A stretch of DNA of 64,000 bases from Prevotella sp. (GTDB lineage: Bacteria > Bacteroidota > Bacteroidia > Bacteroidales > Bacteroidaceae), in the NCBI GenBank assembly GCA_016291085.1, contig JAEEVW010000006.1:1-64000 (forward strand), read 5' to 3'. This document shows, in pieces, positions 1 to 64,000 of this stretch. Both the position numbers and the translations under genes were made by a program. Below the pieces are notes generated by a model that searched no databases, was not told the DNA's origin, and saw nothing but the letters and a program-made list of their open reading frames with translations. Positions within the stretch are counted from its first letter, which is position 1. Each line of letters starts with the position of its first letter.

Positions 1-2238
1 AGCGTTTACAATCCTGCAACAGGTGCTATGGAGTCGTACGCCTTGGGTGGTTTCTACGACGGCTATATGAACGCCAAGCGCACCATGCTGTATAGCGACA
101 CCGACTGGGTAGACGAAATCGGCCGCACAGGCATTACCCAGAACTACGACATATCCTTCTCGAAGGCTACCGACAAGGGCTCGTCGCTCTTCTCTGCTGG
201 CTACAAGAAGGCCTTGGGTGTGCTGAAATATACAGACTTCGAGAACTTCTCGGCCCGCTTCAACAGCAACTACAAGCTGAACAGCATTATCAGCGTGGGC
301 GAGAACGCCACATTCTCGTATACTAACAATGTGGACTGTGCTCCTTTGGAGAACGCGCTGAAGATGGCTCCCACGCTGCCCGTATACGAACAGGACGGTG
401 TGACGTTCTCGGGTCCTGTGGGAGGTATGAGCGATCGCCAGAATCCCCTGCGCGAACTCTATCACAACCAGGACAACCGCCTGAAGAAGTGGCGCATCTT
501 TGCCAATGCCTATGTGGATGTGACGCCTATCAAGGGCATGCTCTTCCGCTCGAATTTCGGTATCGACTACACCAACAGCAACATCCGCTCGCTGCAGCAC
601 ACGTGGGATTCTGACGTGGTGAAGAACAACACCAGCGCCAGCACCCTGTCTCAGACACACAGCACGAAGTGGACGTGGTCGAACACGCTGCAATATAACT
701 TCGACTTCCTGGAAGGTCACAACCTGAACATTCTGGCTGGTCTTGAGGCCCATCAGGACAACTACGTCGACTTCTCGGCCCGCCGTACGGACTATCCGTT
801 GGAGACCTACGACTACATGTGGCCCAATGCCGGTACTGGCATACAGACCGTAACGGGTGCCGGCGATGCCTATAAGCTGATGTCGTACTTCGGCAAGGTG
901 GACTACAACTGGAACGACCAGCTGCTGGCTTCGTTCACCCTACGTTACGACGGTTCGAGCCGTTTTGGTAAGAACAACCAGTACGGTACCTTCCCCTCTG
1001 TATCGCTCGGTTATCGCCTCTCCAAGCATATCAATGCCGACTGGCTGCGCGACTGGAAAATCCGTGCCAGCTATGGTGTCACAGGTAACCAGGGCATGAA
1101 TTCGAATACCGCCCACTACGGACTCTACGTCGCCAACTATGGTTCCGACCGCGAGAACTCTACCGCCTACGACCTCAACCTGCAGGGTTCCGGCACACTG
1201 CCCAGTGGTTACTACAAGGCGCAGTCGGCCAACGAAGACCTGAAGTGGGAGTCGTCGTCACAGTGGAACTTCGGTACTGACTTCTCGCTCTTTGGCGGCG
1301 ACCTCTACGGCAGTTACGACCTGTTCTTCAAGGAGACGAAGGACATGCTCGTGCAGCCTGCCTTCCTCGGAGCCATCGGCTATGGCGGCCAGACCTGGAT
1401 CAACGGTCCTACGCTGAAGAACTGGGGTATGGAGCTCACGCTGGGCTATCGCCACAAGACTGCTTACGGACTGTCGTACAACATCACTGCCAACGCCGAC
1501 TTCTATCGCTCGAAGGTGACCTATCTGCCCGAGAATTCGAAGAACTCCTACGAGCACAACGATTTCCACAATTTGGCAAAGGACGAGAAGGCTTACGGTT
1601 CACGCATCGGCTATGTCGTCGAGGGACTCTACCAGTCGCGCGAGGAAGTGTTGGCCTACGGACAGCCCGGTGCCCGCGTGGGTGGCTTGAAGTATGCCGA
1701 CCTGAATGGCGACGGCAAGATTACTGAAAAGGACCGTACCTGGATCTTCAATCCCGTTCCCGACTTCTCATACGGCGTCAACATCGACTTGTCGTACCGC
1801 GACTTCGATTTCACCATGTTCTGGCAGGGTGTTGCCAATGTCGACATCATCAACGACCAGAAATTCCAGACCGACTTCTGGAGCATCACCGATGCCGGCT
1901 CGAATAAGGGTGAACGCGTGATCAATGCCTGGACACAAGCAAACAGCGGCTCTTCGATTCCTGCCCTGACCACCTCGAATGGTGCCGACGAGGGACGCCT
2001 CTCGTCATACTTCGTCGAGAATGGTTCGTACATCAAGATGCGTACCCTGCAGCTGGGCTATACCCTGCCCGCCGCATGGGCCAAGAAACTGTTGCTGTCG
2101 AAGGCCCGCGTCTACTGCTCGGCCGACAACCTGCTGACCATCAAGTCAAGTTCGCTGACCTGCTCCGATCCTGAGAGCACAGCCTGGAACTATCCGCACA
2201 CTGCTTCCTTCACATTTGGAGTGCAAGTGGGATTCTAA
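1..2238 (+). CDS. susC: SusC/RagA-type TonB-dependent outer-membrane transporter, 5' truncated by window edge
   Basis: The reading frame is open from base 1, so the signal peptide, the plug and any carboxypeptidase-like N-domain lie outside the window; at least 746 residues of the C-terminal beta-barrel are present. Alternating aromatic/polar strands run to the end, and the last residues (ASFTFGVQVGF) are the usual C-terminal aromatic beta-signal of outer-membrane barrels. A SusD gene follows 79 bp downstream and a surface lipoprotein after that, so this is the pore of a SusCD complex importing oligosaccharides with TonB energy. The substrate cannot be read from the barrel; the DUF4960 neighbour hints at fructan. 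Family assignment is firm. Confidence 0.93.
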   Translation, partial: SVYNPATGAMESYALGGFYDGYMNAKRTMLYSDTDWVDEIGRTGITQNYDISFSKATDKGSSLFSAGYKKALGVLKYTDFENFSARFNSNYKLNSIISVGENATFSYTNNVDCAPLENALKMAPTLPVYEQDGVTFSGPVGGMSDRQNPLRELYHNQDNRLKKWRIFANAYVDVTPIKGMLFRSNFGIDYTNSNIRSLQHTWDSDVVKNNTSASTLSQTHSTKWTWSNTLQYNFDFLEGHNLNILAGLEAHQDNYVDFSARRTDYPLETYDYMWPNAGTGIQTVTGAGDAYKLMSYFGKVDYNWNDQLLASFTLRYDGSSRFGKNNQYGTFPSVSLGYRLSKHINADWLRDWKIRASYGVTGNQGMNSNTAHYGLYVANYGSDRENSTAYDLNLQGSGTLPSGYYKAQSANEDLKWESSSQWNFGTDFSLFGGDLYGSYDLFFKETKDMLVQPAFLGAIGYGGQTWINGPTLKNWGMELTLGYRHKTAYGLSYNITANADFYRSKVTYLPENSKNSYEHNDFHNLAKDEKAYGSRIGYVVEGLYQSREEVLAYGQPGARVGGLKYADLNGDGKITEKDRTWIFNPVPDFSYGVNIDLSYRDFDFTMFWQGVANVDIINDQKFQTDFWSITDAGSNKGERVINAWTQANSGSSIPALTTSNGADEGRLSSYFVENGSYIKMRTLQLGYTLPAAWAKKLLLSKARVYCSADNLLTIKSSSLTCSDPESTAWNYPHTASFTFGVQVGF

Positions 2239-2250
2239 AGACCCCTCCCT

Positions 2251-2275
2251 AACCCTCCCCTAAGATGGGAGGGAA
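2251..2275 (+). repeat. GC-rich palindromic repeat between susC and susD
   Basis: The susC-susD gap holds a CCCTCCC/GGGAGGG hairpin (2253-2259 with 2267-2273, 6-nt loop). It belongs to the same C-rich/G-rich repeat family as 2361-2390 and 37311-37365. It could act as a weak attenuator that lowers susD relative to susC, or as an mRNA-stabilising hairpin; this is inference. Confidence 0.5.
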
Positions 2276-2317
2276 TAAATAGAAGCAAAATATACAAATT
2301 TAAACAAGAAAACCAAT

Positions 2318-4060
2318 ATGAAAAAGAATATATTAAAATATGCAGCCTATATGCTATTTGCCCTCCCCCTTGGGGGAGTCGGAGGGGGTCTGCTCTCCTC
2401 TTGCAGTGTCGACGATGTGAAGCCACAAGGTGCACTGGACTACGAGACAGCATCTTCAAATGCCGACAAACTCGTCACAGCAGCCTATGCCATGCTGGGC
2501 AACGACTGGTACAGCTATCCCTTTAACCTCTGGCCCTACGGCGACATGAGTGCCGACGACTGCCTGAAGGGCGGATCGGGCGAGAACGACACCGGCTATC
2601 ACCCCATGGAGATTTTCTCTACCCTGCAGCCCGACCGTGGCGAGTTCGACGAACTGTGGTATCACCTCTATACCGCCGTGTCGCGTTGCAACCGCGCCTT
2701 GGAGTCGATGGAAGATGTCGAGGAGACTCCTGCCATCAAACAGCTGAAGGCCGAAACTCGTTTCCTGCGCGGACATTTCTATTACAAGCTGCAGCAGATG
2801 TGGTACGAGGTGCCTTTCGTCACCGAGGGCATGGGCAATGCAGCCATCGAGGACTGTCCCCAGAGCTCGCACGACCAACTCATGCAGCAGATCATCGACG
2901 ACTTCCAGTATGCCTACGAGAACCTGGCCGAGGCCGCACCCGGCACTACCGGACGTGCCCACAAAGTGGCAGCGGCAGCCTATCTGGCCAAGTGTTACCT
3001 GAACTGGGCCTATGGCGACGGTTATGAGAACACGACGGGCTATGCCCACGTCGACCAGAGCAAGATTCAGAAGGTCATCGACTATACCGAGGTGGTGAAG
3101 AACTCACCCTACGACTATCTTGACACCTACGGACACATCTTCCTGCAGGACTATGCCAACAGCGTGGAGAGCATCTTCGCCGTGCAGCACTCCAACAAAG
3201 CCGACGATGGTACCAAATACGGTCGCGCCAACTGGTCGAACATGCTGAATGGCGTCTGGGGCATCTGGTCGTGCGGATGGGACTTCCACAAGCCCTCACA
3301 GAACCTGGTCAATGCCTTCAAGACCCGCAACGGTCTGCCTATGGACGATTTCGATGCTGATCACAACGCCATCGTAGTCAATGGTGCCGACTCTAAATTC
3401 AAGTACGATCCCCGTCTGTTCCACACCGTCGGCATGCCTACCTATCCTTATAAGTACGAGGAGCAGTTCACGCTGACCAAGGCCAACAGCCGTACCCCCA
3501 ACACCTACGGTTACTACTGCTCGATGAAGGAGATTCCACAGCGCTCGAAGGGTGAGGACTACGACAACCCCTGGCAGGCTTTCGGACAGAACGACTACGT
3601 GCTGCGCTACACCGACGTCATGCTGATGCGTGCCGAGGCACTCATCGAGAAAGGCGACCTGAACGGCGAGGCCCTGCAGATCATCAACGACATCCGCAGC
3701 CGTGCCAAGCGCGACATCAGTGCCACTTCACTCATCAAGTATGCAAGAAGCCAGTGCGACATCGCGCTCTACGGCTCGTTCGCTACGAAGGACGATGCCC
3801 GCAAGGCCCTGCGCTGGGAACGCCGTGTAGAGCTGGCCATGGAGGGCCACCGATTCTTCGACCTGCGCCGCTGGGGCCTGCTGTCGACCACCCTCAACAA
3901 GTATTTCGAGACCGAGGTAACCGACGAGTACGACGGACAGACCTATGCACAGTACTACAAGCATGCCTTCTTCACCAAGGAGAAGAACGAGTATTTCCCG
4001 ATAGCAAACAATCAGATGAACTACGTGCAGGGACTCTATCACCAGAATAAGGGCTACTAA
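2318..4060 (+). CDS. susD: SusD/RagB-family glycan-binding outer-membrane lipoprotein
   Basis: 580 residues. An N-terminal lipoprotein signal ends at LLSSC, with C29 as the likely lipidated cysteine. The body has the SusD pattern: TPR-like N-half (for example FLRGHFYYKLQQMWYEVP) and a C-terminal half ending in ALRWERRVELAMEGHRFFDLRRWG, the RagB/SusD signature. It caps the preceding SusC as the lid that binds the glycan. The signal peptide is odd: residues 16-26 (ALPLGGVGGGL) are encoded by a palindromic C-rich/G-rich repeat that also occurs elsewhere in the window, so a repeat seems to have become part of the export signal. Confidence 0.95.
   Translation: MKKNILKYAAYMLFALPLGGVGGGLLSSCSVDDVKPQGALDYETASSNADKLVTAAYAMLGNDWYSYPFNLWPYGDMSADDCLKGGSGENDTGYHPMEIFSTLQPDRGEFDELWYHLYTAVSRCNRALESMEDVEETPAIKQLKAETRFLRGHFYYKLQQMWYEVPFVTEGMGNAAIEDCPQSSHDQLMQQIIDDFQYAYENLAEAAPGTTGRAHKVAAAAYLAKCYLNWAYGDGYENTTGYAHVDQSKIQKVIDYTEVVKNSPYDYLDTYGHIFLQDYANSVESIFAVQHSNKADDGTKYGRANWSNMLNGVWGIWSCGWDFHKPSQNLVNAFKTRNGLPMDDFDADHNAIVVNGADSKFKYDPRLFHTVGMPTYPYKYEEQFTLTKANSRTPNTYGYYCSMKEIPQRSKGEDYDNPWQAFGQNDYVLRYTDVMLMRAEALIEKGDLNGEALQIINDIRSRAKRDISATSLIKYARSQCDIALYGSFATKDDARKALRWERRVELAMEGHRFFDLRRWGLLSTTLNKYFETEVTDEYDGQTYAQYYKHAFFTKEKNEYFPIANNQMNYVQGLYHQNKGY
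2361..2390 (+). repeat. Palindromic C-rich/G-rich repeat inside the susD signal-peptide codons
   Basis: A perfect CTCCCCC-tt-GGGGGAG palindrome (2363-2378) is followed by a G-rich segment. It is read in frame as LPLGGVGGGL. Related copies lie at 2251-2275 and 37311-37365. Confidence 0.6.
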
Positions 4061-4063
4061 GAA

Positions 4064-4159
4064 CAATGTAAAAATGAAAAAATGTAATAATGTAAAAAAG
4101 GAGTAAGGTTATGAAGCGCAATAATTGTTTAATTTTTAAATTGTTTAATTTTTACATTG
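4064..4159 (+). repeat. Octamer arrays in inverted orientation around the 4111 start codon
   Basis: 4065-4096 is four octamers of the type AATGTAAA, AATGAAAA, AATGTAAT, AATGTAAA. 4124-4155 is ATTGTTTA, ATTTTTAA, ATTGTTTA, ATTTTTAC. They give a perfect 12-bp inverted repeat, CAATGTAAAAAT (4064-4075) with ATTTTTACATTG (4148-4159). In the mRNA this stem would enclose the GGAG Shine-Dalgarno-like site (about 4099-4102) and the ATG at 4111. The second array encodes part of the lipoprotein signal peptide. Confidence 0.7.
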
Positions 4160-5679
4160 CAGTAGCAGTTCTGCTGCTCACTGCTTGTCAGAACCGCGAT
4201 CTTCCTGGTTCCGCTCCTATGCAGCTGGAAAGTCCCGATGTAACACAGATCGTGGGTACGCCCAGTGGTGAAAACAACTACGACTACACGCTGACCTGGC
4301 CCGTCGTCAATAACGGTGCCGACATGCAGGTCGCCGTCTTCAAGAACGGCACCCAGCAGCAGGCCCTTACCACCATTAAGGGCAACACCTTCACGCTCCG
4401 TAACCTGGAGAGCAACCAGTTCTATGAGTTCCTCTTCAAGTATGCTACTGAAAACGAAGAACTGCTCTCGCATGGCGTCTTGACCAGCTACACCCGCAAG
4501 GGAGCCACCGCTCCCAGCGATTTGAAGTTCGAACAGATCGATATCGACGACGACCACCACAACCTGCAGGTCACGTGGAAGGCCAGTCCCGATGCCACAT
4601 CGTACATCCTGAAGATGGTCAATGGCGACATGTCGCGCAACGTCGAGGTCACCGTCACTGGCACTTCATACCTGTTGGAGGATGTGCAGATGAAGGAACG
4701 CTGGGAAGCTACCCTCATTGCCCAGAACAACGACGGCCGTGCACTGCCCATCATGGGTTCTGCCAAGATTGGCGGCAAGATTCCCGCCTTCCTCTCAGAA
4801 TATGCCACCCCCGAAGAACTCGTGGCTAATGGCGACGACGATGAAGCATCGGCATGGCTCTGGTTCCACGAGAACTATCCCAAGGGCGAGTACATCTACT
4901 TCGGCTCGATCAGCACCGTTGACGATATCGCCGACTACCGCATGCTCTTCTGGCTGCGCGACCTCGAGACTGGCAATGTCGACGACATCTGGAACTTCTC
5001 CGACGTAGCCCGCAACGCTGCTCCCTGCATCGAGCAGTATGTGAAGAATGGCGGCAACCTGCTGCTCTGGTCACATGCCGTACCTTACATCGGTGCCATC
5101 AACCGCCTGCCGACTTCTGTGCTGCGCGGTGTAGGCAATGCCTTTGGCTGCGGTGTCGGTGGCTGGAACAACGACGTCTGGAAGATGGGTGTATGCCTCA
5201 ACACGGGCTCCTTCTCGAAGGACTTCTCGACGCATCCCATCTATGCCGGCATTCCTACCGAGAAACTCGACGACAAGTGTTTCGCAGCCATTGCCATGAA
5301 GGGCGCCGGCTGGACCGAAGACCACAACTGCCTGTTCTTCGACATTCCCAACAAGCTGACAGGTCTCGACAACAATACCGAGGAGTGCTACAATGTCGTC
5401 ACTGAGCAGTATGGCATCTATCCGCTCGGCACGTGGGACAGCCAGGTGTCGTGGGTCAGCCAGCTCAACGTCTGGGAGGCCAAGGGTGCCGAGAAGGCTC
5501 CCGAGGGATTCCAGAAGGGCTGCGGCGCCGTGCTCTGCATCGGTAATGGTGGTTGCGAGTTCTCGATGAAGAACGAGGACGGCACCCCCGACAAGAGTGC
5601 TAACCCCAAGAACAATTCTTGCCAGTCAAACATCCTGCGTCTGGCCAAGAACAGCATCGAATACCTCATGTCAATCTAG
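4111..5679 (+). CDS. SusE-position surface glycan-binding lipoprotein with DUF4960-type C-terminal domain
   Basis: 522 residues. Lipoprotein signal peptide with lipobox LLTAC (C26), then fibronectin-type/Ig-like regions with GENNYDYTLTWPV near residue 55 and a second repeat near residue 140. The C-terminal half (about 235-520; FLSEYATPEEL, AWLWFHENYPKG, GGNLLLWSHAVPYIGAINRLP) resembles DUF4960, which I recall from the levan-locus surface glycan-binding protein of Bacteroides thetaiotaomicron. It is the last gene of the susC-susD operon, 50 bp after susD. Likely role: surface capture of the glycan taken up by the SusCD pair. The fructan assignment is inference only. Part of the signal peptide is encoded by a tandem octamer array. 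Confidence 0.75.
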   Translation: MKRNNCLIFKLFNFYIAVAVLLLTACQNRDLPGSAPMQLESPDVTQIVGTPSGENNYDYTLTWPVVNNGADMQVAVFKNGTQQQALTTIKGNTFTLRNLESNQFYEFLFKYATENEELLSHGVLTSYTRKGATAPSDLKFEQIDIDDDHHNLQVTWKASPDATSYILKMVNGDMSRNVEVTVTGTSYLLEDVQMKERWEATLIAQNNDGRALPIMGSAKIGGKIPAFLSEYATPEELVANGDDDEASAWLWFHENYPKGEYIYFGSISTVDDIADYRMLFWLRDLETGNVDDIWNFSDVARNAAPCIEQYVKNGGNLLLWSHAVPYIGAINRLPTSVLRGVGNAFGCGVGGWNNDVWKMGVCLNTGSFSKDFSTHPIYAGIPTEKLDDKCFAAIAMKGAGWTEDHNCLFFDIPNKLTGLDNNTEECYNVVTEQYGIYPLGTWDSQVSWVSQLNVWEAKGAEKAPEGFQKGCGAVLCIGNGGCEFSMKNEDGTPDKSANPKNNSCQSNILRLAKNSIEYLMSI

Positions 5680-5793
5680 TTTTAGATTCATATTTTTGAA
5701 GTTAATAATGATAGTTAGTTAATGTATAGTTAGTTGAAAACAGTTTTTGCAAGTTTAGTCTTTTGACAGAGGTAAAAGATTGTTTTGCACAAT

Positions 5794-5832
5794 TCCGCCC
5801 GAGGCCGTGAGGTCCCGGGCGGATTCTTTTTT
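5794..5832 (+). terminator. Rho-independent terminator after the SusCDE operon
   Basis: TCCGCCCG (5794-5801) pairs with CGGGCGGA (5816-5823), followed by a T-rich tract to 5832. It lies 115 bp after the stop codon of the surface lipoprotein gene. Confidence 0.8.
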
Positions 5833-5885
5833 GTTATTCAAAAAATAATGCATCGGAAGACGACATCCTGATCACGCTCGGCCTT

Positions 5886-6356
5886 TTACTTTTTAATAAA
5901 GTCGACCTTCCTTCGATTTTCGCTTGGCCTCACCGCGAAGTGCACCCACACGCTCTTCGCGCTCCGCTCGATGAACAGCTCATCAAATGACTCTCCGCTC
6001 TCGTCGCTGATGTCCAGGAGTATCGTCGCATAGCGTATCGCCTGCTCCTTTCCCAGACACCGTATATCCACCGCGCACCCCGTCAGGTGGTTTGAGTTCT
6101 GCGCCCCACCCACGGCCTTATTCACCTGTGGCGACCTGTAACCGCTGTTGATGATGATCGGGTCATCCCCGTCACCATAGCGGCGATTCCACTCGTCGCG
6201 GAGGGTTTCTAACCAGCCTGTAAGGCGCTTCAGATTCTCGATATGCACCCGCGACGGAATATTCCCGTCCTTCGTCTTCACGCTTGTTTTACAAAGCTCC
6301 CCCAGCGCAAAATGCTGGGAGAGCTTCATTTGTTTGTTAATTTCTGCGTTCATCAT
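5886..6356 (-). CDS. M15-family (D-Ala-D-Ala carboxypeptidase-like) peptidase
   Basis: 156 residues, a single catalytic domain without a signal peptide. The zinc-site pattern of M15 peptidases is visible: SGYRSPQVN (71-79), NSNHLTGCAVDI with H90 and D97, and WVHFA with H139. Substrate would be peptidoglycan stem peptide. Two start codons, 6356 and 6353, are adjacent; the first is taken. It lies downstream of the smalltalk gene and the DUF6266-like gene, an arrangement common beside BT4734/VirE-N primases in Bacteroidales, where a cell-wall hydrolase is a regular member. Lack of a signal suggests release by another route or a cytoplasmic or phage-like use. Confidence 0.88.
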   Translation of the reverse strand: MMNAEINKQMKLSQHFALGELCKTSVKTKDGNIPSRVHIENLKRLTGWLETLRDEWNRRYGDGDDPIIINSGYRSPQVNKAVGGAQNSNHLTGCAVDIRCLGKEQAIRYATILLDISDESGESFDELFIERSAKSVWVHFAVRPSENRRKVDFIKK

Positions 6357-6380
6357 TTTTTCGTTTTCTTTTGTCTACGG

Positions 6381-6433
6381 AGTTTTAGGAGAATGGGAGG
6401 CTTATAACTCCTTTGGCTCCTTGGCTCCGTAGA
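6381..6433. repeat. Hairpin between M15 and smalltalk genes
   Basis: CTACGGAG at the left pairs with CTCCGTAG at the right, with inner GGAG/CTCC pairing. The right arm is made of short repeats of GGCTCC. Role unknown; possibly an mRNA processing or attenuation hairpin on the minus-strand transcript. Confidence 0.4.
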
Positions 6434-6483
6434 ATATTAGAATGGTCCATAGCCCATGCCTCGCAACGCCACACTCTGTACCT

Positions 6484-6582
6484 TTAGGTCAGAGAACTCG
6501 TTGTTCCCATTGCGGTCAGCGCTGCCGTCAGCGCGGCTATCGCTATGCGAATCACCGTCTCCCAAAAACTGTTCTTTTTCAT
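6484..6582 (-). CDS. Smalltalk protein (32-aa micro-protein)
   Basis: A 32-residue ORF beginning MKKNSFWETVIRIAIAALTA and ending MGTTSSLT. The short charged/aromatic start, the single hydrophobic helix rich in I/A/L/T and the ending with GTTSS match the smalltalk family of Bacteroidales, typically 30-33 residues. It lies 127 bp upstream of the M15 peptidase gene on the same strand. Smalltalk genes usually sit between a DNA-binding-like gene and an amidase or peptidase next to BT4734-type primases, as here. Function is unknown; one membrane helix is predicted from its composition. Confidence 0.85.
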   Translation of the reverse strand: MKKNSFWETVIRIAIAALTAALTAMGTTSSLT

Positions 6583-6611
6583 AAGCCTTTAAATGTTTAA
6601 TTCAATTTTCT

Positions 6612-6757
6612 GAAGTTAACGCTTCGCTCGAAGTTATCGAAGTTAACGAAGTTAACGACGTTAGTTCTTGCGATTGATTGTTACCTCTTTTTCAGCTCTC
6701 GTTTCTATTGTCGTTAACTTCGAGCGAAGCGATAACTTCGCTAACTTCGTTAACTTC
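6612..6757. repeat. Inverted nonamer-array element (word GAAGTTAAC)
   Basis: The left arm (6612-6656) is five 9-mers: GAAGTTAAC, GCTTCGCTC, GAAGTTATC, GAAGTTAAC, GAAGTTAAC. The right arm (6713-6757) is the inverse set: GTTAACTTC, GAGCGAAGC, GATAACTTC, GCTAACTTC, GTTAACTTC. The 56-bp core is T-rich and has no ORF. The same nonamer makes a 15-unit tract inside the primase gene at 24304-24438. Confidence 0.85.
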
Positions 6758-6762
6758 AAGCT

Positions 6763-6794
6763 AAAAAGGATTGGCCCGAAGGCCAAACCTTTTT
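6763..6794 (-). terminator. Terminator of the DUF6266-like gene
   Basis: AAAAAGG-a-TTGGCC (6763-6776) pairs with GGCCAA-a-CCTTTTT (6781-6794) around a CGAA loop. It starts 4 bp past the stop codon of the 6798-8057 gene and has T/A tracts on both sides, so it can work in both directions. Confidence 0.85.
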
Positions 6795-6797
6795 AAA

Positions 6798-8057
6798 CTA
6801 CGCTCCCTCAAATCCGCTCGGATCATCGCCACCGCTGGTGTTCTTGACGAACTGCTTGGTGGTTACCTCACTCGACTGGCCGTCCTTGATGGCGATAGCC
6901 TTCAGGGTTACCGACGAGCTCACGGTGATGGGCTCGGTGTACAGCGTGCTGCTGGCCGTAGGCGTCGAGCCGTCGGTGGTGTAGCGAATCTCAGCGCCGT
7001 CAGGACCTGACATGGTTACCTGAGTAGAAGTGGTGAAAGCACCCTCACCACCAATGGTCGGAGCCGCTACGCCAGTGGTGATACTGCCAGTGCCACTATT
7101 AGGATCTGTGAGATCTGTGTGACCTGCTCCTCCGCTCTGTCCGGCGTTGTTCAGATACGCATCGTTGGCCGCATAGATCTGGCTGTTCGAGCCGCTCTGC
7201 GCAGCGTCGATGCACTCACCCAGCGAGTACTCCTCTGCGAATGCATAGGTCAGGTACGCAGTGGAACGCAACCATTTGTCGTTCATCTTGCGGCTGACAA
7301 TCACGGCACATGCCACGCAGGTCAGCGAGCCGTTGTAGGTAAACGACAGACCCTTCGTCGAGTCGATGGCGAAGGTGAAGTTACCCTCATTGCGAACGCT
7401 GGGCAGGTTCACCTTACCCTCGCCGTCCAGAAAGGCACTCGACAGTGCAGCCTGCGAGTGGTCGCTGTTCGTCGGGTCGAGAATGACGCGGCAGAAGTGG
7501 AAGTTACACTGTCCGAACGAGCGGCTGCTGTTACCATCGATCATCAGGAACGTCAGCTGGTCGCCACGCTGCAAGCCCAGGGCATCGATGACAGCCTGGT
7601 ACGTGTTCGCCTTGACGGCAGGCACGAAACCCTTGGCCTCGTCGTCGCTGTGCAGCGTGCAGTCCACGCGGGGCAGCGAACCCATCGACACCTGATACTG
7701 GTTCGGGGTGAAACCCTTCAGACCCAGGGGTACGAAGTTATACATAGCGTCGAAGGCCACGCCCTGCGCCTGCTGTTCAGCGACCTTCTGGCGAAGGAAA
7801 CCGACGTTCTGCGACATGAAGTACGCCATGGTGGGCTGTCCCTTCTTCAGACCCTCGAACGAGTGGTCGCAGATGTCTTTCATCTTGGAGTAAGACTGCA
7901 TCACCGTGTGCATCACGATGCGCTGGATGATCTGTTTCTCAGTCTTAGGATTGGTGGGCGATACGACTTCGCGCATCACGGTCTCACCATTCTGTTGGTA
8001 AACGGTAGCTCCTGCGAGCTTACCCTTACCGCCTTTAAGCCAAAAACCTGTTTTCAT
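6798..8057 (-). CDS. DUF6266-like protein with C-terminal chitobiase/FN3-type domain
   Basis: 419 residues. The N-terminus (MKTGFWLKGGKGKLAGATVY, then RIVMHTVMQSYSKMKDICDHSFEG) resembles the DUF6266 family that accompanies BT4734/VirE-N primase modules. Residues about 330-410 (GVAAPTIGGEGAF, AEIRYTTDGSTPTASSTLY, VTLKAIAIKDG) form a chitobiase/beta-hexosaminidase C-terminal type repeat (CHB_HEX_C_1). No signal peptide. It is first in a minus-strand unit with smalltalk and M15 peptidase, although a strong hairpin ends it. The family reminds one of phage virion or DNA-associated proteins, but no function is established. Confidence 0.7.
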   Translation of the reverse strand: MKTGFWLKGGKGKLAGATVYQQNGETVMREVVSPTNPKTEKQIIQRIVMHTVMQSYSKMKDICDHSFEGLKKGQPTMAYFMSQNVGFLRQKVAEQQAQGVAFDAMYNFVPLGLKGFTPNQYQVSMGSLPRVDCTLHSDDEAKGFVPAVKANTYQAVIDALGLQRGDQLTFLMIDGNSSRSFGQCNFHFCRVILDPTNSDHSQAALSSAFLDGEGKVNLPSVRNEGNFTFAIDSTKGLSFTYNGSLTCVACAVIVSRKMNDKWLRSTAYLTYAFAEEYSLGECIDAAQSGSNSQIYAANDAYLNNAGQSGGAGHTDLTDPNSGTGSITTGVAAPTIGGEGAFTTSTQVTMSGPDGAEIRYTTDGSTPTASSTLYTEPITVSSSVTLKAIAIKDGQSSEVTTKQFVKNTSGGDDPSGFEGA

Positions 8058-8175
8058 AATGTGATAAAAATTACGTTAATGTTAATACTCTGTTAATTTT
8101 GTAATAAAAACTAGCGAGACATGGGCGAGACCCTAGCGCGCAATTGGGAAGACCCCGGCTCTTCGTTTTCGACTG

Positions 8176-8207
8176 CAAAGTTAGGCACAAAATCGAGCCA
8201 TTCCAAA
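8176..8207 (-). promoter_or_regulatory. Promoter of the DUF6266-like gene
   Basis: On the minus strand TAACTTTG (8176-8183) fits the -7 box and TTTG (8204-8207) fits the -33 box, 20 bp apart. The leader would be about 110 nt and contains GC-rich stems (GAAGA...TCTTC near 8149-8165). Confidence 0.7.
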
Positions 8208-8287
8208 TCTTATAACAGCAATCGAATTATTACAAAAATCTGTAATATGGCATTGTCTGTAATTTATATTACGCCTCTTATGCCATT

Positions 8288-8460
8288 TCTCTAAAATATC
8301 TAATCTCTAATGCTGGGCGTCTCCCCCGCAATTGGTCTTTTATAATAATGTATTAAAAATTAAATAGGTATTTAAAAATATAATTAAGTACCCCCCTTAT
8401 ATTATTAATAGTCCCCCCAAAACGCCTGGGATTAGAGATTAGAGATTTTAGAGATTTTTT
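8288..8460. repeat. Inverted heptamer-array element, copy 1 (word TCTCTAA)
   Basis: Left arm 8288-8320 is TCTCTAA-type heptamers followed by GCTGGGCGT. Right arm 8420-8460 is the inverse, ending in GGCGTTTT when read on the minus strand. The AT-rich core contains two C6 blocks (TACCCCCCTTA and AGTCCCCCCAAAA). A second element at 47721-47887 has the same core plan but a different word. The right arm also has a near-perfect inverse copy at 26625-26665. No coding capacity. Confidence 0.8.
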
Positions 8461-8479
8461 CTGTGATATTGCTTAAAAT

Positions 8480-8505
8480 ACGTAAAATTTCATTTACGTT
8501 TTTTT
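8480..8505. terminator. Palindrome ACGTAAA/TTTACGT with T-tract
   Basis: A perfect 7-bp inverted repeat (8480-8486, 8493-8499) is followed by a T run to 8505. It could be a weak plus-strand terminator insulating the 8778 gene, or a protein-binding site. Confidence 0.4.
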
Positions 8506-8688
8506 GCATCCAATATAGCTAACGGTGAAATCGCAAAATCTGTAATAAAAATTACAGCATTTAGAAGCACCAAAATTGAATTTGGAGGGGTATGAAGTGA
8601 GTTGATAAGTGACAGGGAACTGGTACCCTGTGACACATAAATGATAACGCCAATGTATTTGCTGGCACAGCCCCCACGATAAGGGTTT

Positions 8689-8746
8689 AGGTGTACAAAT
8701 TGTGAGATTTTGTACACCTTATTAAAAAAAAAAATTCGTACCTTTG
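8689..8746 (+). promoter_or_regulatory. Promoter and 11-bp palindromic operator of the 8778 gene
   Basis: AGGTGTACAAA (8689-8699) and TTTGTACACCT (8709-8719) are perfect inverted arms with a 9-bp spacer. They lie just upstream of a -7 box TACCTTTG at 8739-8746. The right arm falls near the expected -33 position, so a bound regulator would block or position RNA polymerase. Confidence 0.65.
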
Positions 8747-8777
8747 CCACCAAAATCATTAATCATTAAAACAGAAC

Positions 8778-10103
8778 ATGAAATCAGAACTGAAAAGATT
8801 GTTTCCTCGGGCAGCCATGACGCTGCTCGTGATGCTGCTTACAAGCATCAGTGCGTGGGCAGAATGGGACGGCGGAACATATACCGCCACGACGAATGAA
8901 ATCATCAATACGGGAATCAACGTCAATGCTGACGCAACCCTGACGATTAATTCAGGAGTGACTATAACTGTCAACGGAGGCATCGTAGTTGCCGACGGAA
9001 AGAAGCTGACTATAACAGGCAGTGGTACACTGAAAGTATACGGCATCAATGGCGACGAAGGGGCAGCAACCGAACCTGGTTGTGGTAATGGCAACCGCGG
9101 CAGTCAGGGAAATGGCGCTATTGTGGGTAACGTGATTATCAATGGTGCGACCGTGGAAGCCACTGGCGGCGATGGCGGCAATGGCGGCTATGCGTTCAGT
9201 GGTTCTTTAATATTATATGGTGGCACGGTCATTGCCAATGGTGGCGATGGTGGTAGCGGGGGAATCTCCGGAACTTCCAGCTATGCATTTTCCCAAAGCG
9301 TCACCTTCGAAGCTGCTTCGTACACGATAACGGGCAATGGGGCTTCCACAAACGATGTCATAGGCTATCAATATGTCGACATCACCGCTGCTGATGCCAT
9401 TCCTTACCTCGATGCCGACGGTAACACGCAGTACTGCACGAACTTCACCGTGCTGACGGGCAGCGAGACGAGCCTCAGCGCAGGCTGGTATGTGGCGCAG
9501 GGCACCATCAACTACGACCACCAGATTTATTTCAACGGTACCGCCCACCTCATACTGGCCGACGGCTGCAAGATGACGGTGGAACCGACCAACGACAATC
9601 AGGTCCGTGCCATCGAGGCTGGCAACCTCACCATCTATGCCCAGAGCAATGGCAGCGCCGCCGGCTCACTGACCGCCATTATCAACTATCCACAGGACAA
9701 TTCTGCTGGAACCGCTGCTATCATGGGCGTGAGGCTTACCATTAACGGTGGCAACATTACTGCTAGAAGCACTAACACCGGCAATACTACAAATGCAGGA
9801 CATGGCGGCATTGCTGGGCAATCTGGCCTCACCATCAACGGCGGCAATATCGTCGCCACGAGCGAAAGTACTGAAAAGGGCTGCGGTATTACCGGTCCGA
9901 TTACCATCAACTGGAACAATGACAATTGCTCCCTCTATTTCTATCCTTACAGAAACGATGGCTTCGGCAGCTATATGAAGATAGCCGACGGCAAGACGAT
10001 ATCGGACGGCACGAATACCTATAGCGGAACCCTGAGTGAAGAACAGAAGGCTGCCATCGTCCGCAAACAAGGTGACAAGGGACTGGTACCTGTCACATTT
10101 TAA
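8778..10103 (+). CDS. Secreted glycine/asparagine-rich repetitive protein (adhesin-like)
   Basis: 441 residues with a clear signal peptide (hydrophobic TLLVMLLTSISAWA, cleavage near A28). The mature part is low-complexity beta-structure: repeated ADATLTINSGVTITVNGG and DGKKLTITGSGTLKVYG units typical of right-handed beta-helices, then glycine-rich loops (GGDGGNGGYAF, GGDGGSGG) and more NGGNITA repeats. No C-terminal sorting domain is recognised. It has its own promoter with a palindromic operator and is followed by a small exported protein. Probably cell-surface or secreted; ligand unknown. It sits between the two halves of the inferred primase/smalltalk module, inside the inverted repeats. 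Confidence 0.7.
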   Translation: MKSELKRLFPRAAMTLLVMLLTSISAWAEWDGGTYTATTNEIINTGINVNADATLTINSGVTITVNGGIVVADGKKLTITGSGTLKVYGINGDEGAATEPGCGNGNRGSQGNGAIVGNVIINGATVEATGGDGGNGGYAFSGSLILYGGTVIANGGDGGSGGISGTSSYAFSQSVTFEAASYTITGNGASTNDVIGYQYVDITAADAIPYLDADGNTQYCTNFTVLTGSETSLSAGWYVAQGTINYDHQIYFNGTAHLILADGCKMTVEPTNDNQVRAIEAGNLTIYAQSNGSAAGSLTAIINYPQDNSAGTAAIMGVRLTINGGNITARSTNTGNTTNAGHGGIAGQSGLTINGGNIVATSESTEKGCGITGPITINWNNDNCSLYFYPYRNDGFGSYMKIADGKTISDGTNTYSGTLSEEQKAAIVRKQGDKGLVPVTF

Positions 10104-10124
10104 CAACAATTATTAAAGACGGTT

Positions 10125-10313
10125 ATGAAAAAGAACTTATTTCTATTTGCATTGGGCCTGTTGACATTCATGCCGGCACAGGCACAACAGTGGGGCAACC
10201 GGAAAACTCCATCGACTTTTGATATGGAATCGGCTAAGCGTAAGATGCAGATGGAGCTCCATTTTCTCGAGCCAGCAACCACGTGGCAATTCAGGAACAT
10301 CAAGTGTAAGTAA
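10125..10313 (+). CDS. Small exported protein, 62 aa
   Basis: MKKNLFLFALGLLTFMPAQAQ is a standard signal peptide with AQA-Q cleavage near residue 20. The remaining 40 residues (QWGNRKTPSTFDMESAKRKM and on) are charged and not recognised. It begins 21 bp after the glycine-rich gene and shares its promoter, and a strong hairpin follows. It could be a functional small partner of the preceding protein or the 5' remnant of a longer periplasmic protein. Confidence 0.6.
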   Translation: MKKNLFLFALGLLTFMPAQAQQWGNRKTPSTFDMESAKRKMQMELHFLEPATTWQFRNIKCK

Positions 10314-10360
10314 ACATTATTACAGAGCACACCGGGCACCCTGTGAGGATGATGGTATAG

Positions 10361-10408
10361 AAACGGGCTATGACTGTGAGTTTACTCATGAGTTATAGCC
10401 TGTTTTAT
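10361..10408 (+). terminator. Hairpin terminating the 8778-10313 unit
   Basis: AAACGGGCTATgACT (10361-10375) pairs with AGTtATAGCCtGTTT (10391-10405). The following 180 bp show no credible gene up to the hsdM promoter. Confidence 0.6.
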
Positions 10409-10576
10409 AGCATCAGAGACATAGTCTCAACCAGACCAAAAGGGTTTTCCTGGTTTTGGTTATTATTAACACAGGTTTATGCAGGTGACCCTAATTTTGT
10501 GGCCATTTTTTTTAGAAGCGAAGCGGATTTTGAGGGCAAAGCCCGACCCTGCTCTTGTATTAATGAATTAAAAAGT

Positions 10577-10619
10577 TCGGATTATATTTGCGATAATCCG
10601 ATTTTTTTTTGTACTTTTG
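10577..10619 (+). promoter_or_regulatory. hsd operon promoter with overlapping palindrome
   Basis: -33 TTTG at 10587-10590 and -7 TACTTTTG at 10612-10619 are 21 bp apart. TCGGATTAT (10577-10585) and ATAATCCGA (10593-10601) form a perfect 9-bp palindrome that encloses the -33 box. A T-tract follows the palindrome, so it could end read-through from upstream, serve as an operator for control of the restriction operon, or both. Confidence 0.75.
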
Positions 10620-10646
10620 CAAAAGACTACCTACAATTATAATTAT

Positions 10647-12359
10647 ATGTCAACTGAAGATTTACAGAAACGGACAACCGTCAATATACAGGAGAAGGCG
10701 AACCTGATTTGGGCTATTGCTGATAAACTGGTGGGAACATACAAACCCCACGAGTATGGTAATGTCATTTTGCCCATGTGCGTCATCAAGCGTTTCTCCG
10801 ATACACTGGCACCTACCAAGCAGAAGGTTCTTGATGCTAATGCTGTTTGTGAACAGCGAGGACTGGCTGTGAGGAAAGGTTTTCTTACGACTGCCTCAGG
10901 TTATGACTTCTATAATGTGTCGCCATTCACCTTCGAGGGTCTGCTCTCAGATGCGGACAACATTGCCGACAACTTCCGCAGCTACCTGAACCACTTCTCT
11001 GAGAACGTGGTGGATATCATTGAGAAGTTCGACTTCGACAAGGAAATCACCAAACTCGACCATAACGGCATCCTCTACAACGTGATTCAGGAGTTCTGTT
11101 CGAAGAAGGCCTATATGGGAGCCGACGAGATTAGTGCCGTTGATATGGGATACATCTTCGAAGAACTTGTCAGAAAATTCTCTGAGAGTTACGACGAGCA
11201 AGCTGGAGCCCACTTTACTGCTCGTGATATCATCTATCTGATGGCAGAATTGTTGGTAGCTCCTCAACGTGAACAACTCGAAGCCGAAGGTGTGACTGCT
11301 ACCGTTTATGATATGGCGATGGGTACCAGTCAGATGCTCGACTGTCTCAGCGAAAAACTGTTGGACATTGACCCTGAGGCACAGATTACGGAGTTCGGTC
11401 AGGAGTTGAACGAACAGACCTTTGCCATAGCGAAAGCAAATGTGCTCATTAAAGGTGGTGATGCAGAGAATATGCGTCACGGAAATACGCTGAGCGACGA
11501 CAAGTTCGAGGGCTACACCTTCGACTATATTATCTCGAATCCGCCTTTCGGTATCGAGTGGAAGAACGAGAAGAGCAAGGTGGAGGAAGAGCATAAGCGT
11601 GGCGATGCAGGTCGCTTCGCCCCAGGCTTGCCAGCCATTGGCGACAGTCAACAATTGTTTATGCTCAATGGCATTGCCAAGTTGAAGGATACAGGCCGTA
11701 TGGCTATCATTCAGAACGGCTCACCACTGTTCAAGGGTGACGCAGGCAGTGGCGAGAGCAATATCCGAGGCTATCTGCTGGATAACGACTGGTTGGAAGC
11801 CATCGTGCAGATTCCCAACGATATGTTCTACAACACGGGTATTGCCACCTACATCTGGATTGTCACCAAGGACAAGCAGCCAGAGCGCACAGGCAAGGTG
11901 CAGCTGATTGATGCCAGCAAGTGCTGCGAGAAGCGTCGCAAGTCGTTGGGCAACAAACGCAACGAGTTTACCGACCGCTGCATCGACCTGATAGCCAAGG
12001 CTTATATGGCCTTTACGGATGGTGTGTATGAAGACAGCGAGCTGGTGGTAGAGAGCAAGGTGAAGGACTGCGACGACTTCAAGTTCACCAAGGTGGCCAT
12101 CAAACTCCCCAACAAAGGTAAAGACACAGAGAATGTGCCCTTCAAGGAAGACATCGAGGCCTATATGCAAAAGAACGTCTATCCCTACGCGCCAGAGGCC
12201 AAGGTGGATGTGAAAGCCAGCAAGATAGGCTATGAGATTCCTTTCACCCGTGAGTTCTATAAATATGTGGCACCTCGCAAGAGCGACGAGATCTTTGCCC
12301 ACCTGCAGGAGCTGGAGCAGCAGGAGAGTGCGTTAATGGCTAAAATCATGGGACGATGA
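10647..12359 (+). CDS. hsdM: Type I restriction-modification DNA methyltransferase subunit (HsdM)
   Basis: 570 residues from the ATG at 10647; a longer frame from a TTG at 10617 would overlap the -7 box, so the ATG is preferred. The N-terminal HsdM helical domain (KANLIWAIADKLVG, ILPMCVIKRF) precedes the N6-adenine methyltransferase domain, with motif IV SNPPFGIEW near residue 300. Motif I is unusual: VYDMAMGTSQML replaces the common DPACGSGG pattern, so the second glycine of the AdoMet loop is serine. It modifies host DNA together with HsdS. The stop codon overlaps the next start (ATGA). Confidence 0.93.
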   Translation: MSTEDLQKRTTVNIQEKANLIWAIADKLVGTYKPHEYGNVILPMCVIKRFSDTLAPTKQKVLDANAVCEQRGLAVRKGFLTTASGYDFYNVSPFTFEGLLSDADNIADNFRSYLNHFSENVVDIIEKFDFDKEITKLDHNGILYNVIQEFCSKKAYMGADEISAVDMGYIFEELVRKFSESYDEQAGAHFTARDIIYLMAELLVAPQREQLEAEGVTATVYDMAMGTSQMLDCLSEKLLDIDPEAQITEFGQELNEQTFAIAKANVLIKGGDAENMRHGNTLSDDKFEGYTFDYIISNPPFGIEWKNEKSKVEEEHKRGDAGRFAPGLPAIGDSQQLFMLNGIAKLKDTGRMAIIQNGSPLFKGDAGSGESNIRGYLLDNDWLEAIVQIPNDMFYNTGIATYIWIVTKDKQPERTGKVQLIDASKCCEKRRKSLGNKRNEFTDRCIDLIAKAYMAFTDGVYEDSELVVESKVKDCDDFKFTKVAIKLPNKGKDTENVPFKEDIEAYMQKNVYPYAPEAKVDVKASKIGYEIPFTREFYKYVAPRKSDEIFAHLQELEQQESALMAKIMGR

Positions 12360-13231
12360 GCAAGATATCTATCCGTTTTTATAAAGACCGTAAAGTTCGT
12401 GCGGTATGGGATGAAGACCAGAATCAATGGTGGTTTTCAGTGCTTGATATAGTTGGTGCAGTCAACGAACAAGACGACCACGAGAAGAACCGCAATTACT
12501 GGAAGTATCTAAAGGCTAAGTTGCGGAAAGAACAGAGTGAGGTGGTTAGTGATACTACCCAACTGAAATTGACTGCAACTGACGGAAAGAAGTACAACAC
12601 CGACGTCATTAGTCAGACAGGTGTGGAGGAACTCGCAAAATCTATTCGCAACCAACAGGCAATGACTTTCCTCGACTGGTTTAAATACAGTGAAAACACC
12701 ATAGACGGACAAAGCCGCAAAAAAGCATACACACTTTGGGAGAGCAATCTTGTGGCAGACAAAGACGTGGGTAAAGTGAAGGCCTTACAGCAGATTCATG
12801 CTTATCTGTTTGGTGGACTCTATGACTTTGCTGGTAAGATTCGCACAAAGACTATTTCAAAGGGCAACACCTTGTTCTGTCTGGCTGAGCATCTGCATAA
12901 TTATCTGAAGACAGTCGAGGCAATGCCTGAAACCACATTCGACGAGATAGTTGAAAAGTATGTGGAGATGAATGCAGCCCATCCGTTTATGGAGGGAAAT
13001 GGTCGTAGCACACGTATTTGGCTGGACCTTATTTTTAAGAAACGCCTGAAGATGTGTGTAGATTGGAGTAAGATTGACAAACACGAATACCTTGACGCCA
13101 TGATTGCAAGTCATACGGATAGCCTCAGAATCCACGAGTTGCTGAAACAAGCAATGACTGATAAGATAGATGATCGCGAGATATTCATGAAGGGTATTGA
13201 TTATTCTTACTATTATGAGCAGGAGGATTGA
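12356..13231 (+). CDS. BRO-N-like/Fic fusion protein
   Basis: 291 residues. The N-terminal 105 residues (IRFYKDRKVRAVWDEDQNQWWFSVLDIVGAVNE, TGVEELAKS) look like a BRO-N (phage antirepressor) domain. The C-terminal part is a Fic domain with the intact motif HPFMEGNGRSTR (H209-R220) and an upstream flap region (FAGKIRTKTISKGNTLF). Fic enzymes transfer AMP or similar groups to protein hydroxyls. I see no (S/T)xxxE(G/N) inhibitory helix, so control may come from another protein. It overlaps hsdM by 4 bp and precedes hsdS, so it is co-produced with the restriction system. Target unknown; a toxin or guard role is plausible. Confidence 0.85.
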   Translation: MSKISIRFYKDRKVRAVWDEDQNQWWFSVLDIVGAVNEQDDHEKNRNYWKYLKAKLRKEQSEVVSDTTQLKLTATDGKKYNTDVISQTGVEELAKSIRNQQAMTFLDWFKYSENTIDGQSRKKAYTLWESNLVADKDVGKVKALQQIHAYLFGGLYDFAGKIRTKTISKGNTLFCLAEHLHNYLKTVEAMPETTFDEIVEKYVEMNAAHPFMEGNGRSTRIWLDLIFKKRLKMCVDWSKIDKHEYLDAMIASHTDSLRIHELLKQAMTDKIDDREIFMKGIDYSYYYEQED

Positions 13232-13235
13232 GACG

Positions 13236-14522
13236 ATGAGCAGGGAAATGAAACATAGTGGCATTGAGTGGATTGGCGAGATTCCGAAAGAGTGGAAGGT
13301 CGCTAAGCTAAAGCAATTAGGTTCTTATATTAATGGCTATGCTTTTAAACCCGAAGATTGGTCGGATTCTGGCAAACCAATAATTCGCATTCAGGATTTG
13401 ACGGGTTCTTTTTCTAATCCTAATTATTTTAGTGGGACGATTGATAATCGATATTTAATCACAAAAGGTGACATTCTTGTTTCATGGGCTGCGACTTTAG
13501 ATGCATTTATATGGAGTAATGAGGATGGCTGGTTAAACCAGCATATTTTCAAAGCGGTGCCAGATTCATGTATGAATTCCCGTTTCTTTTATTGGCTTAT
13601 CAAAGTTGCAATGGATAACATGAATAATGATAATAAGCATGGTATTGTCATGCAACATGTTACGGTTGGTTTATTTGGAAACTTCTTGGTAGGAGTGCCC
13701 TCTTATTCTGAGCAGCAAAAGATAGCCAACTATTTGGATAAGGTATGTGGTGAGGTGGACGAGATGATAGCCCTGCAAGAGCAGATGATAGAGGAATTAA
13801 AAGCCTATAAGCAATCCGTCATCACAGAGGCTGTCACCAAAGGCCTTAATCCTAATGCTCCCATGCGCGATAGTGGGATTGATTGGATTGGAGAGGTGCC
13901 GGAGCATTGGAAGTTGGAACCTATAAAATACTGTTTTGGAAGACGCTCTGAAAAGAATAATCCTGTCAAAACTAAAGAAAGATTGTCGTTATCTATTGAC
14001 AAAGGCGTAACTCTTTACGCAGAGAAAACAACGAATCTTGACAGATTCAAAGATGATTTTACTCAATATCAATTAGCATATCCCCATGACATTGTTCTCA
14101 ATTGCATGAATATGATAGTTGGCGCTGTAGGGTTATCAAAATATATGGGTTGTGTAAGCCCTGTCTATTATGTGATTTACCCTATAAGGCCAGAAATTGA
14201 TGCTTTATACTATTCTTACTTACTGAATATTTCAACTATCCGAGGTGTGTATTATAGTCTGGGCAAAGGCATTTATGCTATTGAAAGAGGAGAAGGAAGA
14301 GTTAACACTTGTAGGCTTAAAGTGTCTTATGATGATTTTGGAAGACTGGATATTCCGATTCCGCCTATTGATGAGCAAAAGGAAATAACAGAATTCATTC
14401 AAAACAAATGCGCAGAAATCGATGCTCTGATAGCGATTAAGCAAGCGAAGATAGACGAGCTGAAGGATTACAAGAAATCCATCATATATGAGTATGTAAC
14501 TGGTAAAAAGGAAGTGGTATAA
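13236..14522 (+). CDS. hsdS: Type I restriction-modification specificity subunit (HsdS)
   Basis: 428 residues from the ATG at 13236, which has AGGAGG 11 bp upstream; earlier ATGs (13197, 13215) are possible. It shows the internal duplication of HsdS: HSGIEWIGEIPKEWK near the N-terminus and DSGIDWIGEVPEHWK at about residue 212 each begin a target-recognition domain. Each is followed by a coiled-coil conserved region (DEMIALQEQMIEELKAYKQS and DALIAIKQAKIDELKDYKKS). No second hsdS, inverted hsdS fragment or recombinase is nearby, so no shufflon is seen. The gene is visibly AT-richer than hsdM and hsdR. Confidence 0.93.
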   Translation: MSREMKHSGIEWIGEIPKEWKVAKLKQLGSYINGYAFKPEDWSDSGKPIIRIQDLTGSFSNPNYFSGTIDNRYLITKGDILVSWAATLDAFIWSNEDGWLNQHIFKAVPDSCMNSRFFYWLIKVAMDNMNNDNKHGIVMQHVTVGLFGNFLVGVPSYSEQQKIANYLDKVCGEVDEMIALQEQMIEELKAYKQSVITEAVTKGLNPNAPMRDSGIDWIGEVPEHWKLEPIKYCFGRRSEKNNPVKTKERLSLSIDKGVTLYAEKTTNLDRFKDDFTQYQLAYPHDIVLNCMNMIVGAVGLSKYMGCVSPVYYVIYPIRPEIDALYYSYLLNISTIRGVYYSLGKGIYAIERGEGRVNTCRLKVSYDDFGRLDIPIPPIDEQKEITEFIQNKCAEIDALIAIKQAKIDELKDYKKSIIYEYVTGKKEVV

Positions 14523-14523
14523 G

Positions 14524-15447
14524 ATGGCACATGGATTTCATATAAAAGGAACAGAACAGTTTGGATATTCTATGGTAAATAGGTATCTACACTCTTTCTA
14601 TATTTATATGAATACAGTTCAGAGAATATGCAAACTCTATAATTATGCGCCAGTTCATTTCTTGAAAGGTTACGTAGCTCACTCCTGTTATATTCGTCTA
14701 AAGTCGTTTGATACGTTTTTAAAAGTTCTAGTAGAGCATAAAGACTACGTGACTGCAAATTGTATCATGAGAATGCTGGGCGATTGTGTTGCTATATTCC
14801 ATTTGGTCTATATGGAACCCGATGAGAATTTGCGTTTACTTAGACATTGCCTTTACGTACTAGATGGATGCGAATGTAATTTGAGGGTATTGCCAGGATA
14901 TACCATAGAATCAGGAATCCCTGAAAATGAGTTGATTGAAGCTAACAAACAAATAGAATTCAATATTGAGCATCGAAAGCGTATGATGCGCGAAGTTCAG
15001 GAAATTTTGGAGCAGTCACCTCTTAAACAACAAAACCCAGAAGCTTTTAATCGAATTGTAGAGGACCGAAATTGGAAATTCAAGGAGTTTAAGAGTTATA
15101 ACAAGAAGGGACAAAATCAATATCAGTGGAGAGAACTCTACCAACAAATAGATTATACTGAAGGATATGATTTGCTTTCCTATATGTCTCAATATGCACA
15201 CGGCTTAAGCATGAGCAATCTACTAATTAATTTGGATGAGCAAGGCATTGATGGGGTTATAGGCGAAGCTTTAGGATTACTTGATCGAATGAACATGTAT
15301 GTTATGAATTTCTATTCTGAAAAGAATCTGTATATTATAGAAGGTCTTAAAGAACCCGAAATACGAGATAAAATATTGGCTTGTTATGATGAGAAGCATC
15401 GCCCATCAATAGCTGAGTGGGAGAGAAATTTCACTATTCATGTTTAA
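14524..15447 (+). CDS. Uncharacterised alpha-helical protein in defence operon (DUF5677-like appearance)
   Basis: 307 residues, predicted mostly helical, soluble, no signal peptide. Visible features are an aromatic-rich start (YSMVNRYLHSFYIYMNTVQRI), a central charged helix (IEFNIEHRKRMMREVQEILEQ), and YMSQYAHGLSMSNLL near residue 220, recalling the conserved S-x-Y-x-H region of DUF5677/HEPN-like proteins. No canonical HEPN R-x4-6-H motif is certain. It begins 1 bp after hsdS and is AT-rich. Such proteins often accompany defence genes, but its role is unknown. The family label is tentative. Confidence 0.5.
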   Translation: MAHGFHIKGTEQFGYSMVNRYLHSFYIYMNTVQRICKLYNYAPVHFLKGYVAHSCYIRLKSFDTFLKVLVEHKDYVTANCIMRMLGDCVAIFHLVYMEPDENLRLLRHCLYVLDGCECNLRVLPGYTIESGIPENELIEANKQIEFNIEHRKRMMREVQEILEQSPLKQQNPEAFNRIVEDRNWKFKEFKSYNKKGQNQYQWRELYQQIDYTEGYDLLSYMSQYAHGLSMSNLLINLDEQGIDGVIGEALGLLDRMNMYVMNFYSEKNLYIIEGLKEPEIRDKILACYDEKHRPSIAEWERNFTIHV

Positions 15448-15473
15448 ATAAATAAACTTAAAGCAATAATAAT

Positions 15474-17297
15474 ATGACAGCAGCAAATATAAACGTTAAT
15501 AAACAGACAGTACTTCAATTACTAACCAGTGGACAGGAAGTGCCATTTGTTATTCCTGAATATCAACGTCCTTATTCATGGAGCGATGATGAGATTATCA
15601 CTTTGTTTGATGATTTGTGGGGGTTCTCTATTGAACGTACACAGCCAAATGGTGCTAACAGCTATTTCCTCGGATGTATAGTGTCTTATAATGAAAATGG
15701 CGAGCGACAGATAATTGATGGTCAACAGAGAATAACCTCATTAGTTTTGCTTCTCAGGGCTGTGTTTACGATGTTGGAAAACGAAGAGACGAAAACTGAT
15801 GAAGTTTCTAACTTTATCGACCAGATTTTGCCTGCCATATGGAAGAAAGACGAAATGACTGGTAAGGTAAATCGTAGCCAGATGCTGCTTAGGTCTGAGG
15901 TGGTTACCGACTCAGGTAATGAACTATTGCGTAAGATTCTTGAAACAGGAAAAGCGGACCCCAAAGCAACAGATAACTATTCAAAGAACTATAATAAATT
16001 CATTGAGCTCTACTCTGAGAAGGCCAAGAATAGTCCTCACCAGATATTCCAATTTATTTTAGCGTTGTTGAAATACACCATTCTTTTGCCCATCGATGCA
16101 GATGATCAAGAGACGGCACTAACGATATTCAATACGCTGAATAACAGAGGGCTTCCGCTGTCTGATGCAGATATCTTTAAATCCTATATTTATAAGAGCC
16201 TCGATGATGTAGGTAAGAGGGAGTTTATTGATAAATGGAAGAAATTGGAGAGTGATTCGGCAAAAGTAGATGAAAGCATACAGTCACTTTTCTACTACCA
16301 CATGTTCAACTTGCGAGCCAAAGACAATGATGTAAAGACCACAACCCCTGGCGTCAGAAAGTATTATCTGGAGAAGAATAAAAATAGGTTGAACGTAGAG
16401 GTCATTGATAAACTTGAAGAGAGCCTTCATTTGTGGGAGGTGGTAAACGGCCGCGACTCTGTCGAAAGTGAGTCCTGGAGTCAGAATATGGACATCAGAA
16501 AAATCCTTGACTGCCTTTCGTCATATTCCAATGAGTTCTGGAAGTATCCTGTATCCATTTTCTATATGCAGTATAAGGGCAGGAACGATTTTGAAGACTT
16601 GTTCCTGAAGTTTCTGAGGAAACTTTATGTGATGCTTTTGACTCGCTTCCTCGAAGCTCCGACAATAAGCGCTGTTAAGGGAGACATTCTAAAACTTAAC
16701 GCTCAGATTATCAATACTTGTCACCCCGTTTTCGCTGCAGGGTTTGAAGAAAAGAAAACAGATGATGAGTATGAATTGCAGGCTGAGAAAACTAGAACTG
16801 ACAATCTGCTGATTAGGCCAAATAGAAAAGTGGAAAGAATGATGCTTAAAATTCTGGCCTATATGGAAGATAAACAAGACACATTACTTCCTGGTTATTG
16901 GGAGATTGAACACATTTTCCCACAGACATGGGATTCAAAGTACTATACGCTGGATAAGGACGAGGCCAACGATAAATTGGAGCATATCGGTAACAAACTG
17001 CCTTTGGAAAAGAAACTGAACATATCGGCCAGCAATAATTATTTCGATAAGAAAAAGGAGAAGTATAAAGAGTCTGGCATTGCAATTTGCCAAAAGTTGG
17101 GTAATTCATCTTTGGGTGAATGGTATCTTCCCAATATTGAAAAGAATGATGAAAAGATATGTTCCAAACTTAAGGAACTATTTAAGAAGTGGGTAGATGA
17201 ATATGAACCCAAAGAAGCTGCAAATGATAATAAGCCAGAACCAACACCTGAGGAATTGGCGATGATAAAAATGTTGAAAGAAAGGGGGCTTATATAA
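15474..17297 (+). CDS. DUF262/DUF1524 (GmrSD-like) nuclease-type protein
   Basis: 607 residues. The N-terminal DUF262 domain has VIPEYQRPYSW (about 22-32), FLGCIVSY and IDGQQRITSL (D82-R86), the ParB/Srx-like nucleotide-binding motif. The C-terminal domain carries EIEHIFPQTW with H480, the DUF1524 HNH-type nuclease motif, followed by HIGNKLPLEKKLN. GmrS/GmrD fusions of this kind are type IV restriction enzymes that cut phage DNA with glucosylated hydroxymethylcytosine. The match supports that general role but not the exact modification recognised. It lies 26 bp after the preceding gene in the hsd operon, so it probably adds a modification-dependent layer to the type I system. Confidence 0.85.
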   Translation: MTAANINVNKQTVLQLLTSGQEVPFVIPEYQRPYSWSDDEIITLFDDLWGFSIERTQPNGANSYFLGCIVSYNENGERQIIDGQQRITSLVLLLRAVFTMLENEETKTDEVSNFIDQILPAIWKKDEMTGKVNRSQMLLRSEVVTDSGNELLRKILETGKADPKATDNYSKNYNKFIELYSEKAKNSPHQIFQFILALLKYTILLPIDADDQETALTIFNTLNNRGLPLSDADIFKSYIYKSLDDVGKREFIDKWKKLESDSAKVDESIQSLFYYHMFNLRAKDNDVKTTTPGVRKYYLEKNKNRLNVEVIDKLEESLHLWEVVNGRDSVESESWSQNMDIRKILDCLSSYSNEFWKYPVSIFYMQYKGRNDFEDLFLKFLRKLYVMLLTRFLEAPTISAVKGDILKLNAQIINTCHPVFAAGFEEKKTDDEYELQAEKTRTDNLLIRPNRKVERMMLKILAYMEDKQDTLLPGYWEIEHIFPQTWDSKYYTLDKDEANDKLEHIGNKLPLEKKLNISASNNYFDKKKEKYKESGIAICQKLGNSSLGEWYLPNIEKNDEKICSKLKELFKKWVDEYEPKEAANDNKPEPTPEELAMIKMLKERGLI

Positions 17298-17323
17298 AGG
17301 CAATCATAGAAATAGATTAGCAT

Positions 17324-18706
17324 ATGGAAACAAATAATATGGACAATGAACTTTTCTCACCCGAAGAGATGCAGTCGCCGTTTGAAGCGATCAAAGAGAC
17401 GGACGCTGAGGGACGTGAGTGGTGGAACTCACGCAAGTTGGCACGTCTTATGGGCTATCTGAAGTATTGGAACTTTGAGCGGCTGATGGATAAGGTAGCT
17501 ACCTTCCTGCAACAGGAAAAAGGACTGGATCTGAAGGAGCACATGGTCGAGATTGAGGAGATGGCACAGTTGAACAACGGCGGCTGGCGTCAGGTTAAGT
17601 CTATTAAACTCTCAAGAACCGCATGCCTGGCTATTGCTATGAACGCAGACAAGAAGAAGCCCATCGTAAATGCTGCAAGGGGTTATTTCTCAAGCAATCT
17701 TACATCATCCGAACTGGCTACAAGTCTGCAGGGCAATATGCTCATCTACCATTCAAGTACAGGCAAGGTGAATGTAAGCGTGCTCTTTAGTCAGGACACT
17801 TTCTGGCTTTCGCAGAAGCGGATGTCTGAGTTGTTTGCTGTCACAGTCCAAGACATCAGCTATCATTTGATTCAGATAAACGATAGTGGAGAGTTGCAAT
17901 TGTCCACAGCAATCAAAAAAATTTTGAATCCAGCGGACAATTGCGAAGACCCAGGCTCTATCTTATATAATCTCGATGCCATTATAGCCGTAGGCTATCG
18001 TGTAAACAGTTATGAGGCTACTCAGTTCCGTATTTGGGCGCGCGAGGTGCTAAAGGAGTTTATCATCAAGGGTTTTGTGATGGATGATGAACGACTCAAA
18101 GGTAAGAATCCCTTTGGTGCTGATTACTTTGAGGAACTGCTGGATCGCATCCGTGAGATACGCACCTCTGAGCGTCGCTACTATCAGAAGATTACGGATA
18201 TCTATGCAGAGTGCAGTAGTGACTATGACCCCAAGAGCGAGATAACGAAGACGTTCTATAAGACGGTGCAGAACATGATGCACTATGCCGTAACTCATCA
18301 GACGGCAGCAGAAATCATCTATGACCGTGCAGATGCAGAGAAGCCTCACATGGGACTGATGACGTGGAAGAATGCACCAGACGGCCGAGTGATTAAGAGC
18401 GATGTGACGGTGGCAAAGAACTATTTATCAGAGAATGAGATAACTCGTCTCAACCTGCTTACCACCGCCTTTATTGATATGGCAGAAGACAGGGCACAAC
18501 AACATATTCTAATGAGTATGGCCGACTGGAGAGATTTGCTGGAAGGTTATCTGAAATTGTCGAAACGAGATATACTTCCAGATGCCGGCTCTGTAACCCA
18601 TGAGGAAGCAGAAGCAAAGGCTTTAGGAGAGTATGAGAAGTTCTGGAGAATACAAGACCAGACTTTCCTTTCAGACTTTGATAAGTTTATTGAGGAACTT
18701 AAATGA
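17324..18706 (+). CDS. DinD-like/RhuM-family fusion protein
   Basis: 460 residues. Residues about 10-125 (SPFEAIKETDAEGREWWNSRKLARLMGY, KLSRTACLAIAMNADKKKP) match the DinD/BRO-type N-terminal domain. From about residue 140 the RhuM virulence-protein family follows (VLFSQDTFWLSQKRMSELF, NLDAIIAVGYRVNS, QNMMHYAVTHQTAAEIIYDRADA). RhuM proteins are common next to type I restriction genes, with unknown activity. With the upstream BRO-N/Fic protein, the operon contains two proteins in which an antirepressor/DinD-type domain is joined to another domain. 26 bp follow DUF262 and 7 bp precede hsdR. An alternative start at 17339 is possible. Confidence 0.85.
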   Translation: METNNMDNELFSPEEMQSPFEAIKETDAEGREWWNSRKLARLMGYLKYWNFERLMDKVATFLQQEKGLDLKEHMVEIEEMAQLNNGGWRQVKSIKLSRTACLAIAMNADKKKPIVNAARGYFSSNLTSSELATSLQGNMLIYHSSTGKVNVSVLFSQDTFWLSQKRMSELFAVTVQDISYHLIQINDSGELQLSTAIKKILNPADNCEDPGSILYNLDAIIAVGYRVNSYEATQFRIWAREVLKEFIIKGFVMDDERLKGKNPFGADYFEELLDRIREIRTSERRYYQKITDIYAECSSDYDPKSEITKTFYKTVQNMMHYAVTHQTAAEIIYDRADAEKPHMGLMTWKNAPDGRVIKSDVTVAKNYLSENEITRLNLLTTAFIDMAEDRAQQHILMSMADWRDLLEGYLKLSKRDILPDAGSVTHEEAEAKALGEYEKFWRIQDQTFLSDFDKFIEELK

Positions 18707-18713
18707 TTGACCT

Positions 18714-21700
18714 ATGGAAACGAAAGAGAAGAACTTCGAGCAGGATATAGAGAGCTGGCTGCTGACGGAAGGCGGCTACGTGAAGGGCAATATGTGGACC
18801 TACGATAAGAAGCGGGCCATCGATTTGCCTGTGCTCATCCAGTTCATCGAGGCTACGCAACCCAAGCAGTGGGAGCGCTACAAAAATATCTATGGCGAGC
18901 AGGCACAACAGCAGCTCTACAAGATATTCCAGAGCAATGTGGTGCAGAGTGGACTGATCTATGTGCTACGCAACGGCATCAAGGATCGTGGCATAGGGCT
19001 GAAGTTCGTCTATTTCGAACCTGCATCAGGACTGAACGAGGAACTGGTGGAGAAATACAAGGCCAACATTCTGACAGAGACGCGCCAATTCTTCTATTCG
19101 ACAGAGAACAAGAACTCCATCGATATGGTACTGTCTGTTAATGGTATTCCTGTCATTGCGCTGGAGCTGAAGAACCAGTTTACAGGGCAGACGGTGGAGA
19201 ACTCTCGCCACCAGTATATGTACGACCGCGACCCTAAGGAGCCGCTGTTCCAGTTCAACAATCGTATATTGGCCTGCTTTGGTGTGGATTTGGAAGAGGT
19301 GATTATGACCACCCAATTGAAGGGAGAACAGACTTTCTTCCTGCCATTCAATCAAGGCAGCAATGGAGCAGGTAATATTGGTGATGGTGGCAACCCTGCT
19401 AATCCTGACGGCTACCCAACGAGTTATCTGTGGGAGAAGGTGTTGCGCAGAGATATGCTATTGGCACTGCTGCAACGTTATATCAGTCTGCAAGTGGAAA
19501 AGAAAGTAAAACTGGTGAATGGCAAGAAAGTAACCACAGAATCGAAGAAGATTATCTTCCCACGTTATCATCAGTTGGACGTAGTAGAGAAACTGGTTGC
19601 TGACACGAAAGCACAAAAGGAGGGCAAAAGCTATCTGCTGCAACACAGTGCCGGTAGTGGTAAGTCGAACTCCATAGCATGGTTGACCTATAGGCTTGCG
19701 TCGCTGCATAATGTGGAAGATAAAGAGATGTTCCAGTCGGTGTTTGTAGTGACAGACCGCAGAATACTGAACAACCAGTTGCAAGACACCATTTTGGGCT
19801 TTGACCATAAGGTGGGGCAGATAGAAACCATTACTGATAGTGACAATTCAACGAAACTAAAGGATGCCATCAATGACAAGAAGCGCATCATCATTACGAC
19901 CATTCATCGTTTCCCCTTGATTTATAAAGAACTGGACGGACATGCCCAAAAGAACTTTGCCATTGTGATTGACGAGGCGCATAGTTCGCAGAGCGGTAAG
20001 AGTGCCGAGAAACTGAAAGAGGCGCTGGCCGATACTGACGAGGCCCTGCGTGAGATGGCTGCATGGGAAGAGAAGACGGAAGAGGAACTGAAGGACAGCA
20101 TGGACGTGATGACGGAAACGCTGTTGGCACAAGGCAAGCACAAGAACCTTTATTTCTATGCCTTTACTGCTACACCCAAGCCCAAGACGTTGCAAACCTT
20201 TGGTGTGATGAAAGCTGACGGCACTTATGATGCCTTCCACCATTATTCGATGCGTCAGGCCATCGACGAGGGATTTATCCTCGATGTGCTGAAATACTAT
20301 ACCACCATTGAGACCAGTTACGAGATTGCCAAGGCCATTTCTGAGAATCCTGAGTTTGAAGAGATTCCTGCTACGAGAGCCATCAAGAACTATCACGACA
20401 CACATGGCTTTGTGTTGCAGCAGAAAGTAGAGGTAATGGTAGAAAAGTTGCGCGAGATCACCCTCTCGAAGATTGACGGACAGGCGAAGGCGATGATTGT
20501 GTCGCCATCAAGAGCCCATGCGGTGAGGTATCTGTTCCTGCTGAAAGAGTATTGCAAGAAGATGGGCTATGATGATGTGCGTCCGCTGATTGCTTTCTCT
20601 GGTACTGTGAAATATCAAGGCGAGGAATACACGGAAAGCAAACTGAACAGCACGGATGAGCAAAAGATATCGGAGAAGCAGTTGCCGTTGTTCTTCAATA
20701 GCGACATGTACAACGTGCTGATTGTTGCCGACAAGTACCAGACGGGCTTTGATGAACCACTGTTGCATACGATGTTCGTGGACAAGAAACTGCGTGGCGT
20801 GAAGGCCGTGCAGACGCTGTCGCGATTAAACCGCAGTCATAAGGGCAAGACCGACACCTATATCCTGGACTTCATCAATACCGCAGACGACATCAAGAAG
20901 TCGTTCCAACCCTTCTATGAAGAGACGCTGTTGAGTGATGCGGTAGATGTAAATGTAGTTTATGAATACGACACAGAACTGAAGAAATACCATCTGTGGA
21001 ATACGGATGATGAAGATAAGGTCTATCAGATCTATGCCAAGCGTAAGCAAGGCGACAAAGATATGGGCAAACTGGCATCGGCTCTAAAACCGGCTCTGCA
21101 GGCCTACGAAGTGCTGGTGGAGGACGAGCAGTTCAAGGTGCGCTCGCTACTGAAGAACTTCATTCGCTTCTATGCCTATATGGCGCAGGTGGTTCGTACA
21201 TTCGACAGAGAATTGTATAAGTCCTATATCTTTGCAGAGTTCTTCTATCGGATTATTCCCAAGAAGCCACATGAGAAAGTGGATTTGAGCAATAAGCTGG
21301 CGCTCATCAATAACAAGCTGACGGAGACCTTCTCCGGTGCCATTGAACTGAAGCCAACGGAAAAGGACAAGATGGTAAACCCTGAAAAGGGTACACAGGG
21401 CAAAAAGCCAGAAGAGAAGACGGATTTGCTGGCCAACATCATCGAGAAGATTAACATCATGTATGCCGGTAAATTCACAGAGGCAGACAGGGTGATTGTG
21501 GAGACCATCTATGATCGGACAGAAAAGATTGGCAAGAAACTAAAGCGATTGGCTAAGAATAGCGATGCCCAAATGTTTGAAAGTAGTATTTTCCCCAAAG
21601 AGTTTGATGCCATTGCACAGCAATGCTATATGGAGCAAATGGATGCTTTTGCCAAGCTGTTTGAGGATGCTGAGTTCTACAAACGAGTAATGACCGAAAT

Positions 21701-22034
21701 AGCAAAAGCCACGTATCTGAGATTTAGGAACAGCGAACTTGGAGATAATAAGAAACAGAAAACACAGGAAGTGCAACTTATTCCCAATGGTTCAATGCTG
21801 GAAGACGTTGAAGCAGATGATGATGTCCGCCGTTTGGTGCACAACATGATGGCGTTGTACGATGGAACCACAATAGATAGTATCTACGCAGAGTGTCAGA
21901 AGGAGTTCCAACAACGTTACTTCAGCATGAAAGGCAATGACTGGCGCCACCTGATTTGTGACTATGTGCGCCAGGTTACCGAACGCCCCGAACTGCAAGA
22001 GAACGAGGTGTTCAGATACGTTATGGCAGGATAG
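18714..22034 (+). CDS. hsdR: Type I restriction enzyme endonuclease/translocase subunit (HsdR)
   Basis: 1106 residues, near the usual HsdR length. The N-terminal nuclease core has D137 (NSIDMVLSVNG) and E151-L-K153 (ALELKN), the PD-(D/E)xK pattern, with a Q residue following in FTGQTVENSRHQY. Walker A is SAGSGKSN (K317) and Walker B is IDEAH (D420-H423), then TATPKPK and motif VI TLSRLNRSHKGK of the SF2 translocase, followed by a helical C-terminus that binds HsdM/HsdS. It cuts DNA far from unmodified sites after translocation. It is the last gene of the defence operon, so expression of the nuclease comes after methylase and specificity subunits. Confidence 0.96.
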   Translation: METKEKNFEQDIESWLLTEGGYVKGNMWTYDKKRAIDLPVLIQFIEATQPKQWERYKNIYGEQAQQQLYKIFQSNVVQSGLIYVLRNGIKDRGIGLKFVYFEPASGLNEELVEKYKANILTETRQFFYSTENKNSIDMVLSVNGIPVIALELKNQFTGQTVENSRHQYMYDRDPKEPLFQFNNRILACFGVDLEEVIMTTQLKGEQTFFLPFNQGSNGAGNIGDGGNPANPDGYPTSYLWEKVLRRDMLLALLQRYISLQVEKKVKLVNGKKVTTESKKIIFPRYHQLDVVEKLVADTKAQKEGKSYLLQHSAGSGKSNSIAWLTYRLASLHNVEDKEMFQSVFVVTDRRILNNQLQDTILGFDHKVGQIETITDSDNSTKLKDAINDKKRIIITTIHRFPLIYKELDGHAQKNFAIVIDEAHSSQSGKSAEKLKEALADTDEALREMAAWEEKTEEELKDSMDVMTETLLAQGKHKNLYFYAFTATPKPKTLQTFGVMKADGTYDAFHHYSMRQAIDEGFILDVLKYYTTIETSYEIAKAISENPEFEEIPATRAIKNYHDTHGFVLQQKVEVMVEKLREITLSKIDGQAKAMIVSPSRAHAVRYLFLLKEYCKKMGYDDVRPLIAFSGTVKYQGEEYTESKLNSTDEQKISEKQLPLFFNSDMYNVLIVADKYQTGFDEPLLHTMFVDKKLRGVKAVQTLSRLNRSHKGKTDTYILDFINTADDIKKSFQPFYEETLLSDAVDVNVVYEYDTELKKYHLWNTDDEDKVYQIYAKRKQGDKDMGKLASALKPALQAYEVLVEDEQFKVRSLLKNFIRFYAYMAQVVRTFDRELYKSYIFAEFFYRIIPKKPHEKVDLSNKLALINNKLTETFSGAIELKPTEKDKMVNPEKGTQGKKPEEKTDLLANIIEKINIMYAGKFTEADRVIVETIYDRTEKIGKKLKRLAKNSDAQMFESSIFPKEFDAIAQQCYMEQMDAFAKLFEDAEFYKRVMTEIAKATYLRFRNSELGDNKKQKTQEVQLIPNGSMLEDVEADDDVRRLVHNMMALYDGTTIDSIYAECQKEFQQRYFSMKGNDWRHLICDYVRQVTERPELQENEVFRYVMAG

Positions 22035-22126
22035 AACAGGCAAGAGCCAGTTTTTTTTGTAGATTTTTACTGACATGTTGAAAATATTTATTTACTTTGC
22101 AGGCTTTAACTATAAAAAACAAAAGT

Positions 22127-22838
22127 ATGAACAAAAAATCAACAGAGTCAGCCGGAGGTGGCTGGGAGTAGTAGTACTGAAAATGCTCAGAACTATGTGT
22201 TTCACGATGACACTTGGATTAAAGAGGATGTTTTGATCAAGATGGCGAAGGCGGGCGGCAGCATCGGCATTGCCGAACATTATCTTTGCTCGCTGCTTTA
22301 TCACGCCGTGGCGCATCGGAAAGAATGGATTCTGAAAGAGGTGAACGATGTTAGGGAATTCTATGGACTCCTGCCCTACCCGACCAGGTCATTAGTGGCT
22401 TCAGGACATGATGTGCCTAACGATGCGTCGAAGGAAAAGTCGACTGAAGTGCAGGCAAGGGAAATGTATCGCAAGATGAATGAGGAGAAACGGAAAGCAG
22501 TTCTCAAAGAGGCAATGACAAGGCTGTGGCTTGATTACCAACCGTTGTTTTATAACAAAACTTGTTGGATCGGTGTTTACCTTGTGGTGAAAGACAGACT
22601 GGATGGCAGACAGACACAAAAAGGTTTCTTGGACTTTGCGGAGGGAATTACTCCCATTAATTGGCCTGCAAAATTAAAAATAAGTAAGTCGACCATGAAA
22701 AACTATGGACGATATGTGAAATATGCAGATAGGGAGCTTGCCTATTACGAGATGAAGGATAACCCGTGGGAAGAGCTCTGCGATACTTTCTGGTGTATTG
22801 TAAAAAGCCAATTGCAGATGGCATTTAGACGGAAATAA
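22127..22838 (+). CDS. Hypothetical protein; probable start at 22127 with an A-tract frameshift (GTG at 22158 if read as is)
   Basis: As the DNA stands, the long frame has no ATG and would begin at GTG 22158 (226 residues). An ATG at 22127 lies one base out of frame. Removing one A from the A6 run at 22133-22138 gives MNKNQQSQPEVAGSSSTENA joined smoothly to the long frame, a natural-looking N-terminus. Either the sequence has a homopolymer error or the gene can be switched by slippage. The protein (YVFHDDTWIKEDVLIKMAKAG and on) has a helix-turn-helix-like stretch and an SKSTMKNYGRYVKYADREL segment; family not recognised. First gene of the primase-side cluster, 92 bp after hsdR. Confidence 0.6.
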
Positions 22839-22877
22839 CCCTTTTCAGACGGAATTTCAGACGAAAATCAGACGGAC

Positions 22878-22907
22878 AGACGGAATTGGCAGTTCCGTCT
22901 TTTTTTT
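22878..22907 (+). terminator. Terminator with CAGACGG repeats
   Basis: AGACGGAA (22878-22885) pairs with TTCCGTCT (22893-22900), followed by a T run to 22907. Upstream, from about 22829, the motif CAGACGG recurs four to five times, so the hairpin seems to have grown from a local repeat. Confidence 0.85.
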
Positions 22908-22912
22908 ATGTC

Positions 22913-22920
22913 TATTTTTG
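22913..22920 (+). promoter_or_regulatory. Promoter -7 box of the primase operon
   Basis: TATTTTTG matches TAnnTTTG directly after the terminator T-tract. The leader to the ATG at 22965 is about 38 nt. Confidence 0.65.
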
Positions 22921-22964
22921 CAGCGAGATTTTTTTATTAACCCTTTTAAAAACATTTCAAGATT

Positions 22965-23261
22965 ATGGAAAAAACAATGGTATTGAAGGAGTGCTCGGCA
23001 CTGCAGCAGAAGACGGTGGACATGCAGAGTGGTTCACAGGTGATTGAATCGTTCGAGGTGATGTTCTCGGATGGGTTGGACACCATCATGGGCGAGACGA
23101 GCAAGTCGCTGACGGTTCAGTTTAAGAACGAGAAGACGAAGCCTGAGATTGGCAGGCTCTATACCGTCAGGGCGAACCTGGTGGTGGTAGACTACAAGAA
23201 GGAGGAACGGAAGGGAAGGTTCTTCAAGTGTAACATTATGGAAGCAAAACCGATGAAGTAA
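22965..23261 (+). CDS. Hypothetical protein, 98 aa, first gene of primase operon
   Basis: The beta-rich pattern (VIESFEVMFSDG, KSLTVQFKNEKTKPEIGRLYTVRANLVVVDYKKEERKGRFFKCNI) would fit a small OB-fold-like or nucleic-acid-binding protein, but no family is recognised. Its stop overlaps the next start (TAATG). Its place in a four-gene overlapping unit with the primase suggests a replication accessory. Confidence 0.6.
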   Translation: MEKTMVLKECSALQQKTVDMQSGSQVIESFEVMFSDGLDTIMGETSKSLTVQFKNEKTKPEIGRLYTVRANLVVVDYKKEERKGRFFKCNIMEAKPMK

Positions 23262-23473
23262 TGGTTAGAAGGGCAATCATACTGGGTAAAGAAGGCCGTG
23301 CTGCGCTGCAGGAGAATTTCCATGCAGCGCAGGCTACGGTTTCGAATGCTCTCCGCTTTGCGCGGCCTCAATCTGAATTGTGCGCAAAAATACGCAATTA
23401 TGCTTGTAATGAGATGAACGGTTTATTAGTAGAATGGAATGAAAACGACGAAGGAACTAAAGCCCGGAGTTAG
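23261..23473 (+). CDS. Small putative HTH protein, 70 aa
   Basis: MVRRAIILGKEGRAALQENF is followed by HAAQATVSNALRFARPQSEL, which reads like the recognition half of a helix-turn-helix (Q-A-T-V-S-N-A-L). It starts on the last A of the previous stop codon and overlaps the next gene by 35 bp. It may regulate the operon. Family not recognised. Confidence 0.55.
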   Translation: MVRRAIILGKEGRAALQENFHAAQATVSNALRFARPQSELCAKIRNYACNEMNGLLVEWNENDEGTKARS

Positions 23474-23717
23474 GTATCCCGGCTATGGATTTGTGAATGA
23501 TTATGGCGAATTTCAGTTCCAGCCTTCTGAGGTTGGCAGTCGCCAAGGCCAGAAGAAGCTGCTAAAGGAGGGCAGGGATTTCACGGTGCATACCACTAAG
23601 AAGAAGATTATCTTCTACTGTACCATCGAGAGAAAGCTGAGCCTGATGGAGCGTGTGAAGAAAGCAATGAGTCTGCTGGACGAACTGATAAAGATTTTCA
23701 GAGAGTATGAAATTTGA
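23439..23717 (+). CDS. Hypothetical protein, 92 aa
   Basis: Residues 1-60 (KPGVRYPGYGFVNDYGEFQFQPSEVGSRQG, VHTTKKKIIFYCTIERK) look like a compact beta-domain. The C-terminus is an amphipathic helix (LMERVKKAMSLLDELIKIF). It overlaps both neighbours (35 bp and 11 bp), so it is translationally coupled to the primase. No family recognised. Confidence 0.6.
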   Translation: MKTTKELKPGVRYPGYGFVNDYGEFQFQPSEVGSRQGQKKLLKEGRDFTVHTTKKKIIFYCTIERKLSLMERVKKAMSLLDELIKIFREYEI

Positions 23718-26178
23718 TGTTTACTTCCCGTTTCTGAAAGACGGAAAACTGGTGCCTGGTGTGAAGCCTGTTCCGATGGAATGGAACGACATCGCGAAAA
23801 AGCTGGCTGCCGACCCTGCGCTGAAGGCGAAGCTGGAGGCCATCAGGGCCGAGAGCGACAAGGACAAGCAGGCTGATATGAAGAAGTCGCTGCCGGCGGT
23901 GAACTTCGTAGGGCGTTCGTCGAAGTCGCGCGCCGCGAAGTATATGACACCGACGCAGCTGGTGATGGTGGACGTGGACCACTGCGAGGATGCCCGCGGG
24001 GCGTGGCAGACCATCGTCGACGAGCAGGGCTGGGACTGGATATGCGAGGTAATTGTGGCTGCCCACCTGACACCGAGACTGGGCTTGCACATCATCTTCA
24101 AGGCGCAGGAGGGTTTTACGACCTTGCAGGGAAACATGGACTGGCTGAACGAGACGCTGCAGCTGGAGCGTTTCGGCGACTATGATGCAGTGACGAAGGA
24201 CTTTGCCAGGGTGTCGTTTATGTTTGCGGCGGACGAGTTGCTGTTTGAAAATGCCGCTCTTTATCTGAATACGGAGCCCATTGCGGTTGATTATCTAATT
24301 AACGAAGTTAGAGAAGTTAACGAAGTTAACGAAGTTAGAGAAGTTAACGAAGTTAGAGAAGTTAACGAAGTTAGAGAAGTTAACGAAGTTAGAGAAGTTA
24401 ACGAAGTTAAAGAAGTTAAAGGAGTTAAAGGAGTTAAAGCGGGAGTGCCGGTATTGACTGAAGAACAGAAGGAGAAGTACGACCAAGCGGACTACCGTGG
24501 CGTGCCGCTGAAGAAGATTATCGACAAGTGGTTGGAGGTGGTCGGTGAACCTGGCGAGAACGAGATTCACAACTGGCACAATGAGTTCATCAAGTATTTC
24601 CGCAACATTATGGGCAACAACAAGAAACTGATTTTCCACCTGATACCCCGTTTCGGACATAGCGATGAGGAGGTGTGGAGTCAGATTAAGTCGATCTGCC
24701 GAGTGAATACACTGTCGGACCTGCCCAGGCCGTTCTATTTCTTCCTGAAGGATAACGGTTTCTATGTCAGCAGATGGCAAGCCAGTCTTGACAATTACAT
24801 GCTGTCGGACGAGGACTCGTCGGATTTGGACGGGATGCCTTTGCTGCCACCGGTGTTCCGCGAATTTGTGAGGTCGGCACCGAAGGATTTCCGCATTCCA
24901 GTGATCAATGCGCTGATGCCCATCATGGGTACGCTGACCAGTTATCTGCAGGCTGTGTATCCGTATGACGATGAGAACCACCCGCATACCACGTCGTTCT
25001 TCTCGATTATCTATGCTCCGCCGGGAACGGGTAAGAGTTTTGTGAACCGGTTTGAATTTCTGTTCGATGACCTGCGTCTTCGCGACGAGGTGCAGAGCAT
25101 TCGTGAAAACCTCTACTTGAACTTCATCAACCGCAAGGGTCAGAACGAGAAGTCGCCGGAGATGCCGCATACGTCGCTGCGCATCATCCCCCCGAAGAAT
25201 TCGGAAGCGGAGTTCCTGCAGAAGCAGAAGGACAACTGCGGGTACCACATGTTTACGTTTGCTGCTGAGATGGACTCGTGGGCGAAGGGCGAGAAGGCTG
25301 CCGGCGGCAACAAGAGCGATATGATCCGCATAGCGTGGGACAACGGCGAGTATGGTCAGCAGTTCAAGTCGGCGCAGACCTTCAAGGGTAAGGTGAACCT
25401 GTATTGGAACGTGCTGATAACGGGTACGCAGGCGCAGGTGGAGGCGTACTTCAAGAATGTGGAGAACGGACTGGTGACGCGCTGTGCGTTTACCTCTATC
25501 GAGAACCAGGAATATCAGCTGGCAAGCATCTGGAAGCCGATATCGCAGAAGGGCAAGGACATCATACGTAACTTCATCAAGCGCTGTGATGAGAATACCT
25601 ATGAGGAGCCGTGCACGGTTGTCATTTCTGACATAGAACACCTGGACCAGGAGGAGTTCGACAAGACGGTGCCGTGGCGATTCAAGTTCAAGCCCCGTCA
25701 GACGGTGGATATGAACTGGATTATGCCCACCATCAACGCATTCCATGAAGAGCAGGTGAAACGTGCCTCGCTGGATCTGGACAAGGCGCGTGACGTATTC
25801 CGCCGTCGTGTGGGTGTGCGCGGCTTCCGGCTGGCGCTGCTGTGTACGGCATTGTACCCTACGTTGAATAGCCGTGCGATGGATACCATCAAGAGTTTTG
25901 TGGCCTGGTGGATGCAGGTGGATTTGGAAAACATGCTGAAGCTATGGGGTGCGAAGTATAACGACGTGGCAGAGGTGGAGCCGCATTTGTATAACAGGAA
26001 TGCCTTCAAGTCGCTGAAGGATACCTTCACGAAGAGTGACCTGCTGGCGGTGATGAAACAGCAGAACATCAAGAGCAAGATATACAACGTGGTGTACCAG
26101 TGGAAGAAGGAAGGCTATATTGAGGCCATTGGCAAGGACGAATATAAAAAGAAGAAGAAATATGAGACAGGGTCATGA
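23707..26178 (+). CDS. BT4734/VirE-N-type primase joined to a P-loop ATPase (DUF3987-like), with nonamer-encoded linker
   Basis: 823 residues. N-terminal 200 residues match the BT4734-like/VirE_N prim-pol-type domain (MKFDVYFPFLKDGK, LVMVDVDHCEDARGAW, TPRLGLHIIFKA, KDFARVSFM). Residues 200-244 are a repetitive linker of EVN/EVR/EVK triplets encoded by fifteen 9-bp words (24304-24438). A helical domain follows, then an ATPase part with Walker A APPGTGKSF (K443), as in the DUF3987 family. Likely role: replication or priming of a mobile element. Its smalltalk/M15/DUF6266 companions, usually adjacent, here lie 14 kb away across the defence operon. Confidence 0.85.
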   Translation: MKFDVYFPFLKDGKLVPGVKPVPMEWNDIAKKLAADPALKAKLEAIRAESDKDKQADMKKSLPAVNFVGRSSKSRAAKYMTPTQLVMVDVDHCEDARGAWQTIVDEQGWDWICEVIVAAHLTPRLGLHIIFKAQEGFTTLQGNMDWLNETLQLERFGDYDAVTKDFARVSFMFAADELLFENAALYLNTEPIAVDYLINEVREVNEVNEVREVNEVREVNEVREVNEVREVNEVKEVKGVKGVKAGVPVLTEEQKEKYDQADYRGVPLKKIIDKWLEVVGEPGENEIHNWHNEFIKYFRNIMGNNKKLIFHLIPRFGHSDEEVWSQIKSICRVNTLSDLPRPFYFFLKDNGFYVSRWQASLDNYMLSDEDSSDLDGMPLLPPVFREFVRSAPKDFRIPVINALMPIMGTLTSYLQAVYPYDDENHPHTTSFFSIIYAPPGTGKSFVNRFEFLFDDLRLRDEVQSIRENLYLNFINRKGQNEKSPEMPHTSLRIIPPKNSEAEFLQKQKDNCGYHMFTFAAEMDSWAKGEKAAGGNKSDMIRIAWDNGEYGQQFKSAQTFKGKVNLYWNVLITGTQAQVEAYFKNVENGLVTRCAFTSIENQEYQLASIWKPISQKGKDIIRNFIKRCDENTYEEPCTVVISDIEHLDQEEFDKTVPWRFKFKPRQTVDMNWIMPTINAFHEEQVKRASLDLDKARDVFRRRVGVRGFRLALLCTALYPTLNSRAMDTIKSFVAWWMQVDLENMLKLWGAKYNDVAEVEPHLYNRNAFKSLKDTFTKSDLLAVMKQQNIKSKIYNVVYQWKKEGYIEAIGKDEYKKKKKYETGS
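24304..24438 (+). repeat. In-frame 15-unit nonamer array inside the primase gene
   Basis: Fifteen 9-bp units: GAAGTTAGA and GAAGTTAAC alternating, then GAAGTTAAA twice and GGAGTTAAA twice. They encode EVR, EVN, EVK and GVK. The word is that of the inverted element at 6612-6757. Because the unit is three codons, any change in copy number keeps the frame. Confidence 0.97.
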
Positions 26179-26629
26179 ACTGATTATCAACAACAATGAT
26201 GCCTTCATGGTGTCGCTGCTTGAGAAAAACAATCCTTTTGGCTTGACGTTGAACGATGGACGGTCGATGTTCTTCTATCAGCCTGTGGAAGCCTATCTGT
26301 GTGTGATGACGACGGCCTACGGACTGGCACCGAAGGGATACATAGAACTGCCGCTGCTGCTGATGAAGTTCTACAGACATTTGTCGTATGTGAATTGCAA
26401 GGTGCTGTCGAAAGCGGTGTGCAGGGGTAATTTCCTGGAAGAGGTCGTTCAGTTGGACAGTTGGCAAAAAATGTCGACGCTGAACTACTTCAAAAGACTG
26501 TGTAGCGGACTGTGCGCATTGGTGGAAACACCGTATAATTCGGGCTATGTGGAACAGGCCTGGCAACTGTTGCAGCAAAGGATGGAGATAGAGAGAGTAG
26601 TTAATGAAGTTAAAGAAGTTAAAGAATAA
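26162..26629 (+). CDS. Hypothetical protein, 155 aa, downstream of primase
   Basis: Start taken at ATG 26162 (MRQGHELIINNNDAFMVSLL), overlapping the primase stop by 17 bp; an upstream ATG at 26120 would give 14 extra arginine-rich residues and is less likely. The protein is helical with aromatic and cysteine-containing patches (KFYRHLSYVNCKVLSKAVCRG, KRLCSGLCALVETPY). The C-terminus VNEVKEVKE is encoded by the same GAAGTTAAA word as the primase linker. Family not recognised. Confidence 0.65.
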   Translation: MRQGHELIINNNDAFMVSLLEKNNPFGLTLNDGRSMFFYQPVEAYLCVMTTAYGLAPKGYIELPLLLMKFYRHLSYVNCKVLSKAVCRGNFLEEVVQLDSWQKMSTLNYFKRLCSGLCALVETPYNSGYVEQAWQLLQQRMEIERVVNEVKEVKE

Positions 26630-26665
26630 ATCTCTAAAATCTCTAATCTCTAATCCCGGGCGTTT
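26625..26665. repeat. Solo heptamer half-element; right member of a 41-bp inverted pair
   Basis: It matches the inverse of 8420-8460 at 39 of 41 positions: AAATCTCTAAAATCTCTAAT, then CTCTAATCCCGGGCGTTT. It overlaps the stop codon of the 26162 gene. The pair brackets 18.2 kb containing the glycine-rich gene, the defence operon and the primase operon. Confidence 0.85.
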
Positions 26666-26690
26666 GCGCGACGGTGTGAAGCTAAAGAAA

Positions 26691-26724
26691 AGTGATGAAG
26701 CGTTAGTGCTTCACCACTTTTTTC
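26691..26724. terminator. Bidirectional terminator between the primase operon and clpB
   Basis: AGTGATGAAGC (26691-26701) pairs with GCTTCACCACT (26708-26718), with T's on the right and A's on the left. It serves the plus-strand primase operon and the minus-strand clpB. Confidence 0.8.
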
Positions 26725-26739
26725 GTTATTCCAAATATC

Positions 26740-29280
26740 TTAATTCCTGAACACTAGACCGTCGCCGAACTCGTCGATGATGATAGGCTTGTCACGGTTC
26801 ACCTCGTCGGCAAGAATCTTGCGCGACAGGTCGTTGAGCACGAGCTGCTGGATGGCGCGCTTGACGGGACGGGCACCGAAGTCGGGGTCGTAGCCCTCCT
26901 GAGCCAGATAGCGGATGGCAGCCTCGGTGGTCTCCAGGCGTACGCCCTGCGGTTCGAGCATATCGGTGACCTTCTTCATCTGCAGGCGGACGACGTCGGC
27001 AATCTGTTCCTGCGTCAACGGTGTGAAGGTGATAATCTCGTCGATACGATTCAGGAACTCCGGGCGCATGGTCAGCCGCAACTGTTCGCGGGTGGCATTC
27101 GACGTCATGATGATAATGGTGTTCTTGAAATTGGCTGTACGGCCCTTGTTATCCGTCAACCGGCCATCGTCCAACACCTGCAACAGGATGTTGAAGACGT
27201 CGGGATGGGCTTTCTCGATTTCATCGAACAGCACCACAGAGTACGGCTTGCGGCGTACGGCCTCCGTCAGTTGGCCACCCTCGTCGTAGCCGACATAGCC
27301 CGGAGGGGCACCAACCAGTCGCGAGACGGTATGTTTCTCCTGATACTCCGACATGTCGATACGCGTCATCATGGTCTCGTCGTTGAACAGATATTCGGCC
27401 AGCGTCTTGGCTAGTTCCGTCTTACCGACGCCCGTGGTACCGAGGAAGATGAACGAGGCTATTGGTCGCTTGGGGTCCTGCAGGCCAGCACGCGAGCGAC
27501 GTACGGCATCAGATACAGCCGTGATGGCTTCGTCCTGACCAATGACACGACGGTGCAGTTCCTCCTCGAGATGGAGCAGTTTTTCACGTTCGCTCTGCAT
27601 CATACGGGTGACAGGGATGCCTGTCCAACGGCTGACCACCTCGGCGATATCGTCGGCAGTGACTTCCTCGCGGACTAACCTTCCAGCGGCAGAACCGCTG
27701 GATACCGAACCATCCAGTTGACGCTGGATGGCGGCGATGTCGTCCTCGAGGGCCTTCAGCTTGGAGTAGCGGATTTCAGCCACACGGCCGTAGTCACCCT
27801 CACGTTCAGCACGCTCAGCCTCGTATTTCAGGTTCTCCATCTCCTGCTTGTCCTGCTGAATCTTGTTCACCAGCTGGCGCTCGCCTTCCCACTTAGCACG
27901 GAACTGTGTCTCCTGTTCGCGCAGCTCGGCGATATCGCGGTCGAGCTGGGCGAGCTTGCTAGTAGGGCTAGTATCACTAGTATTACTAGTCTCTCTAGAA
28001 ATCGCCTCGCGTTCGATTTCGAGCTGGGCCAAACGACGGGTGATCTCGTCGAGCTCTTCGGGGACGCTGTCGCGCTCCATGCGGAGCTTAGCGGCAGCCT
28101 CATCCATCAGGTCGATGGCCTTGTCGGGCAGGAAACGCTCAGAGATATAACGCTCAGAGAGTTGTACGGCGGCGATGCAGGCATCGTCCTGGATACGCAC
28201 CTTGTGGTGGTTCTCGTAGCGTTCTTTCAATCCACGCAGGATAGAGATGGCTGAGAGCTCGTCGGGTTCGTCGACCATCACCGTCTGGAAACGACGCTCC
28301 AAGGCTTTGTCCTTCTCGAAGTATTTCTGATACTCGTTGAGTGTGGTGGCACCGATGGCACGCAGTTCACCACGAGCCAATGCCGGCTTCAGGATGTTGG
28401 CGGCATCCATGGCACCCTCGCCACCACCGGCACCTACCAATGTATGAATCTCGTCGATGAAGAGGATGATACGACCCTCGGCCTTCGTCACCTCGTTGAT
28501 GACGCTCTTCAAGCGTTCCTCGAACTCACCCTTATACTTGGCACCAGCAACGAGTGCACCCATGTCGAGCGAATATAGTTGCTTGTCCTTCAGGTTCTCG
28601 GGCACGTCACCACGCACGATACGTCCTGCGAGACCTTCGACGATAGCCGTCTTACCCGTACCCGGCTCACCCAGCAAGATGGGGTTGTTCTTCGTACGAC
28701 GCGACAGGATTTGCAGCAGTCGGCGTATCTCATCATCACGTCCGATGACTGGGTCGAGTTTGCCCTGACGGGCCAAGTCCACGAGGTTCTTGGCATACTT
28801 CTCCAACGACTGGTAGTTGTCGTCGGCACTCTGAGACTGCACCTTCTGGCCCTGGCGCAGTTCCTGAATGGCTGCAAGTAGGTCCTTCTCGGTACAGCCG
28901 GCGTCTTTCAGGATTCGTGAGGCAGTCGAGTTCACATTAAGGAGAGCCCATAGAACGGGCTCGCAAGAGACGAAGTCGTCGCCCATTTTCTGCGAGTGTT
29001 CCTGGGCACGCAGCAATACCTGATTGCTGTCGTTTGAGAGATACGGCTGTCCGCCCTGCACGCGTGGCAGGTGCTTGATTTCCTGATCCACGAGCATCTC
29101 AATCTGCTGGGCATTGACGCCGAGTTTCTGGAAGATGAAGGTCGTCACGTCCTTCGCCTTCTCCATGATACCTTTCAGTATGTGTACAGGCTCGATAACC
29201 TGCTGGCCGTTCAGCTGTGCGGTGTTCACTGCCTGCTGTACGGCCTCTTGCGCTTTGATGGTAAATTTGTCTAATGTCAT
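26740..29280 (-). CDS. clpB: ATP-dependent disaggregase ClpB
   Basis: 846 residues. N-domain, NBD1 with GEPGTGKTA (Walker A) and [12 protein letters not shown], coiled-coil M-domain (about 400-530), NBD2 with [12 protein letters not shown] and [14 protein letters not shown], then the C-terminal D2 small domain. It rescues aggregated proteins with DnaK. The start has a good Shine-Dalgarno, AGGAGG, 10 bp upstream. In the M-domain an odd Ser/Thr stretch, [11 protein letters not shown], is encoded by a 9-mer array (27959-28003). No sigma-type TAnnTTTG box is obvious upstream, so heat-shock control by another signal is possible. Confidence 0.97.
27959..28003. repeat. Nonamer array inside clpB
   Basis: CTAGTAGGG, CTAGTATCA, CTAGTATTA, CTAGTCTCT, CTAGAAATC: five 9-bp units, in frame, encoding the NTSDTSPTS region of the coiled-coil M-domain. 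Confidence 0.85.
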
Positions 29281-29350
29281 AGTTTTGTCCTCCTATTTTT
29301 AATGAATTGTTTCTGCTCTTTGGCGGACAAAGAATGTGCCGAAGGGGAAA

Positions 29351-29392
29351 AAACCGACAAAAAGGCATATTAACCTGCCGTTTTGTCGGTTT
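29351..29392 (-). terminator. Terminator of the GH106 operon
   Basis: AAACCGACAAAA (29351-29362) pairs perfectly with TTTTGTCGGTTT (29381-29392), with inner GGC/GCC pairing. On the minus strand it is followed by a U-tract. It lies about 20 bp beyond the GH106 stop and upstream of clpB. Confidence 0.85.
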
Positions 29393-29396
29393 CTTC

Positions 29397-29424
29397 TCAC
29401 CACTCACTATTCACCACTCACCAC
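29397..29424. repeat. Heptamer array at the 3' end of the GH106 gene
   Basis: TCACCAC, TCACTAT, TCACCAC, TCACCAC. The array supplies the stop codon and last residues (SGEW) of the GH106 protein. Confidence 0.8.
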
Positions 29425-31918
29425 TTACAAGTCTCACCTCGGAATTCAATCCGCTCTTGACGGGCTCCCAACCCTCGTAGGTGGTGTGTTTGTAGTTGAT
29501 GTCGACCACATTGATCTCATTGAACTTACGCCATTTGTAGCCCTTACGGTCCAGGTCCCTGATGCGGTTTGCAGGCAGATTGGTGACCTCGATACGCAGC
29601 TCGTTCTTGCCCTTACGCAAGGCATCACGACAGTCGAGCACGAAGGGTACGGCCCATGCACATCCCAGGAACTGTCCGTTCAGATAGACGCGGGCCGACT
29701 CACGCACATCGCCCAAGTCAATCATCCATTGTTGGCGGGCCTGCTGTTTGGTCAGTCGGAAGGTGGTTGTATAGATACCGGTTCCCATAGTCACTGCTGC
29801 CGAATCACTGAGCGACTCCCAGGTCTGAGGTTTCTGGAGCGTGAAAGAACCAGCCACACGGGGCGCCTCTTCGGTGAAGTATAGTGTCCAGGGGCCGTTA
29901 AGGGGCAACTGATCGTGTTTAGAGTTTAGAGTGTAGAGTGTAGAGTTTCTCTCACCTGAAGGTGTGAGTGTGGCACGCAATGCTACCGCCAACATTTTGC
30001 CACTGGTCTGGAGGATGCGGCTCTCGCCCGAGCGTAGGGCGATGTGCAGCTTCCCGTCATGGATGGAGGCGGGATAGATGTCGCCATTCATGGGGTTGAA
30101 CCACGTGGCACTTTCAAAGGGCACAGCCAGTGTGACATTGCCCTCGATGTCGCGCGGTGTCAGGTTAGCAATGAAGTAGTGCCAGCCATCAGCGGTTTGT
30201 CGGCGGATAGCACGCAGCCCCAATTCCGCCTTCATGGGTTCAGCCTTGGCGAAACGGGCCATGGCCTCTGCCGACTCGCCCTTGATGACATACGCAGTAA
30301 TGGGGTTCAACAAGGCTTGTAGACGGGCGTCAATCGTGGTGCCACTGGGAATAATCAGCGCACGATAGCGTGTACCGCCTTCGGTGACCAGCATGCCATT
30401 TTCCACCCGGACCTTGGCCAACTGACGGTCGCTGATATAGTCGCAGTCGTAGCCTAGGCTGTCGATGGTCAGGATGCTACGGATAAACTGCGGGGCTTTC
30501 TCGTCCATCGTGTGGATGTCGAACTGCATCAGCAGGTCCTCGCCATTGCGGCGGTCTTTGCTGGCCTGCTTGTCGTCGTCGTTGCGAGGGCCACGCTGGC
30601 GCCACATGTCGCGAACGGGCAGATATACCAGAAAATCGTTATCGGGCTGTCCCAGTTGCAGAAAACTCTGACAGCGCTCAATATATTGCATCAGATAGGG
30701 TGCGTCGCGCCAGATGCTGTTCGTAGGACTCATATCAATGCTGGCATAGAACTTCCAGCCTGGCCACGGATCATCCTTGGGCGTGTAGCACGAACCATGG
30801 AAGTAGACGTGGTTAACACCACAGGTGAACATCAGATCAAGGTCGGGCTTCATCTGTGACAGCGAGGTACGGAAATGTTCCGTGAGCCAGGTGAAGGTCT
30901 CGCTGGAGGTAAGAGGCTTACCTGTGACATGGGCTGCCGAAGGGGCATACTTTAACATGGACACGTCGCTGAAGTTCTTCCTCGTTTTGCCGGGGTCGGT
31001 GCGCAGGCCCTTGATACCGAAATCGGAGAGGCCGAAGCCCTCAATCTCAGGGATGTCGACAGCGGCATAGAGGTCCAACAGGTTGGCAGGCGATCCGTGG
31101 GCCTGATTGCGCACCTTGACGCCATGCTTGTGAGCCCAGGCGACCCATTGCTGGGTAAAGTTCTCGAGCAACAGGTCGGAGAGCGTCTCGCGGTAGTCAG
31201 CCAGTACCTGGTTGCCGTCGTCTACTATGCCCAGCAGTTCGGGCAGATGCTGACGCAGGTCATAGCCACGACGCTTCTGGAACTCGTCGAACAGCGTGGG
31301 AGTCCAGTTGGCACGATACACCTCGTACGAATCATTAAAGAACGTGTGAGGATATGGCACGCCCGACGTTGCAAAGGCCTGTTCGAAACGCTCCAGATAG
31401 TTGCGGACAGCGTCACGGTCGAAGTGGTCGACCACCCAGCCTTCACCGCCAGGTGCAGCGCGCTTTACCTTCTGTTTGGTGCGGCCGATGTCCACGGTGT
31501 AGACGGGGGAACCGTCTACCAGCGAGTCTTTGAAGACGGCTTTGCAGGCGGCCTGTTCCAAGGGAACGTGCGGTCCGCCGAACGGCCAGCCCGTGCCGCA
31601 GTTCATGTCAATCTCAATATTCAGAGAATGCCCGATGTCCTCTACCGTTTTCAGTGCCTGCATCCATTGTGGCGACAGGAAGGAGATATTGTTTTTGTCG
31701 TTGTCCTGCACGCCATAGAGCGGGGTAATCTCTACAGCTCCGATACCCACACGGGCATATTCACTGAGGTTCCACCGCAGGTTCTCCTCGTCGACGGCCG
31801 AGCCCAGCCACCACCAGCGTGTGCCAGGCTTGGCTTCAGGACGTGATGCAGGCCACTGCTGAGCTATTGCTGCTGTAAAACAGCAGCACACTGAACATAA
31901 TATGATGATGCGTTTCAT
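29411..31918 (-). CDS. GH106-type alpha-L-rhamnosidase, exported
   Basis: 835 residues with signal peptide (IIILCSVCCCFTAAIAQ). The start of the mature protein (KPGTRWWWLGSAVDEENLRWNLSEYARVGIGAVEITPLYG) and FFNDSYEVYRANWTPTLFDEFQKRRGYDL fit GH106 enzymes. The C-terminus is a jelly-roll sugar-binding module (DLGDVRESARVYLNGQFLG). It removes terminal rhamnose, probably from rhamnogalacturonan oligosaccharides. It overlaps the GH105 gene by 4 bp (ATGA) and is last in the operon. A GTGTAGA-type heptamer array (29917-29944) is read in frame as STLYTLNSK between the catalytic and C-terminal parts, and another array forms its C-terminus. Confidence 0.85.
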   Translation of the reverse strand: MKRIIILCSVCCCFTAAIAQQWPASRPEAKPGTRWWWLGSAVDEENLRWNLSEYARVGIGAVEITPLYGVQDNDKNNISFLSPQWMQALKTVEDIGHSLNIEIDMNCGTGWPFGGPHVPLEQAACKAVFKDSLVDGSPVYTVDIGRTKQKVKRAAPGGEGWVVDHFDRDAVRNYLERFEQAFATSGVPYPHTFFNDSYEVYRANWTPTLFDEFQKRRGYDLRQHLPELLGIVDDGNQVLADYRETLSDLLLENFTQQWVAWAHKHGVKVRNQAHGSPANLLDLYAAVDIPEIEGFGLSDFGIKGLRTDPGKTRKNFSDVSMLKYAPSAAHVTGKPLTSSETFTWLTEHFRTSLSQMKPDLDLMFTCGVNHVYFHGSCYTPKDDPWPGWKFYASIDMSPTNSIWRDAPYLMQYIERCQSFLQLGQPDNDFLVYLPVRDMWRQRGPRNDDDKQASKDRRNGEDLLMQFDIHTMDEKAPQFIRSILTIDSLGYDCDYISDRQLAKVRVENGMLVTEGGTRYRALIIPSGTTIDARLQALLNPITAYVIKGESAEAMARFAKAEPMKAELGLRAIRRQTADGWHYFIANLTPRDIEGNVTLAVPFESATWFNPMNGDIYPASIHDGKLHIALRSGESRILQTSGKMLAVALRATLTPSGERNSTLYTLNSKHDQLPLNGPWTLYFTEEAPRVAGSFTLQKPQTWESLSDSAAVTMGTGIYTTTFRLTKQQARQQWMIDLGDVRESARVYLNGQFLGCAWAVPFVLDCRDALRKGKNELRIEVTNLPANRIRDLDRKGYKWRKFNEINVVDINYKHTTYEGWEPVKSGLNSEVRLVSGEW
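29917..29944. repeat. Heptamer array inside the GH106 gene
   Basis: GTTTAGA twice, then GTGTAGA twice, in frame within an inter-domain linker. GTTTAGA also ends the array in mtnN at 44282-44288. Confidence 0.85.
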
Positions 31919-33045
31919 TTCGTCTGCAGTTTATAATATTCCGTCAGTCCTAACAAATAGCAGCCAGTGCCGTAGTCCTCGAAATCGGGAACGCTGGTAA
32001 AGGTGACGGGCTGTCCGGCTGAGGGGTCTTTGCCCGTGCCTTGATTCCAACCCAGGAAGCCATCTTTATGCATGCACGACTTCAGTGCTGCCCACGCTTT
32101 GTCGCAGGCAGGACGATAGGTCAGGTCTTTCAATAAGCCGTTTTGGATGCCCCATGCCATGCCATAGAGGAACAATGCCGTACCCGTCATCTCAGGGGTG
32201 GGATAGTCTATGTCCGACACGAGACTGGCGTGCCAGAAGCCGTCTTCATGCTGGCAGTGCAACAGCGCCTTACTCATCAGCAGGAAGTCCTTGCGCAGTT
32301 CCTTATATGCCTTGCTCTTGGGCGACAGCTCCTTCATGCATCGCACCAATGCGGCATACACCCAACCGTTGCCTCGACTCCAATAACAGTTCTTGCCATC
32401 CTTCTCCTTATAAGGCGCCACATAGTCCTTGTCGCGCCACCACAGGCCTTCCTTCCCGTTAAAACAACCGCCTCCCAACTCATTGCGCGTCCAGCGGTAA
32501 CTCTTCATGGCATAATCCAGGAAACGCTGGTCGTTCGTTATCGCATACATCTTAACATATACGGGCATCGCCATCTGGATAGCATCGATCCATGTCCACC
32601 AGCCATAGAGGGCACCGCCAGCCTTGGCATTGGGCGTCACCATCTGGTACTCCAGATTCTCCTTGGTGGGTTGCAGCGTACCTTTACCCGTCAGTTGGTT
32701 CAGCTCGATATAGGTCTGCTGGCAGCACTGGTTGTCGGCATTGGTGGCTTTCACGCCACCCCGTGCCTGCCACTGGTGGTGGTTGCACCATTGTTCCGTG
32801 TAGTCCAGATAGCGTTGCTGCGGGTCAATGGTGTAGAGTGCCATCAGTCCCTCGTAATAGACGGCCCGCGTCCATAGGTTGCTCTCGCGCATCCGTCCGA
32901 CATGGGTGGGTAGCGTCGGGTCACTATACTTCGTCATGAAGTAGTCATTCGTTTGGCGGGCTGTCTGTAGCACATCCTGCTGGGCAAAGGCTGTGGCAAA
33001 ACCACAGCATACAAGAGAAAGGAAAAAGAATCGTTTCATTATCAT
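31915..33045 (-). CDS. GH105 unsaturated rhamnogalacturonyl/glucuronyl hydrolase
   Basis: 376 residues with signal peptide (RFFFLSLVCCGFATAFAQ). It is a six-hairpin (alpha/alpha)6 barrel protein of the YteR/YesR type: TRAVYYEGLMALY, YGWWTWIDAIQMAMPVY (the aspartate in WIDA is the likely catalytic residue), WSRGNGWVYAALVRCM, and MTGTALFLYGMAWGI. It removes the 4,5-unsaturated uronic acid left by pectate or rhamnogalacturonan lyases. Start at 33045 shares its A with the stop of GH2 (TAATG); MKRFF at 33039 is an alternative. Together with GH2 and GH106 it suggests stepwise breakdown of rhamnogalacturonan side products in the periplasm. Confidence 0.9.
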   Translation of the reverse strand: MIMKRFFFLSLVCCGFATAFAQQDVLQTARQTNDYFMTKYSDPTLPTHVGRMRESNLWTRAVYYEGLMALYTIDPQQRYLDYTEQWCNHHQWQARGGVKATNADNQCCQQTYIELNQLTGKGTLQPTKENLEYQMVTPNAKAGGALYGWWTWIDAIQMAMPVYVKMYAITNDQRFLDYAMKSYRWTRNELGGGCFNGKEGLWWRDKDYVAPYKEKDGKNCYWSRGNGWVYAALVRCMKELSPKSKAYKELRKDFLLMSKALLHCQHEDGFWHASLVSDIDYPTPEMTGTALFLYGMAWGIQNGLLKDLTYRPACDKAWAALKSCMHKDGFLGWNQGTGKDPSAGQPVTFTSVPDFEDYGTGCYLLGLTEYYKLQTK

Positions 33046-35426
33046 TATTTCGTTTCGAGTTTTGTTGTAATGGTTTTAAAAGTTGCGGGCGATGTTTTCA
33101 GCGTGACCTTTGAGGGTGTCCGCCCTGCACGAAGGATGACCATGGCCTGACCTTGCCACAGACGGCGGTGATTGGTAACGTTCAACTCGTCGCTGTTGAT
33201 GTCACCATTGGTCACAGCCACGATGGTGGCATCGCCCTCGACGTCGAAAGCCAGTTCATCCTGACAGGCCAGTACCCTACGTCCCTTGGCGTCAACAGCG
33301 GTGAGCAGGACGTGTTGCAGGTCTATGCCATCGGCCTTCCAGTAGCTGTTATCCGGTTCGACCACCATCTTGACAGGTTTACCTGTTGTCTCCAAGGCAT
33401 GCCGGGCTACAACCTTACCTTGCTTGTATGCAACAGCCTCCAAGCGTCCTTTCTTATAGTCCACATCGTTCCAGCGAATCTGATTGCGCTGTTTGGCATC
33501 GGTGGGGTTCTGACGACGCCCCAGACTCTTGCCGTTCAGCGTCAGCTCCACTTCGTCGCAGTTGGTATAGACGACGAGATTGGCTTTCGACCCTTCTGGA
33601 CGATTCCACAGTTCCGACTGGCGGTCTGTCCCCGTAATAATACCATTCCACTCTATGCCGCTGTTCTTGTCTTCCACAACCGAGAGCCTCACCATCGGCT
33701 CATCCGTAAAGAACGACTTCATGAAATAGGCCTTTGGCTTGGGTTGCAGATCGATAGTGAACACGCCCTGTGCCCAGCCCTTGGCAGGCCAGCCTTGTGA
33801 TTCTCCCAGATAGTCGATGGCTCCCCAGTAGGCCAGTCCAATGACCTTGTCGAGATTCATCTCGAAGAAGTTCGGTCCCATGGCGGCCGTCGATGCCTCG
33901 CTCTGGTAAAATGTCATCCAAGGGAATCGCCGTCCGTCGCCAGGGAAGTACATATATCTGTAGTTGTAGGCCTGCACGTCGGTCAACATAGCCAAATCGC
34001 AAGGCAACGAATCGGTGTCCCAGTTGCGGTATCGGGGATGCATGGCCACGGTGACCAATCGCGTGGAGTCATAGCGCTGCAATACAGGTCGCATCATCTT
34101 GTAGCACGTCACGCCAAAGTCGTTGAACGGCTGGCTGGCATCTTGCTGCAGTTCGTTGCCCAGACTCCACAGCACGACCGATGGTGAATTCCTGTCGCGC
34201 TTCACCCATTCTGTGACGTCGTGTGCCCAGTGGTTCATAAAAGGTACGCGCCCGCCCGTGTGTTGCAGGGTCCATTTGTCGTACAGCTCGTCAACCACCA
34301 AGATGCCCAACTTGTCACACAGCTTGATGAAGTCACGACTATACGGGTTGTGGCTGGTGCGCACGTGGTTGATACCAAACTGTTTCATCAGCTGTAATCG
34401 CTTCTCGATGGCTCTGGGATAAGCGGCAGCACCCAGTGCGCCTAAGGTGTGGTGGTTGGCATAGCCCTTCAGCAACACCTTCTTGCCATTGAGTTTCAGT
34501 CCGTACTCCGGTCCGATTTCGATGGTGCGAATGCCGAATTCCTCCACATATTCGTCAGCTACAGTGCCATCGCCGTACAACAATTGGGCTACGGCTTTAT
34601 ACAGTTTGGGCGATTCCGTGTCCCACATCTGGGCATCGGCAATCTCCATCTCCTGCGTGGTTATTTCCTGAGTCCGTGCCGGGTTGTTACGCCTCTTGCT
34701 GGCCGTGGTCTCTGCAACCAGTTTTCCGTCGGGGTCGTAGATTTTTACTTTCAGCCCCACCTCCTTGGCCTTGGTGCGGTTGGTGTATTCTGCCGTCAGA
34801 GTGACATAACGATTGTCGCGGGTGGTGATATACAGCGGGTGGCGTTCGAAATACAAATCGGCAGGCGTACTAATCAGGCTGACGTTACGAAACAGTCCTC
34901 CGCCCGTATACCAGCGCGAGTTCTTTTCAGCCATCGTCGAGGCACATACAATAAGTTCGTTATTCCCCGCATGCAACAGTCGTGTAACATCCAGTTCAAA
35001 ACCCACATAGCCGTAGTCCGTTCCTCCGATATGCTGGCCGTTCAGCCATACATCGCCTACCAGCATGATACCCTCGAAATCGAGCAACACCCGTCTTCCG
35101 TCAACTTTCAGCGCACTTCCATCTAACGTCTTTCTGTACCAGCCCTTGCCCATCTCCTTGAAACCACGGGCCGACAGGCGGCTCTTGGTGTTGGCAGCCA
35201 CGTCCCTGTTGTCAGCTTTCTCGTCAGCTGAGGGCACTATCCAAGGCTGTTCAATCTGAAAGTCGTGAGGCACGTTGACGACTCGCACGTTACTGAACAG
35301 CGAGTCGCGCGAAAATTCCCATCCGTCGTTCAGCGAGGTAACACTACGCGACTGAGCGTAGAGTACTAAGGGAATTGATAGCCCCAGAAGAGCTAGCGTG
35401 AACCTAAACTTCGCTATTTGATACAT
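33045..35426 (-). CDS. GH2 family glycosidase (beta-galactosidase/beta-glucuronidase-like)
   Basis: 793 residues from ATG 35426 (MYQIAKFRFTLALLGLSIPLVLYAQ signal peptide); the frame is open further upstream, but that part lacks a signal and overlaps the aldo/keto reductase. The GH2 order is visible: sugar-binding domain (LNDGWEFSRD, VPHDFQIEQPW), Ig-like domain, TIM barrel with NHVRTSHNPYSRDFI and the acid/base NE in VVLWSLGNELQ, then extra C-terminal Ig-like domains (NPTDAKQRNQIRW, YKKGRLEAVAYKQGK). The exact sugar released cannot be told; galactose or galacturonate side chains of pectin fit the context. Overlaps the upstream gene by 13 bp. Confidence 0.9.
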   Translation of the reverse strand: MYQIAKFRFTLALLGLSIPLVLYAQSRSVTSLNDGWEFSRDSLFSNVRVVNVPHDFQIEQPWIVPSADEKADNRDVAANTKSRLSARGFKEMGKGWYRKTLDGSALKVDGRRVLLDFEGIMLVGDVWLNGQHIGGTDYGYVGFELDVTRLLHAGNNELIVCASTMAEKNSRWYTGGGLFRNVSLISTPADLYFERHPLYITTRDNRYVTLTAEYTNRTKAKEVGLKVKIYDPDGKLVAETTASKRRNNPARTQEITTQEMEIADAQMWDTESPKLYKAVAQLLYGDGTVADEYVEEFGIRTIEIGPEYGLKLNGKKVLLKGYANHHTLGALGAAAYPRAIEKRLQLMKQFGINHVRTSHNPYSRDFIKLCDKLGILVVDELYDKWTLQHTGGRVPFMNHWAHDVTEWVKRDRNSPSVVLWSLGNELQQDASQPFNDFGVTCYKMMRPVLQRYDSTRLVTVAMHPRYRNWDTDSLPCDLAMLTDVQAYNYRYMYFPGDGRRFPWMTFYQSEASTAAMGPNFFEMNLDKVIGLAYWGAIDYLGESQGWPAKGWAQGVFTIDLQPKPKAYFMKSFFTDEPMVRLSVVEDKNSGIEWNGIITGTDRQSELWNRPEGSKANLVVYTNCDEVELTLNGKSLGRRQNPTDAKQRNQIRWNDVDYKKGRLEAVAYKQGKVVARHALETTGKPVKMVVEPDNSYWKADGIDLQHVLLTAVDAKGRRVLACQDELAFDVEGDATIVAVTNGDINSDELNVTNHRRLWQGQAMVILRAGRTPSKVTLKTSPATFKTITTKLETK

Positions 35427-36364
35427 TTCAAGTTCTTGTCTAATTGTTCTGTACTGCTGGCACCGACGAGTACTGAGGTGACACCCTGCTGGTCCAGAAT
35501 CCAGCGCAGAGCCTGCTCGGCCAGCGTTCTGCCCTGAGCCTGAGCCTCGCTGTTCCATTGGCGCAGCTGTGCCAGCAGTTCATCGGTGAGCATCTCCTGA
35601 CGCAGGAATTTTCCACGTGCCATGCGCGAGTCGTCAGGAATGCCATTCAGGTAACGGTCCGTCAGTAGTCCCTGTGCCAAGGGTGAAAAGGCAATAAATC
35701 CTACGCCTGCCTGTTGACAGAGATTTAGAATGCCCTCATCGATGGGATTGCGGTGCAGCATATTCAGCTTGCCCTGATAGATGAGCAGGGGAGTGTCGCG
35801 CTGTTTCAGATAGTCGATGGCGAAACGCAAGGGTTCCAGCGGCCAGTTCGAAATACCGACATAGAGTGCCTTGCCTGCGCAGACCATGTCGACCAATGCC
35901 TGCAGGGTTTCTTCCATCGGTGTTTCTGGGTCGTAGCGGTGCGAATAGAACAAGTCCACATAATCCAAGTGCATACGTTTCAGACTCTGGTCGAGCGATG
36001 CCATCAGATACTTTCGTGAACCCCAGTTGCCATAAGGCCCTGCCCACATGTCGTAGCCTGCCTTCGACGAAATGAACAACTCGTCGCGGTAGGGGCGCAG
36101 ATCATCGTCCATCACCCGCCCCAAAGTCTCCTCGGCAGAACCATAGGGGGGACCGTAGTTGTTGGCCAGGTCCAAATGGGTAATACCCTTGTCGAAGGCA
36201 TAGCGCAGAATCTTGCGCGAACGCTGGTAGTCGTCCACCCCTCCGAAGTTATGCCACATGCCCAGACTCACTTTGGGCAACAGAACGCCTGAGCGTCCAC
36301 AACGGTTGTATACCATGCCGTCGTAACGGTTCTCGTCAGCTACATATTCTTCCATACGCGTCAT
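35414..36364 (-). CDS. Aldo/keto reductase, YghZ-like
   Basis: 316 residues. AKR barrel with THLDLANNYGPPYGSAEETLG (D and Y of the tetrad), ISSKAGYDMW (K) and DLFYSHRYDPETPM (H). NADPH-dependent reduction of an aldehyde; relatives act on L-glyceraldehyde 3-phosphate or methylglyoxal. First gene of the operon AKR-GH2-GH105-GH106, so it may reduce an aldehyde sugar intermediate such as one from rhamnose or uronate catabolism; that link is inference. Start at 36364 (or M at 36355). Confidence 0.92.
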   Translation of the reverse strand: MTRMEEYVADENRYDGMVYNRCGRSGVLLPKVSLGMWHNFGGVDDYQRSRKILRYAFDKGITHLDLANNYGPPYGSAEETLGRVMDDDLRPYRDELFISSKAGYDMWAGPYGNWGSRKYLMASLDQSLKRMHLDYVDLFYSHRYDPETPMEETLQALVDMVCAGKALYVGISNWPLEPLRFAIDYLKQRDTPLLIYQGKLNMLHRNPIDEGILNLCQQAGVGFIAFSPLAQGLLTDRYLNGIPDDSRMARGKFLRQEMLTDELLAQLRQWNSEAQAQGRTLAEQALRWILDQQGVTSVLVGASSTEQLDKNLKCIK

Positions 36365-36390
36365 CCAATTTAGTTTAATAGTTACCTCGA

Positions 36391-36421
36391 CAAAGGTACG
36401 AAATAGAATGCGAAATACAAA
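36391..36421 (-). promoter_or_regulatory. Promoter of the AKR-GH2-GH105-GH106 operon
   Basis: Minus strand: -7 TACCTTTG (36391-36398) and -33 TTTG (36418-36421), spacing 19 bp. It overlaps back to back with the divergent GSCFA promoter region. Confidence 0.8.
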
Positions 36422-36436
36422 ATAATATGGCGACTT

Positions 36437-36468
36437 TTTGGCTTTTCACTCATTTTTTTATACCTTTG
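36437..36468 (+). promoter_or_regulatory. Promoter of the GSCFA gene, very close to the start codon
   Basis: -33 TTTG (36437-36440) and -7 TACCTTTG (36461-36468), 20 bp apart. The ATG is at 36474, so transcription should begin at or within a few bases of the start codon, giving a leaderless or nearly leaderless mRNA. Confidence 0.8.
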
Positions 36469-36473
36469 CAACG

Positions 36474-37337
36474 ATGGAATTCAGAACAAAGGTAGAAACA
36501 GGCAAGGCAGGATTCCAGATAGGAGCCTGCGAAGAGGTGTTGTTGGTGGGGTCGTGCTTTGCCAGCGAGATCGGCCAACGGTTCAAGGACCATGGTTTCC
36601 CAACGACGGTGAATCCTTATGGCACAATGTATAACCCAGCGAGCATCCTGCATACGCTGGAGAGAATGAAGAATGAGGAATGTGGAATGAGGAATGACTG
36701 GGCAAGGCTTTCTTCATTTAAGACTGTATTTCTGACATTGGGGACTAACCATGTGTATCGACTGAAGGAGACAGGTGAAATCGTAGACAATTGCGAGAAG
36801 CGACCTGCCGCACTATTCCAAGAAGAAGAGCTGACAGTTGACGAGTGTGCGGATTATCTGCGCAAAGCCGTCGAGTTGCTGAAAGCATGCCAGCCCGAGG
36901 TTCAGGTAGTGATGACTGTCAGCCCCATTCGCTATCGCAAATACGGATACCATGAGAGCCAACTGTCGAAAGCCACACTGCTGCTGGCGATAGACAAACT
37001 CTTACATCAGACATCAGACATCAGACATCTTCACTATTTCCCTGCCTACGAAATCATGATGGACGAGTTGCGCGACTACCGATTCTATGATGCCGACATG
37101 CTACACCCTTCAGAACAGGCGGTGGATTACATCTGGGAACGACTCGTCGAATGGTGCTTCAGCGACGAGGCTATCACATTTATGGACGAATGGCGCCCTA
37201 TCAGACAGGCGCTCACCCACCGTCCCTTCAACTCTGAGTCGGAGGAATATCTGCGTTTTATGCAACAGACGCAAGAACGCTTGGCGGCTTTCAAGAAGAA
37301 GTACCCCTCTCTGTCTCCCCCGAGGGGGAGTGTCTGA
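36474..37337 (+). CDS. GSCFA-domain protein (SGNH/GDSL-like)
   Basis: 287 residues from ATG 36474; a longer frame starting at 36438 would contain the promoter and is rejected. The family motif VLLVGSCFASEIGQRF (block I serine) and DADMLHPSEQAVDYIWE (D-x-x-H block V) are present, so a hydrolase or acyl-transferase of the SGNH type is likely; substrate unknown. Two heptamer arrays are read in frame (KNEECGMRND at 36664-36698, HQTSDIRH at 37004-37029), and the C-terminus YPSLSPPRGSV comes from a palindromic C/G-rich repeat. Confidence 0.88.
   Translation: MEFRTKVETGKAGFQIGACEEVLLVGSCFASEIGQRFKDHGFPTTVNPYGTMYNPASILHTLERMKNEECGMRNDWARLSSFKTVFLTLGTNHVYRLKETGEIVDNCEKRPAALFQEEELTVDECADYLRKAVELLKACQPEVQVVMTVSPIRYRKYGYHESQLSKATLLLAIDKLLHQTSDIRHLHYFPAYEIMMDELRDYRFYDADMLHPSEQAVDYIWERLVEWCFSDEAITFMDEWRPIRQALTHRPFNSESEEYLRFMQQTQERLAAFKKKYPSLSPPRGSV
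36664..36698 (+). repeat. Heptamer array inside the GSCFA gene (GAATGAG)
   Basis: GAATGAA, GAATGAG, GAATGTG, GAATGAG, GAATGAC. The same word, inverted, is in rsgA at 59608-59642. Confidence 0.9.
37004..37029 (+). repeat. Heptamer array inside the GSCFA gene (ACATCAG)
   Basis: Three full ACATCAG units and a partial fourth, encoding HQTSDIRH just before a conserved segment. Confidence 0.9.
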
Positions 37338-37365
37338 AGCCTCCCCTCGGGGAGGTTTGGTGGGG
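37311..37365. repeat. Palindromic C/G-rich repeat at the GSCFA-fkp junction
   Basis: Two adjacent palindromes, CTCCCCCGAGGGGGAG and CCTCCCC-tc-GGGGAGG (37340-37355), then a G-rich tail. It forms the last codons of the GSCFA gene and probably the shared terminator with the convergent fkp gene. Related to 2251-2275 and 2361-2390. Confidence 0.7.
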
Positions 37366-37369
37366 GTTG

Positions 37370-39937
37370 TTAGCTCCTACTGACCTGCAGGCCCTTCTTC
37401 GACAATGTCATCTCCACAAAGCGGGCATTGGGATTGGGCTGTTGGCTGTTAAGTGCCTGTTTGATGCGAGCAGCTGCTTCAGGATCCTTCGCCACCATAT
37501 AGAGATAGCCGCCACCACCAGCGCCAGGCAGCTTATAGCCCAAGCAGAGGTCGTCGATAAGATTGGTGATGCGACGCACGCTATCAGGATTGGTACCGCT
37601 GTCAATGAGTTGGTTTTGTTGCCACGTTTTACGTACGAGTTGTCCCATCAACAGGAAGTCCTGACGCTGAATGGCCTCAAACATATCCTGTGCATGGGCC
37701 TTCATAGCGCGCAACTGACGAATCTCGCCACCATGATTAAGGAACATGCGACGCACTATCTCCGCCAAGATCTTCTTCGCAGTGCGCGTGATGCCCGTAT
37801 AATATAATAGGTGACACTGCTGATATTCCGGCTGAGTATATAGGTCGTTGGGCAACCAGCGAACCAACGGATTCTGATCAAAGCCACGTTGCGTCTCCAG
37901 CAATTTCACACCTCCCAAGACACCACCGAACTGGTCTTGCCATCCGCCTCCGGTAGTCAGTAGCTGCTCAAGCACAAGGGTGCGTTTACCTATTTCGTTC
38001 TTATCCCAGCCCAGCCCACAGAAGTCGCTGACAGCCCCTAACACGGTAGATGCAAGAATGCTGCTTGTACCTAATCCGCTGCCTGCAGGAACGGCTGAGA
38101 GTAACGTCAGTTCAATGCCAGCACCAAAGCCCTCAAGTTGTTCTCGCAGCGATGCAAAGGTTTGTTGCGAAAAACCAGGTTGGAAACCCGCCAGCACTAA
38201 AGCCGCCTTAGGAATAGAGAATGGCGAGCCCACCTTATTATATGCTGCCAGCTGTTCGTAGGTTTCAACCACCTCGATAGCCCCCAAGTCGATACTACGC
38301 AACACGATATGCGGTTCGTGGCAGGGCTTTACATAGGCTTGCAGAGGCGGTTGTCCGTTCAGTTCAATAGCGATATTAACCACCGATCCGCCTTCCATCA
38401 GGCAATAGGGCGGTGTGTCCGTCCAGCCTCCTGCTAAATCAATACGCACAGGCGAACGGCCCCAAACAATCTGATCGGGATAAACAGAAAGCCTTGGTTG
38501 TTGCTTCACCGCCAGCGCATTTTCCGTAAGTCCCTCACGTAGCAACGAGAACGCCAGGTTGCTGTCGCCACGGAACATGGCATCGTGGATGCGCGTCATC
38601 AGAGGAGCTTCCTGTGAAAGCGGCTCAGGCAATGGAATCTGCCATCGGCTAAACTCTTGTGATGCATCGTCAAGATCCAACTGATAGAACACGCTGTGTT
38701 GCCAATTCTTGGCCATCGCGGGCCAATTCTGACAACGGAACTTGTTTCGCTGGGCAAAGAGTCGTCGCAGGTTAGCACGCTCTGCCAATTCGTTGCTGTT
38801 CACAGCCTCGTCGATACGATAGCGGCGTATCTCGTAGTCACTCTCACCCACAGGTACCACGTCGATACACTCGCCAGCCTCCAGCGTGATGTCCCAGTCG
38901 TTCTCGGGAACTCCCGTCACTACATTGTCGTGCGTGAGTTTCCAACGCGGACCCACATAACTGTTTTCTATCCAAATGTTGTAGTTCTGATCTGTAAAGT
39001 GATAATGCGTGATGGCATTCTGTGTAAAGATACTAGGATGCGGTTTGCGGTCGTGGTGCATGATGTCGCGCTGGTCGTTGACGATATTCTGGACTGCCAG
39101 CGTCGAAGAGATCATCTCACGCGAGGTACCAAAATGATAGAACTCGCCTCCGGGCAACGGTATTACCGCCACACGCAACGACTGTAGTTCGGGGTCGTCG
39201 ATAGTAGGATTCGTACCCAACGCACAGCCAAACTCCGAGTAGAGGTCGTATTCCTTAAGTCCCACCGGAGAACCGGTGGGCACAGTGACAGTCGAGCGTT
39301 GCATCAACAACCGTACGGCACGGTCGGAGAGCATCCAGATGCCGATATCAGTCAGATAGAAATGGTCCTTCAATAACTCGGATAGTTTTTCTGTTGACGG
39401 CTTCTGCAACATCTGTTTCAATACGTTGGGCGTACGGCGGTCGCTGACGAAGACGCCATGATTCTTAGCCACAGAAGCATCGAGCCACAGCCCATAGCAC
39501 ACCACATCGGCATCAGGAATCTCACCAATACGCTCAGCAGCACGGATATAGACGTCACCACTCACTATCATCGTAGTAAGACTTGCCGGAGCTTGTTGCA
39601 TCATGCGCTCATAGAGCGGCAACTGCAAATCCATCAGTGTCTGCGACAAGCGCTGACCGCGTTCCCATCGGAACACAGGGATAGGCGTTAGGACCTTTCC
39701 ACTAACAGCATACGCTGGCAGACGTTTACTTTGTCCGCCAGCATGCAGAATGATGCAACGTTCACCATTCAGCCATTGTTCTGCCTGCTGAAGCACCCAC
39801 GTAGTACCCCCACCCGACCCCAGCCTATGGCCTATAGGGTCACAAGTGCAAAAGTATTCTTCACGCGAAAGACCTGTCACTTCATGGAAACTTTCCACCA
39901 GATTTGGGGGCAAAGAAAGCAGTTTTTTAATCATCAT
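37370..39937 (-). CDS. fkp: Bifunctional L-fucokinase/fucose-1-phosphate guanylyltransferase
   Basis: 855 residues from MMIKKLLSLPPNLVESFHEV (39937); the frame is open upstream but the family starts here. The N-terminal pyrophosphorylase half has GHRLGSGGGTTWVLQQAEQW and HAGGQSKRLPAYAVSGK. The C-terminal GHMP kinase half has VRIDLAGGWTDTPPYCLMEGG and SAVPAGSGLGTSSILAS. It converts imported L-fucose to GDP-fucose for surface capsule and glycoproteins. It is somewhat shorter than the roughly 950 residues of the Bacteroides fragilis enzyme. Divergent fucP brings the sugar in, so the two form a fucose salvage unit. Confidence 0.95.
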   Translation of the reverse strand: MMIKKLLSLPPNLVESFHEVTGLSREEYFCTCDPIGHRLGSGGGTTWVLQQAEQWLNGERCIILHAGGQSKRLPAYAVSGKVLTPIPVFRWERGQRLSQTLMDLQLPLYERMMQQAPASLTTMIVSGDVYIRAAERIGEIPDADVVCYGLWLDASVAKNHGVFVSDRRTPNVLKQMLQKPSTEKLSELLKDHFYLTDIGIWMLSDRAVRLLMQRSTVTVPTGSPVGLKEYDLYSEFGCALGTNPTIDDPELQSLRVAVIPLPGGEFYHFGTSREMISSTLAVQNIVNDQRDIMHHDRKPHPSIFTQNAITHYHFTDQNYNIWIENSYVGPRWKLTHDNVVTGVPENDWDITLEAGECIDVVPVGESDYEIRRYRIDEAVNSNELAERANLRRLFAQRNKFRCQNWPAMAKNWQHSVFYQLDLDDASQEFSRWQIPLPEPLSQEAPLMTRIHDAMFRGDSNLAFSLLREGLTENALAVKQQPRLSVYPDQIVWGRSPVRIDLAGGWTDTPPYCLMEGGSVVNIAIELNGQPPLQAYVKPCHEPHIVLRSIDLGAIEVVETYEQLAAYNKVGSPFSIPKAALVLAGFQPGFSQQTFASLREQLEGFGAGIELTLLSAVPAGSGLGTSSILASTVLGAVSDFCGLGWDKNEIGKRTLVLEQLLTTGGGWQDQFGGVLGGVKLLETQRGFDQNPLVRWLPNDLYTQPEYQQCHLLYYTGITRTAKKILAEIVRRMFLNHGGEIRQLRAMKAHAQDMFEAIQRQDFLLMGQLVRKTWQQNQLIDSGTNPDSVRRITNLIDDLCLGYKLPGAGGGGYLYMVAKDPEAAARIKQALNSQQPNPNARFVEMTLSKKGLQVSRS

Positions 39938-39951
39938 GCAATATTTTTCTG

Positions 39952-39990
39952 CAAAGATAGTAATTTTTAGCAAAAAAAACACTACCTTTG
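39952..39990. promoter_or_regulatory. Divergent fkp/fucP promoters
   Basis: Minus-strand TATCTTTG (39952-39959) for fkp and plus-strand TACCTTTG (39983-39990) for fucP. The two starts share a 76-bp intergenic region, so one regulator could control both. Confidence 0.7.
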
Positions 39991-40013
39991 TCGGAAAATA
40001 ATAAAGCCTACTA

Positions 40014-41348
40014 ATGAAACTACTAGAAAACAAGACATTTTCAATTGGCAATACCAGTGGCAGATTCACACTTGCCATAGTGTTGATTACAGCCTGTTTT
40101 GCGCTTTGGGGATTTGCCAACAACGTCACCACACCTATGGTGGGAACGTTCTCCAAAATATTCCGTATCAGCACGACGGAGGGTACGCTGGTGCCCGTTG
40201 TATTTAACCTTGGCTATTTCCTGATGGCCTTCCCTGCCGCTCTGTTTATACAGCGTTATTCCTTCAAGTGGGGCGTCATTGTGGGACTCGGACTTTATGC
40301 TGCGGGAACCCTCTTCTTCCTGCCCGCCAAGGGAATAGGGGCTTTCTACCCTTTCCTGATGTCATACTTCATCATGACCTGCGGGCTCTCGTTCCTGGAA
40401 ACGAGTTGCAACCCATACATCTACTGCATGGGGAACGAGCAGTCGGGCATTCAGCGTCTGAATGCTGCACAGGCGTTCAATGCACTGGGAGCCGTAGCAG
40501 GCATATTCCTGGCAATGGCCGTACAGTCGCAGATTAATGCGATGGACTCGTTTGAGCGCCAGCAGTTGCCCCTGCAACAGTTCAACATCATCAAGGATCA
40601 CGATTTGGGTGTGCTCATCCAGCCCTATATCTTCATTGGAGCCGTCGTGGTACTAATCATGGTGATTATCTGGCTGACACGAATGCCCCATGTCGAAACT
40701 GCCGACAGCCAGAAGGGTCTGATGGAAACCATCCGCGAACTGGCCCAAAGGGAGAACTACCGCGAGGGCGTCCTGGCAGAGTTCTTCTACGTGGGTGCCC
40801 AAGTGGCGTGCTGGTCGTTTATTATTCAATATGGTACGCGCGTCTTCATGGTGGAGGGCATGACAGAACAAGCAGCCGAAATCACCGCCCAGAAATACAA
40901 CATCGTAGCCATGTGTTTCTTTGCAGCCAGCCGTTTCATCTGCACGTGGCTCATACAGTGGCTATCACCCGAGCGCATGCTCTCGACCATGGGCATCATC
41001 GGCATGGTGGCTATCTTCGGTACCATCACTTTCACCGACCGCAATGGCATCTATTGTCTGGTAGCAGTCAGCATCTGCCTTTCGCTGATGTTTCCCACCA
41101 TCTATGGTCTGGCACTACGCGGCATAGGCGAAAACATCAAGATTGCCGGAGCAGGACTCATCATGGCCATTCTGGGCGGATCGTTCTTTCCACCTATTCA
41201 GGCAGCCATCATCGAGAGCGACATTATGCTTTTCGGACTACCCGCCACAAACCTCTCGTTCCTGATTCCGCTTATTTGTCTGGCGATGGTGGTGTGGTAC
41301 AGTCACCGCGCCTACGTAAGGCACTCCATCCAAGGTACAGAAGAATAA
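40014..41348 (+). CDS. fucP: L-fucose:H+ symporter-type MFS transporter
   Basis: 444 residues with about 12 membrane segments. It starts FTLAIVLITACFALWGFANNVTTPMVGTF, the FucP-family first helix with the conserved G-F-x-N pattern. The signature SFLETSCNPYIYCMG (helix 4), NAAQAFNALGAVAGIFLA, and FPTIYGLALRGIGENIKIAGAGLIMAILGG (helix 10-11) are present. Its place opposite fkp supports fucose as substrate rather than glucose/galactose. The 3' end overlaps the convergent YfhO gene by 77 bp. Confidence 0.93.
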   Translation: MKLLENKTFSIGNTSGRFTLAIVLITACFALWGFANNVTTPMVGTFSKIFRISTTEGTLVPVVFNLGYFLMAFPAALFIQRYSFKWGVIVGLGLYAAGTLFFLPAKGIGAFYPFLMSYFIMTCGLSFLETSCNPYIYCMGNEQSGIQRLNAAQAFNALGAVAGIFLAMAVQSQINAMDSFERQQLPLQQFNIIKDHDLGVLIQPYIFIGAVVVLIMVIIWLTRMPHVETADSQKGLMETIRELAQRENYREGVLAEFFYVGAQVACWSFIIQYGTRVFMVEGMTEQAAEITAQKYNIVAMCFFAASRFICTWLIQWLSPERMLSTMGIIGMVAIFGTITFTDRNGIYCLVAVSICLSLMFPTIYGLALRGIGENIKIAGAGLIMAILGGSFFPPIQAAIIESDIMLFGLPATNLSFLIPLICLAMVVWYSHRAYVRHSIQGTEE

Positions 41349-43785
41349 GCAACAGTACAACATAGGCCGACCAGGCTATCGTCTCCGTGCGGTCAATGCT
41401 CTTGGGGAAGAAACTGAGCACCACTTCGTGCTTACCAGGCTTTACCCGCAAGGCGCGCAACACATAGTTGACACGTCCCAATTCCTGTTCCTCGCCATCG
41501 AGGGTGGCCGTCCAGCCTGGATAGTAAATCTCAGAGAATACAATGACGCCACCCTTGTCGGAGTTAACCTCGTAGGTCAGCTGGTTGGGCTCGTAGGCCT
41601 TGATATTCACCACGCTCAGCGTATCCTGCGCAACACCATCTCCCAACTGTTCACGGAACTTCTTGTCAGCTACAGCTTCATGTCGCAAGGGCAATTGTCC
41701 TGTCATATCCAGTTCCTGATTGGCATTGTCCACATAGTTCACCTTGTCCACGAACCATGCATTACCATAGGTATAGGGGTTCTCCAGGGGAACGGTCTGT
41801 CCGCCTTGCAACGGCAGGATAAAATATTTAGTATTCAGCATGTTCAGCACGGGGTAAATGCTGTCGCCATTCACTTGCGTCATATCGCCTCCGGCCTTGC
41901 TCACTGCATTGTACACGCTATTGATCTCCTTATCTATATGAGCATCGATGAGTTCCTGATAGCGGCGCAACTTGGCAGCATGATATCCGCCAATGCTCTT
42001 CAGATAGAACGACGTCTCGTTTTCGTTGAAGGTCGACGTGGCCAGATTCAGCACACGATAGTCGAGCGATTTATCCTGCAGGATATGATCAATGGCCGCC
42101 GACTTCGGCATAGGTGCCTCGCGCTCCGACTTGGGCACAAACAGTTCGTCGTTCAGGTAACGCTTGTTCACCGTCCACATGTCAACCAGACAAAGCACCA
42201 GGATGATACCCACGGCATACTCCTTCTTCAACTTGCCAAATACTACGGACAACAACACGCCAGTACCTACTAAAACAATATAGAACGAGCGCAAGCTATC
42301 GGCCGTAAAGACAGCCTTTCGCATCTCTGTCAAGTTATCCAGCAATGGCTGCACATACTCGGAAGGCAGACTCTGAATGCTTCGCATCTCCGTCGAAGAT
42401 ATAAAGCTGTCGAAGAACACGGAGGGCATCAGCGAGAACAGCAAGGCCACGCCACCCGTCAACAGGAACGAGATGCCCACATATTTCATTCTCGGCTTCA
42501 TCTGTTCCGGCTCATCGAACAGTTTCTTCAGGGCCAACATAGCCAACAGAGGTATGGTAAATTCAGCGATGACGAGAATCGACGACACCGTGCGGAACTT
42601 GGCATACATCGGTATGTAGTCGATGAAAAAGTCGGTAAAGGGCATGAAGTTGCGTCCCCACGACAGCAGAACGGACAAGATGGTCACAACCAACAGAGCC
42701 CACTTCATAGGACCCTTCACGATAAACAGGCCCAAGATGAACAGCATCAGCACGAAGGCTCCCACGTAGACGGGACCCATCGTCATGGGTTGTTCGCCCC
42801 AGTACTGCCCTATCTGCTGATAGACTGGCTCAAACTCAGGGTTAGCGTGTTTCATGGCCGTCGTGCTTCGCGACATGGGTACCGAGGCACCGCCCTTCGT
42901 GTTAGGCACCAACAGCGTCCATGTTTCGTCAATGCCATAGCTCCACTGGGTAATATAGTCGCGGTCCAATCCACTCGACGTCTGGTTGGCGGTATTCTCC
43001 TTCACCAGCTCACTCTTGCCACGCATCGTCTCCTGACCATACGACCAGGTATGGTAGAGGTTCGACAGATTCAGGCTGATGGCTATCAAGGCTGCTACTA
43101 CACAGACGCCAGTGGCCTTCAGCAGATGCATATACTCCTTCCGACGGATGCCGTCAATCATAAAGGCAATGATCATCGCCAGCACGATAAACAGATAATA
43201 GTACGTCATCTGCACATGGTTGGCCATCACCTCGAGGGCACCGAACAGTGCTGTCACCACGAGTCCCCACAGGTATTTTCCCCGATAGGCCAGCACAATG
43301 CCCGCAATCATCGGAGGCAGGTAGGCCAAAGCTATCACCTTCCAAATGTGTCCGGCAGCTATGATGATGAAGAAATAGCTGGAAAATGCCCATACGATGC
43401 CACCCAACATAGCCAGATACCAGCGGAAGTCGAAAGCCCTAAGCAGGATATAGAAGCCTAACAGGTAGACGAACACGTACCACACATTCTCGGGCAACCA
43501 CAGATGGTAGGCCTTCTCGACCCTAGCCAACGGCTGTGTACTGTCGTACGAGGGTGCAATCTGGTAGGTTGGCATACCACCGAACAAGGCGTTCGTCCAA
43601 CGCGACTGTTCACCCGTACGCTGATGATACTGCGACACCTCTTCACCTGCACCTCGTCCTGCCGACGAGTCGTGACGGAACAAGATACGCCCCTCGATAT
43701 CAGCGGGGAAGAAATAGGCAAACGATATTACCGCAAATAACACTACTGCCAGCACGTCAGGCAGCCATAGTTTCCATTTATTCAT
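41272..43785 (-). CDS. YfhO-family multi-spanning membrane protein
   Basis: 837 residues. It starts WKLWLPDVLAVVLFAVISFAYFFP and has about 12 hydrophobic segments up to residue 530, then a soluble domain (NELFVPKSEREAPMPKSAAIDHIL, GVIVFSEIYYPGWTATLDGEEQELGRVNYVLRALRVKPGKHEVVLSF) and a last helix. This is the YfhO layout, a GT-C-like family linked to glycosylation of surface polymers. It fits near the GDP-fucose genes but is not an operon member. The C-terminal 25 codons overlap fucP on the other strand. Confidence 0.88.
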   Translation of the reverse strand: MNKWKLWLPDVLAVVLFAVISFAYFFPADIEGRILFRHDSSAGRGAGEEVSQYHQRTGEQSRWTNALFGGMPTYQIAPSYDSTQPLARVEKAYHLWLPENVWYVFVYLLGFYILLRAFDFRWYLAMLGGIVWAFSSYFFIIIAAGHIWKVIALAYLPPMIAGIVLAYRGKYLWGLVVTALFGALEVMANHVQMTYYYLFIVLAMIIAFMIDGIRRKEYMHLLKATGVCVVAALIAISLNLSNLYHTWSYGQETMRGKSELVKENTANQTSSGLDRDYITQWSYGIDETWTLLVPNTKGGASVPMSRSTTAMKHANPEFEPVYQQIGQYWGEQPMTMGPVYVGAFVLMLFILGLFIVKGPMKWALLVVTILSVLLSWGRNFMPFTDFFIDYIPMYAKFRTVSSILVIAEFTIPLLAMLALKKLFDEPEQMKPRMKYVGISFLLTGGVALLFSLMPSVFFDSFISSTEMRSIQSLPSEYVQPLLDNLTEMRKAVFTADSLRSFYIVLVGTGVLLSVVFGKLKKEYAVGIILVLCLVDMWTVNKRYLNDELFVPKSEREAPMPKSAAIDHILQDKSLDYRVLNLATSTFNENETSFYLKSIGGYHAAKLRRYQELIDAHIDKEINSVYNAVSKAGGDMTQVNGDSIYPVLNMLNTKYFILPLQGGQTVPLENPYTYGNAWFVDKVNYVDNANQELDMTGQLPLRHEAVADKKFREQLGDGVAQDTLSVVNIKAYEPNQLTYEVNSDKGGVIVFSEIYYPGWTATLDGEEQELGRVNYVLRALRVKPGKHEVVLSFFPKSIDRTETIAWSAYVVLLLILLYLGWSALRRRGDCTTPPSPDK

Positions 43786-43807
43786 GCTTTTTTTCTATTT
43801 TTGCGTG

Positions 43808-43815
43808 CAAAGTTA
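43808..43815 (-). promoter_or_regulatory. YfhO gene promoter -7 box
   Basis: Minus-strand TAACTTTG, 22 bp upstream of the ATG at 43785. Confidence 0.6.
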
Positions 43816-43821
43816 CAAATA

Positions 43822-43886
43822 AATTAAGAATTAAGCTCGCAACGCCACACTTTTCTTTCGAAAAGAATTAATAATTAAGAATTATT
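43822..43886. repeat. AATTAAG heptamers between YfhO and mtnN
   Basis: Two AATTAAG units (43822-43835) and AATTAAT, AATTAAG, AATTATT (43866-43886) flank CTCGCAACGCCACACT (43836-43851). That 16-mer is also at 6460-6475. Confidence 0.65.
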
Positions 43887-43889
43887 TCT

Positions 43890-43897
43890 TATCTTTG
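43890..43897 (+). promoter_or_regulatory. mtnN promoter -7 box
   Basis: TATCTTTG, 23 bp before the ATG at 43921. Confidence 0.7.
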
Positions 43898-43920
43898 CAG
43901 GCAAAAGCATTGAAAAGGTT

Positions 43921-44565
43921 ATGAAAATCGGTATTCTAGTAGCAATGGATAAGGAGTTGCACCAGTTACAGCAACTCTTCAACAGCGATGACGTGTTGGT
44001 TCAGAAGTGTGGCATCGGCAAGGTAAACGCCGCTTTGGGTGCCCAGCGCATGATTAACGAGTTCCACCCCGACTGCATCATCTCGAGTGGCTGTGCCGGA
44101 GGCAACGGTGACGACATCAACGTGCAGGACGTGGTCGTCAGTGCCGAACTCTGCTATCACGACGTCTATTGCGGTACGGCCATCGACAACACCACCATCT
44201 ACGGTCAGGTGCAGGGTCTTCCAGCACGCTACCCCGCAGACCCCTATTTGCTCCGTAAAAGTTCAGAGTTGAAAGTTGAGGGTTTAGAGATTCACCCGGG
44301 TTTGATAGTCACTGGCGACTGGTTTGTCGACTCACGCGAAAAGATGCGCGAGATTATCGAGCACTTCCCTGACGCCAAGGCCGTCGATATGGAGTCGTGC
44401 GCCATTGCACAGACGTGCTACATCAACAAGGTGCCCTTCATCTCGTTCCGAGTCATCAGCGACATTCCCCTGCGCGACACCGACGCCTCGCAATATCACA
44501 ACTTCTGGGACACCATCGCCGAACACTCCTTCCAGGTCACACGCACCTTCGTCGAGAGTCTCTGA
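43921..44565 (+). CDS. mtnN: 5'-methylthioadenosine/S-adenosylhomocysteine nucleosidase
   Basis: 214 residues of the nucleoside phosphorylase fold: MKIGILVAMDKELHQLQQL, CIISSGCAGG, VDMESCAIAQTCY (catalytic and ribose-binding E), FRVISD (catalytic D). It cleaves adenine from S-adenosylhomocysteine and methylthioadenosine and so makes S-ribosylhomocysteine, the substrate of LuxS encoded convergently next door. A heptamer array (44261-44288) is read in frame as KSSELKVEGLE on the protein surface before the HPGLIVTGDWF segment. Confidence 0.95.
   Translation: MKIGILVAMDKELHQLQQLFNSDDVLVQKCGIGKVNAALGAQRMINEFHPDCIISSGCAGGNGDDINVQDVVVSAELCYHDVYCGTAIDNTTIYGQVQGLPARYPADPYLLRKSSELKVEGLEIHPGLIVTGDWFVDSREKMREIIEHFPDAKAVDMESCAIAQTCYINKVPFISFRVISDIPLRDTDASQYHNFWDTIAEHSFQVTRTFVESL
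44261..44288 (+). repeat. Heptamer array inside mtnN
   Basis: GTTCAGA, GTTGAAA, GTTGAGG, GTTTAGA. Confidence 0.85.
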
Positions 44566-44607
44566 CAACTGTCAACTGTCAATTGTCAACTATCAACTGT
44601 CAACTAT
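44566..44607. repeat. Six-unit heptamer array between mtnN and luxS (CAACTGT)
   Basis: CAACTGT, CAACTGT, CAATTGT, CAACTAT, CAACTGT, CAACTAT directly after the mtnN stop. It includes the luxS stop codon and last two codons. No separate terminator hairpin is visible in this convergent junction. Confidence 0.95.
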
Positions 44608-45094
44608 CCGCAAACTGCCGTCCGTCAGCCAGCACTACCTGCAACTTCGTGTACTCCGAATGGAAGTCATTCTTCAGTCGGTTCAGGTAGCGACGGCTCT
44701 CCCAGTGGCACATGGGCAGGTCGTGCAACAGACAGTTGCCGCACGTTTCGGGTGTCGTAGCCGGAACCTCCTTCTGCGTCAGTATCCACTCCAGACACTC
44801 GATGGTCAGCGCTCGCATGTCCTCCACACTGTACGTCCCCGTCATGATGATGTACATGCCCGTCAGACAACCCATCGGGCCCACATACACCACATCGTCC
44901 TTTACCCGTGAGTTGCGAAACCACGTTGCCATCAGGTGTTCCAGGCTGTGCATGGCCGATGGTGCCACAGCAGGCTCCTTGTTGGGTTCGGTAATACGCA
45001 GGTCGTAAGTAGTAAAACCCCTGTCCTCGCGCGACACATAGATGCCCGGCTTCAACTGGGTATGGTCAATGGTAAAACTCTGTATTACTTCCAT
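44600..45094 (-). CDS. luxS: S-ribosylhomocysteine lyase (AI-2 synthase)
   Basis: 164 residues. MEVIQSFTIDHTQLKPGIYVS start, zinc site MHSLEHLMATW (H-x-x-E-H) and ETCGNCLLHDLPMC (third ligand and active-site cysteine region), plus MGCLTGMY. It splits S-ribosylhomocysteine to homocysteine and the AI-2 precursor. It follows typA by 5 bp and is probably co-transcribed with it. The tail after LADGRQF comes partly from a heptamer array, making it a few residues longer than usual. Confidence 0.96.
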   Translation of the reverse strand: MEVIQSFTIDHTQLKPGIYVSREDRGFTTYDLRITEPNKEPAVAPSAMHSLEHLMATWFRNSRVKDDVVYVGPMGCLTGMYIIMTGTYSVEDMRALTIECLEWILTQKEVPATTPETCGNCLLHDLPMCHWESRRYLNRLKNDFHSEYTKLQVVLADGRQFADS

Positions 45095-45099
45095 AACGC

Positions 45100-46902
45100 T
45101 TACTGTTTGGCAGCCTTTTTGCGCTGGTCGTGGTCGAGAATGATTTTACGCATACGCATAGACTGCGGTGTCACCTCGACGAGCTCGTCCTCCTTGATAT
45201 ATTCGAGGCACTCTTCCAATGACATAACCACCTTGGGAATGATGCGCGCCTTGTCGTCGGTACCAGATGCACGGACGTTGGTCAGCTGCTTGGCCTTGCA
45301 GACATTGATGACCAGGTCGTTGTCGTGGACATGTTCGCCAACCACCTGACCCATATAGACATCCTCACCCGGATCGATAAAGAACTTACCGCGATCCTGC
45401 AGTTTGTCGATGGCATAGGCAAAGGCATTGCCCGTATCCATCGAAATCATCGAGCCGTTGACACGACGCTCTATCTCGCCCTTGTAAGGCTGGTATTCCT
45501 TGAAGCGGTGAGCCATAATGGCCTCACCTTGAGAGGCTGTCAGGACGTTGGTGCGCAGACCTATGATGCCACGCGAAGGGATGTCGAACTCGATGTTGGT
45601 GCGTTCGCCCTGCGACTCCATACTGGTCATCTCACCCTTACGGCGGGTAACCATATCGATCATCTTCGAGGCAAATTCCTCGGGGACGTTGATAGTCAGT
45701 TCCTCCACGGGTTCGTGCTTCACGCCATTGATTTCCTTATAGATAACCTGCGGCTGTCCGACTTGCAACTCATAGCCCTCACGACGCATGGTCTCGATGA
45801 GTACCGAAAGGTGCAGCACGCCACGGCCCGAGACGACCCACTTGTCGGTAGAATCCTCGAAAGGCTCGACACGCAGGGCGAGGTTCTTCTCCAGTTCCTT
45901 CTCCAGGCGGTCGTTAATGTGACGCGAGGTAACGAACTTACCCTCCTTGCCAAAGAACGGAGAATCGTTGATGCAGAAAAGCATCGACATGGTTGGCTCG
46001 TCAATAGCAATAGGCGGCAGTGGTTCGGGATTCTCTATGTCGCAGATGGTGTCGCCAATCTCGAACTTTTCGAGTCCGATGACGGCACAGATATCGCCAC
46101 AGTCCACCTGATCAATGCGCGAGTGTCCCATACCGTCGAAGGTATGCAACTCCTTAATCTTCGTCTTCTCCGTAGAACCGTCGCGATGGGCAATGGTGAC
46201 CTGCATGCCGTCCTTCAGCGTGCCACGATGAACGCGGCCCACAGCGATACGGCCTGTATACGAGCTATAATCGAGCGAGGTGATCAGCATCTGGGGCGTA
46301 CCCTCCATCTGCTTGGGAGCGGGAATCACCTCGACAATCTTATCCAACAGATACGTGATGTCCGTTGTGGGTTTGTTGTAGTCCTCACCCATCCAACCGT
46401 TCTTGGCAGAGCCATAAACCACAGGGAAATCCAGCTGGTCTTCAGTGGCATTGAGCGAGAACATCAGATCAAAGACCATCTCGTAGACCTCCTCAGGGCG
46501 GCAATTAGGCTTGTCGACTTTGTTGACCACCACAATGGGCTTCAGACCAATCTGCAGGGCCTTCTGCAGCACGAAACGCGTCTGAGGCATGGGGCCCTCG
46601 AAGGCGTCGACGAGCAACAGGCAGCCGTCGGCCATGTTCAACACGCGCTCCACCTCGCCACCGAAGTCCGAGTGTCCCGGAGTGTCGATGATGTTGATTT
46701 TCGTTCCTTTCCAGTTAATACTTACATTCTTCGAAAGAATGGTGATGCCGCGTTCGCGTTCAAGGTCGTTAGCATCCAACACCTGACTCGACAGGTTCTG
46801 TCCCTCACGGAAAAGATTGCCTGCCAGCATCATCTTGTCCACCAGCGTCGTCTTGCCGTGGTCTACATGTGCAATAATTGCAATATTTCTGATATCCTGC
46901 AT
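45100..46902 (-). CDS. typA: Ribosome-associated GTPase TypA/BipA
   Basis: 600 residues. G1 [17 protein letters not shown]2/G3 [11 protein letters not shown] and [16 protein letters not shown]4 [13 protein letters not shown], then domain II, and the BipA C-terminus with [23 protein letters not shown]. Assists 50S assembly and stress adaptation. Its promoter region lies in the gap shared with the divergent rpsO. Confidence 0.97.
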
Positions 46903-46922
46903 CGTAATAATTTACTATTCGA

Positions 46923-46943
46923 CGATTTACAATTTACTATTTA
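46923..46943. repeat. Degenerate heptamers upstream of typA
   Basis: CGATTTA, CAATTTA, CTATTTA within a longer duplicated AATTTACTATT segment in the typA leader. Confidence 0.5.
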
Positions 46944-46968
46944 TTGTACTATTTGACGATTTCGGGTG

Positions 46969-46976
46969 CAAAGGTA
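46969..46976 (-). promoter_or_regulatory. typA-luxS promoter -7 box
   Basis: Minus-strand TACCTTTG, 66 bp upstream of the typA ATG. Confidence 0.7.
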
Positions 46977-46994
46977 CACATTTTTGGGGAAATA

Positions 46995-47050
46995 TTTGGT
47001 AGTTTTGCAGAAAATGTGTAATTTTGCAGCCGCATTTCGGAAAATCCGAA
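46995..47050 (+). promoter_or_regulatory. rpsO promoter and leader hairpin
   Basis: TTTG (46995-46998) and TAATTTTG (47019-47026) are 20 bp apart. An additional TAGTTTTG lies at 47000-47007. The roughly 100-nt leader has a TTCGGA-aaa-TCCGAA hairpin (47036-47050). Ribosomal protein S15 often controls its own mRNA, so the leader is a candidate binding site. Confidence 0.6.
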
Positions 47051-47136
47051 GCATTTGACGACGTAAACCGCCCGTGATTAGGCAGGGAAAGCGTCCGAAA
47101 GATGTTATTGCAAATTTATAATCACAATTAAACATT

Positions 47137-47406
47137 ATGTATTTAGATCAAGCTAAGAAGACTGAGATCTTCGGCCAGTATGGCAAGAACGCTCAGGACA
47201 CTGGTTCAGTAGAGAGCCAGGTTGCTCTGTTCACTTTCCGCATCAAGCACCTCACCGAGCACCTGAAGAAGAACCACAAGGACTTCGGTACCGCACGTGC
47301 ACTGACCAAGATGGTAGGTCGTCGTCGTAAGCTCCTGAAGTACCTCTACAACAAGGACATCAACCGCTATCGTGAACTGATCAAGGCTCTCGGTCTACGT
47401 AAGTAA
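47137..47406 (+). CDS. rpsO: 30S ribosomal protein S15
   Basis: 89 residues, the usual S15 length: VESQVALFTFRIKHLTEHLKKNHKDFGT and MVGRRRKLLKYLYNKD are the 16S-binding helices. Monocistronic, with its own terminator. A long leader of about 100 nt precedes it. Confidence 0.98.
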   Translation: MYLDQAKKTEIFGQYGKNAQDTGSVESQVALFTFRIKHLTEHLKKNHKDFGTARALTKMVGRRRKLLKYLYNKDINRYRELIKALGLRK

Positions 47407-47430
47407 TCCGACAGTAGTAGGACTTACAAA

Positions 47431-47466
47431 TAAAGGCTCGCTGCAAGCGGGCCTTTACTTTTTTTT
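47431..47466 (+). terminator. rpsO terminator
   Basis: TAAAGGCTCGCT (47431-47442) pairs with AGCGGGCCTTTA (47446-47457), followed by a T-tract to 47466. Confidence 0.92.
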
Positions 47467-47720
47467 ACCCCGCTTCAGCAAAACGCCCGCGTTTTGACCT
47501 TTTGACCTTCTGACCGCCTCAACAAAAGAGTCCTCGTTATTCAGCAATTACCCATGCTGCCGCCTTCCATATGCTTAGAACAGAGCACGGATAGCAGCGC
47601 ATGGTGAGTTGTTGTGTTTCTTGTGTCCCTAAGTTTTTCAATTTTATCTTGATCTTCTTGTGTATGCCGAAAAAAACAAAAAAAACGTTAATTCTTTTTA
47701 GCATATATTAACATAAAACG

Positions 47721-47887
47721 GTCAAAAAGTCAAAAAGTCAAAAGTGCGGCATTTTGGTGGGGGACCTATATGTATTAAGGGGGGTATTCTTATTATATTT
47801 TTATATACATTATTATATACATGTACATTATTATATACATTTAAGTCGCTGAAAACGAGCGGCTTTTGACCTTTTGACTTTTTGACC
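47721..47887. repeat. Inverted octamer-array element, copy 2 (word GTCAAAAA)
   Basis: Left arm 47721-47744: GTCAAAAA, GTCAAAAA, GTCAAAAG, then GCGGCATTTTGG. Right arm 47864-47887: TTTTGACC, TTTTGACT, TTTTGACC, preceded by AAAACGAGCGG. The core has GGTGGGGGACC and TTAAGGGGGGTA blocks and an AT-rich part with an 18-bp duplication (CATTATTATATACATG type). It aligns, in inverse, with the core at 8321-8419, although the flanking words differ. Confidence 0.8.
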
Positions 47888-47966
47888 TTTTTTCGGTTTT
47901 TTGGAGGTATTTGGCGAAATGTCAATTTCGGCGTTTTTTGCAAAAGTCACTTATATTTGAAAATTC

Positions 47967-47997
47967 ATTGCCCAACAAAAATAAACCCATATCTTTG
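47967..47997 (+). promoter_or_regulatory. Promoter downstream of copy 2 element
   Basis: -7 TATCTTTG (47990-47997) and a -33-like ATTG (47967-47970), 19 bp apart. It would drive the small ORF at 48098-48246 with a leader of about 95 nt that contains an AGCAA-ggg-TTGCT hairpin. Confidence 0.55.
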
Positions 47998-48097
47998 CCA
48001 CCGCTAAGGCCTAGCAAGGGTTGCTCAACCTCCTCGTAAGGTTCTCTCCCATTTTTTACGTGATTTATGTATTAGTGTAACTTAAAATTAGATTTTT

Positions 48098-48246
48098 ATG
48101 GCAAAAACAGGGTAAAATACGACAATTCATGCCAAATGATTGCACTTTTCCTCGCCATATCGTACATCGAAAATGGACGTAAAGTCGATATTGAGGACTT
48201 CCTTGACGGGTGGCTCTTAGCAAAGGACAACACACGAGAAACCTAG
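48098..48246 (+). pseudogene. Broken small ORF, about 49 codons if one A is restored
   Basis: ATG at 48098 reads MAKTG then stops. A second frame from ATG 48136 encodes a 36-residue peptide (MIALFLAISYIENGRKVDIE, then DFLDGWLLAKDNTRET). Adding one A to the A5 run at 48103-48107 fuses the two into a continuous 49-residue ORF starting MAKNRVKYDNSCQMIALFLA. No family recognised. A promoter and leader lie upstream, so it may be expressed as the shorter peptide, be switchable, or be decayed. Confidence 0.4.
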
Positions 48247-48374
48247 TGTTCATACGTGTTTTGGTTAATGGTTAAGTCAGATTCTTTTGTTGTGAAACGA
48301 GGGAATTTTTGTATACGGTCAGAAGGTCAGAGGGTCAAAACTCGGGCGTTTTCGTGAGAAGCAGTGTCGCACCC

Positions 48375-51164
48375 CTACCCTTCGAGATCTTTCATGTCGC
48401 GGGGAATCCAGAACCAGAAGGTGGAGCCGATGCCGACGTCGCCCGTGACACCAATCTGTCCGCCACACTTTTCGACAATGGCCTTACAGATGGAGAGTCC
48501 GAGACCTGTGCCCTGCACGAAGTCGTTGAGTTTGACAAAACGCTGGAATACGGAGTCCTGCTTGTCCTTGGGAATGCCGGAACCAGTGTCCTCGCAGTAG
48601 AAATAGAGGCCCTGCTGACCATTGCCGTCATTAGTCACCTCCCCTTGCTCGTTTCTCGTTTGTTGGCAATAGCCGACCTTAATATGTCCCTCGTGGGTGT
48701 ATTTGACGGCATTGGTGACGAAATTGGTGAGCAACTGCTGCAAACGGCCTTTGTCGAGGTGAGCCATGCAGGACGGATAGGGGTTGTCCTTCTGAAACTC
48801 GACGCCAGGTTCCTGCACACGCTGGGCCAGCGTCTGGCAGATATCGTCGAAGACGCGTGAGAGGTCTACCGTTTCAGGGTCAATGGCTAACGACTGCCCC
48901 ATACTGGATGCTTCGAGGATGTCGTTGATGAGTCTGAGCAGCATGTCGCAGTTGTTGCGGATGATGCGGATAAATTCACGACGTTCGCTGTCGTCCTCGA
49001 CCACATTGAGCAGTCCGCTGAAACCTACGATGGCGTTGAGCGGTGTACGGATCTCGTGCGTCATATTGGCCAGGAAAGCTGCCTTCATGCGCCCGGAATC
49101 CTCGGCACGGGAACGCTCTTGGCGTAACTGTTCCTGAGCCCGTATGAGGGCAGTGACGTCGCGCGAAATACCGAAATATTCGGTGAGTTGTCCGTTCTCG
49201 TCGAATATGGGGAAGCCAAAGACGTCGTACCAAGTAGGGGTACTGTCGACCGGTGTACGGTCGAAGAGCATCAGCGTGTTGTAAGCCTTGCCCTGTTGCA
49301 TGGCCTCCTGAATCTCAGCCATAGCGCTTTCCCGGGATTCGTTCTGGATGGAAGCCACATACTGTTCAATGGTTTCCGTATATTCCGCCTCTCCGGGGGT
49401 ACGCATGAGGGTGACGACATTCTCAGCTGGACGGTAGCTCCAAACAAATATCTGACATTCCTCGAGCAGGTAGCCGAGTTGCTGCTGGTACTGCTTGATG
49501 GCTTCGTTGACGGTCTGCAACTTGCGGTCGTGCCGACGCTGTTCCAGATACATGTCGCGCTCGGCAGACACGTCGCGGGCGGTGGCAACATAGTAGACCA
49601 GACGGTCGGAGTCGTCGATGACGGGACGGATGCGCGTCTCGATATAGGTATCGACACCCAGAGAGGGGTACTGCAAAAGCCGACAGATATGGAGCGACTC
49701 ACGGGTGCCGGGGTAGAAATCTCCCTGATAGCCTGGGTCGTCGAATATTGACATCTTGCGGAAGAATTCTTCACCCATGTCATCAATATGGCACAATTCG
49801 CGCATCTTCTGGTTGTAGTCGAGCAGATGGCCTTCAGGGTCATAGAATGACATGGCAATGAGATTGGTATCGAAAATCTTGCGGTAGCGATTACCCAACA
49901 GACGGTTGTGCTGCTCTTCCTCCAATTCCCGGGTGACGTCACGGCCACTGTAGATGATGTGACGGGGCTTACCGCCTTCACGTTCTATAATGGCTCCACC
50001 AAAGATATCGAGCCACTTAGGTTCATCGCTGGTGCCCATATTCACACGATACTGGTATTCGGTCGAGTCAATCTCGCCTGCCTTCATGCTTTCGTTGAGA
50101 TTATGCAGCTGAAGGGCCTGTCCCTCGGCCATGCGTTTCAGGAACTCCTGTGCAGGCATCGGTTCGTAGGGCAGCAGATGACCATAGCGGTTGTGCAGCA
50201 TGTAGTTGCTGACGTCAAGTTCCACCACATAGAATTCACCCATACTGAGCGCCTTGTCCATCATCTGGTAAATGTCTTTATTTCTGCGGACGGCAGATTT
50301 GACACGCAACACCGTCAGACGGCTCAGCAGGAAGGCCACCAATCCCAAAACGACCAAACCGATGAGGATGATGATGGCAATAGGCGATGCATCGTCGTGA
50401 ACACGCTCAGGATGGAACCATTTATCGTAGATGGCCTGCAACTCGCCAGCCTGTTCCAGGCGGGTGAACTCGTCATCGATGATGTCGATAATCTCCTTGT
50501 CGTAGCCGATGATGCGCAACTCTCCGGCAGGAATGTCAATGCGGTCGAGCAGCAGGCTGTCGAAATGGAACTCCTGAATTTTTCGTTTGAGGGGTTCCTC
50601 GCCCCAGATGAAATAATTGTAACGCTTGTTGCGAACAGCCATGAGGGCCTCCTTCGGAGAATAATACTTGACTGCGAAGTTCGAGTCGCCGCGTTCCTGA
50701 ATCTGCCAGGCAGCATAATCGGCACGTTTGACGAGTATGGTGTCGCCCTTAGTCAGATCAGCAATACGCGACAGGGGCGGTGTATCGATGTGACGGACGA
50801 CACGCAGGTTGTAATAGTTGATGTATTTCTGTGTTGCGACAAACGGGCGTCGCTTGTAGAGATAGGACAAGGCATGAATGAGGTCAGCGTCATGGTGTTC
50901 GAACATCATCGTGGCCTCGTGCCACTCCTGCGTCACAAACTTATGGGGAATGTCCAGACGGTTCAGAATCAAGTCGAGGACATCGACATTATATCCAGAT
51001 GGCTGGCCATTGGAATCGAGGAATTCGAAAGGTCGGAAATCCCAGTCGCAGACGATGGTCAGCGGGTGATGCTCGGTGTAACCATAGAATTCCTTGGCCT
51101 CAGCCGAAGAAACAGGCCAGAGACACAGCAGGACAAGCAGTATGTCGTAGAATCGTTTGTTCAT
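48375..51164 (-). CDS. Sensor histidine kinase with periplasmic SBP domain (active type, H703)
   Basis: 929 residues, fourth gene of the kinase operon. Signal peptide; SBP_bac_3-like periplasmic domain about 28-255 (CDWDFRPFEFLDSNGQPSGYN); one membrane helix about 260-285; three PAS-like domains; then HisKA with NMTHEIRTPLN (H703) and a complete HATPase (N-box LLTNFVTNAVKYT, G1 EDTGSGIPKD, G2 GTGLGLSICKAIVEKCGG). It probably senses a small molecule such as an amino acid and autophosphorylates. No receiver or output domain, and no response regulator gene in the operon. Paralogue of the 53988-56051 kinase. Confidence 0.92.
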   Translation of the reverse strand: MNKRFYDILLVLLCLWPVSSAEAKEFYGYTEHHPLTIVCDWDFRPFEFLDSNGQPSGYNVDVLDLILNRLDIPHKFVTQEWHEATMMFEHHDADLIHALSYLYKRRPFVATQKYINYYNLRVVRHIDTPPLSRIADLTKGDTILVKRADYAAWQIQERGDSNFAVKYYSPKEALMAVRNKRYNYFIWGEEPLKRKIQEFHFDSLLLDRIDIPAGELRIIGYDKEIIDIIDDEFTRLEQAGELQAIYDKWFHPERVHDDASPIAIIILIGLVVLGLVAFLLSRLTVLRVKSAVRRNKDIYQMMDKALSMGEFYVVELDVSNYMLHNRYGHLLPYEPMPAQEFLKRMAEGQALQLHNLNESMKAGEIDSTEYQYRVNMGTSDEPKWLDIFGGAIIEREGGKPRHIIYSGRDVTRELEEEQHNRLLGNRYRKIFDTNLIAMSFYDPEGHLLDYNQKMRELCHIDDMGEEFFRKMSIFDDPGYQGDFYPGTRESLHICRLLQYPSLGVDTYIETRIRPVIDDSDRLVYYVATARDVSAERDMYLEQRRHDRKLQTVNEAIKQYQQQLGYLLEECQIFVWSYRPAENVVTLMRTPGEAEYTETIEQYVASIQNESRESAMAEIQEAMQQGKAYNTLMLFDRTPVDSTPTWYDVFGFPIFDENGQLTEYFGISRDVTALIRAQEQLRQERSRAEDSGRMKAAFLANMTHEIRTPLNAIVGFSGLLNVVEDDSERREFIRIIRNNCDMLLRLINDILEASSMGQSLAIDPETVDLSRVFDDICQTLAQRVQEPGVEFQKDNPYPSCMAHLDKGRLQQLLTNFVTNAVKYTHEGHIKVGYCQQTRNEQGEVTNDGNGQQGLYFYCEDTGSGIPKDKQDSVFQRFVKLNDFVQGTGLGLSICKAIVEKCGGQIGVTGDVGIGSTFWFWIPRDMKDLEG

Positions 51165-51171
51165 TGCGTGG

Positions 51172-53991
51172 TCACATTATTGTTTTTCTCACTAACTCGC
51201 TGCACTTGCAGGGGATGGATATCCAGACGACAGTACCCGTCGTTGCATCGGATTTGATACGAATCCTACCCCCCATTTGCCGAACGAGTTCGTTACAGAT
51301 ACTCATCTCAAGGCCAGTACCATGTTCTTGTGTCTGAACGAAGCGGTCGAAAATATGGGGAAGGATCTCCTCAGGGATGCCGCCATCAGAAGCATGCAGG
51401 GCAATCACCAAGTCTTCTCCCGTATAGTCGCAACAGACACGCACCTGCCCTTCCTTCGTAAAGAAGGCCGCATTAGACACCAACCGATCTATCACAATAC
51501 CCAAATTCTGTGCATCCACCTCAACCACGAGATGTTCATAAGGATTCTCGACGAAATAGCTGACACCAGGCAACTGATATTGGGTGAAAGCCGCCTGACA
51601 GCGTGACTGCAAGTCCGCACAAATGTCGGTCATCTGCGGTTTAATCTCTATCATCTGTGCATCGAGTCGAGACAAGAAGAGAATGTCGTTAATGAGTGTC
51701 AGCAGACGCTCGGAATTGTCACTGATCTCGCGGATAAAGAGTGCTTCGTCCTCCTTGGAATGCTCCTGTTCGAAGAGGTTGGAGAATCCTACCACTGAGT
51801 TCAATGGGGTGCGGATTTCGTAGCTCATGTTATGGAGGAAGGCATTCTTTACCGTCTCCACCTCCTGGGCTTTGCTGGTCTCCCGAGCCAAAGCCTCCTC
51901 CATAGCCATCAACTCGCTGATGTCGCGACACATACCGAAATAGCTCGTCACTTCACTGTCGGTGCCGATGACGGGAATAAACGACAGATGCAGGTAGAGC
52001 GGGTTGCCATCCTTGACGCGCAGTGTCGTCTTCAGAGTCGTGTCGATAGGCTGTCGCGAGCGGTTGTCCATTGCATTCAACCCGCGTTGTGCTGTCTTTT
52101 TCGACTCGTCGTCGAGCAGGGAGAGACAGCGCGTCTGGGTGAAGCGGTACTGTTCGTGGCCTATCTGGCTGTAGATGACCAACATGTGGGTATCCGGCGA
52201 GTAGTCTGTCATACGCACACCACCATGCTGCAGCACAAAGTCAATATTGCGGATGTAAGTCTGCATCTCGTCGTTAGCTTGTTCGAGCTTGGCCACATTC
52301 TGACGTAGCTGGTTGTAGGTCTTGGCCACTTCCGTCACATCGCGTCCTGTACCATAGACTGCCTGCAACTTGCCTTCATCATCACGGACAGGAACCAACT
52401 GCAGTTCGTAAAGCAATTCCGGGCGTTGCAGGAATTTGTTCAGCGCACGATCGTCAGGACCCTTGAAAATCTGAGTCAGATAGGTGTAGTCGATGTTTGC
52501 AGTGTCTACATCGTCTTTTCCTAACACCTCTTTGAGGGTGACGCGCGATTCAAGGACCTTGTCAAAGTTTCCCTTAAAGGCAGACATCGCTTTCTGGTTC
52601 ATGCCGATAATGACACCGTTTTCATCGTAAGCCACCGCATCAATCATCGATGATTCAAAGATGGACTGATAGCGCAGCATGGTGTCCTTGACCTGCTGCT
52701 GACGGCGTTTCTCGTCAGTAACGTCAGAGATGGTGCCAATAAGCACTTCAGGCTGTCCGTTCTTGTCGCAATGCAGCACAGATATCTCGACGGTGAGATA
52801 ACGATGTCCTAAGTGGGAATCTGGTCTTGACTGCACGTCAAGAGTTACTTTCTCCTGCTCCTGACGGGCAACCTGTTGCAGGGCGTCGATGACGGGGGTG
52901 CGGTATTCTTCCTTTAAGGGTTGGATGAACACGTAAGGCAAGATTCCCTCAGCCTCGAAGCGTCCGTCTGAGTCGAGGCGGGTAACGGTCCTGGTTTTCA
53001 AGACATAAAGGAAGATACGCACATGACTGGTTTTCAGAATCAGTGCCAAACGGTCGTTGCCCACCCGGATGTCCTTGGTCATGCGCTTCTCGTAACGGCG
53101 ATAGACCAGATAGTAACCCAAGAAGAAGAGTGTCAGCAATAGCGTAACGATAATAGCCTGCCAAATCCAGCTCGGCACACCCGATTCCGTACGTTCCGGA
53201 TAGAACCACTTGTTCTGTATGGCCTGCAGACGTCCCGAAGCGTTCAGTCCGGCATAGACGCTGTCCATCTTGTGAAGCAGAGCGAGGTCATGCGACATGA
53301 ACTTGTATTCCCCGTGAGGCACATTGACGGGCGTCAGTTCCAGATTGTCATATTGGAACTTATTGATGAGCCACTTCAGACAGAGCGTGTTCCACACAAT
53401 CTGCTGGTCGGGCTTGTTGTGAACCAACTGTACGGCCTCGCGCATGTCGTCGATGGCGATGGCATTGTCACCCCAACCGCGCTGAACCATAAACATATGA
53501 CTGAAACTGCCCCCGTGGACAATGACCTTATGGTGCGCCAAATCCTCATACGTCTTAATGGTCTGCGGTTCACCCTTCCTATAAACCACGCTATGGGTAA
53601 AAATCTGGACCACCGACTTGCCATAGGTGGCATAATCGTCGTGCAAATGGTCTTCCATACCAATCTTCAGGTCGCAACGTCCCGCCTTCAAATCCTCCAA
53701 GGCCTCCCGGGTATGTTTCAGCTTGACGACATACGGGATATCGAGTTCCTGGAAAATCATCTTCAGCAAATCGACGTTGTAACCCACCGCCTCGCCATTC
53801 TCGTTCAGAAAGACATAGGGCCACAAGTCCCAGGCATCTTCGTAAACGAGGGGATTGTCTTCCGTGTACACCCTGACAGAGTCCTTGTCTGCAGCCATAG
53901 CCGAGAGACAGGAACCTGTGAGAAGCCCCAGCAACAGGAACGTTCCCAGCCACCTCTTGGGAATCATTATACAGCGTCTGTCTTGTTTCAT
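51172..53991 (-). CDS. Sensor pseudokinase with periplasmic SBP domain (Tyr724 replaces the phospho-acceptor His)
   Basis: 939 residues, third gene of the operon. Signal peptide, SBP_bac_3-like domain (about 35-265, YPYVFLNENGEAVGYNVDLL-type core read as WPYVFLNENGEAVG), membrane helix SWIWQAIIVTLLLTLFFLGY, PAS domains, then HNMSYEIRTPLN: the histidine position is Y724 (codon 51820-51822, TAC). The ATPase part is altered: G1 reads ASDGGIPEE instead of DTGxGIPEE, and G2 is GTGLEMSIC. It probably cannot autophosphorylate and may control its neighbour as a partner. ATGA overlap with the gene before it and 7 bp to the next. Paralogue of 56078-58225. Confidence 0.92.
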   Translation of the reverse strand: MKQDRRCIMIPKRWLGTFLLLGLLTGSCLSAMAADKDSVRVYTEDNPLVYEDAWDLWPYVFLNENGEAVGYNVDLLKMIFQELDIPYVVKLKHTREALEDLKAGRCDLKIGMEDHLHDDYATYGKSVVQIFTHSVVYRKGEPQTIKTYEDLAHHKVIVHGGSFSHMFMVQRGWGDNAIAIDDMREAVQLVHNKPDQQIVWNTLCLKWLINKFQYDNLELTPVNVPHGEYKFMSHDLALLHKMDSVYAGLNASGRLQAIQNKWFYPERTESGVPSWIWQAIIVTLLLTLFFLGYYLVYRRYEKRMTKDIRVGNDRLALILKTSHVRIFLYVLKTRTVTRLDSDGRFEAEGILPYVFIQPLKEEYRTPVIDALQQVARQEQEKVTLDVQSRPDSHLGHRYLTVEISVLHCDKNGQPEVLIGTISDVTDEKRRQQQVKDTMLRYQSIFESSMIDAVAYDENGVIIGMNQKAMSAFKGNFDKVLESRVTLKEVLGKDDVDTANIDYTYLTQIFKGPDDRALNKFLQRPELLYELQLVPVRDDEGKLQAVYGTGRDVTEVAKTYNQLRQNVAKLEQANDEMQTYIRNIDFVLQHGGVRMTDYSPDTHMLVIYSQIGHEQYRFTQTRCLSLLDDESKKTAQRGLNAMDNRSRQPIDTTLKTTLRVKDGNPLYLHLSFIPVIGTDSEVTSYFGMCRDISELMAMEEALARETSKAQEVETVKNAFLHNMSYEIRTPLNSVVGFSNLFEQEHSKEDEALFIREISDNSERLLTLINDILFLSRLDAQMIEIKPQMTDICADLQSRCQAAFTQYQLPGVSYFVENPYEHLVVEVDAQNLGIVIDRLVSNAAFFTKEGQVRVCCDYTGEDLVIALHASDGGIPEEILPHIFDRFVQTQEHGTGLEMSICNELVRQMGGRIRIKSDATTGTVVWISIPCKCSELVRKTIM

Positions 53992-56051
53992 GAGGCAACG
54001 GGTTTTTCTTTTACTTCACGCACTTCGACTGGTATCCAGAACCAGAACACAGATCCCTCATTAACCTCACTCTCCAGGCCAATCTCACCGCCACACTTCT
54101 CGACAATAGCCTTACAAATGGGCAGGCCCAAACCCGTTCCCTGCACATAATCGTTCAGTTTAACGAAACGTTCGAAGATGGCTGCATGCTTGTCCTTGGG
54201 AATACCCGAGCCCGTATCCTCGCAATAGGCATACAATCCCTGCTGGCCATGGCGTTCTTCCAGGCGGTATCCGATACGGATATGGCCCTGATGGGTGTAT
54301 TTGACGGCATTGGTCACGAAATTGGTAATCACCTGATTGATGCGGTCGCTGTCCAGTCGTGTCTGTAATACCTCGTAGGGATTGTCAGTCTGGAACTCGA
54401 CGGTAGGCTCCTGCACACGCTGGGCCAGCGTTTTGGCAAGTTCTTCGAAGTCGTGTGAGGCATCGACGTCGTGGGGAATGATCTCCATTGCGTTGGCATC
54501 CATATTACTGAGCACCAGAATGTCGTTGATGAGTCGCAACAGCATGTCGCAGTTGTTATGGATGACGCGAATCATCTCGCGCTTGTCGTCAGGCGACTCG
54601 ATGGCCTGCAGCAAGTCGGTAAATCCGACAATGGCATTCAGCGGGGTACGGATTTCGTGCGTCATATTTGCCAGGAACACTGACTTCAGACGTCCGGAGT
54701 CGTTGGCACGTTCCGTCTCGCGCTTCAACTGCTCCTGCTTCTCCATCATACCCGATATGTTTCGTATCAGTCCGAAGGCTTCCTTCACCTCTCCCTTTTC
54801 ATTATAGACGGGGATGTTGTTGATTTGGTTCCATTGTATTTCGTGACCCTCATGGAACACAGGACGCATCTCAGCCATATAGCCCATGGGTTGCGAGAAG
54901 TAGGTGTAAGGATCCTGGAAGCCCAGACGCAGCATCTCCGGCTCGTTGACGAAATGCGACTCAACCTCGTCGAACGACATTTCGAGTTCCACGGTTCCCA
55001 GACCCTTGTAGAAACGTACCACACGCTCGTCGAAGAACAGTCGGAAGGCACGCATGTCGCAAGCCTCCATCATATAGCGAAGCTCCTCCTCGTAACGCAT
55101 GATTTCGTTGTTCACTTTCTGGATTTCCAAGTCGTTTTGCTTCGCCTGCAGATACATTTCTCGCTCTCCAGTCACATTACGTACTGCAAGGGCGATGTTC
55201 AGGAGCTTTCCCTCGTCGCTATACAGCGGATAGACGTGTAATTCCAGATAGTCATGCAAACCACGTTCAGGGACGATACTCTGAACACAAGCCCACACTT
55301 CCTCGACATTGTTCTTGTCCAGAATCTCGTTGAACGGCATAGCGTCGAAGAGATTCGTATTCGAGAAATGCTCGTCGTAGGTGTCGCTGTCGAAATGACA
55401 GATTTCACGCATAATCTTATTGGCATCCAACAGCCATCCGTCAGGACTGTAGAACGAAAGACCGACGATGGAATGCTCAAAGACCTGGCGGTACTTATCC
55501 GTCAGTTCTTCCTCCCTGATTTCCTGCTCGCGCAGCTCCGTCTCGTCGCGCAATGTGCTGATGATACTCTGGGGGGTGTTCGTACCAGGTGTCATTTCCA
55601 CCACGCTCACATTGTGCATATAGCCCCACTGGGGCTGTTCGCCATTGAAGTCGAAATTCCAGCGATAGAAGAACTCGTCGCGCGCTACCTTGCCCGACAT
55701 CATCCGGCGAAAATGCCGCAACGTCTCCTCCAAGTCATCGGGATGCACATGGCTTTTCCATTCTTCCGACGTCATTATTCTGTCGGGGAAGATATGTCCG
55801 TAGAGCTGGTAGATATATCCTTCGCGAATCACAAAGCGCACCACATTGCTGGCGCTGATTTGCACCGCCTGTTCCATCATCTTACCCGTAAACGTGGTTT
55901 CTGCCATGCGCTTGCGCACACGTCTCACCACCAGGCGGTTCTGGATGAGCATGCCCAGAAAGGCCAGCGCCACCAACACACAAATCAACGTGGGGACGAA
56001 CTCAAATGTCCAAGCGGCTGCTAATATAAATAGGTATGCGTACGTAGTCAT
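53988..56051 (-). CDS. Membrane PAS sensor histidine kinase without periplasmic domain (active type, H465)
   Basis: 687 residues, second gene of the operon. Two closely spaced N-terminal membrane helices (about 3-36), then PAS domains (YQLYGHIFPDRIMTSEEW, VGLSFYSPDGWLLDANKIM, and one with FFDERVVRFYKGLG), HisKA NMTHEIRTPLN (H465) and a complete HATPase (N-box ITNFVTNAVKYT, G1 EDTGSGIPKD, G2 GTGLGLPICKAIVEKCGG). It resembles the 48375-51164 kinase from the PAS region on but lacks the substrate-binding-protein domain. 26 bp separate it from the gene before it. Confidence 0.92.
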   Translation of the reverse strand: MTTYAYLFILAAAWTFEFVPTLICVLVALAFLGMLIQNRLVVRRVRKRMAETTFTGKMMEQAVQISASNVVRFVIREGYIYQLYGHIFPDRIMTSEEWKSHVHPDDLEETLRHFRRMMSGKVARDEFFYRWNFDFNGEQPQWGYMHNVSVVEMTPGTNTPQSIISTLRDETELREQEIREEELTDKYRQVFEHSIVGLSFYSPDGWLLDANKIMREICHFDSDTYDEHFSNTNLFDAMPFNEILDKNNVEEVWACVQSIVPERGLHDYLELHVYPLYSDEGKLLNIALAVRNVTGEREMYLQAKQNDLEIQKVNNEIMRYEEELRYMMEACDMRAFRLFFDERVVRFYKGLGTVELEMSFDEVESHFVNEPEMLRLGFQDPYTYFSQPMGYMAEMRPVFHEGHEIQWNQINNIPVYNEKGEVKEAFGLIRNISGMMEKQEQLKRETERANDSGRLKSVFLANMTHEIRTPLNAIVGFTDLLQAIESPDDKREMIRVIHNNCDMLLRLINDILVLSNMDANAMEIIPHDVDASHDFEELAKTLAQRVQEPTVEFQTDNPYEVLQTRLDSDRINQVITNFVTNAVKYTHQGHIRIGYRLEERHGQQGLYAYCEDTGSGIPKDKHAAIFERFVKLNDYVQGTGLGLPICKAIVEKCGGEIGLESEVNEGSVFWFWIPVEVREVKEKPVAS

Positions 56052-56077
56052 ATCATATATGGAAAAGCATAACGGGG

Positions 56078-58225
56078 TTATTCAATCAATTCACGGCGTC
56101 TCTCAATCACAGAAGCTTCACAGGGAATGACGACCCAGACGGTAGTACCCTTGCCGACTTCCGACTGCAACTCGATGCTTCCGCCCATCTGTTCCACGAG
56201 TGTCTGTGCGATGGGCAGGTCGAGACCCGTTCCACAGAGTTCCTCGCGCTGGTCGCGCACAAAGCGTTCGAACACATGAGGTAGGGTTTCCTTGTCAATG
56301 CCACGTCCGGTGTCCTCGACGACAACCGACAAATGGCCTTTTCTGTATTCTGCCTTGACGTGGATAGAGCCTTTCTGAGTGAAATTAACGGCAGTGCTGC
56401 AAACTCTCTGTATCACCTTGCCGACATGCTCCGTATCGATGTTCACCAAGAGTCGCTCGAAGGGATTCTCCACTTGCACTCTCACCTCTGGCGACACATT
56501 CACCAGTCCCAGCTGGCACCAGCTCTCGAAGAGCATGGCGAAGTCCGTCTCTTCCTTCTTATACTCTATCATGTTGGCATCCAGTCGCGACAGGAACAGA
56601 ATGTCGTTGACCAGCGACAGCAGACTGTTGCTGTTGCGGCGTATCTCCTCAACAAACAGCGGTTCGTCAGCCACGTCGTGCTCTGACTCAAAGAGTTCGG
56701 CAAAGCCCACCACGGTGTTCAACGGCGTACGAATCTCGTAACTCATATTGGTCAGGAAGGCCTGTTTCAGTAGCTCTGTCTCCTGAGCCTTCTTGGTCTC
56801 TATCGCCAACCGGTGCTCCGTTTCCACCATCTGCGTCATGTTACGGCACATGCCGAAGTATCGCTCTACCCTGCCCTGCTCATCTTTCATTGGCACCATG
56901 TTAAACAGCAGCCACACGGGACGATGCTGCTTGTCGCGAATCTCCGTTTCGAACAACACTTCCAACGGAAGTTCCGTCCGGTGGTCCATACGGTTCAGCG
57001 CACTGGAGATGGCTCGACGGAAACGAGGCGTTCCCAATCGGATACAACGCAACTGCGACAGATGCATCTGCGTCTCGTTGATATTGCTGGAAACCTCCAT
57101 CGTATGAGTCGATGGGTTGTAGTTCGCCAGTCGCACATCGCTCACCTGCAGCGCATAGTTCACGTTATCGATGTACGTTTTGATGTCCTTGGTTATCTGG
57201 CGCAACTTCTTGAAACCTTCCTGCTGGCGGTGGAACGACTCCACCATTTCCGTCACGTTACGGCCGGCCATGTAGACGCCCTCCAACTCGCCGTTTTCAT
57301 TACGGATGGGGTTGAAGGTCGATTCATAATACTGCACTCCAGGAAGAGCATACCGATTTACACGCGATGTCGGATTACGAAGTTTGGCAAAGTTGGTTCT
57401 CGACGAACTGCGGGTATTTTCCAACTGATGAAAATCCTCGCCGCTATAGAAAGGGTTGTCCTGCAACAGGAAATCACCATTCAGCAATTCCTCACGGTTC
57501 TTATAGCCGAACTCCGAGCAGGCTCTTTCGTTGATGTCGTTCAGCACGCCATACTTGTCGTAGAATACCATATCTAGCAACGGTGAATTAAACACGGTAT
57601 GATAGCGCAGCAACAACCGCTTCACCGTTTCGCGGCGCCTCACATCGTCCGTTACGTCATGCATGATACACAGCAAATCCTCTATTTCCATACGGTTCCG
57701 CCTGCGGGCTACACTCACCGAGATGTCAAACACGTCGCGCGTGTCGTCTTCCTTCAGCACACCACGCACCCTGACACTGGCCGTACGGATGCGCTCCTCG
57801 CAGATGTCGAACACCAACTTGCGAAGCTGCTCGAAATCGTCGCGGTCGAACAATTCGGCAAACTCAACGGGGTTATACTCTTTCGAATACTCACCGTTCT
57901 CGTTTAGGAATATGTAATGCCGGCGCCGCACATTATAGAAACACAGCCGCAGACTACTGGTCTGCAACACCAGCGACAATCGTGCATATTGGCTCAAACC
58001 CTGCGTCTTGGCATCTTGTTCCCTATAGTGATAAACAAAATTATAGAACAGCAAAACAAAGAATCCAATGAGGAATGCAGCCAACACATACACCGTCACA
58101 TGCTCAAAGTCAAACAGTTTCCCGAAGGTTTGCATCACCTGCGCCGATAAGGCCTGTGGGCCTGTTAGCAACAGACTGGTCGCCAACATCCGAAATGCGA
58201 TATTTTTGCTCTGTTCTAGGTTCAT
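56078..58225 (-). CDS. Membrane PAS pseudokinase (Tyr496 replaces His; N-box Asn is Thr611)
   Basis: 715 residues, first gene of the operon. One or two N-terminal membrane segments (MLATSLLLTGPQALSA and YVLAAFLIGFFVLLFYNFVYHY), PAS domains, then TNMSYEIRTPLN with Y496 (codon 56738-56740). The HATPase has a normal G1 (EDTGRGIDKE) but the N-box reads RVCSTAVNFT, with T611 where the Mg-ATP-binding Asn should be, and G2 is GTGLDLPIA. Both changes argue against catalysis. Sequence resembles the 51172-53991 pseudokinase. It probably works as a regulatory partner or as a sensor passing signals to the adjacent kinases. Confidence 0.92.
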   Translation of the reverse strand: MNLEQSKNIAFRMLATSLLLTGPQALSAQVMQTFGKLFDFEHVTVYVLAAFLIGFFVLLFYNFVYHYREQDAKTQGLSQYARLSLVLQTSSLRLCFYNVRRRHYIFLNENGEYSKEYNPVEFAELFDRDDFEQLRKLVFDICEERIRTASVRVRGVLKEDDTRDVFDISVSVARRRNRMEIEDLLCIMHDVTDDVRRRETVKRLLLRYHTVFNSPLLDMVFYDKYGVLNDINERACSEFGYKNREELLNGDFLLQDNPFYSGEDFHQLENTRSSSRTNFAKLRNPTSRVNRYALPGVQYYESTFNPIRNENGELEGVYMAGRNVTEMVESFHRQQEGFKKLRQITKDIKTYIDNVNYALQVSDVRLANYNPSTHTMEVSSNINETQMHLSQLRCIRLGTPRFRRAISSALNRMDHRTELPLEVLFETEIRDKQHRPVWLLFNMVPMKDEQGRVERYFGMCRNMTQMVETEHRLAIETKKAQETELLKQAFLTNMSYEIRTPLNTVVGFAELFESEHDVADEPLFVEEIRRNSNSLLSLVNDILFLSRLDANMIEYKKEETDFAMLFESWCQLGLVNVSPEVRVQVENPFERLLVNIDTEHVGKVIQRVCSTAVNFTQKGSIHVKAEYRKGHLSVVVEDTGRGIDKETLPHVFERFVRDQREELCGTGLDLPIAQTLVEQMGGSIELQSEVGKGTTVWVVIPCEASVIERRRELIE

Positions 58226-58265
58226 CTTGACGTTTCGGTAAAATTATTATCACCCTTATAGCCCA

Positions 58266-58297
58266 CAAAGATAGGCAAAAATGTGACAATCTCCAAA
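58266..58297 (-). promoter_or_regulatory. Promoter of the four-kinase operon
   Basis: Minus strand: -7 TATCTTTG (58266-58273) and -33 TTTG (58294-58297), 20 bp apart, 41 bp before the first kinase ATG. No other clear promoter is seen between the four genes. Confidence 0.8.
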
Positions 58298-58323
58298 TTT
58301 AATCGAAGAAAATTTCATTTTTC

Positions 58324-58355
58324 TTTGGTATTTTCCCCGCTTATTCGTAACTTTG
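58324..58355 (+). promoter_or_regulatory. frr-rsgA-murF/alr promoter
   Basis: -33 TTTG (58324-58327) and -7 TAACTTTG (58348-58355), 20 bp apart, 29 bp before the frr ATG at 58385. Confidence 0.8.
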
Positions 58356-58384
58356 ACCCCATAAAACTCAAAACAACAACAATT

Positions 58385-58945
58385 ATGATAGACGTAAAAG
58401 CAACATTAGCATCAGCCGAAGAGCGCATGGAAATGGCAGCCATGTACTTGGAAGAAGAGCTGAACCGTGTCCGCGCAGGACGTGCCAACGTGGCTATCCT
58501 CAGCGGTGTAAGAGTAGAGTCGTACGGCCAGAAGGTTCCCTTGAACCAAGTGGCTAACGTGTCCACCCCCGATGCCCGTACCATTGCTATCAAGCCTTGG
58601 GACCGCAAGCAGATTCGCGACATCGAGAAAGCCATCATGGATAGCGATGTGGGTATTACTCCTGAGAACAATGGCGAAATCATCCGTCTGGGCATCCCCC
58701 AACCTACTGAGGAGCGTCGCCGCGACTTGGTGAAGCAGTGTAACAAGATTGCCGAGAAAGCCAAGGTCGAGGTGCGCAACGTACGCGGTGACATCAAAGA
58801 AAAACTGAAGAAGGCCATCAAGGACGGCCTCAGCGAGGACAACGAAAAGGATGCCGAGTTGGAGCTCCAGAAGATTCACGACAAGTACATTAAGAAACTC
58901 GATGAACTCATGGAGGCCAAGAACAAGGAGATTATGACAGTCTAA
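58385..58945 (+). CDS. frr: Ribosome recycling factor
   Basis: 186 residues from ATG 58385, the normal RRF length; the frame extends upstream across the promoter and is not used. ELNRVRAGRANVAILSGVRVESYG, DARTIAIKPWDRKQIRDIEKAI and the C-terminal helix with KIHDKYIKKLDELMEAKNKEI are typical. It splits post-termination ribosomes with EF-G. The rsgA gene starts directly after its stop codon. Confidence 0.98.
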   Translation: MIDVKATLASAEERMEMAAMYLEEELNRVRAGRANVAILSGVRVESYGQKVPLNQVANVSTPDARTIAIKPWDRKQIRDIEKAIMDSDVGITPENNGEIIRLGIPQPTEERRRDLVKQCNKIAEKAKVEVRNVRGDIKEKLKKAIKDGLSEDNEKDAELELQKIHDKYIKKLDELMEAKNKEIMTV

Positions 58946-59890
58946 ATGCAGGGACTAGTCATAAAGAATACTGGCAGCTGGTACACCGTCCTCGTGGACG
59001 ATGGCCAGCTACTTGATTGTAAGATAAAGGGCAATTTCCGCATCAAGGGAATCCGCTCTACTAATCCTATTGCCGTCGGGGACCGTGTCACCATCAACAA
59101 TGAAGGGTGGATTACCGAGATTGCCGATCGTCGCAACTACATCATCCGCAAGAGCATCAACCTCTCGAAACAAAGCCACATCCTGGCGGCTAACGTCGAC
59201 CAGGCCCTGCTGGTCATCACCGTCAGCAAGCCAGAGACCAGCACCACGTTCATCGACCGTTTCCTGGCATCTGCCGAAGCCTATCGCGTACCCGTCATTC
59301 TTATATTTAATAAGACCGACCTGCTCACTGACGATGAACGACATTACCAACAGCTCATGATGCAGCTCTACGAAACCATCGGCTATGAGTGTCGCGCCAT
59401 CTCAGCCCAAACGGGTAACGGCGTCGATGCGCTCCACGACCTACTCCAAGGTAAGATTACCCTGCTCAGCGGTAACTCGGGAGTTGGTAAATCGACACTA
59501 ATCAATCGCCTCATCCCCCATGCCAACCTGCGCACCGCAGACATCAGTGATGCCCATCAGGCAGGCACTCATACCACCACCTTCTCGGAAATGATTCCTC
59601 TCGACGGTCATTCCTCATTCCTCACTCCTCATTCCTCATTTCTTATCGACACCCCAGGCATCAAGGGATTCGGCACCTTCGACATGGAGCGCGAAGAACT
59701 CACCAGCTACTTCCGCGAAATCTTCGAATTCTCCAAACAGTGCCGTTTTTCCGACTGTACACACACACACGAACCCGGATGTGCCGTGCTAAAAGCCGTT
59801 GAAGACCACTACATCGCCCAAAGCCGCTACCAGTCCTACTTATCGATGCTCGACGACAAGGACGAAAACAAATATCGCGAAGCTTTCTAA
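58946..59890 (+). CDS. rsgA: Small-subunit maturation GTPase RsgA
   Basis: 314 residues: OB domain, circularly permuted GTPase with NKTDLL (G4), SAQTGNG (G5), [12 protein letters not shown] (G1), the switch region with [17 protein letters not shown] (G3), and the zinc finger [14 protein letters not shown]. Assists late 30S assembly. Between EMIPLD and IDTPG lies an extra stretch, [13 protein letters not shown], encoded by five heptamers (59608-59642). Most RsgA proteins have only a few residues there, so the repeat inserted next to switch II. Confidence 0.96.
59608..59642 (+). repeat. Heptamer array inside rsgA (TCATTCC)
   Basis: TCATTCC, TCATTCC, TCACTCC, TCATTCC, TCATTTC, in frame. It is the inverse of the GAATGAG array in the GSCFA gene at 36664-36698. 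Confidence 0.92.
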
Positions 59891-59892
59891 TT

Positions 59893-62301
59893 ATGAATTA
59901 TACAATAGAAAAAATCACCACGCTCATAGGAGCACGTCGCATAGGCACTGCCGATGCACGTATAGGATGGTTGTTGACGGATAGCCGTTCCTTGTGTTTC
60001 CCTGAGGAAACGCTATTTTTTGCCCTAAAGACCCAGCGTAACGACGGCCATCGCTATATTGCCGACCTCTATCGTCGAGGGGTAAGGAACTTTGTGGTAG
60101 AACCGGTTCTCAACGCTGCACGTATGGGTGGCGAAGTGGACTATACGGATGCCAATTTCCTGGTGGTACCGTCGCCCTTGGCTGCCTTGCAACGACTGGC
60201 TGAGCGTCATCGTGATGAGTTCAATTGTCCTGTGGTGGGCATCACAGGGTCAAACGGCAAGACGATGGTGAAGGAGTGGCTCTATCAAGTGCTGTCACCC
60301 GACTTTCATGTGACCCGTTCGCCCAAGAGCTTTAATTCGCAGATTGGTGTACCGTTGTCGGTATGGTTGCTGAACGAGCAAACTGAGGTAGGACTCTTCG
60401 AGGCGGGTATCAGTCAGCCTGGCGAGATGCAGTCGTTGGCAGATATCATACAGCCCACGATAGGTGTACTGACATCTATTGGTGCCCCCCATCAAGAGAA
60501 TTTCCGTTCGATGGAGGAAAAATGCATGGAGAAACTACAGCTGTTCCACGATGCACAGGCTATTATTTATAGTGCTGACGATGATTTGGTGAGTCGCTGC
60601 GTACGCCGTTCAGGTTTTAAGGGAAAGAAAATTGGCTGGCGACGCGAAGAACTGCTAAAGACCTATCAATTGCCCTTTATCGACGAAGCCTCAGTAGAGT
60701 GTTCGTTGGCAGTAGCAGCAACGGCCCTGTATCTGGGTGTAAGCCCAGAGCAAATCAGCGAACGTATGGCACGCTTAGAGCCAGTGGCCATGCGACTGGA
60801 GGTTAAGGAGGGCCAGCATGGTTGTACGCTGATTAACGACTCGTATAACTCAGACATCAACTCGTTGGATATCGCACTTGACTTCATGTCGCGCCGCGTA
60901 AACGACGATCGTTGTCGTACACTGATACTCAGCGATATTTTCCAAAGTGGCATGACACCTGCAGCCCTCTATACAGAGGTAAACGCCCTGTGCATAAAAC
61001 GAAGGGTGAACAAGCTCATTGGCATTGGACCAGAGATTTCTTCCCAGGCTGCATTGTTCACGATGCCTGAGAAGCAGTTCTTTACCACTACAGAAGCTTT
61101 CCTACACAGCAAAGCTTTCCGTTCGCTGCGCAATGAAGTGGTGCTGGTGAAGGGTGCCCGTGTCTTTGGATTCGACCATATTACGGAACAACTGGAGCAG
61201 AAGGTGCACGAGACCATTCTTGAGGTAAACTTGAATGCGGTGGTCGACAATCTGAACTATTACCGTTCCTTCCTAAAGCCTGAAACCAAGCTGGTGTGCA
61301 TGGTGAAAGCCGATGCTTACGGAGCAGGTGCTGTAGAGGTGGCCAAGACGTTGCAGGACCATCGTGTGGATTATCTGGCGGTGGCTGTGGCTGACGAAGG
61401 TGTGACGCTACGTCGTAACGGCATCACACAGAACATCATGATTATGAATCCTGAGATGACAGCCTTCAAGACTATGTTCGACTACGACCTGGAGCCTGAG
61501 GTGTATAGTTTCCGACTGATGGATGCCTTGATTCGAGCTGCAGAGCAACAAGGTATTACGGGCTGGCCAGTACATATTAAACTGGATACGGGTATGCATC
61601 GATTGGGGTTTGATCCAGAACACGATATGGATGAACTGATTCGCAGGCTTCGCAGCCAGAATGCCATCATTCCGCGTTCTGTATTCTCGCATTTTGTAGG
61701 CTCGGACAGCGACGATTTCGATAATTTCTCGGCAGAGCAGTTCCGTAAGTTCGACGAGGGTAGTAAGAAGTTGCAGGCAGCATTCAGTCATAAGATACTT
61801 CGCCACATGGACAATTCTGCAGCTATTGAACATTTCCCAGAACGCCAGATGGATATGTGCCGACTGGGACTGGGACTCTATGGCGTAGATCCACGCGACA
61901 ACCATATCCTGCATACGGTAAGCACGCTGAAGACCACTATCCTGCAGTTACGCCGTGTGCCTAAGGAGGAAACGGTAGGCTACAGCAGGAAGGGAATTCT
62001 GACGCGCGACTCTGTCATAGCCGCCATTCCTATAGGCTATGCCGATGGGCTGAACCGCCATCTGGGACGTGGTGCCTGCTACTGTCTGGTCAATGGCAAA
62101 CAAGCTCCCTATATTGGTAATATCTGTATGGATGTGGCCATGATTGACGTGACAGACATCGACTGTAAGGAAGGCGACATGGTGGAAATCTTTGGCGAGC
62201 ACCTGCCCGTCACTATCCTTTCTGATGTGCTTCAGACCATTCCTTACGAGGTGCTTACCAGCATCAGCTCACGCGTCAAAAAAGTTTATTTCCAAGACTG
62301 A
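59893..62301 (+). CDS. murF-alr: Fused UDP-MurNAc-tripeptide:D-Ala-D-Ala ligase / alanine racemase
   Basis: 802 residues. The N-terminal half is a MurF ligase (GITGSNGKTMVKEWLYQVL ATP loop, NDSYNSDINSLDIAL). The C-terminal half from about residue 443 is an alanine racemase with VKADAYGAG (K472 for PLP) and VDPRDNHILHT, GYSRKGI (catalytic Tyr) and GNICMDVAMIDV. The fusion is usual in Bacteroidetes and couples D-alanine formation with its use in peptidoglycan. It follows rsgA by 2 bp. Confidence 0.96.
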   Translation: MNYTIEKITTLIGARRIGTADARIGWLLTDSRSLCFPEETLFFALKTQRNDGHRYIADLYRRGVRNFVVEPVLNAARMGGEVDYTDANFLVVPSPLAALQRLAERHRDEFNCPVVGITGSNGKTMVKEWLYQVLSPDFHVTRSPKSFNSQIGVPLSVWLLNEQTEVGLFEAGISQPGEMQSLADIIQPTIGVLTSIGAPHQENFRSMEEKCMEKLQLFHDAQAIIYSADDDLVSRCVRRSGFKGKKIGWRREELLKTYQLPFIDEASVECSLAVAATALYLGVSPEQISERMARLEPVAMRLEVKEGQHGCTLINDSYNSDINSLDIALDFMSRRVNDDRCRTLILSDIFQSGMTPAALYTEVNALCIKRRVNKLIGIGPEISSQAALFTMPEKQFFTTTEAFLHSKAFRSLRNEVVLVKGARVFGFDHITEQLEQKVHETILEVNLNAVVDNLNYYRSFLKPETKLVCMVKADAYGAGAVEVAKTLQDHRVDYLAVAVADEGVTLRRNGITQNIMIMNPEMTAFKTMFDYDLEPEVYSFRLMDALIRAAEQQGITGWPVHIKLDTGMHRLGFDPEHDMDELIRRLRSQNAIIPRSVFSHFVGSDSDDFDNFSAEQFRKFDEGSKKLQAAFSHKILRHMDNSAAIEHFPERQMDMCRLGLGLYGVDPRDNHILHTVSTLKTTILQLRRVPKEETVGYSRKGILTRDSVIAAIPIGYADGLNRHLGRGACYCLVNGKQAPYIGNICMDVAMIDVTDIDCKEGDMVEIFGEHLPVTILSDVLQTIPYEVLTSISSRVKKVYFQD

Positions 62302-62348
62302 TCGTCTGTTTTTAAGAGCCGCCCGGAAATCCAGGACAATCTTACCTG

Positions 62349-62663
62349 CTATTGATAGTGATAGTGGCGCCTGTGCTTTAGATAGGACAGATCCTTTTGG
62401 TGACGGTATGCTTCTTTTTCAAAACGGATATTGTAATATGCCTTGGTCCTATCCCGGTATTTGATACACAGTACAAGCCACTCGATACCGTACCAAACAA
62501 AGAATGGAATATAGAGCAATTCCCTTTGCTGAGCCACATGAATGAGTTCATGGTTCACAGCATAGGGGCTCAGCGGCTCTTTGGTCAAGATAAACTCCCC
62601 CAGCGTCAACGCAAGGAAATCCTTCCCAAGAGGGAGTTTCTTGATTTTCAGAATCTTGGGCAT
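62349..62663 (-). CDS. Small membrane protein with HExxH motif
   Basis: 104 residues. VNHELIHVAQQREL contains H38-E39-x-x-H42, the zinc-metallopeptidase motif. A hydrophobic segment YIPFFVWYGIEWLVLCI follows and then a basic tail (NIRFEKEAYRHQKDLSYLKHRRHYHYQ) with an E-x-x-A pattern that could supply the third ligand. Possibly a minimal membrane-bound metallopeptidase; substrate unknown. 20 bp after the hybrid regulator gene on the same strand, so it may be co-transcribed. Family not named with certainty. Confidence 0.65.
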   Translation of the reverse strand: MPKILKIKKLPLGKDFLALTLGEFILTKEPLSPYAVNHELIHVAQQRELLYIPFFVWYGIEWLVLCIKYRDRTKAYYNIRFEKEAYRHQKDLSYLKHRRHYHYQ

Positions 62664-62683
62664 GGTGTCGAAACAATGGCCTA

Positions 62684-64000
62684 TTACTCTCTAGACTTAT
62701 TTTCGTTCATGTATTCACGCGGCGACATTCCGTAGAACTTCTTGAAGATCGTAGAGAAGGATGCGGCATTATTAAATCCGCAGGCATACATCACTTCGGT
62801 GATATTCATGTTCTGCGACGACAACAGATGTGCAGCCTGTTTCAGACGAATGTTACGAATAAAGTCATGGGGCGTCTGACCCGTCAGTTCTTTCATCTTA
62901 CGATGCAAATGAACACGGCTGATGCCTACCTCGTCGGCAATGCTGTCGACACTAAGGTCAGAATTGCTGATATTCTTGTTGATAACCTTCATGACACGAT
63001 CCAGCAGTTGTTCATCGGGTGACTTCATCTTCACCTGTTCTACCTGCTCCTCCAGCTGATCGTTGCGGCCATATTTCAGACGCAGCATCTGGTGGGTATG
63101 GATGAGGTTAATGATGGTACGACGAAGAATGTCCATGTTGAATGGCTTCAGAAGATAGGCGTCGGCTCCAGTCTCAAGACCCTCCAGACGATCCTCGTCG
63201 CGACTCTTGGCAGTGAGAAGAATGACAGGAATATGACTGGTCGTAGGACTGCTCTTGATTTTCGAGCACATCGTATTGCCATCCATTTCAGGCATCATGA
63301 CATCGGAAATAACCAAGTCGGGAATCATCTTGAATACCTCGCTGAGTCCAGCCTTTCCATTGTCGCAAGTAGTAATATCATAGTCGTGCGACAGTTCGCT
63401 TTCCAGGAAGCCACGAATCTCCGCGTCATCCTCAACGATGATGATGTGCTGCCGACGGTTGGCCTTGAGCACCTCTTCGGGTACTTCATCGTTTTCTTCA
63501 ACGGGTACTTCTTCCATCAAACTGGTGACGGGTTCACTCTTCGGAGATACTTCCTCCTCAATCATTTCCTCAGGTTTCAAGTGGGCAGAACCCAACGGAA
63601 TAGTCACCACAAACTCACAACCTTTCTCATCAATATTATTATGAGCCTCAATGGTGCCGTGATGCAATTCCACCAGCGAACGTGTCAAGTCAAGACCGAT
63701 GCCGGTACCTGTCTTACGGTCGTTTACATGAGAAGGTGTCTGGTAGAAACGTTCAAAAATACGATCGAGTTTATCTTCGGGAATACCTTCACCCGTGTCC
63801 TTAATAGCCAGTCTGACATGTTGCTGGTCATGGGTAATGACAATGCGGATTTCACCCCCCGCCGGTGTGAATTTGAAGGCGTTCGACAACAGATTGACGA
63901 TGACCTTGTCGAAGTTATCGCGATCAATCCATACAGGCAGTTCCTGCGTGTCGTGCTCGTAAGTAAACCTCACGTTCTTCGACTTGGCCTGTTGGGTAAA
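62684..64000 (-). CDS. Hybrid two-component regulator (HTCS), C-terminal part; 5' end beyond window
   Basis: The frame is open to the window edge, so the Y_Y_Y periplasmic sensor and HisKA lie outside. Visible in order: HATPase (IVNLLSNAFKFTPAGGEI, KDTGEGIPEDKLDRIFERFYQ, GTGIGLDLTRSLVELHHG), linker, receiver (HIIIVEDDAEIRGFL, phospho-acceptor D in DLVISDVMMPEMDG, K in LLKPF), AraC HTH (SVDSIADEVGISRVHLHRKMKELTG, MYACGFNNAASFSTIFKKFYG). This is the Bacteroidetes hybrid regulator that controls glycan-use loci. Its target is probably a neighbouring locus to the right. Confidence 0.95.
   Translation of the reverse strand, partial: FTQQAKSKNVRFTYEHDTQELPVWIDRDNFDKVIVNLLSNAFKFTPAGGEIRIVITHDQQHVRLAIKDTGEGIPEDKLDRIFERFYQTPSHVNDRKTGTGIGLDLTRSLVELHHGTIEAHNNIDEKGCEFVVTIPLGSAHLKPEEMIEEEVSPKSEPVTSLMEEVPVEENDEVPEEVLKANRRQHIIIVEDDAEIRGFLESELSHDYDITTCDNGKAGLSEVFKMIPDLVISDVMMPEMDGNTMCSKIKSSPTTSHIPVILLTAKSRDEDRLEGLETGADAYLLKPFNMDILRRTIINLIHTHQMLRLKYGRNDQLEEQVEQVKMKSPDEQLLDRVMKVINKNISNSDLSVDSIADEVGISRVHLHRKMKELTGQTPHDFIRNIRLKQAAHLLSSQNMNITEVMYACGFNNAASFSTIFKKFYGMSPREYMNENKSRE

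What the first reader, a model, noticed from the sequence alone, without database searches (positions are those of the whole stretch)
48375..58225. Four-gene sensor operon alternating histidine kinases with Tyr-for-His pseudokinases
Read directly: gene order is pseudokinase (Y496), kinase (H465), pseudokinase (Y724), kinase (H703), all on the minus strand with 26 bp, -4 bp and 7 bp junctions and one promoter. In both Tyr proteins the H-box reads NMSYEIRTPLN instead of NMTHEIRTPLN. They also carry different second lesions (T611 in the N-box of one; the G1 Asp of the other replaced by Ala). The two His proteins keep all boxes. Paralogy follows the same alternation, so an A/B pair was duplicated, and one pair has periplasmic SBP domains while the other does not. 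No receiver domain or response regulator is present. This suggests an obligate kinase/pseudokinase heteromer that signals to an unlinked partner.
Basis: partly seen in the sequence, partly recalled or inferred. Interest (0 to 1): 0.85.

Follow-up and report, generated by a model that had tools for sequence, protein, structure and literature searches.

The report
Paired kinase and pseudokinase sensor operon
A Prevotella-like bacterium carries a four-gene operon in which sensor kinases with all their catalytic motifs alternate with sister proteins that have lost the phosphate-accepting histidine; in related genomes the two kinds lie side by side and have diverged in step as pairs, so each pair likely works as one mixed receptor in which one half does the chemistry and the other adds a second input.

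Summary
In detail: four minus-strand genes, Tyr-His-Tyr-His at the H-box, junctions 26/-4/7 bp, one Bacteroides-type promoter. Call the two kinds B (first, His-less) and A (second, His). They form two sister clades. In a sample drawn with a whole B protein, not with the H-box (regions from 61 genus genomes plus eight other loci), 110 of 113 B cores have an A beside them and every B-A neighbour pair runs B first. A has all scored catalytic motifs in 110 of 111 scorable cores; B in 6 of 113. Partners of each B clade form the matching A clade (107 of 108 pairs), so the couple was duplicated as a unit. The residue at the H position of B is Tyr 71, Gln 14, His 14, Phe 9, others 5: Tyr is not needed as such, and 'Tyr is conserved' fails in part. 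B1/B2 keep the dimerisation helices about as conserved as A but let the ATPase domain drift. Natural A1=B2 fusions exist. Best reading: a co-inherited kinase/pseudokinase heteromer; A phosphorylates, B is a second sensor. Heterodimerisation, ligands and the unlinked response regulator are inferred and untested. New family of a known kind (compare DivL, RocA, FasBC).

The parts
58266..58297 (-). Bacteroides-type promoter match TTTG-N20-TATCTTTG upstream of the first gene
   Evidence: the only match within or just before the operon on this strand
56078..58225 (-). B1: PAS-HisKA-HATPase_c protein, 715 aa, Tyr496 at the phosphoacceptor position, no solute-binding domain
56738..56740 (-). codon of Tyr496 (H-box NMSYEIRTPLN)
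56393..56395 (-). codon of Thr611 in place of the N-box Asn of B1
53988..56051 (-). A1: PAS-HisKA-HATPase_c kinase, 687 aa, His465, all scored motifs present
54657..54659 (-). codon of His465
51172..53991 (-). B2: SBP_bac_3-PAS-HisKA-HATPase_c protein, 939 aa, Tyr724; overlaps A1 by 4 bp
53203..53823 (-). solute-binding domain of B2 (residues 57-263)
51820..51822 (-). codon of Tyr724
51391..51393 (-). codon of Ala867 in place of the G1 Asp of B2
48375..51164 (-). A2: SBP_bac_3-PAS-HisKA-HATPase_c kinase, 929 aa, His703, all scored motifs present
50412..51062 (-). solute-binding domain of A2 (residues 35-251)
49056..49058 (-). codon of His703

Best explanation
The operon encodes two co-inherited pairs of sensor proteins, each made of a histidine kinase with all its catalytic motifs (A) and an upstream sister that has lost the acceptor His (B), and the two members of a pair likely join through their dimerisation helices into one mixed receptor. 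Shown by sequence: the order B then A, the common ancestry and joint duplication of the couple, the loss of His and/or ATPase motifs in B, the conserved helices of B1/B2, the different signatures of the two solute-binding domains. Inferred: A and B heterodimerise; A is the only phosphoryl donor; B adds a second input through its own sensor domains and sets A's kinase/phosphatase balance; in the four-gene form the two pairs sit in one larger complex, as natural A1=B2 fusions suggest; the signal leaves to an unlinked response regulator.
For: In 88 loci not chosen by the H-box, 110 of 113 B cores have an A beside them; neighbours run B->A 110 times, A->B 27 times, A=B fused twice, never A->A or B->B; median B-A gap 6 bp. 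A has all scored motifs in 110 of 111 scorable cores, B in 6 of 113. B is one clade (supports 99, 100, 99 in three trees), and in the tree with the mixture model A is its sister. Partners of the four B clades (3, 36, 48, 21 pairs) form the matching A clades except one pair. DHp helices of B1/B2 are about as conserved as in A (0.69, 0.68 against 0.71, 0.74) while the ATPase domain has drifted (0.45, 0.48 against 0.70, 0.71). All four window genes are under like purifying selection, dN/dS 0.09-0.11. 37 of 120 listed B2 relatives are single chains A1=B2 with His in every A half. B and A solute-binding domains each keep their own signature. FasB-FasC is a measured precedent for two operon-encoded kinases that heterodimerise and not homodimerise (PMC12675982, passages).
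Against: No interaction was measured or modelled. Operon neighbours share history, so co-inheritance does not prove contact. Six of 113 B proteins have His and all scored motifs, so some may be active kinases. B3 keeps ATPase motifs but lets the helices drift (DHp 0.50, CA 0.61), the opposite of B1/B2, so one mechanism may not fit all B. The fusions join A1 to B2, not the two members of one couple. In the ChrS-HrrS precedent the truncated pseudokinase itself showed no heterodimer signal in two-hybrid assays (PMC9491836, passages).
Confidence: 0.6

Rival explanations
1. DivL-like regulator: B forms its own homodimer, binds a phosphorylated response regulator or the A homodimer, and tunes A allosterically without mixed A-B dimers.
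For: DivL is a Tyr-for-His pseudokinase that keeps its other motifs, dimerises and reads a response regulator (PMC4211667, passages). The helices of B1/B2, which would also be the docking surface, are conserved.
Against: Tight B-then-A coupling, joint duplication without partner exchange in 107 of 108 pairs and A1=B2 fusions point to a fixed partner kinase. None of this excludes a homodimeric B that binds A.
Confidence: 0.2
2. Split kinase: B supplies the working ATPase domain that phosphorylates the His of A in trans, and A supplies the acceptor.
For: 51 of 62 B2 and 18 of 18 B3 keep the scored ATPase motifs although most lack His. In FasBC the kinase domain of one partner is dispensable and the His lies in the other (PMC12675982, passages); CheA3/CheA4 is a split kinase (PMC3591291, abstract).
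Against: A keeps its own ATPase motifs in 110 of 111 and does not need a donor. B1 lacks the last G2 Gly in 120 of 120 and the N-box Asn in 80 of 120 listed relatives. The ATPase domain of B2 drifts, also in the window's B2, whose G1 is broken.
Confidence: 0.12
3. B is a tyrosine autokinase: Tyr takes the phosphate in place of His.
For: Tyr is the commonest residue (71 of 113), and the whole H-box around it is kept.
Against: Phe, Gln, Glu, Gly, Lys or Asn stand there in 28 of 113, and 32 of 33 B1 cores have a degenerate or (one) unreadable ATP site. DivL with Tyr showed no autophosphorylation in vitro (PMC4211667, passages).
Confidence: 0.03
4. B is a decaying duplicate without a function.
Against: dN/dS of B1 and B2 is 0.105 and 0.094, like A; the deepest B branch already lacks His and the gene has persisted with conserved helices and sensor signature.
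Confidence: 0.02

Closest known systems
FasB-FasC of group A Streptococcus (two operon-encoded sensor kinases)
   Same: Two adjacent kinase-like genes in one operon; heterodimer but no homodimer in two-hybrid tests; unequal roles of the two (PMC12675982, passages)
   Different: The Fas operon includes its response regulator; FasC is reported to use its His and FasB is not described in the passages as His-less. Sensor domains there are six membrane helices; here solute-binding and PAS domains
DivL of Caulobacter (pseudo-histidine kinase)
   Same: PAS domains and a HisKA/ATPase core with Tyr in place of His (PMC4211667, passages); B1 matches its solved core 4q20 at E 6e-23
   Different: 4q20 ranks behind ordinary kinases such as 4jas (1e-25) for B1, so B is no close kin. 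DivL keeps its other motifs and, in alphaproteobacteria, its Tyr nearly throughout; in B the residue varies. Its partner kinase CckA is not an operon neighbour (recalled)
RocA-CovS and ChrS-HrrS pseudokinase cases
   Same: A catalytically dead kinase relative acts through a working kinase (PMC7028121 and PMC9491836, passages)
   Different: RocA still has a His at the site that can be removed without effect; the ChrS case arose in laboratory evolution. Neither passage set describes a clade of co-inherited couples
CheA3/CheA4 split kinase of Rhodobacter
   Same: Kinase functions divided between two proteins in a complex (PMC3591291, abstract)
   Different: Here A retains both acceptor and ATPase motifs, so nothing is strictly split
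Histidine kinases with periplasmic solute-binding sensors (3h7m; BvgS, EvgS)
   Same: Solute-binding domain outside, PAS, HisKA and ATPase inside; 3h7m is the best solved match of both domains by sequence and by predicted fold
   Different: Those are single kinases; BvgS and EvgS also carry receiver and Hpt parts (recalled), absent here

Membership tests
HisKA sensor histidine kinases (A1, A2) | HisKA and HATPase_c domains over the Pfam cut-offs with His and N, G1, G2 motifs | tested here: met
HisKA sensor histidine kinases (B1, B2) | Phosphoacceptor His in the H-box | tested here: not met
   Tyr496 and Tyr724
HisKA sensor histidine kinases (B1, B2) | N, G1 and G2 motifs of the ATPase domain | tested here: not met
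   Thr611 and GTGLDL in B1; ASDGG and GTGLEM in B2. Most other B2 do keep them (51 of 62)
Pseudo-histidine kinases (lacking one or more functions, as in PMC12632262) | Kinase fold with a lost phosphorylation site or catalytic motif | tested here: met
   sequence motifs only; no enzyme assay
DivL | Orthology to alphaproteobacterial DivL | tested here: not met
   solved DivL core 4q20 ranks eighth of 24 matches of B1, behind ordinary kinases
DivL | Binding of a phosphorylated response regulator, action on a partner kinase | not testable with these tools
   needs binding assays
Heterodimeric sensor kinases (FasBC type) | Two kinase genes adjacent in one operon | tested here: met
Heterodimeric sensor kinases (FasBC type) | Physical heterodimer, no homodimer | not testable with these tools
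   no complex prediction was on offer; two-hybrid needed
Split kinases (CheA3/CheA4 type) | Acceptor and ATPase roles on separate proteins | tested here: not met
   A keeps both (110 of 111 scorable cores)
Curated NCBIfam kinase families | Score above a curated cut-off | tested here: not met
   none of the 25 best shown for each of the four proteins (of 74-78 found) reaches its cut-off

The most novel reading that the evidence does not exclude
Prevotella evolved an obligate heterodimeric sensor kinase: an ancestral kinase was duplicated, one copy gave up its phosphoacceptor and became the dedicated second sensor, and the couple has since been inherited and duplicated as one indivisible receptor, in its largest form a B1-A1-B2-A2 assembly whose middle two subunits are fused in some lineages, reading two periplasmic ligands and cytoplasmic cues into a single phosphoryl output.
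Probability: 0.45. Interest if true: 0.78.

Novelty: new variant of a known kind. Interest (0 to 1): 0.62.

Why it matters
Histidine kinases are generally described as homodimers, and the exceptions that I saw in the papers are single cases. Here a whole clade looks like inherited kinase/pseudokinase couples: an A side whose motifs hardly vary, a B side in which His was lost and in places may have come back, and natural fusions. If the heteromer is real, these natural variants make it testable what a pseudokinase subunit contributes and whether one active subunit per dimer suffices for regulated signalling. It also matters for annotation: all four proteins pass the ordinary kinase models.

Tried and rejected
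Tyrosine kinase reading: rejected because a residue other than Tyr or His stands at the site in 28 of 113 B cores. Wide spread in the phylum: not seen; the exact motif NMx[YF]ExRTP turned up outside the genus only in G263 (L145, a 1082-aa kinase with Phe that the tree puts outside A and B) and G640 (L146, a 488-aa kinase with Tyr and no second kinase in the 15 kb fetched). Linked regulator: none in the window; an AraC-type regulator follows the operon directly in 28 of 86 loci and sugar-kinase genes of the rhamnose type often come next, but the window has only a ribosomal-protein gene there (rpsO, by recall), so no rhamnose link is claimed. tRNA and Rfam: nothing. Ligand: both solute-binding domains fold like amino-acid binders, but their pocket residues are their own, so no ligand is named. 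Ordinary sigma-70 scan: no more than chance. Structure prediction of an A1=B2 fusion was considered and not run, because contacts could not have been read from the output.

Literature: no paper in the held library holds Prevotella, histidine kinase and pseudokinase together; none of the titles listed concerns this operon. Seen: passages of PMC4211667, PMC9491836, PMC12675982, PMC7028121; passages and section 6 of PMC12632262; outline and abstract of PMC3591291; all others as listings only.

The sample was drawn with the whole B2 protein instead: 63 of 150 genus genomes matched; I fetched 80 regions from 61 of them (all but the window's own genome and G1059), chosen from a printed list that the tool cut short; weaker contigs such as G946:C80 and G992:C14 were not fetched; eight earlier loci were added. 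Five A fragments were left out of the motif count; fragments and cores under 200 residues were left out of trees; L145 was left out of the co-inheritance count and of the last tree. The first co-inheritance script failed on a name and was rerun; the one pair that breaks the match was not followed up; the distance correlation used 60 of 108 pairs. My simple gene caller chose antisense frames in L068 and L187, so 'B without A' or 'A without B' there is not established; L054 holds an A relative without a B beside it.
Full report
What is there. Four minus-strand genes lie in 48375-58225, in order of transcription B1 (56078-58225), A1 (53988-56051), B2 (51172-53991) and A2 (48375-51164), with junctions of 26, -4 and 7 bp. 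All have HisKA and HATPase_c domains over the Pfam cut-offs and PAS matches; B2 and A2 add SBP_bac_3. B1 and B2 have Tyr at the phosphoacceptor position (Y496, Y724), A1 and A2 have His (H465, H703). One perfect Bacteroides-type promoter match precedes B1, and none lies inside the operon. The neighbours are frr, divergent and upstream, and rpsO, downstream (names by recall from the sequences). No receiver domain is linked.

Kinship in the genome. B1-B2 37%, A1-A2 39%, B1-A1 29%, B2-A2 26% identity. The genome has 20 HisKA matches, among them a further couple on contig C56 whose first member has Gln at the H position.

Relatives. Of 151 genomes of the family searched with B1, 31 have a match at E <= 1e-30, many of them ordinary kinases; outside the genus, B relatives beside an A were found in G063 and G042, with Gln. 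Of 150 genomes of the genus, 63 have a match to B2 at E <= 1e-80, so the system is patchy. A scan of named contigs gave 80 loci, with titles of Prevotella, Prevotellaceae, Bacteroidales or Xylanibacter ruminicola. In the 89 loci L051-L139, 143 of 149 B cores are followed at once by an A; the four-gene order is the commonest, in 54 of 89 by my count of the list, two more with extra genes. In the 88 loci of the H-box-independent set, 110 of 113 B cores have an A beside them; neighbours run B->A 110 times, A->B 27 times, fused A=B twice, never A->A or B->B, and the median B-A gap is 6 bp. The three exceptions are a broken gene (L171) and two B genes at or near contig ends (L176, L222).

What B has lost. 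In that set B carries Tyr 71, Gln 14, His 14, Phe 9, Glu 2, Gly 1, Lys 1, Asn 1 of 113; A carries His in 114 of 116, the others being a kinase from another family (L145) and a truncated relic (L150). Scoring His, the N-box Asn, G1 Asp and Gly and two G2 Gly together, A is complete in 110 of 111 scorable cores and B in 6 of 113. Subtypes differ. B1: ATP site degenerate or unreadable in 32 of 33; among the 120 listed relatives of B1, itself included, Tyr in all 120, N-box Asn lost in 80, last G2 Gly lost in 120. B2: His lost in 54 of 62, scored ATPase motifs kept in 51 of 62. B3: His lost in 17 of 18, scored ATPase motifs kept in 18 of 18. Among 120 listed relatives of B2, itself included, 114 have Tyr, 4 Phe and 2 His, both of these with Gln in place of the next Glu. 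These lists hold only the best 120 of 1683 and 2013 hits.

History. In a FastTree tree of 296 cores and one of 236 with outgroup kinases, B is one side of a branch (supports 99 and 100); in the second, A is not, because L145 joins an outgroup row. A mixture-model tree of 67 chosen rows without L145 gives B 99, A 99 and A+B 94. The deepest B branch has Phe, Phe, Tyr. With equal costs the simplest history in the first tree is one loss of His at the base of B and nine returns, against eleven steps if the base had His; if a return costs five times a loss, repeated loss is preferred. The returns are therefore likely at best, not shown. Of 108 adjacent pairs, the partners of the four B clades (3, 36, 48, 21) fall in matching A clades except one, and A and B distances of 60 sampled pairs correlate at 0.85 (Spearman). 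Joint duplication follows; physical contact does not, since operon neighbours share history anyway.

Constraint. Mean pairwise identity of the DHp helices (H position left out) is 0.69 and 0.68 in B1 and B2 against 0.71 and 0.74 in A1 and A2; of the ATPase domain 0.45 and 0.48 against 0.70 and 0.71. The ratio is 0.65 (bootstrap 0.62-0.69) and 0.70 (0.68-0.73) against 1.00 (0.97-1.02) and 0.96 (0.94-0.98). In 1262 of 1326 comparisons between 52 matched operons the ratio is higher in A2 than in B2; the comparisons are not independent. B3 is the reverse (0.50 and 0.61, ratio 1.23). Against the orthologues in L147 all four window genes show dN/dS 0.09-0.11. So B is not simply decaying; what B1 and B2 keep is the part that dimerises and docks.

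Sensors. The solute-binding domains of B and A differ in conserved signature: W-N-T/S in B2/B3 (Asn in 72 of 72) and W-G-E in A2/A3 (Gly 60, Glu 52 of 68); elsewhere A has Glu in 64 of 68 where B mostly has Ser, Val or Ala. Both predicted folds (mean pLDDT 88.6 and 89.4) are closest to the kinase sensor domain 3h7m, then to amino-acid binders. Ligands are unknown.

Fusions. 37 of the 120 listed B2 relatives are single chains of A1 followed by B2, with His in all 37 A halves. In context they were seen in L081, L082, L088 and L090, three of them with B1 before, all four with an A after. They tie the two couples together but do not say which subunits dimerise. A fusion of B to its own A would have been too long for the protein searches; none was seen among the loci.

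Mechanism. I commit to an A-B heteromer, likely a heterodimer through the DHp helices, with A as phosphoryl donor and B as second sensor and modulator (0.6). A DivL-like homodimer (0.2) and a split kinase with B as enzyme (0.12) remain. Known parallels are DivL (PMC4211667), RocA-CovS (PMC7028121), ChrS-HrrS (PMC9491836) and above all FasB-FasC (PMC12675982), all seen as passages. His-less HisKA domains make up 0.9% in one published count (PMC12632262, section 6) against 99 of 113 in this clade.

Verdict. New variant of a known kind.

Noticed in passing
L110, L111, L113, L114, L115 (L111: Xylanibacter ruminicola): B2 here has His and the scored ATPase motifs, while B1 of the same operons has Tyr and no N-box Asn: a natural contrast for testing what His loss does.
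   Followed up: partly
L055, L056, L057, L126, L128, L136, L180, L185, L186, L194 and others (B3 type): A third couple whose B has Gln, Glu, Gly or Lys at the H position; its helices have drifted while its ATPase domain is conserved, the reverse of B1/B2.
   Followed up: partly
   Followed up: partly
L150:5452-7902: Two adjacent shortened relics, one B-like (411 aa) and one A-like (400 aa), both without the ATPase part, between complete couples.
   Followed up: no
L146:7035-8501 (G640): A 488-aa kinase of another class of the phylum with NMSYEIRTPLST and otherwise intact scored motifs, without a partner kinase in the 15 kb fetched: an independent Tyr-for-His case.
   Followed up: partly
L145:4396-7644 (G263): A 1082-aa kinase with NMSFEIRTPINA, outside the A and B clades, downstream of an open kinase frame with His.
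   Followed up: no
L051:3393-4262 and 27 other loci: An AraC-type regulator (HTH_18, AraC_binding) follows A2 directly on the same strand in 28 of 86 loci, often before rhamnose-type sugar genes; absent behind the window's operon.
   Followed up: partly
window 62684-64000, continuing to about C43:66743: A separate hybrid kinase of about 1350 aa with HisKA, receiver and a C-terminal regulator part, on the same strand as the operon.
   Followed up: no
window 10617-22034: A type I restriction-modification set (methyltransferase, specificity, restriction subunit) with further defence-model matches (PDC-S04, HEC-06/Orf5, PDC-S05) between its genes.
   Followed up: partly
window 29411-36364: Carbohydrate genes in a row: GH106 rhamnosidase-type, GH88, GH2 and an aldo/keto reductase.
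   Followed up: no
G000:C26:47016-48002: A 369-aa open frame matches only residues 14-342 of B2 (sensor and membrane part) at 44%: a possible B sensor without a kinase half.
   Followed up: no
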